Source: Bryoerythrophyllum caledonicum (taxonomy: Eukaryota; Streptophyta; Bryopsida; Pottiales; Pottiaceae). Taken from it: 64,000 nucleotides of DNA. Under the pieces are notes generated by a model. The model worked only from the letters and a program-made list of their open reading frames with translations. It was not told the DNA's origin and made no database searches. Location of the stretch: the NCBI GenBank assembly GCA_963971425.1, contig OZ020523.1, positions 13,946,867-14,010,866 of the forward strand. Direction: 5' to 3'. The translations under genes and the position numbers were made by a program. This document shows positions 1-64,000 of this stretch, in pieces (the stretch's first letter is position 1; every line of letters starts with the position of its first letter).

Positions 1-116
1 GCAACTGTTGGAAGCAATCAGATTTATTTTATTTCTATTTCTGTTTTTAGTTACTTTTCATCTTTGTTTTTCAACAACAAAACAAAAATTGTTGTTGTTG
101 TTGTTGTGAATCGAGG

Positions 117-260
117 AGTTGTTTATTTGCTGCGCGTTTGTACTTCACTGTCTCGGAAGCAGTTTTCGAGTCCTTGCACAAGAAGAAAAATGTGGATAGA
201 TTCTCTCTCAATGTGGATGTGGAGAGGTATTTTATTGAGCAGTGGGGGTTCAATGAGTAG
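117..260 (+). CDS. Possible terminal exon of an unidentified gene
   Basis: A frame different from the longest local open frame reads a charged, protein-like tail beginning near the YFTVSEAVFESLHKKK segment (TAC at 141) and ending at TAG 258-260. It is open for about 45 codons and has a plausible mix of aromatic, acidic and basic residues. Upstream it runs into a GTT-repeat tract (about 88-107), so the true exon start and splice acceptor are unclear and the rest of the gene would lie left of the window. I do not recognise the family. It could be chance; confidence is low. Confidence 0.25.
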   Translation, partial: SCLFAARLYFTVSEAVFESLHKKKNVDRFSLNVDVERYFIEQWGFNE

Positions 261-837
261 CAAGAAATAGAGTATTTTGGGGGCACAGTGGAGATATTCG
301 TGAAGTCATCCAGTTCGTTGTAGAATGCCAAATTTCACAAGTAATGGAGGGGTTTAGGATATGGAAAAAGGTCTTGCACTGACTAGGAGTATAAAATGCG
401 GTCATTTCTTTAGCAAAGTTGTTTCATTTCTTATTTAATTAATAGTTGTTGGATCTAAAATCCAAACCGTAGATGGCCTTATCATGTCTTCCTGTATTAG
501 GGGAGGGAAAGATGAAGTTCTTGATTTCTATGTATTTTTAGGTAAAATCAACCAGGGTTGCCAAGAACTTTCTTGCATTGCTGCATATTTTTATTGGATG
601 TACTATTCAACTTTAAAATACTACCTTTCAGCTCTACAGTACTAATATTTAGTCCTGTAGTACCCTACCCCCAATATCCTACCATCTACCCTAGACTTGT
701 GCTAAATTAAACTACAACCATGTCAAAGTGCCTTTTATATTTTGACATGATTGCAATTAAGCTTTCTAAGAAGCTGCCTTGGAGAAGAAAATTATATTGC
801 AATTATGTCACTTTTGTACACTTTGTAATATTTTGTT
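261..837. other. AT-rich intergenic stretch
   Basis: No coding frame, RNA gene or clear repeat boundary is visible. If the exon at the left edge is real, the first part would be its 3' untranslated region. Confidence 0.4.
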
Positions 838-1030
838 ATTTCTCAATTTTCTACGAATAATTCTTATTGATATCACTAAACGTAAAGGTAGTAAAACTCC
901 AAAGTTACAATTCTCTACATATAGTGTATATGTTGACATTTAATATTTTAACATTATCGACCTTGTTGACATACAGTGTTAGAGTCCTTATTTACTATTT
1001 TGAACATTAAATACCAAAATCAGTGTACTG
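838..1030 (+). mobile_element. Degenerate half-copy of the foldback element found at 44.4 kb
   Basis: From ATTTCTCAATTTTCTACGAA onward this region follows 44,930-45,112 in order: the shared block AGGTAGTAAAACTCCAAAG, then CAATTCTCT, a GTTGACATTTA stretch, and an end resembling the right terminal repeat (ATTAAATACCAAAATCAGTG). The left end and the AT-rich core are missing, so this is a truncated right half of the same family. Confidence 0.55.
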
Positions 1031-1822
1031 CAAAAGAGGTTAATTTTTGAGATTTGACACTTTTCTAATATGCACAAGTAAATGACAGCCTTTTTTGAAA
1101 AAAAAATAGACTTCACAAAAAAAATAAACAAAAAAAGCAGTGTCAAAAAGAAATCCATTTGTACTAGTGCCAGTGATAGTAAAGGAGTTTCAGTGTACCA
1201 CTCAACTCCAGACCATGACTAATTCCATTACTGGAACATGAATGTGTCCTTGCTTAAAAAATTCAGGGAAGACTTCCTCAAGGCTAGATTCAACAATTAC
1301 ACTCAGGGTCCAGGTCAAAACCGGATCCTTCAGTAATGAACTTGTGCAGGTCTATCATTGATGATGGAGCTTGAATGGTTAATATCAAATGTGCTAAGAA
1401 AAAAAATTGTTGACTTGGAGAAACAACAACTGGCAACCAGTTCAAATTTCTAGACTGTCTCAGACTACCACTCCCCACACAAACTGTACCTGGAAAATCA
1501 ACAATGAGAGCCTGAGCTGCAGGTGTTTGTCACATAGAATCACCAATCACTAACAATTATTTGTGGTAATTAAGAAAAAAATAATTAGGCGTCTGATATC
1601 ACAAAAGAAACAGGTGCACAACCATTTAATAGAAAGAACTCGCTCACTTAAATTTCTATGAAAATTTCCACTTGTCAGAGGCTCATTCTCGTTCAATGGC
1701 CAGAATGAAGAATCCGGATTATGCAGCTACTCCCGAACCAAGTCGAAGCATAATGCCGATTCTAGTATTATGACCATTGACGAAAACCCTCCGGGAACTT
1801 ATTATTCTCTCTATAAAATCAA
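1031..1822. other. Intergenic/3' flank of the GARP gene
   Basis: No secure gene. A short minus-strand frame ending at 1290 (tail SMIDLHKFITEGSGFDLDP, preceded by an AG) looks mildly protein-like, but I could not connect it to a transcript. Confidence 0.3.
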
Positions 1823-4409
1823 TCATCTAGTGGACATGGTGAGATCCAAAGTAAGCTCACTAGCTGGGATTTTAATCTCTTCCTCTGGCGTCGGAGCCTG
1901 ATCGACTGATCCGGTGGACATCGTCAAGTCCAGCTTCACGCCGTGATCGTTCGACAAGAAGTCCACAAAATGCACAGATTTACAGGTTCCAGGCCAAGAG
2001 TGTGGGTGCGACGTGAAGATTCCAGTGTCCAGACTGAAATCACCTCGTTCGTTGGTTCGGAACCTGTCGTATATGCTGGCGAAGGAGCTGCTGCTGGGGT
2101 TGATATCCATGGAAGGTGATGAGATTCCCTGGTGATGACGATCCTGGTCCACCTGCAGCACGGATCCTGGTTTTATCAGAGAATCGAATTTTATTCAATA
2201 TTTCTTCAATGTAACAGCATGTGTGTGTATAATATTCTCCTGGAGTTCAATGCATGACAGAACCACGTCGCGGTTATTAATGGGATCCTGAACCCCTCTG
2301 AAGAGTGTATAGAATATATGTTTGTCACGTTCATTCAAAGCATCTTGTCAGTCTGACTAGTTATATTAGACCTGAGGTTGGAGTAACTCCCTCTAATTTA
2401 GTAAAATCATCTCTAACTCACTCTCAATTAATCTACATTCAGCTCAGCTCAGAGGAGAGAAAGGTAGCTAAAATTCATCAACTCTTCCTTCACTCTCTTC
2501 ATGACTTGAGGACCAGTGAACTTAACTGAAGGAGAAGATCACCAAGCTTGGATTCTAATAAACTATTTAGGATGAGGAAAGAGCAGGGGGATATTATATT
2601 GGAACTTTTGAGAGGATGTTATCAACATTAGAGTGAACATTCCCTTCGTTCGACTCCTCGTTTCATTACATAACAATTTGCACATTAGGTGCTCGAACCC
2701 TAACACTTTAACAGTGATTGGAAGTCACGTGGGTTTAATGACAACACCAACCTTGGGGTCCGCTCCCGAGAAGAGATTCCACCCGGGCTCGCCGACGCGG
2801 CGCGCGCTCGGGATGATCATCCCACCACCATGGTGATCACGACGATCCAGGAGCCTCATAAGCTTCCCCGGCTCCACATGAGTTGGGGTCGCGGGGGAGG
2901 AATTACCAGTGCGGCCCTCCATGAGCATCATGAGCGCGATTCTTGCGTCGTATTCACGCCTGCACATCTCCCACTCCGTCTCCAGCTGCTCCTTCGCGGA
3001 GCTCACCGCTCGCCTGTCGCTGATTCCGGGCAAGTCTAGCAACTGGGCGCTCGTCTTCAGCTCCGCTGCAGTTTGAAGCCAGATGTTGCTCGTGTGGTGT
3101 TGCAGATGTCCGCCTCGCCAGTAACTCAAATCTGAATGAAAAAACATGTGTGATCGTCTGTGGTGAAGACTCAATCACCTTCTACATTGACAGGTATTGT
3201 CTAGATCGGGTTGATTTAAAACTGTTCCAGTGGACCATCAGACTGGTACCGATCTCGAATTATGAGATTACTACTAGCCTATAACAAATCATTGAGAGCT
3301 GCAGTGCCGACTCAAATGTTGGTCCAGTTGCGGATTACTTACCGTTTTGAACAGTCTCGTCGTTTTTCATGCTTCGATACATCTGCACATGAATCATGGA
3401 CATCCATTTTATTAAATGATGGTACTTGACCTGTGAATTAGTAAAAGGAGAGGGAGAGTTGGAGTACGGACCTGAAGGTGGCTCTTGACGTGCGCGATGG
3501 TGAGGCCCTTCACATCCATGAGCTGCAGCACCATCTTGGGCGTCGCTTCTGATGCATCCACACAAATCAGATACAGAAACTCCAACAACAGATCGTAAAT
3601 ATAAAGTCCTGTAATTATCTTCTCTAGATACTATTTTCACCCTCGTCTTTCATCAATGATACTGGCCTTGGATCAATGCTAGCTGACTTGAGTGATCAGT
3701 CCAAACACGCGTCCGTGATTCAAACTGACCCAAACCAAAAGTAAAACACATCCTGAAAAACTTCTACGCATTGGACCAGCGTAACTTCTTGTCTAAGCAT
3801 TCGATCACCTAGTTAAAAACCCGACTTAGATTAATCTGCAGTCTCAAGCTGTACGCAACATTGGATCAACGTCAGTCTGACCATTCGACGAATTGAATGA
3901 CCATCTCTCTTGCAAAGTCTACATATATTAGGAGCCACGTTTGGTTGGTCACCTAACCACCTGAAGACTGGGCACCACTTAGAGTACGATTGCTGAAATC
4001 CAGGTTTTCTTACAGTGAGGAATCAACCAACTTTAGGAGGTGAGATAGGAGAATTGGAAGCCAGGATGATTGAGTTGTGACTGGCCGACTTACTCTCTTG
4101 GCCTCCGAGGCGCTCCACGGCGAGCACGAAGCAGCGGTGCAGGTCCTGCGTCCACCGCAGCCGCGGCAGCCGCGACCGGACGTACTGCCGCACCTTGCCC
4201 CGGCTGCCCGCCTTCCGAGCCGCGCCGCGACTGCCACCGCCTCCAGCTCCTCCATCCTCGGGTCCATTGTTGGTGGTAGACGTGGTGTTGCTCTCAGACG
4301 AAAACTCCTCCGACTCCGAGCCGCCACCACCACCACCACCACCGGCTCCATCGAGTCTCTCCAGTCTATCCTCGTCGACGTTTAAGCTCTGTTTCCCCAA
4401 ACTCTCCAT
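1823..4409 (-). CDS. GARP/G2-like (MYB-related SHAQKYF) transcription factor
   Basis: Probable nuclear DNA-binding transcription factor. Exons read by eye: 4409-4094, 3548-3472, 3382-3343, 3131-about 2748, and 2166-1823. The first three joins keep frame exactly; the last uses a weak GTGTTG donor, and without it translation would stop at 2725. The predicted product is about 386 aa (279 aa in the shorter model). It starts MESLGKQSLNV, then has a Gly/Ser-rich stretch. A single GARP domain covers about residues 74-136: RQYVRSRLPRLRW..LHRCF..AVERLGGQE, then KATPKMVLQLMDVKGLTIAH, VKSHLQ and MYRSMKND. This matches the plant group typified by Arabidopsis At2g38300/At1g14600 (established family knowledge) better than KANADI proper. 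The C-terminus holds two LDLTMS repeats, which resemble an EAR-type repression motif (inference). Domain confidence is high; the 3' exon structure is uncertain. Confidence 0.82.
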
Positions 4410-5385
4410 GCATGCAGCGCTCCAAAGACGATCTCCCGCTTGGTACCCGAGAACTATATATCAAGTCTGTGAATTCTAGGCTCGATTACTATTCCTGAAC
4501 ACGACGTCGTGAGAATCCTCGCACGCATGAGGTATAAATATAGCGCGGAAGCTGCGACGACTACTCAATCATGGGTTTTCCAAAGCCGAGAACCTATTTT
4601 TGGGCTACGTATCAACAATTCCGGAAGGTGCTCGTCAACTCTTCTCCTCCGATTACCACCTGCACACGACCACGACCACGACCACGACGAAGGCGAAGAC
4701 CAGGTCCCAGAGATAAATGTTCACCTCCGCCGTGCACTGCAAGACACCACCGGCCGCCCAACACCTCACTCAAACATTCACACCCACCGCTTCCACATAC
4801 CTAGAACTAGCGAGAGAGAGAGCCCGCCTGTTGGCATTCTGACCAGCGCTAGCTCCCACAAGTTGGAAAGAGTCCTATCGCTACACTTATCAACCCCCCG
4901 CTCGTCCTCTGATTCCGCAAACCCTGGCCGCACCGCGAAAACACCGCAAACCGATCTTCATCGACGACGTACTAGTAGCGGTAGAATATCCGCTCCTGAC
5001 CCTAGCCACCACACCAGCAACCGAATTCCTTACGCGGCGACCGTGCGCCTCGGATATTCCCAGGCTCGCTCCTGCCTGCACCAGACCGTCGAGCAAGACG
5101 TGCAAGCAACTCGTCGACGCAGACAGCGCACCCTCGATCCAGCCCCGCTCGGACAGGATTGTCCCCGCGAGGACCCCACCAGCACCTGCCCCCCTCGCCC
5201 GCCGGAGTGAGTGTCCAGATTTATCCACCACGGACCCCACTCCGCGTGATCCGGGCTGCGCGAGCCCGCCTTCCTTCGTTGGCAACGATCCACCGCTCAG
5301 CACCAGCTGCTCCTCCGGTTTAAACAGGTGGATTACCGCGGCGTCAGTACGTTAATGCGGGTTTGTCTTGGGAATTTAAGAGCCA
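4410..5385. promoter_or_regulatory. GC-rich 5' flank of the GARP gene with TATA-like boxes and long unassigned frames
   Basis: A minus-strand TATATA lies near 4452-4459, about 45 bp above the GARP start codon, and a TATAAATATA-like box lies near 4530-4541. The region is markedly GC-rich, with a short CCACGA tandem tract near 4664-4690. Long open frames exist on both strands (plus 4509-5210, 233 codons; minus 5303-4890). Their Arg/Ser/Pro/Thr-rich composition and lack of any recognisable motif suggest a GC effect rather than a gene. A small antisense gene is not excluded. Confidence 0.35.
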
Positions 5386-5530
5386 TCATTGTGTGGGATC
5401 GGGAACGTGACGATGATGTGTGCATTCTTCCGGGCGGATTAAGCTAGTGTGTGAGTTACTGGCTGCATCGGTGCAGAGCTTTTCCTTGTCACTGACGTGC
5501 GTAGGAATCAGGTTTTTACCGTCGCTGTGG

Positions 5531-5756
5531 AAGGTTGGCTGGATGATCCTTCTCCTTCCTTGGATGGACCTTCTCCTTCCTTGGATGGACCTTCTCCTTT
5601 TGTTGGATGGATTTTTCTCCTTTGATGGATGGACCTTTCTCCTTTGATGGATGGACCTTCTCCTTTGTTGGATGGACCTTCTCCTTTGTTGGATGGACCT
5701 ACTCTTGTATTTGGTGGACCTTCTCTTTTGTTGGATGGATGAACCTTCTCCTTTGT
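5531..5756. repeat. Minisatellite, about ten units of 20-22 bp
   Basis: Tandem variants of TGGATGGACCTTCTCCTTTG run head to tail with small length changes. On the minus strand they read as repeated GEGPSNK-like peptides. These come from the repeat itself and do not indicate a gene. Confidence 0.85.
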
Positions 5757-5924
5757 GAGGGGCGTGATCATGGGGCGTAATTGGTATGGTGGTAATTATG
5801 GGGGAGAAGAAGAAGAGCTTGAATCCTTGAAGGGAGGCCGGCGTGAATGGAGTGTTTGTTCTTTCCACCACTAAGCCTATGTCCATTGGACAAAGATTAC
5901 CGTACGCATCAGTCAGGTTTAGAC

Positions 5925-5955
5925 TCTAGACCCTAAACCTAAACCCTAAACCCAA
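5925..5955. repeat. Short interstitial telomere-like tract
   Basis: Three to four copies of the plant telomere-type heptamer CCCTAAA, some imperfect, occur in a row. Similar short tracts occur near 25,320-25,350, 52,312-52,325 and 53,285-53,305. Plant promoters often carry such telo-box motifs, so this need not mark an old chromosome end. Confidence 0.7.
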
Positions 5956-5997
5956 GTTCTTAATTGCGTCAATGGGAATTTTGAATTATTTTGAAGG

Positions 5998-6077
5998 ATT
6001 GTCAGCACAGCTCGTGCCCAAGCCACTACCTTTATTCCATCAAAGGTAGTGGCTTGGGCAGTAGCTGTGATGACAAT
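5998..6077. repeat. Strong hairpin, 36-bp arms and 8-base loop
   Basis: The left arm 5998-6033 pairs with the right arm 6042-6077 at 33 of 36 positions. The inner 18 bp (GCCCAAGCCACTACCTTT) are perfect, and the loop is ATTCCATC. No flanking target duplication or terminal-repeat family was seen. A small-RNA precursor or a small foldback element are both possible. I do not recognise the stem as a known microRNA. Confidence 0.6.
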
Positions 6078-6239
6078 TAAAGGGATCAACTGTCCACACA
6101 GTGCACTGATGTCATTAATAAGTGGTTGATGTTTATTTATTACGTTTTCAACTACTTCGGGTGAGAATCCATCATTACAATATTTGAAATTAATTAATTG
6201 GATAATTAAATTTGGCTTTATGCGGTTTGGTGGAGGGTC

Positions 6240-6415
6240 TTTATGTGGTAGTCCTCTTACGCGTCTGATTCGCATCTGATTCGCATCTGATTTGGTTTGG
6301 TGGAGGATATTTATATGGTTGTCCTCTGACGCATCTGGTTCGCATCTGATTCAAATCTAGTTCAAATCTGGTTCACATCTAATTCGAATCTGATTCCAAA
6401 TCCGGTTCAGATCTG
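6240..6415. repeat. Short-period tandem tract, about 10-11 bp unit
   Basis: Repeats of TTCGCATCTGA and variants (TTCAAATCTGG, TTCACATCTAA) run for about 170 bp. A larger duplication of about 70 bp is also visible: TTTGGTTTGGTGGAGG and a following GTCCTCT occur twice. Confidence 0.65.
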
Positions 6416-6867
6416 GCAGTGCAGTGACATCATTGGGAACCACAAGTACATGATAGTAACCATTTGAAGACCACATTTTCTTGTGGATTGTTATTGAAGG
6501 TTCCGGCGTACATGAAGCCATGTGTTTGGTTCCAAAAAGAGTTGTTTACGAGCATTTTCCATATATTGTTTGGTGCAGAATTTAATTATGCATGATTTTT
6601 GTGAGTATGCAATTATAGAATTTTTCCAAATTTTGTAATTGTAGGGCATAATTTAAGTTTCTTTCATGATTCTATTCTTGCTATACATCATCTCTGCTTA
6701 AAATTTAGCACTAGGAGAAGGGATGATTTCATGGAGTCTATGGCATAATATTTTTGATAGGAGCATCTACATTGTACAATTGCCATAAATGGATGAACTC
6801 GGATTTGAGAGGTCCCTCTAAAATGAGACTTTTCAATTTCTCACACTTCACATTGGATTTATCAAAA

Positions 6868-7690
6868 TTAACCCCTAAATTTTCTTGACAATTTCACACC
6901 AAAAGCGCTCCAAAATTGTTGATTCTATTGGAATGAGTAAGTGAAGAAACAAAGACTTCTATTTCTAGTTTCAAGTGAAGGATATTAATGAAGACCTATT
7001 AAGTGACATACTCACAAAAATTCATCAACTTTAACCATACGGATTGAAAGGTTATAGTGTTTGAAGTTGATAAAAGAGTTTATTTTATCCTTGCCTTGAG
7101 TGGATCAATAGACTTTGACTTCACTTGATGTCATACTTTTGCACTATACATGGTCTAAGTTCATTACCATCATGTTAAGCATAATATTAATTCTATGCAC
7201 ATCAAATTTTAGAGGTAGAAAAGGGATGTAGCAAATTCAAAAAATTGTACAAGGCGTGGAGGTTCAAAACATTTTGTACTTTTGTGAGTTTAGTATGTTT
7301 TAGAATGATAATCCAAATGGTCACTAGAAGGTACCTACCATATGTTGTTTTGGAAAAAATAAAAAGTGAAAAATACAAAAAACTCCAAGTTTTATGTGGA
7401 AAAGAAAAGAAAAAATGATACTTGCCCAACAATGTGTGACAATGTGTGAAAATGTTTGACTTGATATATAATATTATTTTTTATTAAGGACAATAACTTT
7501 GTTTTTGACAATATGAAACAAGATTATATCACTTTCTAGTACCAAAAATCTCCCGTTGATTAAAGTGTCCTAGTAAACATTCTAGGGTTGCCCGACTTGC
7601 CCACACTCGAGAAGTTCTTCATTAAGATGGCATAACTTTTTTCCATAGCTCCTATGAGGATAAAAAATGTATTCCATGTACCTCTTGTCT
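6868..7690 (+). mobile_element. TTAA-terminated repeat, copy 1 (right end not found)
   Basis: It starts TTAACCCCTAAATTTTC and follows the common internal order of the family: CTCCAAAATTGTTGATTCTA, a CATACTCACAAAAATTCA block, TTTGACTTCACTTGATGTCA, GAGGTTCAAA, GCCCAACAATGTGTGACAAT and a terminal GCCC-rich block near 7590. The right terminal repeat is lost or diverged. No coding frame of note. Confidence 0.6.
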
Positions 7691-8003
7691 ACTTGCATCT
7701 TTGTACAAAATTTCAAGAATTTGAGGTATAAACTGCAACCATGGGAACATGCGTAAGAATTGCAATCCACCTTGGAACTTTTTTCATTCAGGCATTAAAT
7801 GATAACCAATCAACAGTCATTGCATGAATAGTGGAAGAAAAAGTACCATATTTTTCAACAAGATCTTGAGCATGTATAGTTCTAGTAATCTCCCACCACT
7901 CATCATTTTAGAGTGTGGCGACATTTTTTGGATGACTTGGAAATGAATTTTCATTCGGATATAGTGGCTTGGCATTCTTTCACGAGTTTCAATGGAGATG
8001 CTA

Positions 8004-8381
8004 TAAGAGCATCTCCACTCCTCGCATGGAATTTTCCACGCTAGGGCGGAAAAACTTCTCCACGCCAGGAGTGGTTTAGCCTTTGGCGTTTGCTTGCTTG
8101 CAGTGCAACGGAAAATTTTCCTTCCCGAAAAGACGCTTTCACCTTTCACCTCCCGCCACCAATGACACGGCGCCACGTGTCGCGAGGGTATGGGTGTGTC
8201 GCCAACATCAAAAAATGGCGCACTCCTCTATCCAAGGAGATTTCTTTGTGCCCTACAGCAAAACTTCTAAAATTGAATAAAGTTTCTCCGTTTTGATGTC
8301 TTGGGTGCAACTTTCTGTCCTTGCAAAACTCCAAATTCGTTGAATGTTCCGGTTCACTGTCTCCACGTGGAGATGCTCTAA
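8004..8381. mobile_element. PIF/Harbinger-like (Tourist-type) MITE
   Basis: The element at 8007-8378 starts GAGCATCTCCAC and ends with the exact reverse complement GTGGAGATGCTC. A TAA sits on each side (8004-8006 and 8379-8381). A 3-bp TAA/TTA duplication and a short terminal repeat are typical of PIF/Harbinger MITEs. The interior is about 370 bp, more GC-rich than the flanks, with no transposase. The adjoining left flank (GGAGATGCT at 7994-8002) is another inverted copy of the end motif, which hints at an adjacent older element. Confidence 0.7.
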
Positions 8382-9868
8382 GGCCCTTGTCTTTCTTCTT
8401 TTACTACTTTGCTCCCAAATTGTTGCATTTTAGACCTAGATACGATTGGTAATTAAATGATGCAGCTATGGTTCTTTTATATACCTTTGTTTTACAGCTC
8501 CGAATTCTAAATGTACTGTAGTACGTGAACCTTTATACATACAGTATGTTGGATCAAAATACGTAGAAGAGTGAAAAACATGTAGCATTTAGAGTGTTTA
8601 GCCACATTTATATCAAGTAGCTGAACTAAACAGTAAAGTTATTGTCATCATTCATAAATAATTTGACTTGAAGAATTAGGATAAAATTACACTACAAATG
8701 TCCGGATAAGACATACAGCCGAATATTCTACCAAGAAATTCAGGAGCATGAATTTCTGTCATCCCGAAACTCAACCGCAACAAGGAAACTGCACACAGTT
8801 TATTTATTTCGCACAAAGAGAATCAAAAGATTCAATTACGAAGGATCAACAATCTGGTCAAAACTTATGTAAAAGATCTGATATTTTCTTTCTGTAGTAC
8901 ACAACAAGATGTTGCGATCAAAGTGATATCACCATTTGTAATTTGTTATGTTGGCACTATGAATGGTTGTTATGAAATTCTATTTTCTAAATCATAGTTG
9001 GTCCTTTACGGCTACAACGTCACATATGGTGCACAATCCATACCAAGTATCCAATCATGATACAAATTTTTCACGATGACTGCAATAATCTTCCAATCCA
9101 TACGGAAAAAAATCACAAATCTTTTACCACATTATCTCATACAAGTTTCAAAAAAGATCCTATGGTTATATTGTCAAAATTTTCATCTTGGCAAGTAATC
9201 ATCTTTATCATACCCCAATCTTGCTTTTTCCCCCTTTCTTCATCTTTTCATTCCTTGCTTTTTCACTCCCAGCCTCTATGATTGAACTTCCAATTTAAGT
9301 CTTGAATGAAGATGAGAAGCGTGACCTCTGAATCTCGCAAGTTCAAAAAAAGCAGCAAGTATCGGATCCCGGAGGAATCTCAAGGAAACTATTTACAACT
9401 TTGTTTCATGTTTTCCCCATGTTTGTTTTGGTCTGAAGGAATTCCTTCACCTGCCCGAATCCAAAACTTTTCACCAGATTCTCCAAAGATTCCAGGCTCA
9501 TAAGTCGATGCCCATATTATTTTTGGGTGCTTTTCGAACCATCTCCCTTTTCCTTAATCTTTGCCGCCATGAGCGACATATTTAGCCCCATTCTCGACAA
9601 TCTGTTCCCCGTGACTTCCAACATTTTTATACCCCGAGCCGTACGCCTTTTTCTTCAAGTACATACTGGATGCTTCTGGACCCTTTTTTCCTCTTCGTCC
9701 CCAAGAATTCCTAATTTCTCGGTGTAAATTTGGATTAAAAAAACTCAGGAAATACGAAGTTATTGTTTCAATTTAACGGCTCAGATCTTATCTGATTTTG
9801 AATATGTTTGGCACCTTCGCAAGAGTTTGGGTTTTTCTTCTCTTTTGACCCAAACTTTCCTTAACCTT
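8382..9868. other. AT-rich intergenic stretch
   Basis: No coding region, RNA gene or repeat boundary that I can support; only short, low-complexity open frames. Confidence 0.4.
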
Positions 9869-10799
9869 TTAACCCCTAAAGGACCAAACGTCCCCCCGGG
9901 GTCATTTTGGATTTTGGGCATGTACCTACAATTTGAAAAAAAATCCTTTTTAATTGAATTTTTTTTTCAAGATAGGATCTGATAAGAGCTTCGTGGAGAT
10001 TTTTTTTAATCTTTTTTTGGATTTGTGGTTTGAAAGTTAGTACCACTTAAAGCCAAAAGTGGGACTTCGGGCACCTCCAAAAATTTTGACAAAAGTTTCT
10101 ATTGACATTGAGATTTTTCACACATATAAAGAATATTTCCTTATTTAGAAAATTTCAAAAAAAATTCTTGTCTTTAGTGTAAAAAGGCATTTTATTCCAA
10201 GTCAAACATTTTCACACATTGTTGGGCAACGGGGAAAAAAACTTCATCTTTCCTACATAAAACCTAGAGATCTTCATATTTTTCACTTTTTTTTTTTTCA
10301 ACAACAATATATGGTGAAAACCTTCTTATTGACCGTTTGGATTATCATTTGAATACATACGTAGTTCACAAAAAAATAAAACGTGAAATGGCAATTTTTG
10401 AACCTCCACTCCTTGCACACTTGATTTGAATATGCTACACCCCTTTTTTACCTCTAAAAATTGGTGTGTTGGGAAATAGCATCATGCTGAAGACAATGGT
10501 AAAAGATTTAGACCCTGTACAATGCAAAAATTTGATACAAAATGAAGTCAAAGTCAGCTGATCTACTCTACGCAGGGATGAAAATGAACCATTGTTTGAC
10601 TTTAAACACTAAAATCTATCAATCCATGCGGTGGATTGCAACCAAAATTTGATGGCATGTTTATATGGAAGTCTATTTTAAGATCTTACGGTTGAAAATC
10701 CAAAATTCACTTTAAAATGTGATTTTCATGTCTCTTTTTGACAGTGGCAGTTTTGGACTGGTTTCAGAGCGAATTAGGTCGTGGTCCTTTAGGGGTTAA
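9869..10799 (-). mobile_element. TTAA-terminated repeat, copy 2 (complete)
   Basis: Both ends are intact. The left end TTAACCCCTAAAGGACCA is matched by the exact reverse complement at the right end (10782-10799), an 18-bp perfect terminal repeat in a 931-bp unit. The internal blocks run in reverse order relative to copy 1. It carries no recognisable protein, so it is non-autonomous. The TTAA may be part of the repeat or a duplicated TTAA target as used by piggyBac elements; one copy cannot decide. Confidence 0.75.
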
Positions 10800-10949
10800 T
10801 AATGAAGTGGTCAGAGGTGGTGGATGAGACCGGTTTTCGAGGAGCCACCGTTGATTGAACCGTTGGATTGATTTGCACTAGTCGGAGCGGCGATGCACTT
10901 TGCTTTCCTCCATCTAACCGAGCTTCTTGATCTCCGATCGGTATAGGCA

Positions 10950-12034
10950 TTAACCCCTACAATATCAAGTCATTTTCTAAACCAAGAATACTTCAAAACT
11001 GCTTGTTTCAGTGCAATGAGTTAGGAAGAAATCCAAAACTTTTATTTCTAGTTTTAACCGTAGGATCTCAATTAAGACTTAATAAGTAACATACTCACAA
11101 AAATTCATAAACTTTGACGGCACGGATTGAAAGATTACGAAGTTTGAAGCATTGAACAGGATTCATTTTCTTCCTTGTGTTTAGCAGATTAGCAACAACC
11201 CTTTTTTGTTTGAGTGGGATAGTCACAATGGCTACAGAGGCCAGAGAGCTGTAGCACTTGTGGCTTTCTTCTGAAACCATACAAACCAAAATTTCTCCAT
11301 AAATACCCATTTGGGAGAAATCATCTCCATAAATATTGAATTGAATATCTTTTTTGGCAATAGGATGGAGTCATGGCTATTTACTAGTGGCAATATGGCA
11401 ATATGGCAACGGCCATGAATGAAACTTTAGCTATATAAATTTATAACTTTCCACTTTATTTGGAAGTATTCCTTTTTGGAAATTTTTATAGCCAATTTGG
11501 CTCCAGATTGCCAAAAAAGAAAGGGCTGATCAACAAACTTTGACTTCACTTGGTGTCCAATTTTTGCACTACAGAAGGTCTAAATTCATTACCACTGGTA
11601 TGTTAAGCATGATATTAGTTCCTTGAATACCAATTTTTAAAGGTAGAAGGAGAGTGTAGCATATTTTTTAAAATTGTGCAAGGAGTAGAGGTTCAAAATT
11701 TCTCAATTCACATTTTATTTTGTTGTGAACTTATTTTGTTTTAGAATGAGAATCCATATGGTCAATAAGAAATTTTACACCACATAAATCTGTATTTAAA
11801 ATTAAAAATATATAATATATAATATTATAATCTCAAAGTTTTTTTGGGAAATGAAGAAGTTTTTCGGGTACCTTGCCCGACAATGTTTGACAATGTGTGC
11901 AAATGTTTGGCTTGAATTTATATGCTATTTGTCACTAAAGACAAGAGATTTTTTTTGACAACATGAAAGGAAATAATATTATTTGATAGTATTGAAAATC
12001 TCACATTCAATAGAGTGTCCTAACAAAAGTTTTT
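10950..12034 (+). mobile_element. TTAA-terminated repeat, copy 3, left part
   Basis: It begins TTAACCCCTACAATATCA and follows the family order up to GTGTCCTAACAAAAGTTTTT. There the gypsy-type retroelement interrupts it; the missing continuation (GGAGTTGCCC) resumes at 21,615. A hAT-like MITE is also nested inside at 11,196-11,528. Confidence 0.65.
11196..11528. mobile_element. hAT-like MITE nested in TTAA copy 3
   Basis: This 333-bp sequence is homologous along its length to the MITE at 24,496-24,824 (shared GGCTACAGAGGCCA and TTTGGCTCCAGAT blocks). Its ends are CAACCCTTTTTT and AAAGGGCTG. The flanking octamers ATTAGCAA and ATCAACAA agree at 6 of 8 positions, an eroded 8-bp target duplication as expected for hAT elements. 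Confidence 0.65.
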
Positions 12035-12464
12035 TGTTGTGTAAAGAAAGATCGATAACCACAACGGAATCACAGATTGAGAGTCCTAACCAGCATTAAA
12101 TAAACAAAAAACATACACTAAAACAAGTATACGTAGTACACCCTCAAGTGCCCCCCCTAGCAAATAAAGAGACCCTCTATCTAGCAACGACCAAACAACA
12201 CTAATAAGACTAAACTCCACAGTGATGTTGCTGCAACAACTATACGCATTTAATCGAAGTTGTCGCCCGTTGCCAAATCAATAAGCATAGGAAGAAGTAA
12301 CAAAGAGAAAGTAGGTCGGGTGCAATGTGAGCACCATCTTTAATCGCCTTAAACAACTTTGTTGCCAATCCCTTAGTCAATTTTCACTTTGCCTATCCCT
12401 GAATCGAAACCAGGAACTCCAACTGGATGGCAACGCACCACACAATGACAAGTCTACAAGGAAT

Positions 12465-12836
12465 TCAAGCTGTTATATAGGGTGAAACGTGGCTTGAAGA
12501 CCTCTGACAACGAGGGCAAGTCCAATCCCCGAATGGTAGAGTAAAAAGAGGGGGCATCAAGCAAGCCATATGCCAACGACGCTGGCAATGAACACAAAAC
12601 AACATGGTAGCTGCGCCCTTCTCTTTCCCACACACGAAACACAAAAGACCATCAGGCACAATAGCCAACTTCCGATGAACGGAGCCATCAATGACTAAAT
12701 GGCACATGGCACAATTCTTAGAGTGCTCCCGACACTCCCGGCCATTCTTGCCTTCCAACAACAAAATGCCACTAGCTAACACATCCTTCTGGCAAAGAAT
12801 AGTACACCCTGCCTTGACGTCCAACATCGTGGGCAC
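12465..12836 (-). pseudogene. PHD-finger module at the 3' end of the retrotransposon polyprotein
   Basis: A 123-codon open frame contains a C4-H-C3 zinc pattern: CFVC, 11 residues, CVHC, then WH, AC, about 15 residues, W-T-CPRC. This is the PHD-finger layout, a fold that commonly reads histone H3 tails. It lies downstream of integrase, where chromoviruses carry a chromodomain, so a targeting role is a reasonable inference. A further Cys/His pair upstream (CREH..CAMC) may be part of an extended zinc region. The frame is open here, while the rest of the polyprotein is broken. Confidence 0.75.
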
Positions 12837-13130
12837 CTCACGCTACAGATGAACGTAATCCCCTATAGAAAAACCCCGAAACTGAGGTTGACATGCACTG
12901 CTATGAATACGAGCGTACCGTAAGGTGTCACGGTGCTAAGCAATGTATAAGTTTTCCATGGCCATAGTCATGACCCGCTTGAAGAACTCCGTTCAATCCC
13001 ATAGACACTAGGCCTACACATCTAGATCGTCCAATTCTACAATCAAAGGCAACTTCTCCCGAATGGAACTCGGTAAAATTGGCTCTCGCCCATATAACAA
13101 CTAATACGCACTAAAAGCAGCAAGTGAAGC

Positions 13131-13560
13131 CTACCAGCTAAATCGATACCTCATGGAAATTCTTGGTATCATCATATGCCAATCGCCGTGGCGACCTTCA
13201 AGTATTCCATACTTTCGTAGGCGCCGCTTTACGATCTGCACCACACGCTCTGCCAAACCATTCGCTTCTGAATGATCTTGAGAAGTGGTACGGTGGTCAA
13301 TCAAAGCTTTGGTACACAAAGCTTCAAAAGCCCCAAGGAACCCACGCCCCTGGTCAGTTAAAACCTCAGTTGGGGCCCAAAACAAGCCAACACCCAGTTA
13401 AGGAATGTCATGGTTGTCAACTCTGAAGAATTTTGAGGAAGAGCGACGAGCTCAATCTACTTGCTAAAATGCTCCACCATTACCAAGACATACTTGGCTT
13501 TGTTGGAGTCACAACAAGTAGATCAATAAAGTTCAAAGATCACTACTATCCAAGCCCTAT
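13131..13560 (-). pseudogene. Integrase core remnant
   Basis: The segment around 13,385-13,131 reads PTEVLTDQGRGFLGAF, followed by EANGLAERVVQ, giving the second Asp and the Glu of the DDE triad. Upstream frames, broken by stops, contain WSLNFIDLLVV and KYVLVMVEHFSK, matching the strand with the first Asp. This is the rve integrase fold that inserts the cDNA. Frameshifts near 13,400-13,560 disable it. Confidence 0.8.
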
Positions 13561-13942
13561 AATGGGCAGAGGCAACAACTGCAATGACAAGGTGTTGAAG
13601 CTAGATTTGACCCAATTACACACTTCACACCGAAGAACATACGACTTGTTGATACATATTGGTCCACCAATATTGGCTGCGCAACATCAAATGTGTCTGT
13701 CGCACACCAAAATGTCTTAGGTATTTGTGTACTTGCCGTACCAACGAGGTCCTCTGATTTGGCCTGGAAACTATGGTCCTAGACCCATCGAGCCACACCA
13801 TAAATAAAAGGCCGTTCTTCTAACGGAAGCTTGCTATTTGATGTCCAACTCGGTCACGTTCCATTGCAAAAAGAGCTGGGGGAAGTGTCCCATGTTGAAG
13901 CTTGTGCAAGACGTGACCGTCTTCCCACACATCACTAATAAC

Positions 13943-14477
13943 TTAGGCCCTATCCGGTTCCTCATCTGATTCCAAATCAAGCAACGCCGATGCGGAGCCA
14001 GACATCAACGTGAGGTAAGCCGCTGCATGCCACCCCAGGACTAACTCCTTGTCACATTCTCTATGCCACCTCACACCAATCAAATCCTCCTTCGAAGGGC
14101 TTGGATTGCGAGGTAGACCATCGACATCCAAGTTCGTGATGATGACCATATGTACAACCTCAAAGTCATATTCAACAAAGCCCACCGGGCAAGCTTGTCA
14201 GACTCCATGAGCCACTTCAAAGGCTGATGCTCGGTCACCAACGTAAAACGCTGCCCATTCCAAAAAGTCTAAAATGGGCTATGGCCTAAACCGCAGCCAA
14301 AGCCTCCCCCTCGTAGGATGAATAGTTGAACTCCACAATGATGTTGCTCCTAGAAAGAAACGCCACAACGTACTCTCGTCCCTCATCATCTTTTTGAGTC
14401 AACATTGCCCCCAATCCCACAACACTCCAGTCCATATACAACTGACAAGGTCGTGTAGCATGTGCACACCGCAGCAC
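13943..14477 (-). pseudogene. RNase H domain and connection segment remnant
   Basis: At 14,477-14,286 the frame reads LYMDWSVVGLGAMLTQKDD, then FLSRSN and the SSYEGEALAAV helix, the RT-associated RNase H signature. At 14,185-13,943 comes the usual linker YDFEVVH..NLDVDGLPRNPSPS that joins RNase H to integrase in gypsy elements. Stops separate the two pieces. Confidence 0.8.
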
Positions 14478-14675
14478 AAGGGCTCAACCGAGCTTCAGCT
14501 TCAAAGTAGCAAATGTATGTTGCTACTCCCGTACCCAAGTCCATGGTTGATCCTTCCCTGTGAGAATAGTTAAGGGCTTAGCAATCAAGCTACAGTTCTT
14601 AACAAACCGACAATAGTAATTTTCCAAGCCAAGAAAAGCTCAAAGCCGTGACACGTCAATTGGGGTAGAAATCTT

Positions 14676-15170
14676 CTACAACGCATCTACCTTTGATTGT
14701 TGCATGCCAAGACCTCCATGAGCAATCATATGTTCCAAATATGGCAACCAGTTGTAGAAGAATTTGCACTTGTCATGGTGCAAGCGCAATCTCCACTGCC
14801 GTAACCTCTTGAACACCGCCTGAAGATGCCTCACATGCTCATGTGGGCTGCTTCTAAAAATCATAACATCATCAATGTAGCATCGAGCAAACAGTAAACC
14901 GGTCAACACTCGGTCCATCATCCTCTGAAACTAAGCGGGTGCGTTCTTGAGGCTACATGGAAAAAACTTCCAGTGGTAAAGTTGATCTCTGCCATCTTGA
15001 TCAACTCCCCATTATGCAGCCTTCAAGCGATCTTCCACCATCAATGGTAACTGGTTGTAACCAAACCGCAAATCTAAACTACTAAATACTCTAGCGTGGC
15101 CCACCGCATCAAATAATTCCTCCGGCGTGGGCATGGGATACCGATCTGGCTTAATCTTTCAATTGATTGG
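14676..15170 (-). pseudogene. Reverse transcriptase remnant
   Basis: The 15,170-14,930 part reads PDRYPMPTPEELFDAV, FSSLDLRFGYNQLPL and YHWKFFPCSLKNAPA. The 14,921-14,676 part continues MMDRVLTGLLFARCYIDDVM, with the catalytic YIDD box, then HHDKCKFF. These are the conserved blocks of gypsy RT in correct order. A stop falls after the DRLKAA segment and another before MMDR. Confidence 0.88.
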
Positions 15171-15859
15171 CCTATAAATTATAATACCCACACATCCGCT
15201 TCTCCGTCCAATTGCCAGAGATATCCTGCTTTGATGGCATAACTGTGGCACAAGCGTACTCGCCGTTGCACAGCTCAATCAAGTTGGCGGCCAACAACTC
15301 CTGACAAAGAGTCTGAATTCCAACTTTCTAAAGAGACTGAGCTTGTACGCTTGTGAGAAGATTGGGTGTTCGTCTTCCAATTAGATGCGTATTAATTTGC
15401 CTCTATAAACCTCCAAATCATGGAGAGTAAAGACAAAACAAGAACAATGCGAATGTATGAACACTCGTATCCTTTGTACCTCGACACCGTTAAGATGTGG
15501 CTCCAAGTCCAAAGGCCAAGATCATCAAACTCCGTGGTCTTCTTTTCCACCGTAGAAATTCACCGTGTACCGGCACGGCCGATGATTGCTACTTAGTAGC
15601 AGAGAAGGCATTCATGCCTCCAGACTCCTCACTCACGGGATCCACGGAAAATCCCATGACGAGATGATAAAACTAGGCAAAGATATCATAGGCATCTTTT
15701 TGACTAAAGTCCTCGGTAAAGGCTGCAAAGACACGCTGAGCATGAAGCTCTTCAGCTGCATGTCTCTTCAAACAAAAAAAAAACACCGCTTCCTTGATCT
15801 CTGTGAGATGTGGCACTGCTACCCCTTGGCCATCAGAGTCTGCCCCTAACACACGTAGA

Positions 15860-16870
15860 TGGTCATGCAAACGACATTGAACGGCAAAACAAAGGCCACA
15901 AATCCAAACAAGAGTGTTGTGGTCAATGGCTTGACCCAATAGATAACGACGATGACCCTGAGAAAAATCCAGTGCAGCAATGGTGCCTGTCAAAAAGCCC
16001 ATCGTCCGTTCTCTCTCATCGGCCAAAGGCTCTCGTAAGTTTGGAAAGTAGAATCCCAAACCATACCCGGACAGCATATTCTAAAGGCAAAAGACCCCGG
16101 GTAGCACATCAATGTGGAAAATGCCCCCCGAGTGAAACCAATGCGGTTCACCACCGCCAATGGTGGCTCATCATCCTTGGTTAACTCCTTAGAAACATGG
16201 TGGTCGTCCAAGATGCCATCGACCTCATGGCGAACAGGCCATTGCACTTAAGCAAGTGCAAAGGTGGGTGTCGCCGATGATGCCATGTTGGTCCCTATAC
16301 AACATGACCAATGGGCGTAAGAGCCCAACGTTGTGGCATCTACAAACATGGAAAACCAAGAAGATGATGGATGTATGTTCCATCCTCACACACCTTCGTC
16401 CGTGTAACCCCTATTTGGGATACATTCTCAAAAATATATCCAGGTGGGATCGAGTGGTGGATAATCTACCACTGGATATGCTTGAGCAAATCCGCAAAGA
16501 GCCCCGATTGTGGATCATCCAAGCCACCTCCACTCCCCGCCCGTGAATGGCCTAATCACAAAGTCCACATAACTAAACCGGCGCAGATCATCCTCACTGA
16601 TCAATGTCACATCACGTGGAAGTTTGCCAAAACCCCCTAAAAGGCATAAGGTGGTAACTCCTCTGGATACAACGCTAGAAGATGATGAATGTGATGGTGA
16701 GTAGCACGATTGGCTACAAAGCCACTATCCACGTGGATGTACAAGCATACCTTGAGCCCGGTCTATATCACAGCCGCGAGCTCCGTACCAATACCGACAA
16801 ATAGCTCTACAAGGGTAATATCCTCATCCGGTGGTCGCCACTGAATAGTACGAGACAACAACAGAGTAGA
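15860..16870 (-). pseudogene. DNA (cytosine-5) methyltransferase-like domain inside the retrotransposon
   Basis: Between protease and RT the minus strand reads, across frameshifts, the ordered motifs of a C5 methyltransferase. Motif I, the SAM-binding loop, is TLVELFVGIGTELAAVI (about 16,830-16,766). Then come DLRRF..VDFVI, a GLDDPQSGLFADLLK block, motif VI PPGYIFENV (about 16,422-16,445), MFVDATTLGSYAH, DDEPPLAVVNRIG, and a motif X-like RYLLGQAIDHNTLVW (about 15,947-15,904). The PCQ motif IV with the catalytic cysteine is not present; at its expected place (about 16,540-16,567) only GHSRAG remains, as if a few codons were deleted. The copy is dead. Retrotransposon-borne DNMTs are known from the charophyte Klebsormidium and from dinoflagellates (de Mendoza and colleagues, 2018, as I recall it). 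Confidence 0.78.
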
Positions 16871-17340
16871 AGAGTCCACTGAGAGATGTAGAGCATCCAG
16901 AGCGTCAACAATCTCCCAACTGCAATGTGTGAGCTCCAACTGAGTTTCCCATCGAAGAAGTGGATCTTTGCAATGACGTGTAGGGATTTCCACTGATCTA
17001 TACTCACCTGATTCCACTACCCCGACATAAAATCATATGTCTCCTCCAAAACCATAGAACCACATGGAAAATTGGATACCAAAGCACTACACCCGATTGT
17101 AGCATCCGCAGTGGAAGTCACCGCGCTAGCTGCGAAAACAACCAGAATGAGCTCCTTTCTGCCATCACCGGCAGACCACCCAGGCCTAATCTACACCTCC
17201 TCCATCTAGTTATCCATTCCATAACCGAGCTCATAAAGTGTTTGCTGACACACCAAATTGTCATAGTTGGTGGCGCCAGTCACAACGCACTGGAGAGATA
17301 CGTTGGAGAATAATGGACAAGATCCCATGCCGAACATCAA

Positions 17341-17613
17341 CTACAATGGATGTCGGGTGTATCTCATAGCCTTCTCCGTACCCCCAACCGATGTGACAAT
17401 CGTAAATGGGCAAGGCTTAAGGTCCAATGCACAAAGATCCAAATCTTGGGTTAGTTGCTTGCCAATCATCACCGGCTGAGCTCCGAAGTCCAACATAACA
17501 CACAGGGGAATAGCTTGAACGGGGATGTCGTCCGTATGGCCAACCACCATGACTCCGTCGTCATTCACCAAGTGTACCACCTCTAGATGCACACTATGTT
17601 GCTCCCGTGCCAA
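17341..17613 (-). pseudogene. Retroviral-type aspartic protease remnant
   Basis: A 90-codon frame contains IPLCVMLDFGAQPVMIGKQL, where the LDFGAQ segment corresponds to the catalytic D-S/T-G-A loop of retropepsins, here D-F-G-A. A downstream DLDLCALDLKPCPFTI segment fits the flap region. It precedes the methyltransferase and RT segments, as expected for gypsy pol. Confidence 0.65.
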
Positions 17614-18181
17614 TCAGGCCGCATCATTAGGAGATAAGCCACTCCATATATCAATGATTAATCCCAAAGGACTGCTTCGTAGGTGTGGAACCAGCATTGG
17701 CCTCAAACGCGGAAATAGACTCCGCCGCCAACTTGGTCCACATTGCTACGAAATATTCCTGATTGAGTGGAGCCGTCACTACTTGGAACACCTCCAACGA
17801 TGGCATGGGCACCTTGCCCTCCAATATACTACCGCCCAAGTGAAATACACCGGATGGCTGAAAATTCGGTGTCAGAAAGTCGACATTGGCAAACCCCGGG
17901 AACTGCAACACCTTCACGCCAAGGTGTGTGCAGCATCTTTACGACTAAAGAAACTAGTGGGATCGAAATTGGAGTGGGAGCAACAATAGAAGTAGACGCA
18001 TCTGCGATGCTCAACAAAAGAGGTATCCGAGACTAACCGATGTGGTATGGCAAACCCGTGTAGCGTGGACGGCTAGTACTACCTAGCACAGAGGGTGAAA
18101 GTGCCACTGCTTGTGCGATAGTGTGAGCACGAGTGACAACTGTTGCTACCACCTTTCTTGAAGTGTCATACAAGTAGCAAT

Positions 18182-19640
18182 CTAGACTCTAGAGCTGAAG
18201 ATGAGCCTTGATCCCTGACTGGAGGCCGTGTGTCTCTCACTTGCTCCAAAGATGCCATTACGCTCATTTGCTTCTTCAGCTCCGCTAGTTCGGCTGCCGG
18301 CATGAAGTGTCTTCACCACATCTGATCGAGCAGCCAGAGACCTTAGGCGCTTCTCCAGGTGAAGAGCAAAACAATTTTCATCACTGTGGCCACAATGAAA
18401 GCATGTCACAGTCTTCTTGCCCTTGCCCCCAGCCTTTCCTATAGTCTTGGCCGCCTTGGTTTTAGGCTTGGCCTTCACTGCGGGCCCTACCCCCTTCTTA
18501 ATGAGACAAATTGAGTCTCCTTTTGTGTGACCGGCCTCTCCACAAGCTCAACAATGCACAACCTATTTAGTTTGTGCCTTCCGAAAACTATCGGCCGTGG
18601 TGGCAAGCTTCTTAGACTTAGCAGCGCCTATCAGCGCCGTGACCAAATTCGTGGCATCGCTCACGCTCAACACTCTATCAAACACTTCCACTTCGGCAAA
18701 CATTTGCCCCAAAGTGACGTTGCCGTGATATTAGAAAAGAAGGTGCGGACTAATCAATTCCACCATCCGCTTATCCTGTTTGGAAACAAAGGTCTTCACT
18801 AGCTGGCGCTCTATAAATACATTACTGGCCTCCACAAATAATTGTGCCAACCATGTATATATACTACGTGGGGTATTTTCCTTCTCCAGGCGAAAATCCT
18901 GAATGTGCTACATCTGATCATGCATGAACCTCTCATATTCCACCTCCAAATGCACCATGAACTGCGCTAGAGGATCGATGGCTGGCGGATTGTCAACCGC
19001 CACTTATGCCGCACGTGTGGCTACAACCAAACGGGACATGGCCCCCATGCCAGTCCATTTGCCCACAATGGCAACACCCTTGTCCCTCGAGTTCTCATCG
19101 AGGAAACTCTCTTCCACCTTGGGCTCCTCGATGGAAGTCAAGAGTTAGGCAACCGCACTCTCCTTGAGCACAGTCACCAACTTCACACGTTGGCACCGAT
19201 ACTCCTCAATGGGGCACAATTGTGCATTGTGCTGCGTGGTTTACTTCCTACATGACTATAGGGCCTCGAGCTCCATATGCTGGGGCAAGAGCTCAAACGC
19301 ATACTAGTTGTTGAACGACGCCGTCAGCTCGCGCTTTTCCTTCATCCAGGTCTGGAATCGGAGCCGCAAATCGGACAGGGAGATGCTTCTAGCCTGTTTC
19401 GAGAACTAGTCTCGCACGACATGACGGTGATCGTCCTTCATCTTGTCAAACGTGCCTACGTCCAAGACCTGAAGCTTATGGCCGGTTTCCAACGCCGGAA
19501 GAGGCTCAAAAGCCTTGTCAGTATCCGACCCTAACCCAAAGTCTACAGTGGAAGCACTCTCTGGGTGGTTTGGTGAAGGGAGGCGGTAGTATTGACCCCG
19601 AGTATTCTCCATAAACAAAAATCATCTCGAGATCTATCTA
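18182..19640 (-). pseudogene. Gag region remnant with zinc knuckle
   Basis: At 18,478-18,182 a Lys-rich stretch leads into TCFHCGHSDENCFALHLEK, a CCHC-type knuckle of retroelement nucleocapsid with a small internal deletion. The upstream part to about 19,640 holds short open fragments, for example one with HKLQVLDVGTFDKMKDDHRH at 19,618-19,406. They are consistent with a decayed gag, but I recognise no capsid motif in them. Confidence 0.6.
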
Positions 19641-21611
19641 CGAGTACTATTTAAAGAGTAAGGAAACGAACGGGCAACATTCATCTGTAAAACCATGAAA
19701 CTTTGTGGTTCATCGATCACCACCTCCAGCTAGCACATATCCAACCACAACCCCCTACATAGAATCGTCCTGTTGGCCATGAATCCGACTTTAGCCCTAC
19801 GGTATCCTATCACAATCTGGGGCAACAAGATATGGGGCCACCAAAAAACACCGGCAACAAGCCCGCAAGACGGGGGAGGTACCGCACAAGAATCTAGAAA
19901 TCAAAACCGGATTGTCTCCTTCAACAACATAAAAACATGAAAGACAAGGGATTAGAGCCATTGGCACATCCCTGCAGTGGATGGCCCAAGTCACAAATTT
20001 GCAAATACAAAGAAAAATACTAGAAGTGTATTCTTCAAAGTCTAGCACTAAGGAAATAGTTGGAACTTGTCTACGGTGTTCAAGAAACACCAATCTCCTA
20101 GTGAAATACAATCCAATGGGTGTGAAACGCAACAAACGCTAATCTACTATTAAAATTGGATAGAACGGCGGAATTCCAAACAGAGTAACAAATCATGCAA
20201 TCCCTTTCAAAAGTGCCAACGTTTTTTTTGTTTAAGAAACTCCATAAATGGATGAAAAATGGTGGATGAAACTACATCCATCCAACTACATTCACCTTTA
20301 AAATCTTGGTATTGGCAAACATTTTTAAAATTATCCAAAAATATTGATTTTCGAAAAGCCTAAAAACTATCAAAGACTGTTCCTCTGCTCTTATATGTCC
20401 TTCACAAGTTCAAATCCAAAGTCAGAATTCAAATGTAAGCAAAATTGCAAAAGTTGAAAATTTAAGGTTCAACTACAGAAACGATCTAAAATTTCCTCAA
20501 GAACTAGTGCTTTCATGTGCTTTCGGTATAGGATTGGAGACTTGGCGCAAATCCGTGTTATCGCTGCCTCCTTGAGCCACCCTACCCGGTCAATTCCGAC
20601 CACTGCAGGTCGCGCCTTGCTGCCGTAGCCCGAGTCTCTCTTTCGCCCTTAGACTAGTTGCGATCCTCGAAGTCAACGCTTGGGCCCGCAACCTTGTTAT
20701 TAGGCTCGCTCTCTTACTTGAGGGACGTGTCACCACACGTCCTGAGGGGTTGTTCCCTTGCAAGTTCCCTAAGCTCGCTCCCAAGGCTGCCCCGTTGCCT
20801 CAGTCACGGGCTTCACCGATTCTCAGGCTATCCCAAAACTTCCTTTGTAAATCCACAAAATCCACCGTCTCCCCGCTTGAGGTCAACCCCTTCCGATCAC
20901 TCTTCCAATTCCAGCTTGTCTGAAATCGCCTTCAACGAACTTGATACTGCACTGTGAAACCACTCTAGGCCTATTGTCCCTAGTTCAATATAAGAATTCG
21001 GAGATGGTGTTTGGTTGGGTGAATCACAATCATGGATGAAAAATCAGGAAGTGAACGACTGACTTTCAGCATTTGCTCCTGAACGTTGAGCTCCCACTTC
21101 CTTCACCCAAATCTTAAAGAAATCGCACACAACTATTGCATTTTAAACTAGAATAATTGTAACCCACTATTCCTCTAATCCTTACATTTTCCACAACACT
21201 TCAAATGCAAAACTAGAAAAGAAATGAGAGGGATAAGTGGAGGTCTTTGTCAAGTGAATAACTAGTAAATTACAAGAGTAGTCAAGCGTCCCCACTCCAC
21301 AAAGGGAGAATCCATGAGTGCAAATAGTATAAGAGAATGCGGAGCCATTACTAATGATAAATAATCACTTCAAGCAAAGATAATCACTAAATACTCTCTA
21401 ACTCACTCACGAAGCTTGACTTGACAAAGACGTCAAGTCAAAGACTTCTGCGGCGCTATACGCACACACACACAACCCTAAATGGATGGGAATCATCCAT
21501 GGATGAATGTGGTGTGCCGTCATAAGTCCCTAAACCCGTAGATTAGTAACAAACTAATCTACTCTAAAACACTACAATGCGGAGAGGGCCTCAACGCCAC
21601 ATCCTATGACA
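19641..21611 (-). other. 5' untranslated/LTR-candidate region of the retroelement
   Basis: No coding frame. A GC-richer block (about 20,540-20,930) contrasts with AT-rich surroundings. The terminal segment ends CCTATGACA, so on the element strand it starts TGTCATAGG, compatible with an LTR start. The matching LTR at the other end was not found by eye. Confidence 0.35.
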
Positions 21612-22599
21612 TATTGGAGTTGCCCAACGTGCTTGTTTTCCCCATTTGAACTTCAAATTCCTATAAATATTTTTCATTACATGTTGGATTTAGGAAAAAA
21701 TTGGACTCACACAAAGCTTTTAGTAAATCCATTTACAATACAGAAAACAAGATGCAAGAAGACAAGAGGTGCTTGGGATTATAATTTTTATTCTCATCAA
21801 ACTTATAGAAAAAAGTAATGCCATCTTAAAAAAAAATTGTAGAGTGCGGGCACATTGGGCAATTCCAAAAACTTTTGCTAGGATACTTTAGTAAATTTGA
21901 GATTTTCGTTACAGGCAAGTAATATTATTTCCTTTCATATTGTCAAAAAATATTTCTTGTCTTTAGTGAAAAATGCATGTTATCCCAAGTCAAAGATTCT
22001 CACATATTGCCACACATTGTCGGGCAAGGAACCATAAAAACTTCTTCTTTTCCACATAAAACCTTGAGATCTTCATATTCTAACATTTTATTTTTTCTAT
22101 TACAAGACGTGGTGTAAAACCTTCTTATTGACCGCTTGGATTATCATTCTAAAACACATTTTGTCCCCAAAATATCAAAACATGAATTGGCACTTTTTAA
22201 CCTCCACTCTTTGCACTTTTTTTTTGAATTTGCTAAATCCCTTCTCTATCGCTGCAAATTGGTGTAAAAGGAATTAATATCATGATTAACATGATGATAT
22301 ACAATGTAGACCTTGTTCAGTGCAAAACTTTTGACACCAAGTGAAGCCAAAGTCTACTAATCCACTCAACGCACGGATGAAATCGAACTATTTTTTCTAC
22401 TTCAAACACTATAATCATTCAACCCATGCGGTCAAAGTTGATGAAATCTTGAGAGTATGTTATTTATTAAGTGTTAGATGAGATCCTATGGTTAAAACTA
22501 GAAATACAATCTTTTGTTTCCTTCCTTACTTATTGCACTAGAATTTAGCAATTTTGAATAGTTTTCAGTGTGAAATTCTCAAGGAAATTTAGGAGTTAA
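21612..22599. mobile_element. Two TTAA-repeat pieces in opposite orientation
   Basis: From 21,612 to about 21,775 the sequence continues the plus-oriented copy 3 (GGAGTTGCCCAA, TACATGTTGGATTTAGG). From about 21,776 it switches to a minus-oriented copy that runs through CGGGCA and TTTGACACCAAGTGAAG blocks to AGGAGTTAA at 22,591-22,599. The switch looks like a rearranged junction. Confidence 0.55.
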
Positions 22600-23219
22600 G
22601 GGGTTGAAATCTTGGCCCTAAAATTCTCAAAAAGTGTTGCTATGTAGGCATTTTGGACGCCATCAGTCTTTCGACCTTGGTTCCTGTGTGAAAGCCAAAA
22701 GGCCAACCAAGGCCAATTTTAGGCCCTCCACCAATCAAATTGCGAAGTAGCACTTGGCCTCTCAACCCTTGGTAAGAGGGTGGAACCCTTTTCACATACC
22801 ATTGACATCTCTTTTGGGGAGGCAAACTATTGACCAACCAAAGGAAGTAGGACACCAAGAGAAGATCCGGCTGAACCAGAACTGGGAGCCTGAGTTGATC
22901 TCATCAATGAGGTGATTCTGATGCCACTAAATAGTGTAAGTAGAGCACGCCATGTTCCAAGTCGTGTGCGACAGCCAGCTGCCTTGCATCATCAGGGTAT
23001 CATTGCTCCCTACTCGCAACATTCTTCCAGCTCACATCTACATATTTACATAATTTAATATTGTTGCAAGGGTCATGAAGTTGTTGTCTTACCCCTTTAA
23101 CGTTGTGCTGGTTATAATGCGACCGTCAATATGTGAAATATAGTAGATGTTACTTTTCAGAATCTATTGTACTCACCACGCCCAACATTGAAGGTTAAAC
23201 CATACAAATTTGAAAAGCC
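22600..23219. other. Intergenic stretch
   Basis: No gene or repeat boundary that I can support. A short minus-strand frame at 22,858-22,640 has no recognisable features. Confidence 0.35.
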
Positions 23220-24145
23220 TTAACCCCTAAGGCACTGTGACAGTTTCACATCAAAAACACTTCAAAATAGTTGGATTCTAGTGCAATGAATAAAGAAGGA
23301 AACAAAAAATTTGATTTCTAGCTTTGACTGTAGGATCTCAAATACGACTTATTCAATAACATACTCAAAAAAATTCATAAACTTTGACCGCACGGATTGA
23401 AAGATTATAGTGTTTAAAGTCAAACAAATGGTTCATTTTCTTCCCTGCGTTCAGTGGATCAAAAGACTTTGACTTCACTTGGTGTCAAATTTTTGCACTA
23501 CACAAGGTCTAAATCCATTACCATTGTGTTATGCATGATGTTAGTTCCTTCTACAGTTCCTAATACAGTTGTTTTGAATATGCTATACCAAATTTTAGAG
23601 GTAAAGGACGGGTGTAGCTTATTCAAAACAATAGGAGTGGAGGTTCAAAAATTTCCAATCAATATGTATTAGATTGATAATCCGAATGGTCAATAAGGAG
23701 ATTTACACTACATATTGTTGTGGAAAAAAAAAGTAGATCTCTAAGTTAAGTGTGGAAAAGAAGAAGTTTCTGGTACCTTGCCTGACACTGTGTGAAAATG
23801 TTTGACAAGGTTAATATGCTATTTTTCACTAAAGACAAGAACTTTTTTTGACATTATGAAGGGGAAAATTATTACTTGCTAGTTTTGAAAATCTCACATT
23901 CAATAGAGTGTCCTAGCAAAAGTTTTGGAGGTGCCCAAAGTGCCCGCTCTCCCCATTTGAAATTCAAAACCCTATAATTTTTTCATTACACGTTGGATTT
24001 AGGAAAAAATTGTTCTCCCACTGAGGTCTTAGTAATGTCCTTCTACAATAAAAAATTCAAAGTGGAATGTTGAAAATTGACACCATAGGAACCTGACCAA
24101 ATTTTCAAAAAGCCCATTTTTGACACTTGGTCCTTTAGTGATTAA
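23220..24145 (+). mobile_element. TTAA-terminated repeat, copy 4 (complete)
   Basis: It starts TTAACCCCTAAGGCACTG and ends TTGGTCCTTTAGTGATTAA, a 926-bp unit close in size to the 931-bp copy at 9,869. The internal blocks are in the plus order of the family. No coding potential. Confidence 0.7.
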
Positions 24146-24495
24146 TTTAAACATATGAACTATTCTATGGAAATCATATCCTATCCTTTTCATCAACACA
24201 ACAATATCAATATTCTACATCACAATCATACTGGACTTCATCTCCATGGAGTTTCCAGATGCAAGACACGGTTCTGAACAAGAAAGTCGTTTGAGATAGC
24301 CGAAGGTGTTACAGTGTTGACCATGGAGTTGGCAGTGCATAATCCGGACATCTAAATCTCCGCTCTCTGAAACCTGTTGCTTAGCGCCACGAAATGTACC
24401 ACACATACATTCATTCTGTTTTACTATTGAAGAGCAGAACCTGTACATGTACGTCGAGAGGATAGATCTGAGCCTGAACAAACAACATCCGTCAC

Positions 24496-24824
24496 CAGCC
24501 CTTATTTTTTTTTGCCACAGTGGCTACAGAGGCCAAGGAGCTGTAGCACTTCTGTCTTTCTCCTCAAACTATACGAAACCAAATTTTATCCATAAATATC
24601 CATCTCCGAGAATCATCTCCATAAACATAGAATTGTACATCCTTCTTGACGATAGAATGGAGTCCCAACTATTCATTAGTGGCAAGATGGCAATATAACA
24701 ACTGCCATCATTGAAGTTTTGTCAACATGAAATCATAAATTTCCCACTTTTTTGGGAACATTCTTTTCGTGGGAAATAAAAATCGCAATTTGGCTCCAGA
24801 TCAACAAAAAAAAAATAAGGGCTG
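24496..24824. mobile_element. hAT-like MITE with perfect 8-bp target duplication
   Basis: This 329-bp element begins CAGCCCTTATTTTTTTTT and ends in its reverse complement (..AATAAGGGCTG). It is flanked by the direct octamer TCCGTCAC at 24,488-24,495 and 24,825-24,832. An 8-bp duplication with CAG..CTG ends is the hAT signature. It has no transposase and is a sister of the element at 11,196-11,528. Confidence 0.85.
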
Positions 24825-24832
24825 TCCGTCAC

Positions 24833-25199
24833 TGTGTGACCACTAGACCTGTCAAGATCTCACCGAGACAGAATTCCACACAGAGAACGAGAGAGAGAAG
24901 ACACAGAGAGAGAGAGAAAGAGAGAGAGACGGGAATGAAAATCATCGGCTCTCCCAGATATTCATCGCGAGAATATGAAAACCATCGCCTGCTCGGACAT
25001 TCATCGCGGGCGCCGTAGAAACTTCCAGACGCTCCTGATGGCGTACGCCCGAGTACATTGAGCGCGAAATCCAACACGCACCCGCCTGACAAGGATTTCA
25101 TGGCATGTTTGTCAGCTGGAGAGCCGAGAACCGGGTCCCTTTACTGTCCCACATTTTGTCAACCACTTTGTCAGTGGGCGGGAGAAAGTAACTTTTTAT
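24833..25199. other. Intergenic, with a GA-rich microsatellite
   Basis: A GAGAGA-type purine tract lies near 24,888-24,930. The rest is moderately GC-rich with no gene that I can support. Confidence 0.4.
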
Positions 25200-25845
25200 A
25201 TCACCCCCCGCGGTATTAGGCTCTCCGCCGTGGGCATGTTCCACATTCCTCCAAAAGTAAAAGTAAAAACCATCCATTACTCTCTCGTACTTACGAGGAG
25301 CAATTGAATCCGGAGTGAGGGTTTAGGGTTTAGGGCTTCGGTTCAGGGTTTTGCTCCACGGTAACTGGCTTTAGGGTTTCACATTCATCCTGTAGTAAGC
25401 CTGCCATCTTTTTCACTATGGGACGTGCCTGAGACGTGCCATGTCTGTTGCTTGTTGTGTGTAATTACAATAACGAGGATGATGAAGGAATGTCATTGAA
25501 TGCTGTAATGGTGTGCATACGGATTGTATGGGTTTAGGGCTCAGGGTTGCGAACTCCTCGGTGTTAGGCTCCGTTCTCTCTCGCTCCCACAACCGTGGGC
25601 ATGGTTCAAACTCCTCGGAACTCTTCGTGACGAAGCCATTCAATTTCCGTTTCGTGACGTGCCTCAGACGTGCCGTGTCTCTTAATTGTTTGTGGAGTTA
25701 CGCCGACGACGAGCGATGGCGTGCACACGGATTGTTAAGGTTTCGAGTTTAGGAAAGAAGGATGCAATCAATTAATGGCGTGCACATGGACTTTAGAGCT
25801 TAGGAATGAAGGATTCAATTGATGGCGTGCAGCTGCGCTAGGTTT
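25200..25845. repeat. Degenerate direct repeats, possible promoter/leader region
   Basis: Blocks recur two or three times: AGACGTGCC with a following TGTCT (about 25,433 and 25,669), CCGTGGGCATG (about 25,231 and 25,593), and TGCACACGGATTGT-like stretches followed by GTTTAGG (about 25,515, 25,726 and 25,785). TTTAGGG telomere-like motifs lie at 25,320-25,380. The layout resembles the arrays upstream of the genes at 48.9 and 57.0 kb. Confidence 0.5.
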
Positions 25846-26099
25846 GTATTTTCATGAAGTCGGAGTGGAAAGTGCTGCTCCTTTTCTTGCGCCTGAGGTA
25901 CTGGATTGTTATGCGCCTGATATTGCTTAGTCGTCGCTGTACGCACTAGAATCAGAGGAGGTGTAGTACCTTCACGAGACCCTGGCCTGACGGAGTCGTG
26001 TGCTAGGGACAATTCGATAAGAACATGAGGATGTTGTAAATTTCCAGTTGCAGAAGTAGTAGTACTTGGAAGTACAATCTCTGCGACGTTTGCAGCTTT

Positions 26100-26770
26100 T
26101 TTCCGAAGGAAATTCGTACCCGAGGGATAAGTTACGTGGTCAAAATCACATTCCCTTTCAGGTGTCCTGCAGACGCGAGATTCATCGGGATCGCCGATCT
26201 TTCCTGCAGCTTTTCGGGGCCTTCAAGGTACGTAGTAGATCTAAGCTCGAAGCCATGGAATTATGCAGTTGCACCGTCCTCCTCACTTATTGATATGATG
26301 GCCGACAAATATTCTCACCGTCCCCTGCAAGATTGTTGTCCATTCACATGATTTGCTGCAGGAAAAGACAACAATGTAGGACCTATTTTGGCACTTCCAC
26401 TGCGTTTTGTAGTTTTTAAAGGATAAAGGAAGATTTGTAATCCTAAACTCTGAACCCGGATCCGATGCCGAGGCGAATAATAATTATTAATCCATTTAGC
26501 AATTCAGTTGCGTTTGTAGTTTTTTCCAGCGAAGTAAGAGAGTTTTCGCTAAATTTGATGCAGTCTATACAGTGGATCAACGCGTTTTGTTGTTTTTTTT
26601 TAGCGTAGTAAGAGAGTTTTTACAGCCGCTCCAGACATCTTGCGAGTTTTGACCTGTTTGCAGCAAGCTTTCTTCATCAATTGGTGGAGGAGAACACGAT
26701 TGCCTGTTTGCGTGAGCATGACTTTGTCTCTGCTCTGGACGAGAAGCTGATCAGCGACTTGTACATTCTG
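26100..26770 (+). CDS. Possible exons of an unidentified gene
   Basis: Two stretches look coding. One at about 26,140-26,227 reads CPADARFIGIADLSCSFSGP before a GTACGT donor; a second frame there is also open. The other, at about 26,665-26,770, reads FLHQLVEENTIACLREHDF, then SALDEKLISDLYIL, before a GTAACT donor. Joining at the CAAG acceptor near 26,664 keeps frame in one of the options. I do not recognise the protein and cannot find its start or end. A telomere-like promoter motif upstream is consistent with a gene here, but this is weak. Confidence 0.25.
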
Positions 26771-26799
26771 GTAACTTGTACATGATCCATTTCTGTTGA

Positions 26800-27505
26800 C
26801 AATGTACTTGTTGCAGGTATGTTCACTTATTCATTTGACATGCAATAGGTTTTACTATGCAAGTAAATGCTTCAAGATCATCCTCTCCTTCTGCAGCGTG
26901 AGTTTGCAAGGTTCTGTTTTGTTTTTAATCTTCTTACACCAAATATTCAATTACCAAGGTAGAGTGTTATTTTGTTTCCATGTACATTTGCGTTCATACA
27001 TGATTTGGATATACATTGTCCATAGTTGTCCTTGTCCTCAATCCATTCGTGAATGTTAGTTCATTAGTTCTTACCCCGTTGAGCACATTTATAGAGGTAT
27101 GAGGTGTGTTTCATCAAGATTTTAAATGATCAATTTTAAATTACATGTAAGAGAAAATTAAATTTGGATGTGGCAACAAATAATTGTTTGATTCACAAGA
27201 CATGCTCCTTTGTGGAATGGCCTTGTCAGATAAACACCTTCATCCAAGTAGATATTACCACTCTTTTCTACATTTTATTTAATGTGAATAAGTTTTAAAC
27301 AGTTTTCCATGCTTTGTTTTGGTAAAAAGAAGTGCTTATGAACTATGTTTATGTAGCTTTGAAAACGTTGAAACTATTGATGTCAACACTTTCAAAGTTG
27401 GTAGAAGTTTTCATTTGCACTATTCATGCCATGTTTAAGGCTTAGATCACTGAAGGTTAGATTATACCTTTGTATAAAGTAGAATAATAATGTTTTTGTT
27501 GCATA
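26800..27505. other. AT-rich stretch
   Basis: Nothing secure; possible introns or 3' part of the putative gene to the left. Confidence 0.3.
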
Positions 27506-28547
27506 TTATCCCTAAAGTTCCTAAACTATTTCATACCTTAAACATTTCAAAACGCCCCATTCAAGTGCAAAGAGTGGGAATAGAGCCAAAAAGTTGTATT
27601 TCCATCTCTAGCCATAAGAGCTCAATCCAAGCTAATAAAATAACATGCTTACAAAATTTCATAAACTTAGACCGCATGGATTGGAAGTTTATAATGTTTG
27701 AAGTAAAGAATAAGGTTCATATTTATCCTTATGTCAAGAGGCTTAGCAGACTTTGACTTTGGTTGGTGTAAATGTTTTTGCATTCTACAAGGTCTACATT
27801 TCATTCCATTGTGTTTTATATGAGATCACTTGTTGTCACAATTTTTTTGAGGTAGAAGATGAGCATAGCATATTCAAAACAATAGTGCAAGGAGCTATCT
27901 ACCCTTGCAAAGGGGCAATAGTCCCCTCTCGCTTATCTATGTCATGTGGAGAAAGATACAGTATTTATGCCAACCTCCTCTAGAGGCCGGAGTTCTTACT
28001 ATTATTGCAAGGAGCAATGGTTCAAAAATTGCCAATACAAATTAATTTTTTTGTGGATCAAATTTGTTATGAATTGAAAATTCAAACAATAAAAAGAGGT
28101 TCATACCAAATCTTGTAATTATAAATATATAAACCTATAAATATCAAATTCTTAATTTTTATGTTTAAAGGTTTTTTTTGGTCCCATGCCGACAATGTGT
28201 GAAAAAGTATGACTTGTAACGTACTAGGAATTTTACACTACCGACGAGCAATTGTTTTTTGATAATCTCACCAAAAATGATTTGTTTGTATGGAAATATC
28301 AATGTCTATAGAAGATTGTAGCACAAGTTTTGGAGCTACTTGGGAAAAAAATGTCCATCAATTTAACTTAGAATAGCAAAACTAATATTCTAGAAGCCAA
28401 TGTGAAAACAAATTGTATTCCCATGAAGGTGATAGTATGGCACATCTTCTCTTTTTAAATCAAAACATTTGTATCAAAATTGACATCATGAAAATTTGCC
28501 TCAAATGGAAAATGTCCTTGAGGAGAAAAATGCCCTTTAGGGATTCA
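27506..28547 (+). mobile_element. TTAA-type repeat, copy 5 (diverged ends)
   Basis: The ends are TTATCCCTAAAG and CTTTAGGGATTCA, diverged versions of the family ends, about 1,040 bp apart. The internal family order is kept (AAAATTTCATAAACTTAGAC, CAGACTTTGACTTTGGTTGG, CCCATGCCGACAATGTGTGA). A roughly 120-bp insertion near 27,890-28,015 is bracketed by GCAAGGAGC on both sides. Confidence 0.55.
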
Positions 28548-29005
28548 AATGAATCGGCAGCTCTAAATAATTGAGTTCAAAAGTTTGTCCTTATTTTCTA
28601 TAACTGCATCGCTATGTTATTGTAGAAGTAAGATTTGCAATTAGCAAAGAAATGTAGAATTTGGTCTTAGAAAGGGCCAACACAAGTTAAGTGTTTATTT
28701 GTCCAATTCCTTGTGACAAATGATGATATCAAGGCATTGATCAAAGAACATAAGATCTGTATTGTACATTGTGGAGAATATAACTACATACCACATCATC
28801 ATCCCATTGTAAGTGGCAATGTAGAATCATCTTCCATGTTACCTTATAAAATCTATGTTAGTTTGCATCATATTTTACATTAGCTTCAATTTGATTCTTT
28901 ATTGATTATATCAATACCACAATTTCGTATTGTATTGGAAACATTTTCATTTCTCCTTAACCCCTAAAGGACCATATGTCCAAAATGGGCTTCTCGAAGG
29001 TTTAG

Positions 29006-29170
29006 TTAGGTTCCTATGGTGTCAATTTATAGCATTTCACTTTACTAAAATTACAATATATTAGGTTCCTATGGTGTCAATTTATAGCATTTCACTTTAC
29101 TAAAATTACAATATATTAGGTTCCTATGGTGTCAATTTATAGCATTTCACTTTACTAAAATTACAACATA
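29006..29170. repeat. Three tandem copies of a 55-bp unit
   Basis: The unit beginning TTAGGTTCCTATGGTGTCAA starts at 29,006, 29,061 and 29,116. The copies are nearly identical, so the amplification is recent compared with the surrounding repeat. Confidence 0.9.
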
Positions 29171-30276
29171 TGGGCATTACTAAAGCCTCAGTGGGGGTAC
29201 AAGTTTTTCCTAAATCCAACATCTGAGTTAAAACTTAGAGAGTTTTCAATTTCAAACGGAGAGAGCGGGCACGTCAGGCAACTCCAAAAACTTTTGCTAG
29301 GACACTCTATTGGATGTGAAAGGATTATTCAATTATTGCAAGGATAGTAAGGAATTTTCAATGATAGCAAGGAATATTATTTCTGTCCATGTTGTCAAAG
29401 AAAACTCTTGTCTATAGTGAAAAATACCATATTATCCCAAGGAAAAAATATTCTATCTTTAGTTTTAAAAAGCATATTATCCCAAATTAAACATTTTCAC
29501 ACATTGTTACACATTGGCGCGCAATATACAAAAAAATTCTTCTTTTCCACATAATGCTTAGAGATCTTCAAATGTTTTACTTTTCAATTTTTCTACAAAA
29601 CTATGTGGTGTAAACCTTCTAATTGGCTTTTTGAATTATCAATCTATAATATATTACGTTCACAAAAAAATAAAACGTGGATTGTCAATTTTTGAACCTC
29701 CACTCCTTGGACAATTGTTTTGAATTTGCTAGATACCTTCTCTATCTCTTAAAATTGGTGTACAGTACCCTCCAACATGTCTTGCAACCATTTTGTGAAC
29801 TCTTGAAATTCTCTCATTCATTATCAATATGGGAAGATTTTATCAAATTTATCCTATTAAATCTTTTGTGTTACGGACCCTTCACGTGTTCATAAAATGT
29901 CAATGTCAAAAAACGAAATCTCTATTTTTGGTGAATTATTTTATCTTATTCACTTAATTTCAAAAAAAAATTAATTGAGAAATATATATGATGATTTTTT
30001 TAAATTTGATTGCACCAATTTATAGGATATATCATTGTTCACATTCTTGGTATTTCAAAGATGCACACTATGTAGGTAAAATTCTCCTCTATGTGGCTCT
30101 AAAGTATTTTCATAGTTTCCATTTATTCATATTCTAGGCTAAGGAAATCAAACTCATATATTAAATCAAAATTTGATCAAATAAGGTCAAATAAGGTATC
30201 ATTACAAAGCTATAGTAGTATAGAAGCCTAATATGATATGAAGTTTACAATATGTCTTACTCACTAACAAATATTC

Positions 30277-31715
30277 TACAGTAAAATGGAACACCTACTA
30301 CCATCGAGTGCTACCACCTTGAGCTGCTATTACAACTTTCATCCGAGTTGGCATTGTTGAAATCAACTTCTTGATGCTTTCTTGAGGTATATCCTCCCAA
30401 GCCAGATTGACTGATGTCCACATTTCGTCTTTGTTTCGTGGTCTATTTCTCTGTTGCACTTGATCTTTAACTTGCTTCCAGACATTCTCTATAGGATTAA
30501 GGTCAGAAGAATTTGGTGGCCATTCAAGCTTTTTCAATCCAAGTTGCTCTCTCCAATCTTTTTGTATATTACTACCATGTACTGGAGCACCATCCTCCAT
30601 TAAAATGAGGTGCTCATAGTGGTCATGGTGCCAATAGTAATGCTCTAATGCTCCTTGAGATACTATCTCTACAAAGTCTTTGGCAGTGCGTCTATTAGAA
30701 GGAATTAACACCAAGTAAGACTTAGAAGAGCCAATGATAGCACCCCATACCATAATTGAAGTCCTTCCGGATTTGAATGTAGGTGCTAAGCAATTGTAGT
30801 TGTAGCGTTCATGTGCTTTTCGCCATACACGAATTTGGCGTGATGGTTTTCCAACTTCAAAGGATGACTCATCGGTCCAAATCACATTACTCCAATCGTC
30901 AATCGTCCAATGTAAGTGCTCCTTTGCAAAAGCCAACCTCTTTGCCTTGTGTATGTCACTCAAGAATGATTTCTTCACTGCAATGCAACTGTTAATACCA
31001 AGCTCATGAAGCTTTTTACGTAAAGTTGACATGCCCACGGCAGATGTCACATTGCTGCACAATTCTGCAAGAGGAGCACGACGATTACTACTAAGATCTC
31101 TATGGAGCTTTCTCCTATCTCGATCACTCATGTTTCGCGGCCTACCGGACCTACTTGCTGGCAATACAGAGCCACTAATTCTAAATTGCTTGAGAATCCT
31201 TGAAATAGTCGATTTTGGCCTTCCTACAATGTTTCCAATTTCACTCACTGACATGCCAGCTTTCTGCATACCAACTATCATGTGTCGTATATCATTTGAT
31301 ACATAACTCCTTGTCATGGTGCACAATCCTCAAACAACACTTACATCCACAAAAAGTTTGATAAAAAAGGTCCTAACAACAACACAGAAACGATATGTTT
31401 GACAAACAGGACTTGTTGCACACAATTTTTCTAAGAAATGTGTACCATCAAGATGACTTGCAAACATGTATGTGTATCTCTGGACCCTCCCAAGCTCAAA
31501 CATACTCAACATCTGATATCACATGGCAATGGATGTCTCTTTATATTTAGAAAATGCATGGTGTATAAAGGTAACTGGAACACCTTCCATGATGCAAAAA
31601 ATCTCATGGAGATGTGATGATTATCATGCCAACACCATCATTCTAAATCAGGCCATGGGATATGTTTTAAGTGAAAAAACAGAATGTGTTGCAACACTTG
31701 TTACAGGGTACTGTA
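30277..31715 (-). mobile_element. Tc1/mariner-superfamily element, apparently complete
   Basis: The left end reads TACAGTAAAATGGAACACC (30,277). The reverse complement of the right end (31,715) reads TACAGTACCCTGTAACAAGT. The first seven bases match exactly, with further agreement at TG.AACA. Removing the outer TA on each side as target duplication leaves an element of about 1,435 bp with CAGTA..TACTG ends. That is the usual Tc1 size and TA target. It contains a single uninterrupted transposase gene and sits inside a TTAA-type repeat. Confidence 0.85.
30298..31317 (-). CDS. Tc1-type (DD34E) transposase
   Basis: A cut-and-paste transposase of 339 aa, the family's normal length, with no stop or frameshift. 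The ATG at 31,317 is chosen; the frame is open upstream only via a TTG. The N-terminus carries paired helix-turn-helix domains for terminal-repeat binding (VGMQKAGMSVSEIGNIVGRP, then a second helical region about residues 60-120), separated by a GRPR AT-hook-like motif (58-61). The catalytic triad is D149 in WTDESSF, D242 in LMEDGAPVH and E277 in NSSDLNPIENVW. The last spacing is 34 residues, so DD34E rather than the DD39D of common plant mariner-like elements. The stop lies 21 bp from the left element end. It may be active or recently so; expression is not visible from sequence. Confidence 0.93.
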   Translation of the reverse strand: MTRSYVSNDIRHMIVGMQKAGMSVSEIGNIVGRPKSTISRILKQFRISGSVLPASRSGRPRNMSDRDRRKLHRDLSSNRRAPLAELCSNVTSAVGMSTLRKKLHELGINSCIAVKKSFLSDIHKAKRLAFAKEHLHWTIDDWSNVIWTDESSFEVGKPSRQIRVWRKAHERYNYNCLAPTFKSGRTSIMVWGAIIGSSKSYLVLIPSNRRTAKDFVEIVSQGALEHYYWHHDHYEHLILMEDGAPVHGSNIQKDWREQLGLKKLEWPPNSSDLNPIENVWKQVKDQVQQRNRPRNKDEMWTSVNLAWEDIPQESIKKLISTMPTRMKVVIAAQGGSTRW

Positions 31716-32095
31716 CAAGTGAAGTCAAAGTTTGTTGATCCACTAAATAAGGAACTAACACCATGCTTGACATGACGGTAATGGACACCAAGTGAAGTCA
31801 ATTGTGCAAGGAGTGGTGGTTCAAAAATTGACACTGTAAGGTCTAAAAATTTGACACCAAGTGAAGTCAAAGTCTGTTGATGAACTATTTTCTTGACTTC
31901 AAACACCATAACCTTTCAATTTGTGTGCTCAAAATTTATGAAATTTGTGAGTATTTTACATAACTATTCTTTATTGAGATTCTACGGCCAAAAGTGCAAA
32001 TAAGAGTGTTTTTTTTCTTCCTTACTCATTGCACTAAAATCAATAATTTTGAGGTGTTTTTGGTGTGAAATTGTCACAATCCTTTAGAGGATTAT

Positions 32096-33905
32096 ATTTA
32101 ATGAAAATATTCATATATGAATATGTATGTGTATGAATATATGTATATATATAAACATACATAAATACATTTTTGAAAAGCTTTGTAGTGTTTATCCACA
32201 AGAGGGGTAAGTAATTTCATAATAGTATTCCTTTATCCGATGGACATTGGCTTAGTGGTTTACAATAAGAACAAAATACTTTATTTATGCCGGCCTCTAT
32301 TAGAGAACAAAGTCTTCTCACTCTTTTAGGAGGTTTGAACTAGGATAACAATTGAGTTATAGATCTATGATCCCTTCGTAGCATCTCTTATCATAAAATA
32401 TTTTTGTTCAGTGATATCCGATGGTTTTGCGTCGAAATCCGGAGGATGGAATTATTTGGGTGAAAAAAATAAAATATATATATTGGGAAAACACTACCAG
32501 GTATACTTCCCCGTGTATATAAAGTAATGATGGGTGTCTAAAGTAAATCATGACACTAAAACCAATATAGAAATTTTCAAAAATATAATGTTGAGTTTTT
32601 ATTTTAAAACTTTAAACTAGTAAGCAAATTTGATATTGTTTATTCTTTGAGAATGAATACTAGTGTGTAGTGTTTACTAAAGCATTGCATAACATATAGT
32701 TAAAATGAAGAATAAATCTATTTATACAATTGATCTAAATCAATTGTGTATACATTACATAATTGATTTTATATTGATACCATCACGTTCAATCCTAAAC
32801 GAATCATTAAAAATTATTCAAATATATGATAAATATCAAAAGAGTTCAATCAAAGTGATTTTAAATGAAATATACTATGTAATTTGGTTACAAAAACAGA
32901 ATGGTGAAGTTTAAGTTTGGTGATATTTTCCATATTCAATGGTATAAGAGATCATCTATTTGATTTTTTACTCTAGAAAATAGGTTCATTTTTCAAAGAA
33001 CAAATAAGTGCAACAAAAAAATTCTCAAATAAAATATTATTTACCATGCAACAAATAACCTTGCTACAAAAATATGATAATTCTCATCTTTAAAGAAAAA
33101 ATTATTGAATAATTAGTAGTTAAATACAACTTATTTTTTTATAGAGATTTAATGTTCTAATCAAAATTTGAAGAATTTCAGAATAATTTTTAAAAAAATG
33201 GTCTAATCAAAATCTCTTTAGCTTTTAAAATGGATTGAATTAAATTTGAATTAAGGGGAGAAATATTATTACGTATTATTTGCATCCTCTTTGTTTTATG
33301 GTATTCTTATCATTATAATTTGACCAAATATATGTATTTCTAATTTTATATTACAAAGTTGGATGTAATTTAATATAAATGAAATAAAAAAAACACCTCT
33401 TGAAGTTTAGTGAAATGAAATAGATGTTTTTTTTCTCTAAAGCAATGCAATGTAGTAGTTATAATTGAAATACTATTTTTTATTAGGCATTTTCGGTTTT
33501 ATGTGGATCTTAAAGTTATAAAATAGTTATATTAATGATTTCAATTTTTTTAAATAAGAACTTATATCAACATCAAATTTATAAGTTTTTGAAGTTTTAT
33601 TTCTTTACATGCAACTTCACTACATAGTGGCGTCGATAATGATTAGGCTTAATAAGTTGCGCAATTTTAATGTATTCTTTAAAATGTCAAAATGACCACA
33701 TTATTCACATGAGCAATTTTGAGTGCAGAATTTTGCTTGCATTTCAGGTTGGCACGTGGAAAAAGACGCTGGATCCTTCCAAAATATACTCCAAAATGAC
33801 AAAAAGCTTGACATGAACCCGCCAAAGGAGGCAGCGATATGTGGCACTAACTTTTATTACTTTTACTTTTTCAAATTTTGTTACCTCACCTAAACTTTCA
33901 CGGTG
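32096..33905. other. Very AT-rich stretch
   Basis: No gene. A 69-codon plus-strand frame at 32,705-32,914 has Ile/Asn/Tyr-rich composition typical of AT-rich noise. No repeat boundary was identified. Confidence 0.4.
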
Positions 33906-33910
33906 TGGAC

Positions 33911-34168
33911 AGGAAACCCCCCACGCTCGGACTTACCCGAGGTGGGGCCCCGTCTTTATTGCATGGGCTCATTTTTCTGGCCCTCCCATTTTGGGGTCAG
34001 AGGCTTTTTTTGGCTTTTTTTTCACAAAATTCGGGCCTACGGCCCGAATTTAGTCCTTAGGTCCCCCTTTGGCTAAATTTAGGGCCCCATCCAAAAACAA
34101 AATAGGGGCTAGGTTTTGGCCCCACCACCTCCTCCTCCACCTGGTAAGTCCCAGCGTGGGGGGTCCCC
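33911..34168. mobile_element. Older relative of the Mutator-like MITE at 46.4 kb
   Basis: It has internal homology to 46,362-46,628 (TTACCCGAGGTGGG, TTGCATGGGCTCATTTTTCT, CCCCATCCAAAA, AATAGGGGCTAGGTTT). The ends ACCCCCCACGCTSGGACTTACC are inverted at about 33,915 and 34,165. No target duplication was recognised. Confidence 0.55.
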
Positions 34169-34716
34169 TATAAAATCGAACTTTCACTACCCATTTGAGT
34201 CAACGGGTTGGTATACTACCGGAAGTCTACTACATAGAATAAATGAGCTAGGGCTAGTACCCGGTCAGTACCCAAGCAATCCGCTACGCCACATGGCAAT
34301 ACCCGGCCTACTCCAATATTGGCCTTCCTTGACATGTGGCAATGGCTAAGTAAAAAAGGAAGGGACATACGCGGTGATGGAAACGAGGGATACCTAGGTG
34401 ATATGTAGGAGGCAACAATGTGTGGCATTTACTTCTATTTTGACATTTTTAATTGATTACCATACGTAAACTGATACTATCCGTTGAGGACAACATGTCG
34501 GTATACTAGTATATATAATAAACTAGTGGACACCCCTTCTCCTCAACGAGCCAAGGACAATCCATATATAGTTAAGTAAATGTACACCCATTGTTTACTT
34601 TAGATACTTGAGTTGCCTAGGTAAATGCCACGTGTCGGCTTCATGGAAAAGGGGCTATCACTTGAGTATCTCTCGTTTCCACCACTAGGCATACCCCTTC
34701 TTTGTTTATTATATAC
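34169..34716. other. Intergenic, possibly part of an unidentified repeat
   Basis: Contains duplicated short phrases (CTAGTATATATAATAAACTAG palindrome near 34,506; ACATGTGGCAAT-like blocks) but no gene or clear element ends. Confidence 0.3.
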
Positions 34717-34930
34717 TAGCAATTGGCGCTTGCTTTGCAACGCATTAGACCAACCATTTTAATGTAGTTTTTATATTACAAACTATATTTTTTTAAAAAG
34801 GTAACAAGATTCACTACAAGATTGACTGGGAAAATAACTACGCGGTTGACTCCAACGTTTCTGTAGTTCAGTGCACGGTTCACTCCGTGGTTGATTGTTG
34901 CGTGGTTCACTACATAGATTATGATTTTAC
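34717..34930. repeat. Inverted copy of the repeat at 37.7-37.9 kb
   Basis: Starting TAGCAATTGGCGCTTGCTTT, it contains CATTAGACCAACCATTTTAA, TGTAGTTTTTATATTAC and then short near-repeats built on GTTCACTNC/GGTTGACT. The same sequence runs in the opposite direction at about 37,675-37,885, and its outer 70 bp recurs inverted at about 38,450-38,522. Confidence 0.6.
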
Positions 34931-37318
34931 TAGTATAATAATAGAGATAGATATATGTCTTTATAATCAATGACAAATATATAAAGTAAACAACGTATGT
35001 CTAGAGTAAATAACATGTCACAAATTTATCCACAAGTTTATCAAGTCATTGTATCCATGGGGAATATTATACACTAGGGATATCATACACATAGGATATT
35101 GTATACGGAAATATGGATATTATGTCATGGGGACTTACAGTTGACAGGTATTGCGGATCAAAGTATTGCCGGAAAAAAGAATGGATTCGGGCGTAACGAG
35201 TATACAACAGATACATTTGAATTTTCAATGGGGACTAGCCTTGTCCAATTAGGGAGGAGGGGATTTCACTTGTAATAATAGATATTATCACTTTTTATGC
35301 CAAAATATCAAATTTTTACAACTTTTTAAACCAAATGAACTACATTGGTTTTTTGTCTTTAATTTATCAAAATATTTTTTCTGAAAATAATATGTGTAGA
35401 GGTAATTACCTCAATTTATTTTAAAATGAAAGTGTAATGGTTGACGTTTTGAAAAAACACAAGAAATATTGTAAGCAAGTTGGGGTGATCTTTGAGCATT
35501 TTAGTGATCTTCAAAGGTCTCAAGAATTGTGGAAAACATCATAATTTTAGAAAGCATTATAAGTTTCTTCTTAATTTAAGTGTTAATTATATAACATTGC
35601 AAGTTTATATTTTTATTCTTCATTTGATACTTCCTACTATACTTGACTATGTTGTGGAGTATTCAATGCCATTACAAAAATTTCCCTTGTATTTGAAGCA
35701 CAAATGGATATAGATGTATAGAAAATACTTAACAAGGTTATTTATAGTATATATATATATATATACATATACATATCTTGACAATCCATGTTATTATGCA
35801 AAGGAAACAGTAACATCAATCTAGTAGAAAAATGTAGATTCAATGCCATTAGAATAACATATCTCAGTATTTGATTTCAAATTTGAACAAATTGTTTTCA
35901 AATATGTCTAGTTTTTTTTTCATTCAAGACATTTCTTCATTTAAAATTGATATGATTAATAAACTCATTACCAAAATCAAATAGAAGTTACATCTTTTAG
36001 AAAAATTAAAGTATTTTAAAGTTGCCAACCTCATTATTTTTCTATGTTTACCATTTTACATTGTCCTCTAAGCTTATTGAAGGCATCACTATGTAAAAAT
36101 GATATTTTAAATTCTAATTGCCTATATCTTTGATTGTATATACCTAGAGTTATTAAGGCCAATTTTTAAAATAAGAATGAGAAAAAAAACTAGTGACAAT
36201 ATTGATTTTTCACCTTATTTTACAAACACCACCAATAAATTTTACTCACTTTGTTTGTAAAGTGCTTTAAAGATAAAATTTGACCTTTTTCTCATTTTGA
36301 ATGGTTAAAATTTGCTCTTAAGATATATATATTTTTTAATAATCGCTTTGTAAGCAAATTTTGCATGACTTTACAAATAAGTCAATTAACTATACAAAGG
36401 TAGAGGACGCTTTTCCTAATAATTTATGCCATGCAACATATTTGTGATAATGATCTTCACAATTTTTTTTAAGAAAAACATATTTCAAATCAAATATGTT
36501 TCTTAAATCAAATAATTTCACTTTTTTCCATTAATTTAATAGTTTTTAATAATACACATAATTATAGTAACAAAATTAAAAGCAAAGATATCTTATCAAG
36601 ACCTCGGATGACTCCATAAATAACTCTGCTATTTCCATGTAATAAAAGAAAAACTCCCATTGACAGATGAAACAAACAAACACTACACTCTCATCCCTTA
36701 GATAAGTCATACCTTCTGCTCATTTATAACCTCTACAAACCTATAACCTCTGGTGACGTCAATAGAGGTCCTACTTAAGCCAAGCCTTCTACTAAGTTTC
36801 AACTAGAGTTTAACTATATGAGGTACTACTTAAGTAGGGTATACTTAACTATAACCTATACAATCAACTCCCTCTACAACAACCCCGTTTCTCTTACCAT
36901 CATTTCTCAAGTCCACCCTTCATATCCATTACAATAATAGATAGCTCCCTCTACAACAACATATGGGTTGTTCCAACATTTCAAGTGAGCTAACTGTAAG
37001 AGGAATGAGTGTACAATTAACTCTCTTTATACAAGCATCTAATATAACAACAATCTCTTTACATCAAGCACCTCAAAGTCAAAACCAATTTCTCTCTTCA
37101 TATCAACAATACTTGGTGTCATACTCATTTACCCCGCCTCCCATCCATTACACTCTACACCATGGTCGCTTTCGTACATAATTTAACTCAAAATGGGAAG
37201 TTGTCCAAAATTTTGAAAAATATAATTTTCCAAATATACCAATGGAATGTCAAGGTGCAACCCATATACTGCCTAGGTGATACCCTTACGCAATACCCAT
37301 TGTGTCCGAATCACCGCA
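34931..37318. other. AT-rich intergenic stretch
   Basis: No gene, RNA or element boundary that I can support. A TA microsatellite lies near 35,748-35,775, and duplicated CCCTCTACAACAAC phrases occur near 36,870 and 36,947. Confidence 0.4.
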
Positions 37319-37674
37319 TTAACCTCTACAGGACCAGAGTCTCCTTCGGGGGGATTTCAGATTTTGGGCAGGTTCCCACAGTTCGAAAAAAAAAATCCTT
37401 TTTTTTTGAAATTTTTATTCTAGATCGCCTCTGATACGAGCTTCGTGGAGGTATTTTTAATTATTTTTTTGGATTTACAGTTTGAAAGTTAGTACCACCT
37501 ATTCTCAAAAATGGGGACGCTGGGCAGCCTGGGCACCCCTGGGAACCAATGAAAGACATGTGTGAAAGAGGGGCAGTAAGTATGGGCACAAAGGGTGGAG
37601 GGAGGGTGGGGCAACCCAAATCAAGGGGAAGAATGGTGGAAGGGAAGATCCCACGAATTCCAAGAAAAGGGATA

Positions 37675-38522
37675 AATCATACTACTAAAATCATAATCCG
37701 CGCAGTGAACCACGCAAGAATCAATTGCGCTGTCAACCGTGCAGTGAACTGTAGGAACGGTGCAGTCAATCGCGTAATTTATTGGGCAGCCAAGCGTGCA
37801 GTGAATCATGTTACCTTTTTTTAAATATAGTTTGTAGTATAAAAACTACATTGAAATGGTTGGACTAATGCATTGTAAAGCATTAGCTTGAGTTTTTGGG
37901 GTGTGACAAATTTGCATTTGTGTGTTGCAATTTGTGCTCTTGATTACAAATTTGATGTTCAAAATATTTTTTGAGTTAAGCACTAAAAGATTGAATTGTA
38001 AATTATGAGTTGTAAACTTGGAGTGAAAAAGTTGTGAGATTGGAGTTGTGATTTTGGAGGTTGGAATACAAAGTTGGAGTTGCAAAATTGCATATTTGAG
38101 TTGTGGAGATTGAAATTACAAGTTTTGAGGTGAGATTCCAAGTTTTAAGATTGTAATTGCAAATTGAGTTTGTGGGTGTGTGAATTAGAGATTGTAATCG
38201 CAAGTTGAGTTTGTGGGTGTGTCAAAAATGGATTTGTGTGCTGCAATTTGTGCTTATCCAAAATAAATTTGAAACTCTTGATTACAAATTTGACTTTCAT
38301 AACATTTTTGAAATTCCATGTTAAAATGCAAAAAATCTAAAACCTAATTAATTTTTTTCTATTCTATTCTGCTACATTATTAAAATTCATGCATAGGTTT
38401 CAAAGACATATTTATATTTTATATAGATTGTTGTTACCTTTCTTTTTTTATATTTTGTGATATGAAAACTACATTAGAATGGATGAACCAATGCGTTGCA
38501 AAGCAAGCCCCAACTGCTAGTA
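37675..38522. repeat. Repeat inside TTAA copy 7, related to 34.7 kb
   Basis: The first 210 bp are inverted relative to 34,717-34,930. The right end (AAAGCAAGCCCCAACTGCTAGTA, in part) matches the start of that sequence. Internally, phrases such as GAGTTTGTGGGTGTGT are duplicated near 38,167 and 38,206. No protein is encoded. Confidence 0.45.
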
Positions 38523-38539
38523 GAAAATTTTAAAAATAG

Positions 38540-38760
38540 CATAAAGTGCATTGCGGCGGGCCCAGCAGCTCATGGCAAGTGGCGCATGGTAGGAGCTATG
38601 GCGGGGCCCGGGTAATGAAAGAAATGGCATGTTGAAAAAAAAAAAACGCGGCCTTGCAGTGGCGGGCCACCCCCGAGGAGCTACGCGGGTCCCGCACAGG
38701 GGAGTGAATGACGTGGCCCTTCATTTCTTGAAGAGTCCCCATTTTGAAGCCCTGCCCTCA
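38540..38760. other. GC-rich island in an AT-rich setting
   Basis: Blocks GGCGGGCCCAGCAGCTCATG and GGCGGGCCACCCCCGAGGAG stand out from their surroundings. No frame or ends were identified; it could be a fragment of a GC-rich MITE. Confidence 0.3.
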
Positions 38761-39466
38761 CCTATAGTATTTGAATAATTCAATAAATTCATTAAAATTA
38801 GAGATTTTATCCGTTTCAGAAAAAAATCTCTAAAATAAGTAAAAAATTAAATCCCACATTTCAACCGTATGGATTTTCAAATTTGTAAATTTGTAGGCAG
38901 CAAATAATTTCTCACTTCATTTGTAGTCATCTGCATTGTTTTGTACCCCCTTTCACTAAAGTATTTATTTGAGCATGATGTACCCCTCAAAATGACCTCA
39001 AATTTTGCACACACTTAGCTAACATCATATTCTTTGCATTGGTAATGGTCTCCAACACAATGTAGTTTAAATAATAGAAAATATGCTTAGTCAAAGTGAG
39101 CTGACTTTGCTGGGCAAGAGGGAAAAAAAACTATATCTTGCACTTCAAACACTATAATCTTCACATCCGTACGGTGGATTGCAACCATAATTTTGTAGGA
39201 TTGTTATATATGAGTCTATTTTTAGATCTTACGGTTAAAAGTTGAGAATTCTTCTCAAAAATGTGATTATTGCAGCCATGTTTGACAATGGCAGTTTTGG
39301 ACTAGTTTTGGACAGAAATTGTCAAGGAACTTTAGGGGTTAAAGAAAAATAACTCTTTTGACACAGAGGTGCCAAAAGTGACCACTAGGTACAATAATTG
39401 CCGCTCAATATAGCAATCTCTGTATATAGCAAACAAAACCAAGGTTATCAAATACATGTATTCAGA

Positions 39467-39572
39467 ATATTGCACTAGTACACCATGTATTCCAACTCTT
39501 GTCAACGCATTGAATGCGCATATTGCACTAGTACACCATGTATTCCAACTCTTGTCAACGCATTGAATGCGC
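39467..39572. repeat. Two tandem copies of a 53-bp unit
   Basis: A unit containing TGCACTAGTACACCATGTAT and GTCAACGCATTGAATGCG is repeated once with a 53-bp period, essentially identical. Confidence 0.9.
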
Positions 39573-40357
39573 CGCAGTCGTCAGCATGCGCTTTCCGCCT
39601 GGCTACCATTGTTTGTTCGTCGTGATCCTCCTCAGCCCCCTCGATTTGTACTTAATCATGTTCTTAATCGTCATTTGTACTTAATCATGTACTCAGGCGT
39701 ACATCAACGACAACTGAATACACGTATTTGTATTTGGAATACAAATACACGTATTCCGTATTTGATAACCTCGGGGGCAGAACCAACGAAAGGAGGCGAC
39801 TACTCAAATAAAGGGAAGGAAGTTGGACCGAAAGGTGCACGGTCTTACCAACCAACCAACCAATCAACCAACCCGACGACCGCCTTCCCCCTAAACCCGC
39901 GCACCGCGCCTCCATCTCTTCCTCGTCCCCGCTTCTCCGCCATAGCCAGATCTACCTCTCTCGACCTGCACATCTTCAACCTCGCAGGTACGCAACGCAG
40001 CTCTGGCCTCCAGATCCTGCCTCTAAGTGTTCAGATTCAAGTGTGCAGTTCGAAACTCACACAAATGTCCAGATCCAACTTCTAGGTGTGCAGATCTGAG
40101 CACTTGGTAGCATCCCACTCTCCGCTGCCATTCACTCTGATGATTCATCTGCTAGCATGTTACTTCTCACTCTGACAGGAATGCACAGCCATGCACATCT
40201 GGGTTTTCTAGATGGGTAGGGTTTGTGTGGAGATCCGGGATTAGGGTTTGAAGTTGATGGAGTTGACGTGGTTGTTTGGCAGGAGGAGGGTTATGGTGCG
40301 TGAGTAGAGGAGGGTTTTTTTTTTGTTGCTGCCGCGTCTTCGAGATTTTCACCAGCC
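39573..40357 (+). promoter_or_regulatory. 5' flank and leader of the TM9SF gene
   Basis: This gene-free, GC-rising stretch contains an AACC/AATC repeat (39,847-39,872) and a CT-rich segment to about 39,965. The TM9SF start codon follows at 40,358 in the context AGCCATGG. A 172-codon frame here (39,567-40,085) has no recognisable features and is probably leader sequence. Confidence 0.4.
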
Positions 40358-43125
40358 ATGGCGCTCTCAGCCATGGCGATCTGCGTCCTGGCGCTGCTCT
40401 TGCTGTCGTCTCCTGCTGCCGCGTTCTACCTGCCTGGCGTTGCGCCCATGGACTTCGAAGAGGTTTGAGTTTCGGAGTTTTTCTAGGGTTTTGGAGTGTG
40501 TGATTTTGGGGATGTGTTGGGTGATGTGTTGTTTTTTCTGCAGAATGATGTTGTTACGGTGAAGGTGAACAAGCTGACGTCGATCAAGACGCAGCTGCCG
40601 TACGAGTACTACTCGTTGGACTACTGCATGCCGCAGAAGGTTGAGAACATGGCTGAGAATCTGGGAGAGGTTCTCAGGGGCGACCGCATCGAGAATTCGC
40701 CTTATGAGGTTCGTATGGCGGCATTTTGATCTTGTTGTTTGAGAATTAGAGCAGCTGAAGTTTGAATGAGTTCTGATGCCGGTTATTTTTTTTTACGAGT
40801 GGTGACAGTTCGAAATGAAGAACGACCAGCTGTGCAAGATCGTATGTCGGAAGGATAAGTTCTCTGAAGAATCTCTGAAGAACTTCAAGGAGAAAATCGA
40901 TGGCGACTATCGTGTGAACATGTGAGTGTGTTACCAGAAGTCGCATTTTTTCTTTGTTATTTTAGTTAAATGGTTTTTTGACAGTTGATATCAACGTCTT
41001 CTGGCAGGATTTTGGACAATTTACCAGTTGCTGAAGTCAGGGCGAGGCATGATAATGAAAAGGTTGTCAAGTACTACGATCGCGGTTTCGCTGTTGGGTT
41101 CAAGCAGACTGTTCAGGTGTGTTCTCTGCTTTTTTTCTTTGTTAGATTGCGAAGACGCTTGCGCTTCTTTTTGTTTGTGGTGTGAACTGTTGTTCTCACC
41201 AATGCTTTTCTCCTTCCACAGGGTCTCAAAGAGCCGAAGTACTACATCAACAACCACATCTCGTTCAATGTGCTCTATCACAATGTGACTGAATCAGTTT
41301 CGCGAATTGTAGGCTTTGAAGTTAAACCACACAGGTTTGCATCCATCGTTAATAAGATGTCTGGAATCCTATCTCAAAGTGTCCGTGTCTTTCTCCTTGG
41401 TTCAGCACCACTGCTTTTCGATTATATTCTAGGAAGCAGCAAATTTTGAGACAATCTGCGAACTGAAACTTGTATAAAACTCTCGTGTTTGCCAGCTAGT
41501 CTTGCTAAATATCCTGTTGTCGGTAAACTCATGACTTAGAAGCATCTCACACTGACTGATTCATTTTCGCAGCGTGAAGCACACTTATGACCGTTGGGAG
41601 AACCAGAAGACGAGACTGAGCACCTGCAATCCCAACACCAGAACCTACGTCTCACCCAGCCAACCTCCTCAGGAATTGGCCGCAGATCTGGAAGTCGTTT
41701 TCACCTACGGCATCTCATTCCAGGTAAAAAAACTCTCTTCCTCAACTTCACATGCTAAATCGTCCGATTTCAGCCAATATCGCCTTCTCAAATGTCACAT
41801 TTGGTAGTAGAAAGAAATGGTTCAATGTAAGTAGGAATGTTTGTGACCCTGTTCAGTATCACGATTCTGAGGATGTTCTTTGGAATTAAGGTTCTGTGAT
41901 GTTGTAGAAGGTGACCTCAAAAGGGATTAGAGTGCATGATCCTCTGACTATGATGCTCTGGTTTCTGCAGAGAAGCGACATCAAGTGGGCATCGCGTTGG
42001 GACACTTACCTTCTGATGGCAGACGACCAGATCCACTGGTTCTCCATTGTAAACTCCCTCATGATCGTGCTCTTCCTGTCTGGCATGGTGGCCATGATCA
42101 TGATGCGCACGCTGCATCGCGACATCTCCAAGTACAACCAGCTGGACGCGGAGGATCTGCAGGAGGAGACGGGGTGGAAGCTGGTGCATGGCGACGTGTT
42201 CCGGCCGCCAACCCATGCGGGCCTGCTCTGCGTGTACATCGGCACGGGCGTGCAGTTCTTCGGCATGGCTGTGGTGACCATGATCTTTGCGCTCTTCGGC
42301 TTCCTCTCACCTGCAAATCGTGGTGGTTTGATGACCGCCATGCTGCTGCTGTGGGTGTTCATGGGGCTGTTTGCCGGGTATGCGTCCTCGCGCCTGTACA
42401 AGACGTTCAAGGGCACGGACTGGAAGTCGAACACAATGCGGACGGCGCTCTTCTTCCCGGGCAGCGTGTTTGTGGTCTTCTTCATCCTGAACGCGCTCAT
42501 CTGGGGGCAGAAGTCCTCCGGCGCCATCCCGTTCGGCACCATGTTCGTGCTCATGTTCCTGTGGTTCGGCATCTCCGTGCCGCTTGTGTTTGTGGGCAGC
42601 TACTTCGGCTTCAAGCGGCCCGTGGTGGACGACCCGGTGCGCACCAACAAGATCCCGCGCCAGATCCCTGAGCAGGCGTGGTACATGCGTCCCGTGTTCT
42701 CCATCCTCATCGGTGGCATCCTCCCGTTTGGAGCCGTCTTCATCGAGCTCTTCTTCATCCTCACGTCCATCTGGCAGAACCAGTTCTACTACATCTTCGG
42801 CTTCCTCTTCATTGTGTTCCTCATCCTGCTCATCACGTGCGCCGAGATCACCATCGTGCTCTGCTACTTCCAGCTCTGCAGCGAGGACTACCACTGGTGG
42901 TGGCGCGCCTTCCTCACCTCCGGCTCCTCCGCCATCTACCTCTTCCTCTACGCCGCCTTCTACTTCTTCACCAAACTCGACATCACCAAGGTCGTCTCCG
43001 GCGTGCTCTACTTCGGCTACATGGTCATCATCTCCTACTCTTTCTTCGTCCTCACCGGCACCATGGGCTTTTGTGCGTGCTACTGGTTTGTGCGCGTCAT
43101 CTACGGATCCGTCAAGATCGACTGA
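40358..43125 (+). CDS. Transmembrane 9 superfamily (TM9SF/EMP70, nonaspanin) protein
   Basis: Endomembrane (Golgi/endosome) nonaspanin of 636 aa, normal for the family. Seven exons: 40,358-40,462; 40,544-40,708; 40,809-40,921; 41,008-41,116; 41,222-41,334; 41,573-41,723; 41,971-43,125. All introns are GT..AG and all joins keep frame. The start gives a signal peptide ([20 protein letters not shown], cleavage near residue 22) followed by [11 protein letters not shown], the conserved mature start of the family. A luminal domain includes YYSLDYC. The last, GC-rich exon carries nine hydrophobic spans. The tail ends GSVKID, the KxD-type COPI-binding Golgi-retention signal known for plant TM9SF proteins. 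A second Met at residue 6 is possible but less likely. Members act in membrane-protein sorting and adhesion; the exact role here is inference. Confidence 0.96.
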
Positions 43126-43616
43126 TGCCCCCCACAGCTTCCATGATCTCACCGACAACCCGAGGAAGATGAGTACAACTCACTCAAATAGGAGATCGGA
43201 GCGCCCACCTTTCTCCGGTAACCGCTTCCTCCATGACCCTGTTGTTCCTGTAGCGTAGAAAGCGTGGGGTTTAACGATAGCAACAAACTACTCTGCCTGT
43301 CTTGTCGTCCTCGCACCAAGGTCCTCACCATTCTGCTCTTGCTTTACTGACACAAGACTTTACATCTCCTATAATGTCATTGAATTTCAGACGGGTCTGT
43401 ACAGACTCTTGGTCTCTTCCTTGAACCGTGCATTCAGTTTTGGATTCATCTTCCTATCTGGATGATATTTTGGAGTCATCTTTTGTGTTACCGTGTTATT
43501 CATCTTATACTGAAAACCACGAGGATGGGAGGATGTTAATATTATATCTATGTTCAATTTTGCTTCCCATGTATATGGTAGCATCATCTACGGTGGAGCG
43601 ACCCATAACCGATACT
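43126..43616 (+). other. 3' flank of the TM9SF gene
   Basis: Probable 3' untranslated region and short spacer. No clear AATAAA signal was recognised and no other gene is visible. Confidence 0.4.
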
Positions 43617-43702
43617 TTAACCCCTAAATTTCTATGACAAATTCCCACAAAAACACTTCAAAACTGCTGATTCTCAGTTTTGACCATAGGATCTCAAGTA
43701 AG

Positions 43703-43972
43703 ACTTATAAACCCCTGAAGCCTGTGACGATTTTACACTTAAAACACTTCAAAATTGTTGATTCTAGTGCAAAATTTCACACTTAAAACACTTTGAGTGG
43801 TACTAACTTTCAAACCATGAATCCAAAAATAATAATGAAAATATCTCCATGAAGCTCTTATTAGCAACAATCTAGTGTAAGAGTTAAAAAATAAATATAA
43901 TAATCGAATTTTAGGAACCTGCCTAAAATCCAAAACGTACGTCTACATACACTTGGGCTCTTAGGGGTTAAG
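43703..43972. mobile_element. Short TTAA-type element nested in copy 8
   Basis: It reads from TTATAAACCCCTGAAGCC to GGGCTCTTAGGGGTTAA, about 270 bp. It interrupts the stretch that in other copies runs directly from AAGACTTATT to AAGTAACATACTCAC. An internally deleted derivative of the family is the simplest explanation. Confidence 0.55.
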
Positions 43973-44383
43973 TAACATACTCACAAAATTTCATACTCTT
44001 TGGCCACATGGATTAATAGATTATAGTGTTTGAAGTAGAGAAAATGGTTCATTTTCTTCCCTGCGTAGAGTGGATCAACATATTTTGACTCCACTTGGTG
44101 TCAAGCTTTTGTACTATACAAGGTCTAAATTTTAAACCATCACGTTAAGCATGCTATTAGTTCTATAAACATTAGTTCTGTAAACACTAGTTTTGAGAAG
44201 TAGAGAAGGGGTGTAGCATATTCAAACAATTGTGCAAGGAGTGGAAGTTGAAGAATTGTTAACTCACATTATATTATTTCTTTGTGAACTTAATATGTTT
44301 TAGATGAGAATCCAAACGGTCAATAAGAAGGTTTACACCACATCTTATAGTAGAATAAATCAAAAGTAAAATCATTAAGAAAT

Positions 44384-45112
44384 CTACACTAAAATTGGTA
44401 TTTAGTGTTACACTACATTTAATGTTACAACATCTCTTTACCACCCAACTCTAAATATATTTTTCTAGACATTTAGTGTTAAGGCTCATTAATTAACATC
44501 TACTTCCTAAGGTTTTAGTAACTACTCATTAATTAAATAATTAATTTATTAAGGTTTTCTTAACCTTAGGAAGTAGATTTAATAGTTAATATGTTAATTA
44601 ATTAACATTAAATATGTTAATTAATATGTTAATTAATTAACATATTAATTAACATATTAATTAACATATTAATTTACTATGTTAAGTAATTAATTAATAA
44701 TTAATTATGTAAACTAATTATGCGAATTTATTATTAATTTATTGATTAATTTATTGATTAATTAATTAATTAATTAATTAATAACTAATTATGTTAATTA
44801 ATTATTAATAATTGATTATGTTAACTAATTAGATTTAATGTGTTAATTAATTAACACATTAATTAAATAATTAATTTATTAAGGTTTTTCTAACCTTAGA
44901 AAGTAGATTTAACCTCTACTAAAATTGTTATTTCTCAATTTCTTACAAATTGTTTTGTCTTTAAAAACACTAAATGTAGAGGTAGTAAAACTCCAAAGTT
45001 ACAATTCTCTGCATTTAGTGTTAATGTTGACATTTAGTGTTGTAACATTATCACACATAGTGTTAAGGTTTGTAATTAGTGTCTCAAACACTAAATACCA
45101 ATTTTAGTGTAG
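44384..45112. mobile_element. Foldback MITE with perfect 25-bp terminal repeats, TA-flanked core
   Basis: The first 25 bases (CTACACTAAAATTGGTATTT..) are the exact reverse complement of the last 25 (45,088-45,112). If the core starts at CACTA (44,387), a TA lies on each side as a candidate target duplication. The interior (44,460-44,920) is extremely AT-rich, with many TTAATTAA palindromes and repeated AAGGTTTTCTTAACCTTAG blocks, so most of it could fold. It encodes no protein. A truncated relative lies at 838-1,030. Confidence 0.75.
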
Positions 45113-45527
45113 TTCTAATGTAGAAAAGAAGAATTTTTTGGTACCTTGCCCGACAATGTGTGACAATGTTTGAATTTTTTTGACTTGAATTAGCATGCTA
45201 TTTGTCACTTAAGAGAAGTAATATTTTTTGACATTATGGAAGGATATTACATTATTTACTGGTATAGAAAATCTCACATTCAATAGAGTGTCCCAACAAA
45301 AGTTTTTGGAGTTGCCCGATGTGCTTGGGCTCACCAAGTTTTGCTTAAAGATGGAATAACTTTTGCATTGAATGTCCGATTTAGGTAAAAATTGTATTGA
45401 CACAAAGCTTTTAGTAATACCCATCTACAACAAAAATCTAAAAAAATAAATTTCTAAATTGACATCATAGGAACATGCCCAAACCTCTAAGAGTCCCCGA
45501 GGGGACTCTTGGAAATTTAGGAGTTAA

Positions 45528-46352
45528 GCCAAATGGGTTCTGAAATGAAATTGTCAGTCAAAGGAAATGATGCAACAACAATTTCTTTTTAGAAATTGTA
45601 AAAGTGTGACACCTATAAGTAGCCTATAATGACAAGGTTGCTAGTATTGCTTGCCTCATAATTCTTGCACATGGCATACAGTGCCTAGCTATAGAACAAG
45701 TCTAAACTACCTCATGCTGTAGGAAATGCTTGAAATGTTTTCAGCTTTTGTATTTCATGAGGATGGTGTATGTTTCCTATGATACTCAAATTGTAATGGC
45801 AAAAATGTTCTATAAAATTAACAATTCTTTATAGCCTCTTTGATTCTTGCTCCTTTGACTCCCGCTGCTACTTCTATTTCCAAGTTTGATTTATTTTGGC
45901 GCAGTAGAAAAAACAACATAAGTTCCAGTGCACTCGGGTTTATCAAGACATGCTGTCATTGATGTGCTCAATGATACAACATGTACCTACTACACCTATA
46001 CTTTAATAAAAAGAACCAAAGTTCTTTTTCTTAATGATATGGGTAGAAGCAAGTCTATCACACAAATGATGATATTTTACAATGATGGTATATGATGAAG
46101 GTACAGTATATGTCATTCAATAGTTCCACACTGGAACATGTCATGTCAAAGAAACAATTCTTCTGTCATTCCTTCTGTCATTCTCACAACACTTCCAAAT
46201 TGATCAATTTTTTTTTTTTTAGTGCACTTTACAGATCTCACAAGATGTGTCATGTGTCGGTTGCCATAAATGTGTTACAACAACTAACAGATGTATCATG
46301 CAAATGACAAAGAAACTTCATCCATTCATTTCATTTCAAATCTAATGAGCTA
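45528..46352. other. Intergenic stretch
   Basis: No gene or repeat boundary that I can support. Confidence 0.35.
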
Positions 46353-46637
46353 CTCCAACCGGCCCAGGGCAAATTGACCCCTCGTTGGGAGTTACCCGAG
46401 GTGGGCCCTATCTTAATTGCATAGGGTCATTTTTCTAGCCCTCTTATTTTGGGGGGTCCATAGGCTTTTTTTGGATTTTTGGGACAAATTTGGGGCCTAT
46501 GGCTATCATGTACCCTAGAAGACCCTCCCTTGCTGTATGTAGGGTCCCATCCAAAATTAAAATAGGGGCTAGGTTTACCTTGTGGTCCCCTCGGGTAACT
46601 CCCAACGAGGGGTCAATTTGCCTTGGGCCTCCAACCG
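46353..46637. mobile_element. Mutator-like MITE with 9-bp target duplication
   Basis: The 267-bp element at 46,362-46,628 has 40-bp terminal inverted repeats that differ at one position (GCCCARGGCAAATTGACCCC.. at each end). The 9-mer CTCCAACCG flanks it directly at 46,353-46,361 and 46,629-46,637. Long terminal repeats starting with G and a 9-bp duplication are the MULE signature. There is no transposase. An older relative is at 33,911-34,168. Confidence 0.85.
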
Positions 46638-47660
46638 GCACTTTACCCTAATTGTCACATCAGTAAAACCTCATTTCACCTCGCCCATCAAAACGAAAAA
46701 GAAGAAGTAATGTCATCACCAATCAAGAACTTCAACCAAAAGCGAAAAAAATTAATTAGCACTCCCTGCAAAATTCAACCATTTCCATAAAAGACATCAC
46801 ACAATTTTCAAGGACATCTCAGAATTTCCAGAATACTTCGAAGTAGAAGAAGACAAAGAGCGGCTAAAAGCGCCCGACGACGCACAAAGTCCCCCCAAAA
46901 CCGCCACTACCCCAAACCCGCCGCCATCTACTTCCTCTCAAGATTCACCCTCTCAATCCCTCGCCAAACGTAGAGGTCGGTGAGCGACGCTACAGTACCC
47001 AGAACCCGTGACAGTTAATGTTCTCGGTTGATACACTAAGGCGATACTGGTCTGATAACCCTTCCAAAACCTGGGTGATTTTCGTCGGGTACCAATGAAA
47101 TACCCGCGTGAAACCCATGCTCGCCGCGGGTACTTGAGAATCCGATAGTGAGCACAACGCTGGTTGCCTGGGTTTCTAGAGGGTATTGAGCGAGTATCAG
47201 GCAAGTACAGGCTGAGCCGAGAGAGGGTATCAGGCCAGTATCGCCTGAGGGCATCTCCTCGTCAGTCTTGTCATAGATCTTTCCCTCTCGTTTTGTAGAT
47301 GTAATCGTTTTCTCCAGCTTCCGCTTCGGAGTGTTTTGGAAGTGGGAGCTGAGGCGGGAGCAGAACCGCGGTGAGCGGTCGTCTAGACGACGGCGAACTC
47401 GGGCTTAGGTATAGATCAGAAGAGCGCAGAATCGCAATCCGAGGCGATATGGCGTCGTGACTGGGAGTTTTTTGGTCTCTGGATTTCGGGAGTGAGAGAG
47501 ACAGGGCGGCATTGGAGCATGGATGGAGGACGGTTTCGCGCGATGAGATAGCAATGCTGGCTGTGGCGAGAGGTTTCCAGGGCTTTAGGAGGAGTTTTTC
47601 TGGTGACGAGATGCGTCTCTGTTTGTTTAGTTGCGGAAACGAGCATTGCTGAGGAGGTTT
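46638..47660 (+). promoter_or_regulatory. Upstream region of the ceramide synthase gene
   Basis: The composition rises from AT-rich to GC-rich toward 47,300. Short GGTATCAGGC/GAGTATCAGG phrases recur near 47,185-47,250. A transcription start could lie here, with the array at 47,665-48,440 inside a leader intron; the AG at 48,888-48,889 just above the start codon fits a leader-intron acceptor. No coding frame is supported. Confidence 0.35.
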
Positions 47661-47664
47661 GTGT

Positions 47665-48440
47665 TCAGTGTTCTCTCTCCTAGTGAGATCATCTTGAGTT
47701 TTATAGGCTTCTTCCTATCGTCTCTCTCTCCCTCTCTCTCTTCGAATGACGCTGATTAACTGGTTGTCTTGGCTGCATAATTCTTGTGGCATTCACTGTC
47801 TTGGCTTAGGTACATGAGCGAATGTGCGAGGGCTATGGCTTTTTTTTCTCTCCCGTACTTGATGTTGGAGATTGCTTCTTGATTCAGTGGCAGATAGTTC
47901 TAGTTTGCGCTGCTTTCGTCTCTATTCCAGTGAAATCGTTTAGAATTTTATCGGTGAGCTCCGTACTGCATTTCTTCGAATGATGCTACTTAACTAGTCA
48001 TATTAGCTGCTTATTCCTTGTGGCATGCTCTTCATAGCTTAGGCACATGAGCTTAAATATGCGACGGTTATGCCTATTGTACATACTTGATGTCAGAGTT
48101 CTCTTCATTAGTTTGGAATTTTTGGTGATTGCTTCTTGCTTCAGTGGCAGATAGTCCTGGTGCTTTTGTCTTTCCTCTAGTGAGATTGTTCAGTGGTGAG
48201 CTTCTCAGTCTTCTCCGTAGTGCTTTTCTTCGAGTATTGCTACCTAACTAGTCATTTTAGTTGCGTCATACTACTTGATTAGTCATATTTTTGGTGGTCT
48301 ACTCTCTCATAGCTTAGGCACATGAGCGAAGTGCGAGGGCTTTTCCTTTGTACTATACTTGACGTTTGAGTTCTCGTCATTTTCTGGATGTGTTAAGAGA
48401 CGTCTTCTTGATTCAGTGGCAGATAGTCCTAGATAGGACT
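47665..48440. repeat. Three degenerate tandem units of about 250-270 bp upstream of the ceramide synthase
   Basis: The ordered phrases AGTGARAT, TTCTTCGA(A/G)T, TAACTAGTCAT, TAGCTTAGGCACATGAGC, CTTGAYGT and GATTCAGTGGCAGATAGT recur three times, at roughly 47,675, 47,930 and 48,177 for the first phrase. Identity between units is moderate, so the array is old. Confidence 0.75.
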
Positions 48441-48934
48441 AGTTTAAGGTTTTTGAAGGGTTTCATGTTGGTGCTTTACGGGTGAAGTGTAAGGTGAAAT
48501 TCGCCGTCTGTGCCGATTGCATCGGCTTAGCTGACATCTTCGTTCTGACTCAGTTAATTTTCAAGAAGTTGCGAGAAATGAGAGTTGGTGACAAGCACTT
48601 GCCTTGTGACGAGTGCATTTTGGAGTAACGAGCGTGATGCAGTGCTTCACTTTTCATCCTGACTTTATCCTATTGGGATTAGCAAGGAATCTCTTATTTC
48701 CCAAATTGGATTCTGTAAATTTTCTGTCAAGCTGAAAATTACCGATAGAGTATGGCGTGCTGCCTTTTATGAAATTAGCTGTGGAAATCGGTAAGAAATA
48801 TCATCTTGTAGATATGTTCGTAAAATCTGGTTGATATTCAATGATTATCCGTCGACTGAAGAGGTGATGATGCTGGATGTCGTCGCAGATTGAGGATTCC
48901 AGTACTGGACGTGAATCTTGGTGCTGGGGACAAC

Positions 48935-51026
48935 ATGGGTTCAATCTGGGAGGTTGAGAGCTCTCCATCGGTGCAGGACTACTATTTTGTCTGCTACTTT
49001 GCTCTTGCCTTTCCAGTAGCCCGGTTTCTACTGGATTGCTTCTTCTTTCAGGTACTGACACTATTACATTGCTAAGTTACTCTGTCTTCTCAATTCCTTT
49101 GGTGTCAGCGAGAAACTCTTAGTGTAACTTGTAGTTATAAAGCCAATGGGGATACGTGCATCTGTTTTGAATCTTTGAAAGAGTAGTTGCTGTTGAATAT
49201 TGTGTAGCGCATTGAATCTCTGGACTTTTGAAATGACGTGTAACCCTGACGTCCTCGTCCGTACAGAAACTTGCTCGATGCTTTATCTTCCCAGACGGAG
49301 TGAAAGGTCTTAAAAATGGCGTGAAAGAAGCTGGAGAGAAGAAGATTCCTAAATTTTCTGAGTCAGCTTGGAAGCTCACGTACTACTTGGCTACTGAAGT
49401 ATTTGTTGTTCTGATCACCTTTAATGAGCCTTGGTTCGGCAACACTTCTGCATTTTGGCACGGTTGGCCATATCAATCTTTAAAGTACGTGCTTTGCCAC
49501 CTTTCTTTTTTCATCTGTTCAGCAAGATCTGCACATACATATCCTGATGTATGTTGCGTACTTCAAGCTTTTGACCAGGAAAACTTTTCTGTCGTGCATG
49601 ATCCCTTTGTCGTCAAGTGCAGCTTCTCATCTTTGACAGTGATCAACATTTTCCACGGTTAAGCTGGCTTGCCTGTCAAGAGCATGCAAGTCAAACACTT
49701 CTCTGCATATATAATAATTTCATGTTATTCTTCTTTGCTTCAAATATCTTGTTACCTTCAAACATATTTATTGCTAGTAAGTGAAATATAAGTCTATATA
49801 TTAAACAGATAACTCCTGATATGAATTTTGAACTGTGAGTTTGACAGGGTGCTTTGATGTTCTGATTCGTGTGCAGGTTTCAGCTGAAGTTGTTTTACAC
49901 GTTTCAGTGCGGTTTCTACATCTACAGTGTAGCGGCATTGCTGTTCTGGGAGACCCGGAGGAAGGATTTCGATGTGATGATGACGCATCATGTTGTAACG
50001 ATCGGTCTCATTGCGTATTCTTACATCACCGGGTGTGTGTTCTCCCTCTCGCGGTTTGATTCGTTCAATACTTTGTATGTTTTGTTCGGTGGTCTGGGAT
50101 TCCTTTGGAGCAGTCGTTCATTGTGAAGTACTCAGATGGTTTCTTACAAACTCTAAGTCTGGGTTTGCAACACCTTATTGACTTCCTGTGAGTTGCAGGT
50201 TCTTCCGAGCAGGGTCCATGGTGCTTGCCCTGCATGATGTAAGTGATGTTTTCATGGAAGCAGCCAAGCTCTGCAAATACAGTGGCAGCGAGGTGGGGGC
50301 TAGTATAGCCTTTGGCCTATTTGTACTATCATGGGTGCTTCTGCGGTTGATCTACTTTCCCTTCTGGATCATCTGGAGCACCAGGTTTGTCCTAAAACTG
50401 ACCTCCGTGCTACAACAGTCGCATGTTTTCGTGTGACAACACACTGAACGATATTTTCTTTACCCCCTGTTACCTAATCCAAGTCCTGATATGTTCACTT
50501 CAGAATGACTTCATTCCACAATCAGTTATTTGTCACCAAGTTGAGTTACTGAAGGTGAATAGGACGTTTTTGTATGGTTGACAGCTACGAAATCCTCCCT
50601 TTTATCGACCTTTCTCAGCCCTATGTATCATTCCAATACTACATTTTCAACACGCTTCTCATCACACTGCTGGTTTTACACTTGTACTGGTGGGTGTTGA
50701 TTATGAGAATGCTACTCAAGCAATTACGAAATCGCGGGAAAGTTGGAGACGACGTTCGATCAGGTCCATTCTTTTCTCTTGTGCTTCGCTTTGTTAGACA
50801 GGATCTGTCTCTAGTAACATTTGAAGTAAGCAACCAAGATTTGAAGCTCCGGTTTTAGAACTCATTTTTCGAAAAAAATATGTATAGCACTTGTAGAGGG
50901 ATGCAAGTGATTTCTATCTTTCTGTGGCGAACCATTTTAGCCCTGACTCTCGAAGACTGCATGCTTCCCTAGTAATAGCACGTATTAATGTTGAAGTTCT
51001 TGATTGCAGATTCCGAAGATGAGTAG
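48935..51026 (+). CDS. Ceramide synthase (LAG1/LOH family)
   Basis: ER membrane acyltransferase that joins an acyl-CoA to a sphingoid base to form (phyto)ceramide. Six exons: 48,935-49,051; 49,267-49,484; 49,877-50,032; 50,199-50,384; 50,585-50,763; 51,010-51,026. All splice sites are GT..AG and in frame, giving 290 aa (plant LOH proteins are near 300). The TLC domain contains the Lag1 motif: H149-H150 in MTHHVVTIGL and D177/D180 in LALHDVSDVFMEAAK, the catalytic set of the family. Other family marks are FWETRRKDF and FYTFQCGFY. Six or so hydrophobic spans are visible. There is no Hox-like domain, as in plants. The acidic tail VRSDSEDE fits CK2-type phosphorylation known for ceramide synthases. 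The ATG chosen gives MGSIWEVESSP; the upstream frame lacks an ATG. Confidence 0.95.
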
Positions 51027-52340
51027 GTATCCAGCACACGATTGGATGGCGCTTTGGGGCCACCCCGTAGCAGGGAAACACATATGGTACTAGTTTTTCG
51101 CTTGCAGTAGCACCTGTCTTGTGCACTCAGAGTGAGGCTCGTGAGCAAATCGAAGTGATGCGTTCCCGCTTGCTGTGGTGCTTCACATGGTCGTCAACTT
51201 CGGCTGCAGGTTAGACCTACTATGTGGTGACACATTGTCACTTACAGTGTAAAGTTGAGTTACTCAACGTGGTTGATCATTGGGCATATGAATCCGACTT
51301 CTTAATCACCACTAGGTTAGCAATAGTTCTACTACAATTGGCCTCGTCCCTTGAGTTCTAGCTGAGTTCTTTTGAGACGCTTCTGTATTGTGAAGGAGCT
51401 CTAAAGCGGGGGAGATTATTACACACCCTTGCGCGTCTGATGGCTTGTCTCAAGCTTTATGGACCCCACTGCTTCGACGCTGTAAAATATTCTGGACGTG
51501 GATTGTTTAGCTACCCTTATCTGCTGTAAATGATGCCACTTCTCACCTGTGTACGCATCAAGTCATCAGCAGTGTGGGGCTCAGAGGAACGGAAACACGA
51601 CGAAAAATGTTATCGACAAGGTCAGAGTGACAGAAAACATAAACGGAGCCGCGCCACGTCGGATGTTCAACTCAGCGGACTGCGACAGAGCTACATCTGA
51701 CGTGGAAAATCTCCCGCCACTACAGAAACACAAGAGTTCTCATGGTATAATTTGCACCGGGTAAAAACTGTCACATATCAGAAACAGTTCCTCCTGTGTT
51801 TGAAAACGTCCACAAACGGTAAGTTCAGTTCAAACGAAACAGTTGAACATTCCTCAACCTAGAATAGCTAATACCACAGCCTCCGTTTCTGCTCTACAGA
51901 GCCGGTCACTAACTGCCAGAGTACAGCACTTAAAAACACAAGTCACAGGCTCACACAACCATAATCCTGTCCCCTGTGCTCCCGTTGATCCTGTGCTAAT
52001 CCTACGCTAATCCCACGCTAATCCTCTTGCATTGACAACAGCCCTCTTGGAACAATGGCGCTTGAACCATCACGATTCATCACCCAGGGTTAACTTACTC
52101 CAGGGATGTCCCTAGCTCAACGTCTCTGATCTTATGTCACTCCATGTTAATATCACTCAAGCTGGCAGCATTGTAACAATTCTGCCATACACCGGAAAAC
52201 CACCACCAAAGACTTGAAACCTTCCTGGACTGATCCCCAGAGCGAAGATCGGCTCATGAAAGGCTCATACATGCTTCATAGTTATCCAGTTCCGGAAGGT
52301 TTAGGTTTTAAAGTAGGGTTTAGGGTGTCGTGACCTCTGC
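51027..52340. other. Spacer between convergent ceramide synthase and NDC1-like genes
   Basis: Probable 3' untranslated regions of both genes. A short tandem of CTAATCC(T/C)ACG phrases lies near 51,995-52,025. No additional gene was recognised; a 71-codon frame at 51,549-51,764 has no features. Confidence 0.4.
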
Positions 52341-54762
52341 TTAATTGACTCGGTACTCGAGAAAGAGGCTTAGTTTTTGGAGATGCATGTCCTGGTTGCC
52401 GTACAGAGGAGCGCTCTGGCTCAACCAGTCCCGCTCTGCCATGGCGACGCCCTTGCCCACCACCATCTCCTCCCCGAACGCCGCGATGATCTGGTACACC
52501 GAGGTCCGCAGGATGTCTGCCAACGCGTACGCCTTCTTGTGCATCGTGGAGCCCTTCCCGAACGGGGAGCCCTTGCGCCGGCTGACGTCCACGGGCCCCT
52601 GCGACGGCACCGTCCACTTGATGCTGTTCGGCCCCACGAACCCCACGCCCCTGGCGGAGCTCCGGCGCCCCAGGTACACCTCCACCACCAGCAGACACGA
52701 CAGGAGCGACGACAGGGTCGCCTTGTTGCACCCGCTTAGCTGCGCCACCCCGTACCGATCCTCCAGCCGGGAGGTCGCTGTAAGAGAGGCCACCGTCCTT
52801 GCGCACCACGCGCACAGCTGAAATGGCACCCAAACCATACACTGTGAGAAAAGTAGCCCCAAAACCTCAACTCTAAACCACACCCGAAGCTTGAACCCTA
52901 CAATGCAATCTGAAGATAAGCTACTGTTGTGTGTACCCACTGTGATGAGTCTTATGGATACTGGAACTGTGCTGTCCTTACATGAGTCTCTCTACGTACC
53001 AAAATAGATAGAAAATAAGTAAACCACAGGAACGTGATGGAGATCAAAGAGGTTGCGTGGTGAATTATTCTAGACCAGAAGCAGGCGAAAACATGCACAT
53101 ACAAGTAAAAACCTGTACCCTAAAACCTACACCCTAATTCAATAGTGTTGTATGTGGAATTAGCCGAAACCAGAAGCATGCGCATGTAAGGAAAGCACGC
53201 ACCCAAAATCCTAAACCCTGAATGAATGATGCTGCGTGATAAACAGAAGCAGACGAGAACGTGTATATATGTTGAGAAAGCATGGACCTTAAACCCTAAA
53301 CCCTAAATCAATGATGCTGCGTACTGACGGAAACATGTACACACAAACAGAACTTACTTGCACATCTCTGAAGATCTCTTTGACGCTGCTGCTCTCAGAC
53401 TTCTTGTTCAACCCCTGCGACTGCACTTGCTGCTTCAGGAAATCCCCGCCCTTGGTCTCAAAAACCTCCAGCCCCTTCACCAGCCGCAGCGTGAGACTGT
53501 CAAGCGGGCCAAGGCACGCTCGGATGACGCGCCTGTAAGTGTCCCCGGACTCCTCAAAGAACGCCGTCCTCCGCCATGTCTCCACATTGCTCTCCGCCAC
53601 AAGACACAAGTCGAGGTACGCCAGGTGCAGCGCCAGAGAAGGAGTCTCGACGTCTTCCAAGAGAGAGAGGAGCTGCTCGCTCGGTTGCGTCTCCGCTAAC
53701 GTCGAGCCAAGAGGAGGCGCAAAAACATACCGCCTGGTCAAAATCACCTGGAGAAAAAACAAGCATAATATCAGCAGAGAGAAGGATACAGGCTGAAGAA
53801 GCGAGATCCGGAGTGAAGCTTCACCTGGACGAAGTGATGGCAAAGCTCCCAGCACGCTGTTACGAAGATTGCGCCAAAAACGAAGACGATCTGCTGCCAG
53901 ATGAACGACGAGAGTCCGTCTGCGAGAAGCGCATGCTCGCTCTCGCGGCTGACGAATCCGGCGACGATCTCCGCGATTGGCACCACCGCGACCGCGAGCT
54001 TCACGCTGTTTACGAGCACGCGCGAGCTTCCGATCTTCAGACTGTAGCCGAAGCTTCGCTGCACAGACAACGAATTCGTGAGAAACAGACTCGCTCCTTC
54101 AAGAGACTGGGCCCTACACAAACACGATGATTGCGCAACAGTATCGCCCCTCGAAGAAACAGAATCCAAAACTTTGCTAGGCAGACACGGATTCCACTCG
54201 TTCTTTGAAGCAAAGCTCGGAAATCGTCTGGTGATTGCGCAAGCGAGGATTTCAGAGGTGTTCTAACCTGGATGATAGGGAAAGAGAGGACATGCTTCTT
54301 CTGGTAGAGATACAGGCACGCGTAGACGAGGCCGAGCGCGGCGCCACGCACGCCGGCACTGGACGGGACGAGCGCGGCGAGGGAGAGAAAGCCCGAGGTG
54401 GCGCAGAGCGCGCCGAAGATGATCTGGTCGCGCGTCCGGGTGATCTTGGAGGAGAGGTGCTGCGCGACGTCGGGTTCCCAGGACGAGCTCCACACAAGCC
54501 TCCACACGCCGGAGACGAGGTCGCCCGGCGACGCCGCCTCGCGCTCCTGCGCGCTCGACACAAACAGCTTCCCAAGCAGGAACAGCATCTGCGCCGTCTG
54601 GAACACCAGGAACCACGCGCTCGACCACCACAGGTGTCTGCTACCGCTCCGTGCGAACAGCGCCTGCCACAGAATCCACACCGTCGTCGTCCCCGCGCCT
54701 TGCCATATCAGGCTCCGCAGCCACCGCTTCGCCTCCATCTCGCGGCCAACTCCCAGCGCCAT
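52341..54762 (-). CDS. NDC1: NDC1-like transmembrane nucleoporin
   Basis: Likely the pore-membrane nucleoporin that anchors the nuclear pore complex. Four exons: 54,762-54,268; 54,106-53,825; 53,747-53,358; 52,817-52,341, joined in phase 0, giving 547 aa. The start MALGVGREMEAKRW is the first ATG. The N-terminal half has about six hydrophobic spans (LIWQGAGTTTVWILWQALFA; WFLVFQTAQMLFLLGKLFV; two more in exon 1; SVKLAVAVVPIAEIVAGFV and FIWQQIVFVFGAIFVTACWE in exon 2). The C-terminal half carries family-like blocks: RRYVFAPPLGSTLAE, LAYLDLCLV, ETWRRTAFFEESGDTYRRVI, LCAWCARTVASLTA, YGVAQLSGCN and a closing QKLSLFLEYRVN. The assignment rests on remembered plant NDC1 sequences. Introns hold two short telomere-like motifs (53,285-53,305), and the exon 2 acceptor is the least certain. 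Confidence 0.8.
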
Positions 54763-55225
54763 CGCTCTACAGCTGAAATCCCTCGACAATGCTCAGGTTG
54801 AAGCGTCCCCTCCACGACGATGACGCGTCCGCTTCATGAGCGCCGCGCTCCTGTCAACGGCGCTCCAGATTTCGAGCTCTCAGCAAAATTAGGGTTGAGC
54901 GCCAGAGGTTTCGCGAATCAAAAAAAGTTCAGAGCTCGACAACTCCTTGAAACTACTGATGAACACCTCGGGCCGTTGGACATGTTGTCAAAATGGTTGG
55001 AAAAAATGGAGATCCTGTTGTGACAATCGACCCGTTGCGAGCAAAAATTTAGTTCTGGCTACGACAGCTTTCGTCGCGGCAAGCCAAGTTTCGTCGTCGT
55101 TAGGTTGGAATATTCTTCGAGAGGGTTTGAACTGTTGCAGTAAGAGTTTCCGCACCGTGATCGGTGCTGTTGCGCGGTTGGCTGTCTGTTAGTACGTGAT
55201 TCGGGGCTGGTACTAACACAAGCGG
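54763..55225. promoter_or_regulatory. Upstream region of the NDC1-like gene
   Basis: A GC-rich gene-free spacer between the divergent NDC1-like and kinase genes, left of the tandem array. No clear promoter box was identified. Confidence 0.3.
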
Positions 55226-56480
55226 CGAGCTGCTTCTTCGGTGGAGCATCCCCATCTACAGTGTGCTGCCGGCCGAGTTTCTGTTGACCTGTTCAGAGGG
55301 CGTTGCGTCCTTAGAGGAGCTGGTGGTTTGCGTGTTTCTAGAAGAGTTTTCGCAGTGCATGTTCTCTGGCGAGCAGGGGAAGAGGCTCTGTGGCGGAAGG
55401 TTTGGAGGGAGGGTTTCCGCACCGAGATCGGTTCAGTCGTGCGGTTCGTTGCGTGTTGACATGTGATTCGGGGCTGGTAATCGCTTCTCGTTGCCTTGCA
55501 TAAGCGGCGAGCTGCTTCTTTGGTGGAGCGTTCTACCGCCAAGTTCTACCACCAACTCAGTGCTCTGCCGACGGACCTGTAGAAAGCGTGTCGCAGCTTG
55601 TCGGTTGACAGGAACCGGGGGTTCGCATGTTTCTGGAAGAGTTTATTGCAGGGCATGTTCGTCGACGAGTGAGAGCGAGAGTCTCTTTGGCACAGGGTTT
55701 GGAGTGAGAGTGTCCCACCGAGATCCGTTCAGGTGCACGTTGGTGTTTGATTTGAGGGGTGGCAATTGCGCCTGGTTTTAAGAGGAGCTCGAGGATTGCG
55801 TGTTTCTAGAATTGTTTCACGGCATTTGCGTATCGTTGTCTTGCACAGCCGGCGAGTTGCTTCTTCGGTGGAGCGTCGCCATCTACAGTGTGCTGCCGGC
55901 CGTTGACCTGTTCGGAGGACGTTGTGTCTTCAGAGGAGCTGGTGGTTTGCGTGTTCCTAGAGTTTTTCGCAGTGCTTGTTCTGTGGCGAGCAGGGGCAAA
56001 GGCTCAGTGGCGGAAGGTTTGGAGGAAGAATTTCCGCACCGAGATCGGTTCCGTCGTGCGGTTCGTTGCATATTGGTTCGTGATTCGGGACTGGCAATCG
56101 CGTCTTGTTGCCTTGTGGAAGCGGCGAAGTGCTGCTTCGGTGCAGTCTTCTACCGCCAACTCCAGTGCACTGCTGACGGACCTGTACAAAGCACGTCGCG
56201 GCTTGTCGCTTGAGGGGAGCTAGAGGTCAGCGTCTTTCTGGAGGAGTCTATTGAAGTGCATAATCTTGGACGAGCCAAGGGAAAGAGGCTGTATGGTGCG
56301 CGATTTGGAGTGAGAGTTTCGCAACGAGATCGGTTGAGGTGAAAGTTGGTGTCTGCTTTCGTGGGTGGCAATCGCGCCTCGTTGCCTTGTACGAGCGGTG
56401 AGTTCCTTCGTTGGTGTAGCATTTCCGTGTAAAGTCCGGGGTTCTTGGAGCCGTTGAGAGCGGGGCGCCTCTTGTCACTT
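55226..56480. repeat. Degenerate tandem array of about 270-350 bp units upstream of the kinase
   Basis: Phrases recur in order: GCGAGCTGCTTCTTYGGTGG (near 55,226, 55,505, 55,853; diverged near 56,126 and 56,396), CTACAGTGTGCTGCCGGCC (55,256; 55,882), GAGGAGCTGGTGGTTTGCGT (55,313; 55,936), GCACCGAGATCGGTTC (55,420; 56,036) and CGTTGCCTT (several). A higher-order period of about 625 bp links the most similar units. Open frames on both strands exist but shift between units, so coding is unlikely. Confidence 0.75.
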
Positions 56481-56955
56481 GAGAGGAGCTCGAGGTTTGC
56501 GTTTCCCTGCAGGAGTATTTTGAGTGCGAGCGTGAGCAGTGGGCTCTGCGTGGAGGACTCGAGCGTGCGCTTGGGGTTTAGCTTCGCGCTTCCGTTGGAG
56601 TGGGCGCAGTGTCTGGACCTAGTTTTATTCAGGATTTGGTGAGGATCGCTTCTCTGTCGTCGCTGCTTTCGCTTGTGGATTTGTTGATGTTCAAGTGTGC
56701 CGATCATGGAGTAGAGTATCTGTGTTGATGTGGAAGGTTGTGCCCTGGATTTAGTCACGATTTTGAGAGCAGCATCCATCCTTGGTTCCCTCTGTAGCCA
56801 AAATTAGGCGAGATTTGTGTCGATTTTCTTCTGGGTTGGATGGAACTGGTGGCCTACGTACTCATCTTGTGTGTGTGCTTGTAGTCGACAGTGAACACCC
56901 GTGCTGCCTTTGCTGCAGTCGATTGGGAGCTTGATTGGGTGGGTGTTTGGGTGCG

Positions 56956-58200
56956 ATGGATGCATCTGCAAGCAAGTCAGGGGATGTGGCGGCATTGGGG
57001 CCGGAGGAGCAGCTGGCCACTTCCTCTGGTTTGGCGTATTTGACAGCAACACAAATCGAGCTTTCGAAGCGTCATTGGAGCGAGCTCCCGGAGTCCATGG
57101 GTGATGGCATCTCTTGTGAAGAGGCGGCAGAGGCAAAGCTTGATAACAAAAGAACGCTTAAGGAATGGGAATTGCATCCAAAGTGGGGTAGGCTCTTTTT
57201 TAATACATTTGGTGATGATTCTGAAGTATTGAAAAGTGTTGGGTCATTGGAGGTTGGCGAGAAGTTTGCGGAGGGTGCGCAAGCCGAGCTTTTTCATGCC
57301 CGAGTCAAATGGAGCAATGCTGAGATGAATGAATTGGTCTTAAAGCATGGACTTGAGTATGTTTTGAAGGTCTTCAAGGAGGGGACCTTAGTGCGGGATT
57401 TGCAAGCCCAATGGCCTGAGGGGTTGTTTCGATATAATGATGAGGCTAGCAAACTCCTTGAGCTTGGGAAACCTCAACGTGAAAGGCACATTTGTGATGT
57501 ACAATGTGCAACTTTGCTAGAGGATGGGAGGTTTGCCTTCTTGATGGTCAAGGAAGATGGAGATTTGCGGAGTCTCATTGATCGAAAAATGGCTGAAAGT
57601 GATCATGGTTGTGGGTTGTTTTCGAAAGAGGTTGGTGAGGAGATCATGTATCGTGTGGCACAGGGGATGGATTGTCTGCATAGTTACGACATTGTCCATA
57701 GGGACCTCAAGGCGTCAAATGTCCTTGTGGAGACATCACCAAATGGGAAGTGGCTTTGGTGCTTTGTGGCGGACTTTGAGTCTTCAATTGGGGTGGTAGG
57801 AACGGGATTTTGGAGGGCACCAGAAATCCTGCAAGCTTGTAAGGAAAGAAATGTATGGAAGAGACCAGAGTTGTTTACGAAGGAGGCTGACAGCTATAGC
57901 TACGGCATGGCGTGCTATGAAGTGTTGACTGGGAGGGTGCCTTTTCAAGATCATCCCTTGAGCGACCAACCATCTTTATTGACGGATCTTGTGATTGACC
58001 AACACCTTCGGCCAGAGGTGCCTGATTATGTTGAAGATTGGGCACGAGAACTCCTACATTGGTGCTGGAAATCCGATTATGGTAATAGACCATCTTTTAA
58101 GGAGATATTGGGTGTCCTTGAAGCAAATTCAAACTCCGAATATATCCAATTCGCAGTGTCGGAAAGGTTGAGGGATAGTTGTGGGGACCTTGATGAGTGA
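56956..58200 (+). CDS. Divergent intronless protein kinase
   Basis: Predicted 414-aa protein kinase in a single exon. The ATG chosen starts MDASASKSGDV. An N-terminal region of about 100 residues has no recognised domain. The kinase fold follows: a loose Gly-loop position FAEGAQAELFHARV (104-117), lacking the usual GxGxxG; the probable ATP-anchoring Lys138 in YVLKVFKEG; the catalytic loop VHRDLKASNVLV (247-258, Asp250 and Asn255 present); D273-F-E in place of DFG; GTGFWRAPE (282-290); DSYSYGMACYEVLTGRVPF (312-330); and a late RPSF box (378-381). The HRD/APE features resemble the Ser/Thr and TKL-like plant families. With DFE and a degenerate Gly-loop, activity is uncertain, although Mg-binding Asp273 is kept. 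The neighbouring NDC1-like gene diverges from it; the tandem array lies in its leader. Confidence 0.9.
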   Translation: MDASASKSGDVAALGPEEQLATSSGLAYLTATQIELSKRHWSELPESMGDGISCEEAAEAKLDNKRTLKEWELHPKWGRLFFNTFGDDSEVLKSVGSLEVGEKFAEGAQAELFHARVKWSNAEMNELVLKHGLEYVLKVFKEGTLVRDLQAQWPEGLFRYNDEASKLLELGKPQRERHICDVQCATLLEDGRFAFLMVKEDGDLRSLIDRKMAESDHGCGLFSKEVGEEIMYRVAQGMDCLHSYDIVHRDLKASNVLVETSPNGKWLWCFVADFESSIGVVGTGFWRAPEILQACKERNVWKRPELFTKEADSYSYGMACYEVLTGRVPFQDHPLSDQPSLLTDLVIDQHLRPEVPDYVEDWARELLHWCWKSDYGNRPSFKEILGVLEANSNSEYIQFAVSERLRDSCGDLDE

Positions 58201-59681
58201 GGTCTTTATAGTTTGCAATATGAATCCTCTTTTGAACTTTTGCCAACACAATGGAGATTGGGATTGAATTTGCAATGATTGTGAGTAGGATGATGTGCAT
58301 TGAACTCTAAGTCCTTACTTTCTTTGGATTGGGTCCATATTTACATTTGGTGAACATTTGGTGTGGTGCGGCTAAGAGGGCATGAAGATTGATATGAAGA
58401 CCAGGTTGAAATGGGCATCTTCTCATGAAGTGGTATACATGTACAATTCGTGTTTGTGTTTAGGTAGGCAATTTCTTTTGCTGTAGTTTAATGTAGAAGC
58501 TTCCATGCCCAATCCTCCACCAAATTTGGTTTGGTTAATGAAGCATACATGGCATGCTAAAACTAGTAGGGTTTGGTAGTGTTGAACCTCCAAGTAGAAT
58601 ATGAGACATTTTAAGCGACTAGTTGCAATTCCATACACAGGATCATTGTTGCAAATAGTTTTATATTGTAGTATAAAATGTAATTATGTCAAAAGGCTTT
58701 TCTATTGTTTACTTGGTATTTTTCATTATTCAACCGTTAATAATCTTGTTCATTTTTCATCAAGATTTTTTTGAGAAATTCCCTTAAGTTGAAAGGAAAA
58801 GGAAATTTTGTTTCCCTTCTTCAAATTGGAAATTGTAATTTATGTTGCAAAGTATGTATGGTTACAAACTTTATAACATGTGACTACATGGATTATGAAA
58901 ATATAGTGTTTGAAGTGTAGAAGGTAACTTTTGGACCTATAGAGGAGGTAACTTTTGGACCTTCCTCTTGTGACCATGTGATCTCTACCTCTTGCATCGT
59001 CATACAAATTTCAAGATCTGAAGATACAAATTACAAATGTTAGAATACTCCTAAGGTTTGCAAGTAATCATTTGAGATTTAAACTCTTTAGAAGTAAAAT
59101 GAGCTTCAAGGCCAAAAAATTTGTTAAGAATCCTAATATTTAATCTCATGCACACCCTTTTTTTACCTCGAAGGATGGCTACAATCACTTTGATTTGAGC
59201 CTTAGAGACCACCAAGTTTTTCCATTCTTGATTGAAGCATTAGACCACCACACTCTTGTATTGATCTAACAATTGTTTGGAATGAGGCCCAAAGCTTTTA
59301 AAATAAACTAAAAGAAGATTAGGTGAATTATTCAAGAATAGCTCTTATATCAATATTACAGACACGTAGAGAGTTTAATTCCTAAAGGCCCAAGGCATTT
59401 AACCCTCAAGAAACACTCCAAAATTGCCACTATTAAAAAGAAGCAAGAAAGTCTAATTTCGAAGTAAGATTTTGGACTTTTAACCTTTTGTTAAGCATGA
59501 TGTTAGTTCCTTCTATACCAATTTTCAGAGGTAGTAAAAGGCTGTAGCATATTCAAAACAAGTGTGCAAAGAGTGGAGGTTCAAAAATTGCCAATTCAAG
59601 TTTTCTTTTTTTTGTGAAATTAATTTGCTAAAAAATGATAATTCAAACAGCCAATAGGAAGGTTTTTATTACAAACAAGTT
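58201..59681. other. Kinase 3' flank and AT-rich repeat debris
   Basis: After the kinase stop there is no further gene. A short direct duplication of GAGGTAACTTTTGGACCT occurs at about 58,919-58,965. From about 59,370 to 59,660, diverged TTAA-family phrases are recognisable (TTAATTCCTAAAGGCCCA, AGTGGAGGTTCAAAAATTGC), indicating a decayed copy. Confidence 0.4.
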
Positions 59682-60012
59682 TTGGTACCCGTCGTTCCGA
59701 CTAGGGAAGGTTTTTTATTAGTGCTCCTCAGAATAAATTGATGTATTATATTTTAGATTGTAATTTGTGAATTATGATTTTTTTAATAGTAGGTATATAT
59801 AGTACATAATGCATATATAATGGGTAAATTTGATTTTTTCATTTACATATGTTTATTTAACTTGGGATTGCCCCGGTCAGTTGATGACAACGGGGAATGT
59901 ACTTGATTCGATTTAGATTCGATTTGAGCTTATACGTTTTAAAATACAAAACATACAAACGTAAATTTAACACACCACCCTCCGCTCTCCCCATCGGGAC
60001 ATCGGGTACCAA
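59682..60012. mobile_element. Possible MITE with TTGGTACCCG ends
   Basis: TTGGTACCCGTCGTTCCGA at the left is matched by the reverse complement of the right end, TTGGTACCCGATGTCCCGA, in a 331-bp interval. No target duplication was recognised. A 105-bp internal piece (about 59,795-59,890) recurs at about 63,245-63,350. Confidence 0.45.
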
Positions 60013-60902
60013 CCCTAGTTATAAATTATTAATTATAAATGGCAATAATAAATTGCCACAACTCGCAAACTGGTGCACATAGGGTGGTGTAGCGTATCGA
60101 AACACAACAAAACTTCGAAAGACGAAAACGAACCAACAAAACTTATGAATGGAATGAAGCTATAGCAAGCCGACACAACGTGAAGCGCCAGATCTTCTCT
60201 CAACTTTTGCTACCTCAAAACGGAGACTCAGAGTTTATGGAAAGAAAATCCCAGATTAAAAATTTACTCAAAAGAGAGTAGAAATTATTATTCACACTAC
60301 TACCTAATACTGGTCCTTAGAATAAAAATTGAGAATAAAAATCAACTGCTCGAGACTGAATTTGTTCAATTCATTGAGAAGAGCAGGTGGTGAGCAATTA
60401 GCCTACACCTCCCTACATCGCTTGTCAGCTTCCTCGAACTTTTCTCGGCTAGCAACAAGCTCCTGCTCAACTCAGTGTCTGCACATGAATGATACATCTA
60501 AATCAATGGCCTAGCTGAGTCAATCATACTTGATGAAGCTCACAACGCACAAGTGACGGTGTTGCTTCAACAAAGTCAGGGCCGACTGCTTGCGCTCCAA
60601 TATCAGTCAACATACAAAAAATATATAAATCCGGTAAGTTAGTTGCAAAAGGGAGAGCCTAAACAAAATCCCACAACACAGAACTCAGCAATCCAAAAAA
60701 CTACGGTCCAGAAATAAAGTCTTTGAAGAAATTGTGACGATGTCAGAATGGCAACTTCGCGATCTATAAACTCAAGGGACGAAAGAATTTGTATGAGATC
60801 TACCAAAAATATGGGGTGATTTTAAATTGTGGAGCAGATTCTAAGGAGAAAACAGGGAGTTTCATTGAATGTTTAGGAGGAGGAGGAGTGATGTTGTGGT
60901 AC
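60013..60902. other. Intergenic stretch
   Basis: No further PP7 exon was found here, although the gene would be expected to continue in this direction. Two short minus-strand stretches look mildly coding (EQELVASREKFEEADKRCRE near 60,450-60,390; ERKQSALTLLKQHRH near 60,600-60,535), but their splice phases do not match. Confidence 0.3.
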
Positions 60903-61155
60903 CTTCCAGGCGAGGAGGTACAAATAGGTTTCGAAGCCCCAGGCGCCTCGGTCAACATAGTCGCCGTTGAAGACGTAGAGGCGGTTGGCGGACGGCGGAC
61001 CGACGACCTCCAGCAGGTGCAGTACGTCGTGGAACTGGCCGTGGATGTCGCCCACCAGCACCGCCTTGGATGAAGGCTCCATTGCTACTTCCACACAATT
61101 CGCCTCCTTGTGCAACACCTGACACACCAACACGATCCACATGAACTCCACCACA
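60903..61155 (-). pseudogene. Isolated exon of a PP7-type serine/threonine phosphatase
   Basis: The frame reads [31 protein letters not shown] and [20 protein letters not shown], ending LLAWK at a GTACCA donor. These are the first two metal-binding motifs of PPP phosphatases (GDxHG and GDxVDRG). The GAWG-FET-LLAWK wording is characteristic of plant PP7. The exon is intact, but the next expected block (RGNHE) is not found in the roughly 2.7 kb before the kinase gene. A stretch that could supply the N-terminus was not recognised either. It is therefore treated as a fragment; a long downstream intron is not possible without overlapping the kinase locus. Confidence 0.75.
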
Positions 61156-61314
61156 CTGCCCACAGTGCGAATATTACCAACATAGCTCCCCGAATCCCAC
61201 AAAGAAAGACAGGTAAAACAAAACCTTATTTTCCACAGACGCATCGGACACAAAGATAGCCGCTTTATCTTCACAATTTCTTCAGAGACTCCTTCAAATG
61301 CAGAAATCACGACC

Positions 61315-61378
61315 AAAAAAAAAACACAACACAATTTCTTACCTTACAGAAACCTCTCGTGACAAATCAAACCTTACA
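61315..61378. repeat. About 63-bp segment duplicated at 62,083-62,146
   Basis: An A-rich run followed by CACAATTTCTTACCTTACA and AAACCTCTCG occurs in both places with only a few differences. On the minus strand each contains a GTAAGAAATTGTG donor-like sequence. One copy lies beside the PP7 exon, the other beside the ferredoxin exon. Confidence 0.75.
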
Positions 61379-61834
61379 TGTCACCGCCTCCAGAGCGATT
61401 TTATGAAGCATGATGAGTCGGAGGAGGAAACGGTCACTGTTTGAGTGCAGAATCTAACCTGACCAATATTTATTGAAAGCGTCAATATTCCTCATGAGCC
61501 TGGTCCTACGACACAGTATCATAGAATATGGTACTCTCAATGTTTGGCCCAAGGATGTCCACACGTTACATAAACAGGGACAGCTGAAGGACCCAGAGAT
61601 GCGTCAAAACCGAGTGCCATGGGAAGCAACAGAGGAAATAAACACAACTTGATCCCGAGACGCATCTCGACTATGAGAAGGACGTGATTCTTATAAAGTA
61701 CAATTTAGACAGCTTACCATAATTCAGAAATTGTACAGTAAGCAGAACATTGTGTAGAGAGACCTTGCTATGATACATGTAAATACCTAATCTTAATCCG
61801 GAAAGTCATTATTTTAGTGTTGCATATACTCGTT

Positions 61835-61961
61835 TTAGTGAGGCTTGGCGACATGCCCATCGATTGCGAAGTTGCGAGTGGCAGCGAGGAGGTGGAGGCG
61901 CAATCCGTCGAGCTCCGGCCTGGCAATCACCTGGCACCCCAGCCGTGACATCTCCGTAAAG
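61835..61961 (-). pseudogene. Isolated last exon of a mitochondrial [2Fe-2S] ferredoxin
   Basis: The minus strand reads FTEMSRLGCQVIARPELDG, then LRLHLLAATRNFAIDGHVAKPH and TAA (61,835-61,837). This is the C-terminal end of plant mitochondrial adrenodoxin-type ferredoxin (MFDX), including the last cluster cysteine in SRLGCQV. The upstream AG at 61,963-61,962 (or 61,971-61,970) would be the acceptor. The preceding exon with the CxxC cluster loop was not found in the remaining 2 kb. The gene may continue beyond the window with a long intron, or this is a fragment like the neighbouring PP7 exon. Confidence 0.75.
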
Positions 61962-62309
61962 CTCACCGGCTACCGAGCAAACAATTCTCTCTGCTTCAAA
62001 CAGTCTCCAACAACACAATCGTCACATTCAACGCGCAATCAGCCATCGCTCCTCTCTCAAAACCCTAACATCATACCATCCATGCAAAAACCACGACCCA
62101 AAAAAAAACACCACACAATTTCTTACCTTACAAAAACCTCTCGAACAGTTACCTGATGGCGTCGAACGGGTACCCGAAGCTACAATGAAGCGACATAGTC
62201 CCCAAAGAGTCAGTAGTACGCGAGTAGTTGGTCTTCTTGGTCTTCTTGGTGATGGGCTTCTTGGTCTGATAGGAGCGGCAGACGGACGGACTGTCGCGAG
62301 TTATAGTAG

Positions 62310-62752
62310 TAGATTGTTGTTAAAAACATATAAATTGAAAAATTTGAAGATCTCTAGGTTTTTATGTAGAGAAGAAGAGTTTTTAGTACCTTGCCCAACA
62401 ATGTGTAAAAGTGTTTGACTTGGGTTACAATGTTTTTTAACACTATAAACAAGAATTTTTTTGACATCTTGAAAGAAGGTAATATTGTCTATATGTATGA
62501 AAAATCTCAATGACGATAGAAACTTCTAGCAAAAAATTTGGAGCTAGCCGGAGTCCCCATTTTTAACCTTGAGTGGTACTAACTTTCCAACGATGAATCC
62601 AAAAATAAAATAAAATAAATAAACGCCACCAGGCTCTTATCAGGGACAATCTAGTATAAAAATTTCTATTATTTTTCTTTAAAATTTGAAGTTTAGGAAC
62701 CTATCCAAAATGAAAACCGTCCGTCCAAGGGGAAATGGTCCTTTGGGGTTGA
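62310..62752 (+). mobile_element. TTAA-type repeat, copy 9 (right half)
   Basis: It begins inside the family at TTTGAAGATCTCTAGGTTTT and runs through CCTTGCCCAACAATGTGT to GGTCCTTTGGGGTTGA at 62,752. The left half is missing. GGAGCGGC-type sequences on both sides (62,273 and 62,950, inverted) may mark a larger unit. Confidence 0.55.
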
Positions 62753-64000
62753 ATGAACCAACACCCAACTACAAGCACGTCAAGAAATGCTAATAATTGC
62801 AAGTGTCTATTGATTCCAAGGTCATGGGGATCAAGGTTGCAACAACAAAGCCAAACCGATTACCAAAAATTGATACACATGTAGATATCAATCTCAAAAG
62901 TGAGATGATATCTTGGAATCTACCTATGTAAAAGGCATCAGTCTGTCCGCCGCTCCCGGTCACGTGACCTTTGGATTTGCCATTTGAATCAAATGTGCTT
63001 TTTGAATTGAATGTGAACTTTGAAAGAATCCTCCATATGTGCCCTTTGGAGGAATCCTTTATAGTGCCTTTTTATTCAAATTTGGCTTATTGAGTTTTAA
63101 AATTGTCTTATGTATCAAAAATAGAAAAATAAAACCATAATTTCCAACATATTGAAACTACACAATATAGTACCTCGGGTATATAAAATAAATGATAGTT
63201 ATCTAAAGACAATAACACGTATATGAAATAAATAATGGATATTTAAAGTGAATAATAGGTATATATAGTACATAATGCGTATATAATGGGTAAATTTGAT
63301 TTTTGCATTTACATAAGTTTATTTAACTTGGGATTGCCCCGGCCAGTTGATGACAACATAGGATGTACTAGTCCTAAATAATTTGGGATAGCAGGTCATT
63401 CTAAAGGGAATCAAGGGGCAATCAATACATTTTTCAACCCCTATGGTTCTAAATTTGGTCACAAATGGGCTTTTTGAGAACTAGGGTAGGATGTTATAAT
63501 GACATCTTTGGGATTGTTTTTTTTAAGGTAGGGGATAATAAGGGCTTTGTAGAAATTTGGTTTATTTATTAGTAATGTTGGGCTTTTGAAGAAAAACTCT
63601 ATGCAAGAAAAAAAGTTGCAAAAAAAACCTTTTCCCTCGCGCATTTTTTAACACAAACGTTAGAGATTTTATTCTATTTTTATGTTCTTCTTTCTAAGCC
63701 CAAGAGGAAAAAAAATTCCATTTGTAATTGGATGATATATGATACTTTGAAGTTGAACCAACTCAAGATTCTTTGGTTTTAAATCCCTCTCCATACCAGA
63801 TTGTTTGAATTTACTTGACATCATTAATCTACTTGAATTTGGTGGGCAAGAAAATCAAACGGATTGTAATGTTGAAGATTTGTAACTTTTCCCAATGCAA
63901 ATTTTCATCTCACAAGAAATCAAAAGGTGTTAACTCTGTGTAGGAAGATTCAAAAACATATTTCTATGCACCTTACATGGATCAACATGAAAAAGGGTGT
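62753..64000. other. AT-rich right margin
   Basis: No gene. A segment at about 63,245-63,350 (GTATATATAGTACATAATGC.., TTGATGACAAC) is a near copy of 59,795-59,895. The rest is AT-rich with no supported features. Confidence 0.4.

What the first reader, a model, noticed from the sequence alone, without database searches (positions are those of the whole stretch)
15860..16870. Retrotransposon carrying a DNA cytosine methyltransferase-like domain
Seen: ordered C5-methyltransferase motifs (LVELFVGIGTEL, PPGYIFENV, RYLLGQAIDHNTLVW) between protease and RT of a gypsy-type element. Known: retrotransposon-borne DNMTs have been described from Klebsormidium and dinoflagellates; I am not aware of a well-studied land-plant example. 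Inference: an element that could write its own methylation, perhaps to mask itself from or exploit host silencing.
Basis: partly seen in the sequence, partly recalled or inferred. Interest (0 to 1): 0.92.

Follow-up and report, generated by a model that had tools for sequence, protein, structure and literature searches.

The report
Moss retrotransposon carrying DNA methyltransferase
A decayed jumping element in a moss chromosome belongs to a large, partly recent family whose members carry their own enzyme for adding methyl marks to DNA, a kind of element described before from an alga and dinoflagellates.

The parts
12035..21611 (-). whole decayed element, form A1-body-B (one A, one B); 5' end TGTC, 3' end CAACA; flanking 4 bases AATA / AAAA, a decayed or absent target duplication
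   Evidence: blastn of copy L027 against the window; flanks printed
21256..21611 (-). A1 terminal repeat
   Evidence: 79% identical to L027 over 462 columns that include some leader; inner border
21419..21431 (-). self-primer segment GTCTTTGTCAAGT, predicted RNA 5' end
   Evidence: 13-base perfect reverse complement of the PBS
21243..21255 (-). primer binding site ACTTGACAAAGAC at the end of A1
   Evidence: same pairing in 8 of 9 regions examined, with compensatory changes
18260..19650 (-). gag-like region with two zinc-knuckle-like motifs (18547-18515, 18403-18371)
   Evidence: translation; only sub-threshold zf-CCHC in the window copy, PF00098 E 3.5e-5 in L013
17030..17660 (-). aspartic protease region, LDFGAQPV within 17502-17470
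   Evidence: weak PF13650 E 0.15 (a zf-NOSIP match at E 2.2e-4, under its cut-off, covers the same stretch); relative P0001 has this region and the DNMT in one frame
15860..17000 (-). DNMT3-like methyltransferase domain, broken over five frame pieces, motif IV (PCQ) missing
15583..15591 (-). TAG stop with CAATCA behind it: end of the Gag-PR-DNMT frame, leaky-stop context
   Evidence: sequence; same context at this place in 18 of 20 fetched copies
14300..15180 (-). reverse transcriptase and start of RNase H
   Evidence: PF00078 E 8.3e-22, PF17919 E 1.5e-15
13040..13420 (-). integrase core (decayed)
   Evidence: PF00665 E 0.23 in the window copy; E 9e-14 in L027
12490..12641 (-). PHD finger at the C-terminal end of the integrase frame
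   Evidence: PF00628 E 1e-8
12151..12158 (-). polypurine tract AGGGGGGG directly before B
   Evidence: sequence
12035..12150 (-). B terminal repeat, single copy here
   Evidence: 88% identical to B of L027, aligned 12148-12035; first two bases placed by eye

Best explanation
The window copy is a relic of an autonomous Ty3/gypsy lineage of mosses that captured a DNMT3-type catalytic domain and has kept it under selection. SHOWN: open copies in the same genome encode Gag-protease-DNMT in one frame, a single UAG, then RT-RNaseH-integrase-PHD in the same frame; DNMT and RT trees agree on the grouping of subfamily A with Marchantia and then subfamily B; the domain has the catalytic motifs, a DNMT3-like predicted fold and very low dN/dS between A sublineages; insertions are flanked by 4-bp duplications. 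INFERRED: (1) UAG-CAR-YYA is a leaky stop, so every Gag precursor carries a DNMT while RT is made only by readthrough, loading particles with methyltransferase; (2) in the particle or nucleus the DNMT methylates the element's own new double-stranded DNA at cytosines before or at integration; (3) the PHD finger reads the histone H3 tail and steers integrase. The ends suggest that reverse transcription makes an LTR reading B+A, between polypurine tract and self-primed PBS, and that integrase then cuts the internal junction GACA-GC-TGTC of a circle, giving A-body-B or A-body-B-A-B insertions.
Against: No activity, expression or methylation data exist here. For the closest described element, KnitGypsy-Dnmt3, yeast expression gave no methylation; its authors call that inconclusive (PMC5890265, section 10). 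They also note that retrotransposons without a DNMT move in such genomes (section 11). The window copy decays like a host-methylated element (CG and CHG excess), which host enzymes would explain equally well. Synonymous distances in Gag and DNMT (1.65-1.87) approach saturation, so those ratios are rough, and the A pairs repeat one comparison. In subfamily B, against L001, DNMT dN/dS (0.079-0.103) is above protease (0.016-0.017), RT (0.032) and integrase (0.020). Deeper parts of the DNMT and RT trees differ or are weak.
Confidence: 0.55

Rival explanations
1. The DNMT acts on the host or on other copies rather than on its own cDNA: it seeds methylation of the family in trans, a self-limiting copy-number control that spares the host and so the element.
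For: Purifying selection needs only some benefit to the element; copies are numerous and the window copy shows a CG/CHG methylation-like footprint. PMC5890265 (Discussion) lists slowing of retrotransposition as one option.
Against: The DNMT is fused to Gag and protease, which points to the particle (inference). Methylation in trans would help competitors as much as itself, and mosses have their own methyltransferases (PMC10952607, PMC8566409, passages).
Confidence: 0.2
2. The methyltransferase acts on RNA (genomic RNA or the self-primer) rather than on DNA, as the authors suggested for SymbioLINE-Dnmt.
For: It shares a frame with Gag and its zinc knuckle, which bind RNA (role of knuckles recalled); the activity is untested.
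Against: Nearest to DNMT3 and far from the DNMT2-type tRNA methyltransferases (E 2.8e-17 against 3.4e-4 and weaker); the best fold matches include DNMT3-DNA complexes.
Confidence: 0.06
3. The domain is a catalytically idle passenger or structural spacer kept for folding of the polyprotein.
For: Large accessory domains can be kept for structure; no activity has been shown.
Against: PCQG is found in 26 of 27 moss loci (L004-L030, not L009) and in L001, though these loci were found through PF00145 matches, which favours intact motifs; ENV, AHRPR and ELF-GIG are invariant in 7 aligned open domains; dN/dS 0.037 between A sublineages.
Confidence: 0.07
4. For the ends: the A-B-A-B layout arises by unequal recombination or template switching between LTRs, not by integrase cutting a circle junction.
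For: L022 carries extra B-A units, which unequal exchange would also give; single-B copies can arise by B1 x B2 recombination and would keep their duplications.
Against: Ends and 4-bp duplications are exact at TG/CA in both forms (8 of 8), while polypurine tract and PBS flank B+A; the two-base GC spacer is present in 15 of 20 copies.
Confidence: 0.4

Closest known systems
KnitGypsy-Dnmt3 (Klebsormidium nitens; de Mendoza et al. 2018, PMC5890265; abstract, sections 9, 10, 11 and passages seen)
   Same: Gypsy domains, a Dnmt3-type domain without rearrangement, purifying selection, and a repeat layout said to be that of DIRS (A-coding-B-A-B)
   Different: Host is a moss; DNMT shares a frame with Gag and protease and is parted from RT by a UAG (the paper says Pol polyprotein ORF). 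PHD finger, self-priming site, 4-bp duplications and the B+A reading of the LTR are described here (main text of the paper: 'PHD' 0 times; figures and supplements not seen). Its sequence was not compared here.
SymbioDIRS-Dnmt3 and SymbioLINE-Dnmt (dinoflagellates, same paper)
   Same: Retrotransposon-borne DNMT; the DIRS one has A-coding-B-A-B repeats and methylates CG in yeast
   Different: Tyrosine recombinase (DIRS) or LINE; here an rve integrase core with 4-bp duplications
Tf1/Sushi and Tcn1 chromoviruses (PMC6317226, passages seen; Tf1 mechanism partly recalled)
   Same: Self-priming PBS in a Ty3/gypsy element
   Different: DNMT and PHD finger present; split repeats; RT clade not tested
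Host DNMT3 of bryophytes (PMC10952607, PMC8566409, PMC9516144, passages seen)
   Same: DNMT3-type enzymes
   Different: Host genes; here a multicopy polyprotein domain. No sequence comparison made.

Membership tests
Ty3/gypsy LTR retrotransposons | order protease-RT-RNaseH-integrase with an rve core | tested here: met
   ORF order and Pfam matches in L013 and L027; protease matches are under the Pfam cut-off
Ty3/gypsy LTR retrotransposons | short target-site duplication at TG/CA ends | tested here: met
   4 bp in 8 of 8 copies seen at both ends; window copy AATA/AAAA, 3 of 4
Ty3/gypsy LTR retrotransposons | RT placed in a named clade (chromovirus or other) | not tested
   no reference RT set at hand
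DNMT3 methyltransferases | C5-MTase motifs in canonical, unrearranged order with PCQ and ENV | tested here: met
   intact relatives; the window copy itself lacks PCQ
DNMT3 methyltransferases | closest to DNMT3 by profile and by fold | tested here: met
   among solved structures only; no tree with host DNMT3, DRM or DNMT1 was made
DNMT3 methyltransferases | de novo DNA methylation activity | not testable with these tools
   needs enzyme assays
KnitGypsy-Dnmt3 type | Gypsy domains plus A-coding-B-A-B repeats | tested here: met
   in relatives; the window copy is A-body-B only
KnitGypsy-Dnmt3 type | DNMT inside the Pol polyprotein ORF | tested here: not met
   DNMT ends the Gag-PR frame and a UAG precedes RT in 18 of 20 copies; readthrough would join them
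KnitGypsy-Dnmt3 type | common ancestry of the element sequences | not tested
   no Klebsormidium sequence was obtained
DIRS/PAT elements | tyrosine recombinase; no target duplication (the latter recalled) | tested here: not met
   rve core and no recombinase among Pfam matches of the two ORF pairs scanned; 4-bp duplications

The most novel reading that the evidence does not exclude
A bryophyte Ty3/gypsy lineage that works as a self-contained write-and-read system: one methyltransferase per Gag is loaded into particles and marks the new element DNA. The element then integrates from a circle, its integrase making one staggered cut at the palindrome GACA-GC-TGTC inside the LTR (the old circle-junction idea, recalled), with a histone-reading PHD finger choosing the site, so that insertions arrive already methylated.
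Probability: 0.2. Interest if true: 0.9.

Novelty: new variant of a known kind. Interest (0 to 1): 0.68.

Why it matters
[quoted passage not shown] it may mean tracheophytes only). Here a moss genome holds 106 scored places of one subfamily's DNMT (of 2395 candidates) besides a second subfamily. Two A copies (L013, L014) have terminal repeats that are 100% identical over the compared stretches and so are probably recent. Relatives sit in Marchantia and Sphagnum. Marchantia and other bryophytes have good genetics, so whether an element gains by methylating itself becomes testable. Some annotated bryophyte 'DNA (cytosine-5)' proteins, such as P0020, look like transposon polyproteins. The ends raise a second question: a DDE-integrase element that seems to integrate at an internal LTR junction.

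Tried and rejected
Rejected: chance motif match; late insertion into one copy; a source among phages or viruses (the IMG/VR scan gave one relative of 16 stretches, L002, 31% identical); DIRS membership.

Led nowhere: direct Pfam scan of the broken window domain; LTR search in A-lineage loci before their 5' ends were fetched; the first 5' fetches for L025, L017 and L023, which were in the wrong place; scripts that stopped on errors (after two Gag rows); one failed pair (protease L028/L001). End contexts printed were mis-indexed and were not used; its junction positions were. DNMT1-type chains do not appear in the PDB lists; a family not listed is not excluded.

Paper searches behind the statement that I found no report of bryophyte DNMT-Gypsy elements: (held library only, no preprints, most subscription journals missing). 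Seven papers were opened, in part; none was read whole. For PMC6317226 'methyltransferase' and 'PHD' have no occurrence in the main text.

Limits: the 20 fetched copies were picked from PF00145 matches for long frames and are not a random sample. dN/dS pairs between the two A sublineages repeat one comparison. L028 and L029 share the 20 bases before their 5' ends, so they may be one locus assembled twice. For the trees five proteins with short RT stretches were dropped (P0025, P0035, P0043, P0062, P0068), leaving 22 of 27 proteins plus 4 loci; quick search, SH-aLRT only.

Full report
WHAT IS IN THE WINDOW. On the minus strand the window holds one decayed Ty3/gypsy element from 21611 to 12035. 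Three-frame translation shows, in order, a gag region with two zinc-knuckle-like motifs, a protease motif, the methyltransferase motifs, RT, RNase H, integrase and a PHD finger. The domain is broken over five frame pieces with several stops, and the motif IV stretch (VIAGWPCQG in relatives) is missing. Pfam reports no DNA_methylase in it with max E 10.

WHY IT IS A METHYLTRANSFERASE. A protein search with the pieced translation returned 13 proteins of 5918 candidates at E 8.8e-39 to 4.7e-184; 10 of the 13 carry PF00145 in the table. Six of six scanned gave PF00145 over the curated cut-off. In P0001 protease and methyltransferase lie in one frame. A second search with the domain of an open moss copy gave 63 proteins of 7993 scored candidates (a capped set): 14 from Marchantia polymorpha, three from Closterium, and one from Sphagnum fallax, P0062, which has no PF00145 in the table and only a partial domain.

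THE HOST. A 405-residue open stretch at 41908-43122 is an EMP70/TM9SF exon. Its best hits, over 95% of the query, are 97% identical (Ceratodon purpureus), 93% (Physcomitrium patens) and 87% (Marchantia). The host is therefore a moss. The genome has 437 Mb in 894 contigs.

COPIES IN THE SAME GENOME. A PF00145 search scored 123 matches of 1054 candidates; 20 of the 123 lie in open frames of over 1300 residues, one of these with a stop inside the match. One match, L003, reads like a bacterial gene (by eye). I fetched 20 copies (L011-L030), most of them chosen for long open frames. They fall into two subfamilies, A (15) and B (5); the window copy is B-like (82.3% identical to L027 over 8109 aligned bases; L013 matches it over only 411 columns). 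ORF1 is open over 1353-1371 aa in 14 of 20 and reads Gag-protease-DNMT; ORF2 is open over 1041-1047 aa in 8 of 20, all among those 14, and reads RT-RNaseH-integrase-PHD. The two share a frame and are parted by one TAG followed by CAA-CCA or CAA-TCA in 18 of 20 copies, not in L019 and L023. The window (15591-15583) and L001 have it too. UAG-CAR-YYA is, from recall, the tobacco mosaic virus type of leaky stop; readthrough itself was not tested.

THE DOMAIN IS INTEGRAL. I searched with RT alone (144 scored of 4819 candidates) and with the B-type DNMT alone (106 scored of 2395). Of the first 60 RT places (identity 97-100%), 53 have a DNMT place within 5 kb upstream on the same strand, 49 of them at 475-481 bp. 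Of the remaining 7, six have DNMT DNA at 95-100% identity over the 601 bases read and one is cut inside it.

SELECTION AND ANCESTRY. Between the two A sublineages DNMT dN/dS is 0.037-0.038, RT 0.021-0.027, integrase 0.021-0.027, Gag 0.063-0.073, protease 0.079-0.103 and PHD 0.107-0.132. The pairs are not independent and dS in Gag and DNMT is high (1.65-1.87). In B against L001, DNMT is 0.079-0.103 and protease 0.016-0.017, Gag 0.104-0.112, RT 0.032, integrase 0.020 and PHD 0.206. Close pairs on small distances gave higher ratios: A, L011/L025, DNMT 0.475, Gag 0.723, protease 0.524; B, L026/L027, DNMT 0.154. Trees of 26 rows that have both domains put A with Marchantia (SH-aLRT 90 for DNMT, 96 for RT) and B next to them (97 and 99) in both trees, which argues for one old capture in this branch; deeper parts differ between the trees or are weak. 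In 13 rows the DNMT lies before RT and in 13 after it; each layout forms one side of a branch in both trees. None of the 13 'after' rows bears an organism name, and all 13 have PF00628.

ENDS AND REPLICATION. Terminal repeats have the layout A1-body-B1-A2-B2. An exact ACGACA-GC-TGTCA junction occurs in 15 of 20 copies and L001; L022 has three. L017, L023 and L025 end in a B without a junction; in L020 and L030 no such end was found. Eight of eight copies seen at both ends have exact 4-bp duplications outside TG...CA: CCTC (L013), TAGT (L014), AGGA (L011), AGCA (L026), GTGC (L027), and in the single-B copies AGCT (L025), AACT (L017), CCGT (L023). Directly after A1 lies ACTTGA(C/G)AAAGA(C/T), a perfect 13-base reverse complement of a segment within A1. 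It was found in 8 of 9 regions searched (the ninth had been cut wrongly), with paired changes between A, B and L001; 0 of 300 single-base shuffles of the L027 region have a stem of 12 or more, 4 have one of 11. A purine tract lies directly before B1. A conventional LTR would then read B+A, yet insertions start at A and end at B. The simplest reading is that integrase uses the B|A junction of a circle: a one-LTR circle gives A-body-B, a two-LTR circle A-body-B-A-B. That is inference; recombination is a live rival.

FUNCTION. Placing DNMT ahead of a leaky stop would give one methyltransferase per Gag. I take methylation of the element's own new DNA as the most likely role, as de Mendoza et al. 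proposed for their elements (PMC5890265, sections 10 and 11). They showed CG methylation by SymbioDIRS DNMTs in yeast and an inconclusive negative for KnitGypsy-Dnmt3. The PHD finger is closest to PHF12, CHD4, KDM5, PHF21A and UHRF1 fingers among the best matches, which from recall read the H3 tail. Taking L027 as a stand-in for the ancestor, the window copy has decayed mostly by C-to-T and G-to-A changes (767 of 1434), more at CG (0.27/0.22 of sites on the two strands) and CHG (0.26/0.22) than at CHH (0.15/0.12), as expected for a long-methylated element.

COMPARISON AND VERDICT. The 2018 Klebsormidium element is the same kind: Gypsy, Dnmt3, A-coding-B-A-B. What is added is a bryophyte range with many copies, the Gag-side DNMT with a leaky-stop signature, the PHD finger, self-priming, 4-bp duplications and the permuted LTR. 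One stated feature, DNMT inside the Pol ORF, is not met, and I did not obtain the Klebsormidium sequence, so I call it like KnitGypsy-Dnmt3 and not a proven member. In ten paper searches I found no report of such elements in bryophytes; a 2025 paper speaks only of 'streptophytes and dinoflagellates', citing 2018 (PMC12344493, passage), and PMC6338049 denies them to land plants. Rating: new variant of a known kind.

Noticed in passing
L003 (G000:C14:16016358-16017317): A full-length, bacterial-looking C5 methyltransferase beside an IS-type transposase frame inside a chromosome-sized contig of the moss: contamination, misassembly or transfer (judged by eye from the frames).
   Followed up: partly
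L001 (CADCWO010000201.1) and P0006: Contigs of this retrotransposon family are filed as Synechococcales and Candidatus Obscuribacterales bacteria; probably plant contaminants in metagenome bins.
   Followed up: partly
13 of the proteins (P0049-P0052, P0054, P0056, P0058, P0064-P0067, P0071, P0073): A second layout: DNMT between RNase H and integrase, all 13 also with a PHD finger.
   Followed up: partly
L013/L014/L021 against L011/L024/L025: Synonymous distance is 1.65-1.87 in Gag and DNMT but 0.67-0.87 in protease, RT and integrase, which may mean exchange between lineages.
   Followed up: no
G000 C642, C792, C836: RT copies only 81-84% identical to B in open frames of 992-1045 aa: perhaps a third subfamily.
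   Followed up: no
L022 with L037, oriented 9299-11327: Tandem extra B-A units of about 599 bp at the 3' end of one copy.
   Followed up: partly
window 30301-31329 minus: Open Tc1/mariner-like transposase frame (DDE_3, HTH_Tnp_Tc3_2).
   Followed up: no
window 10061-12034 and 21867-24767: Diverged direct and inverted repeats on both sides of the element: it sits within older repeats.
   Followed up: no
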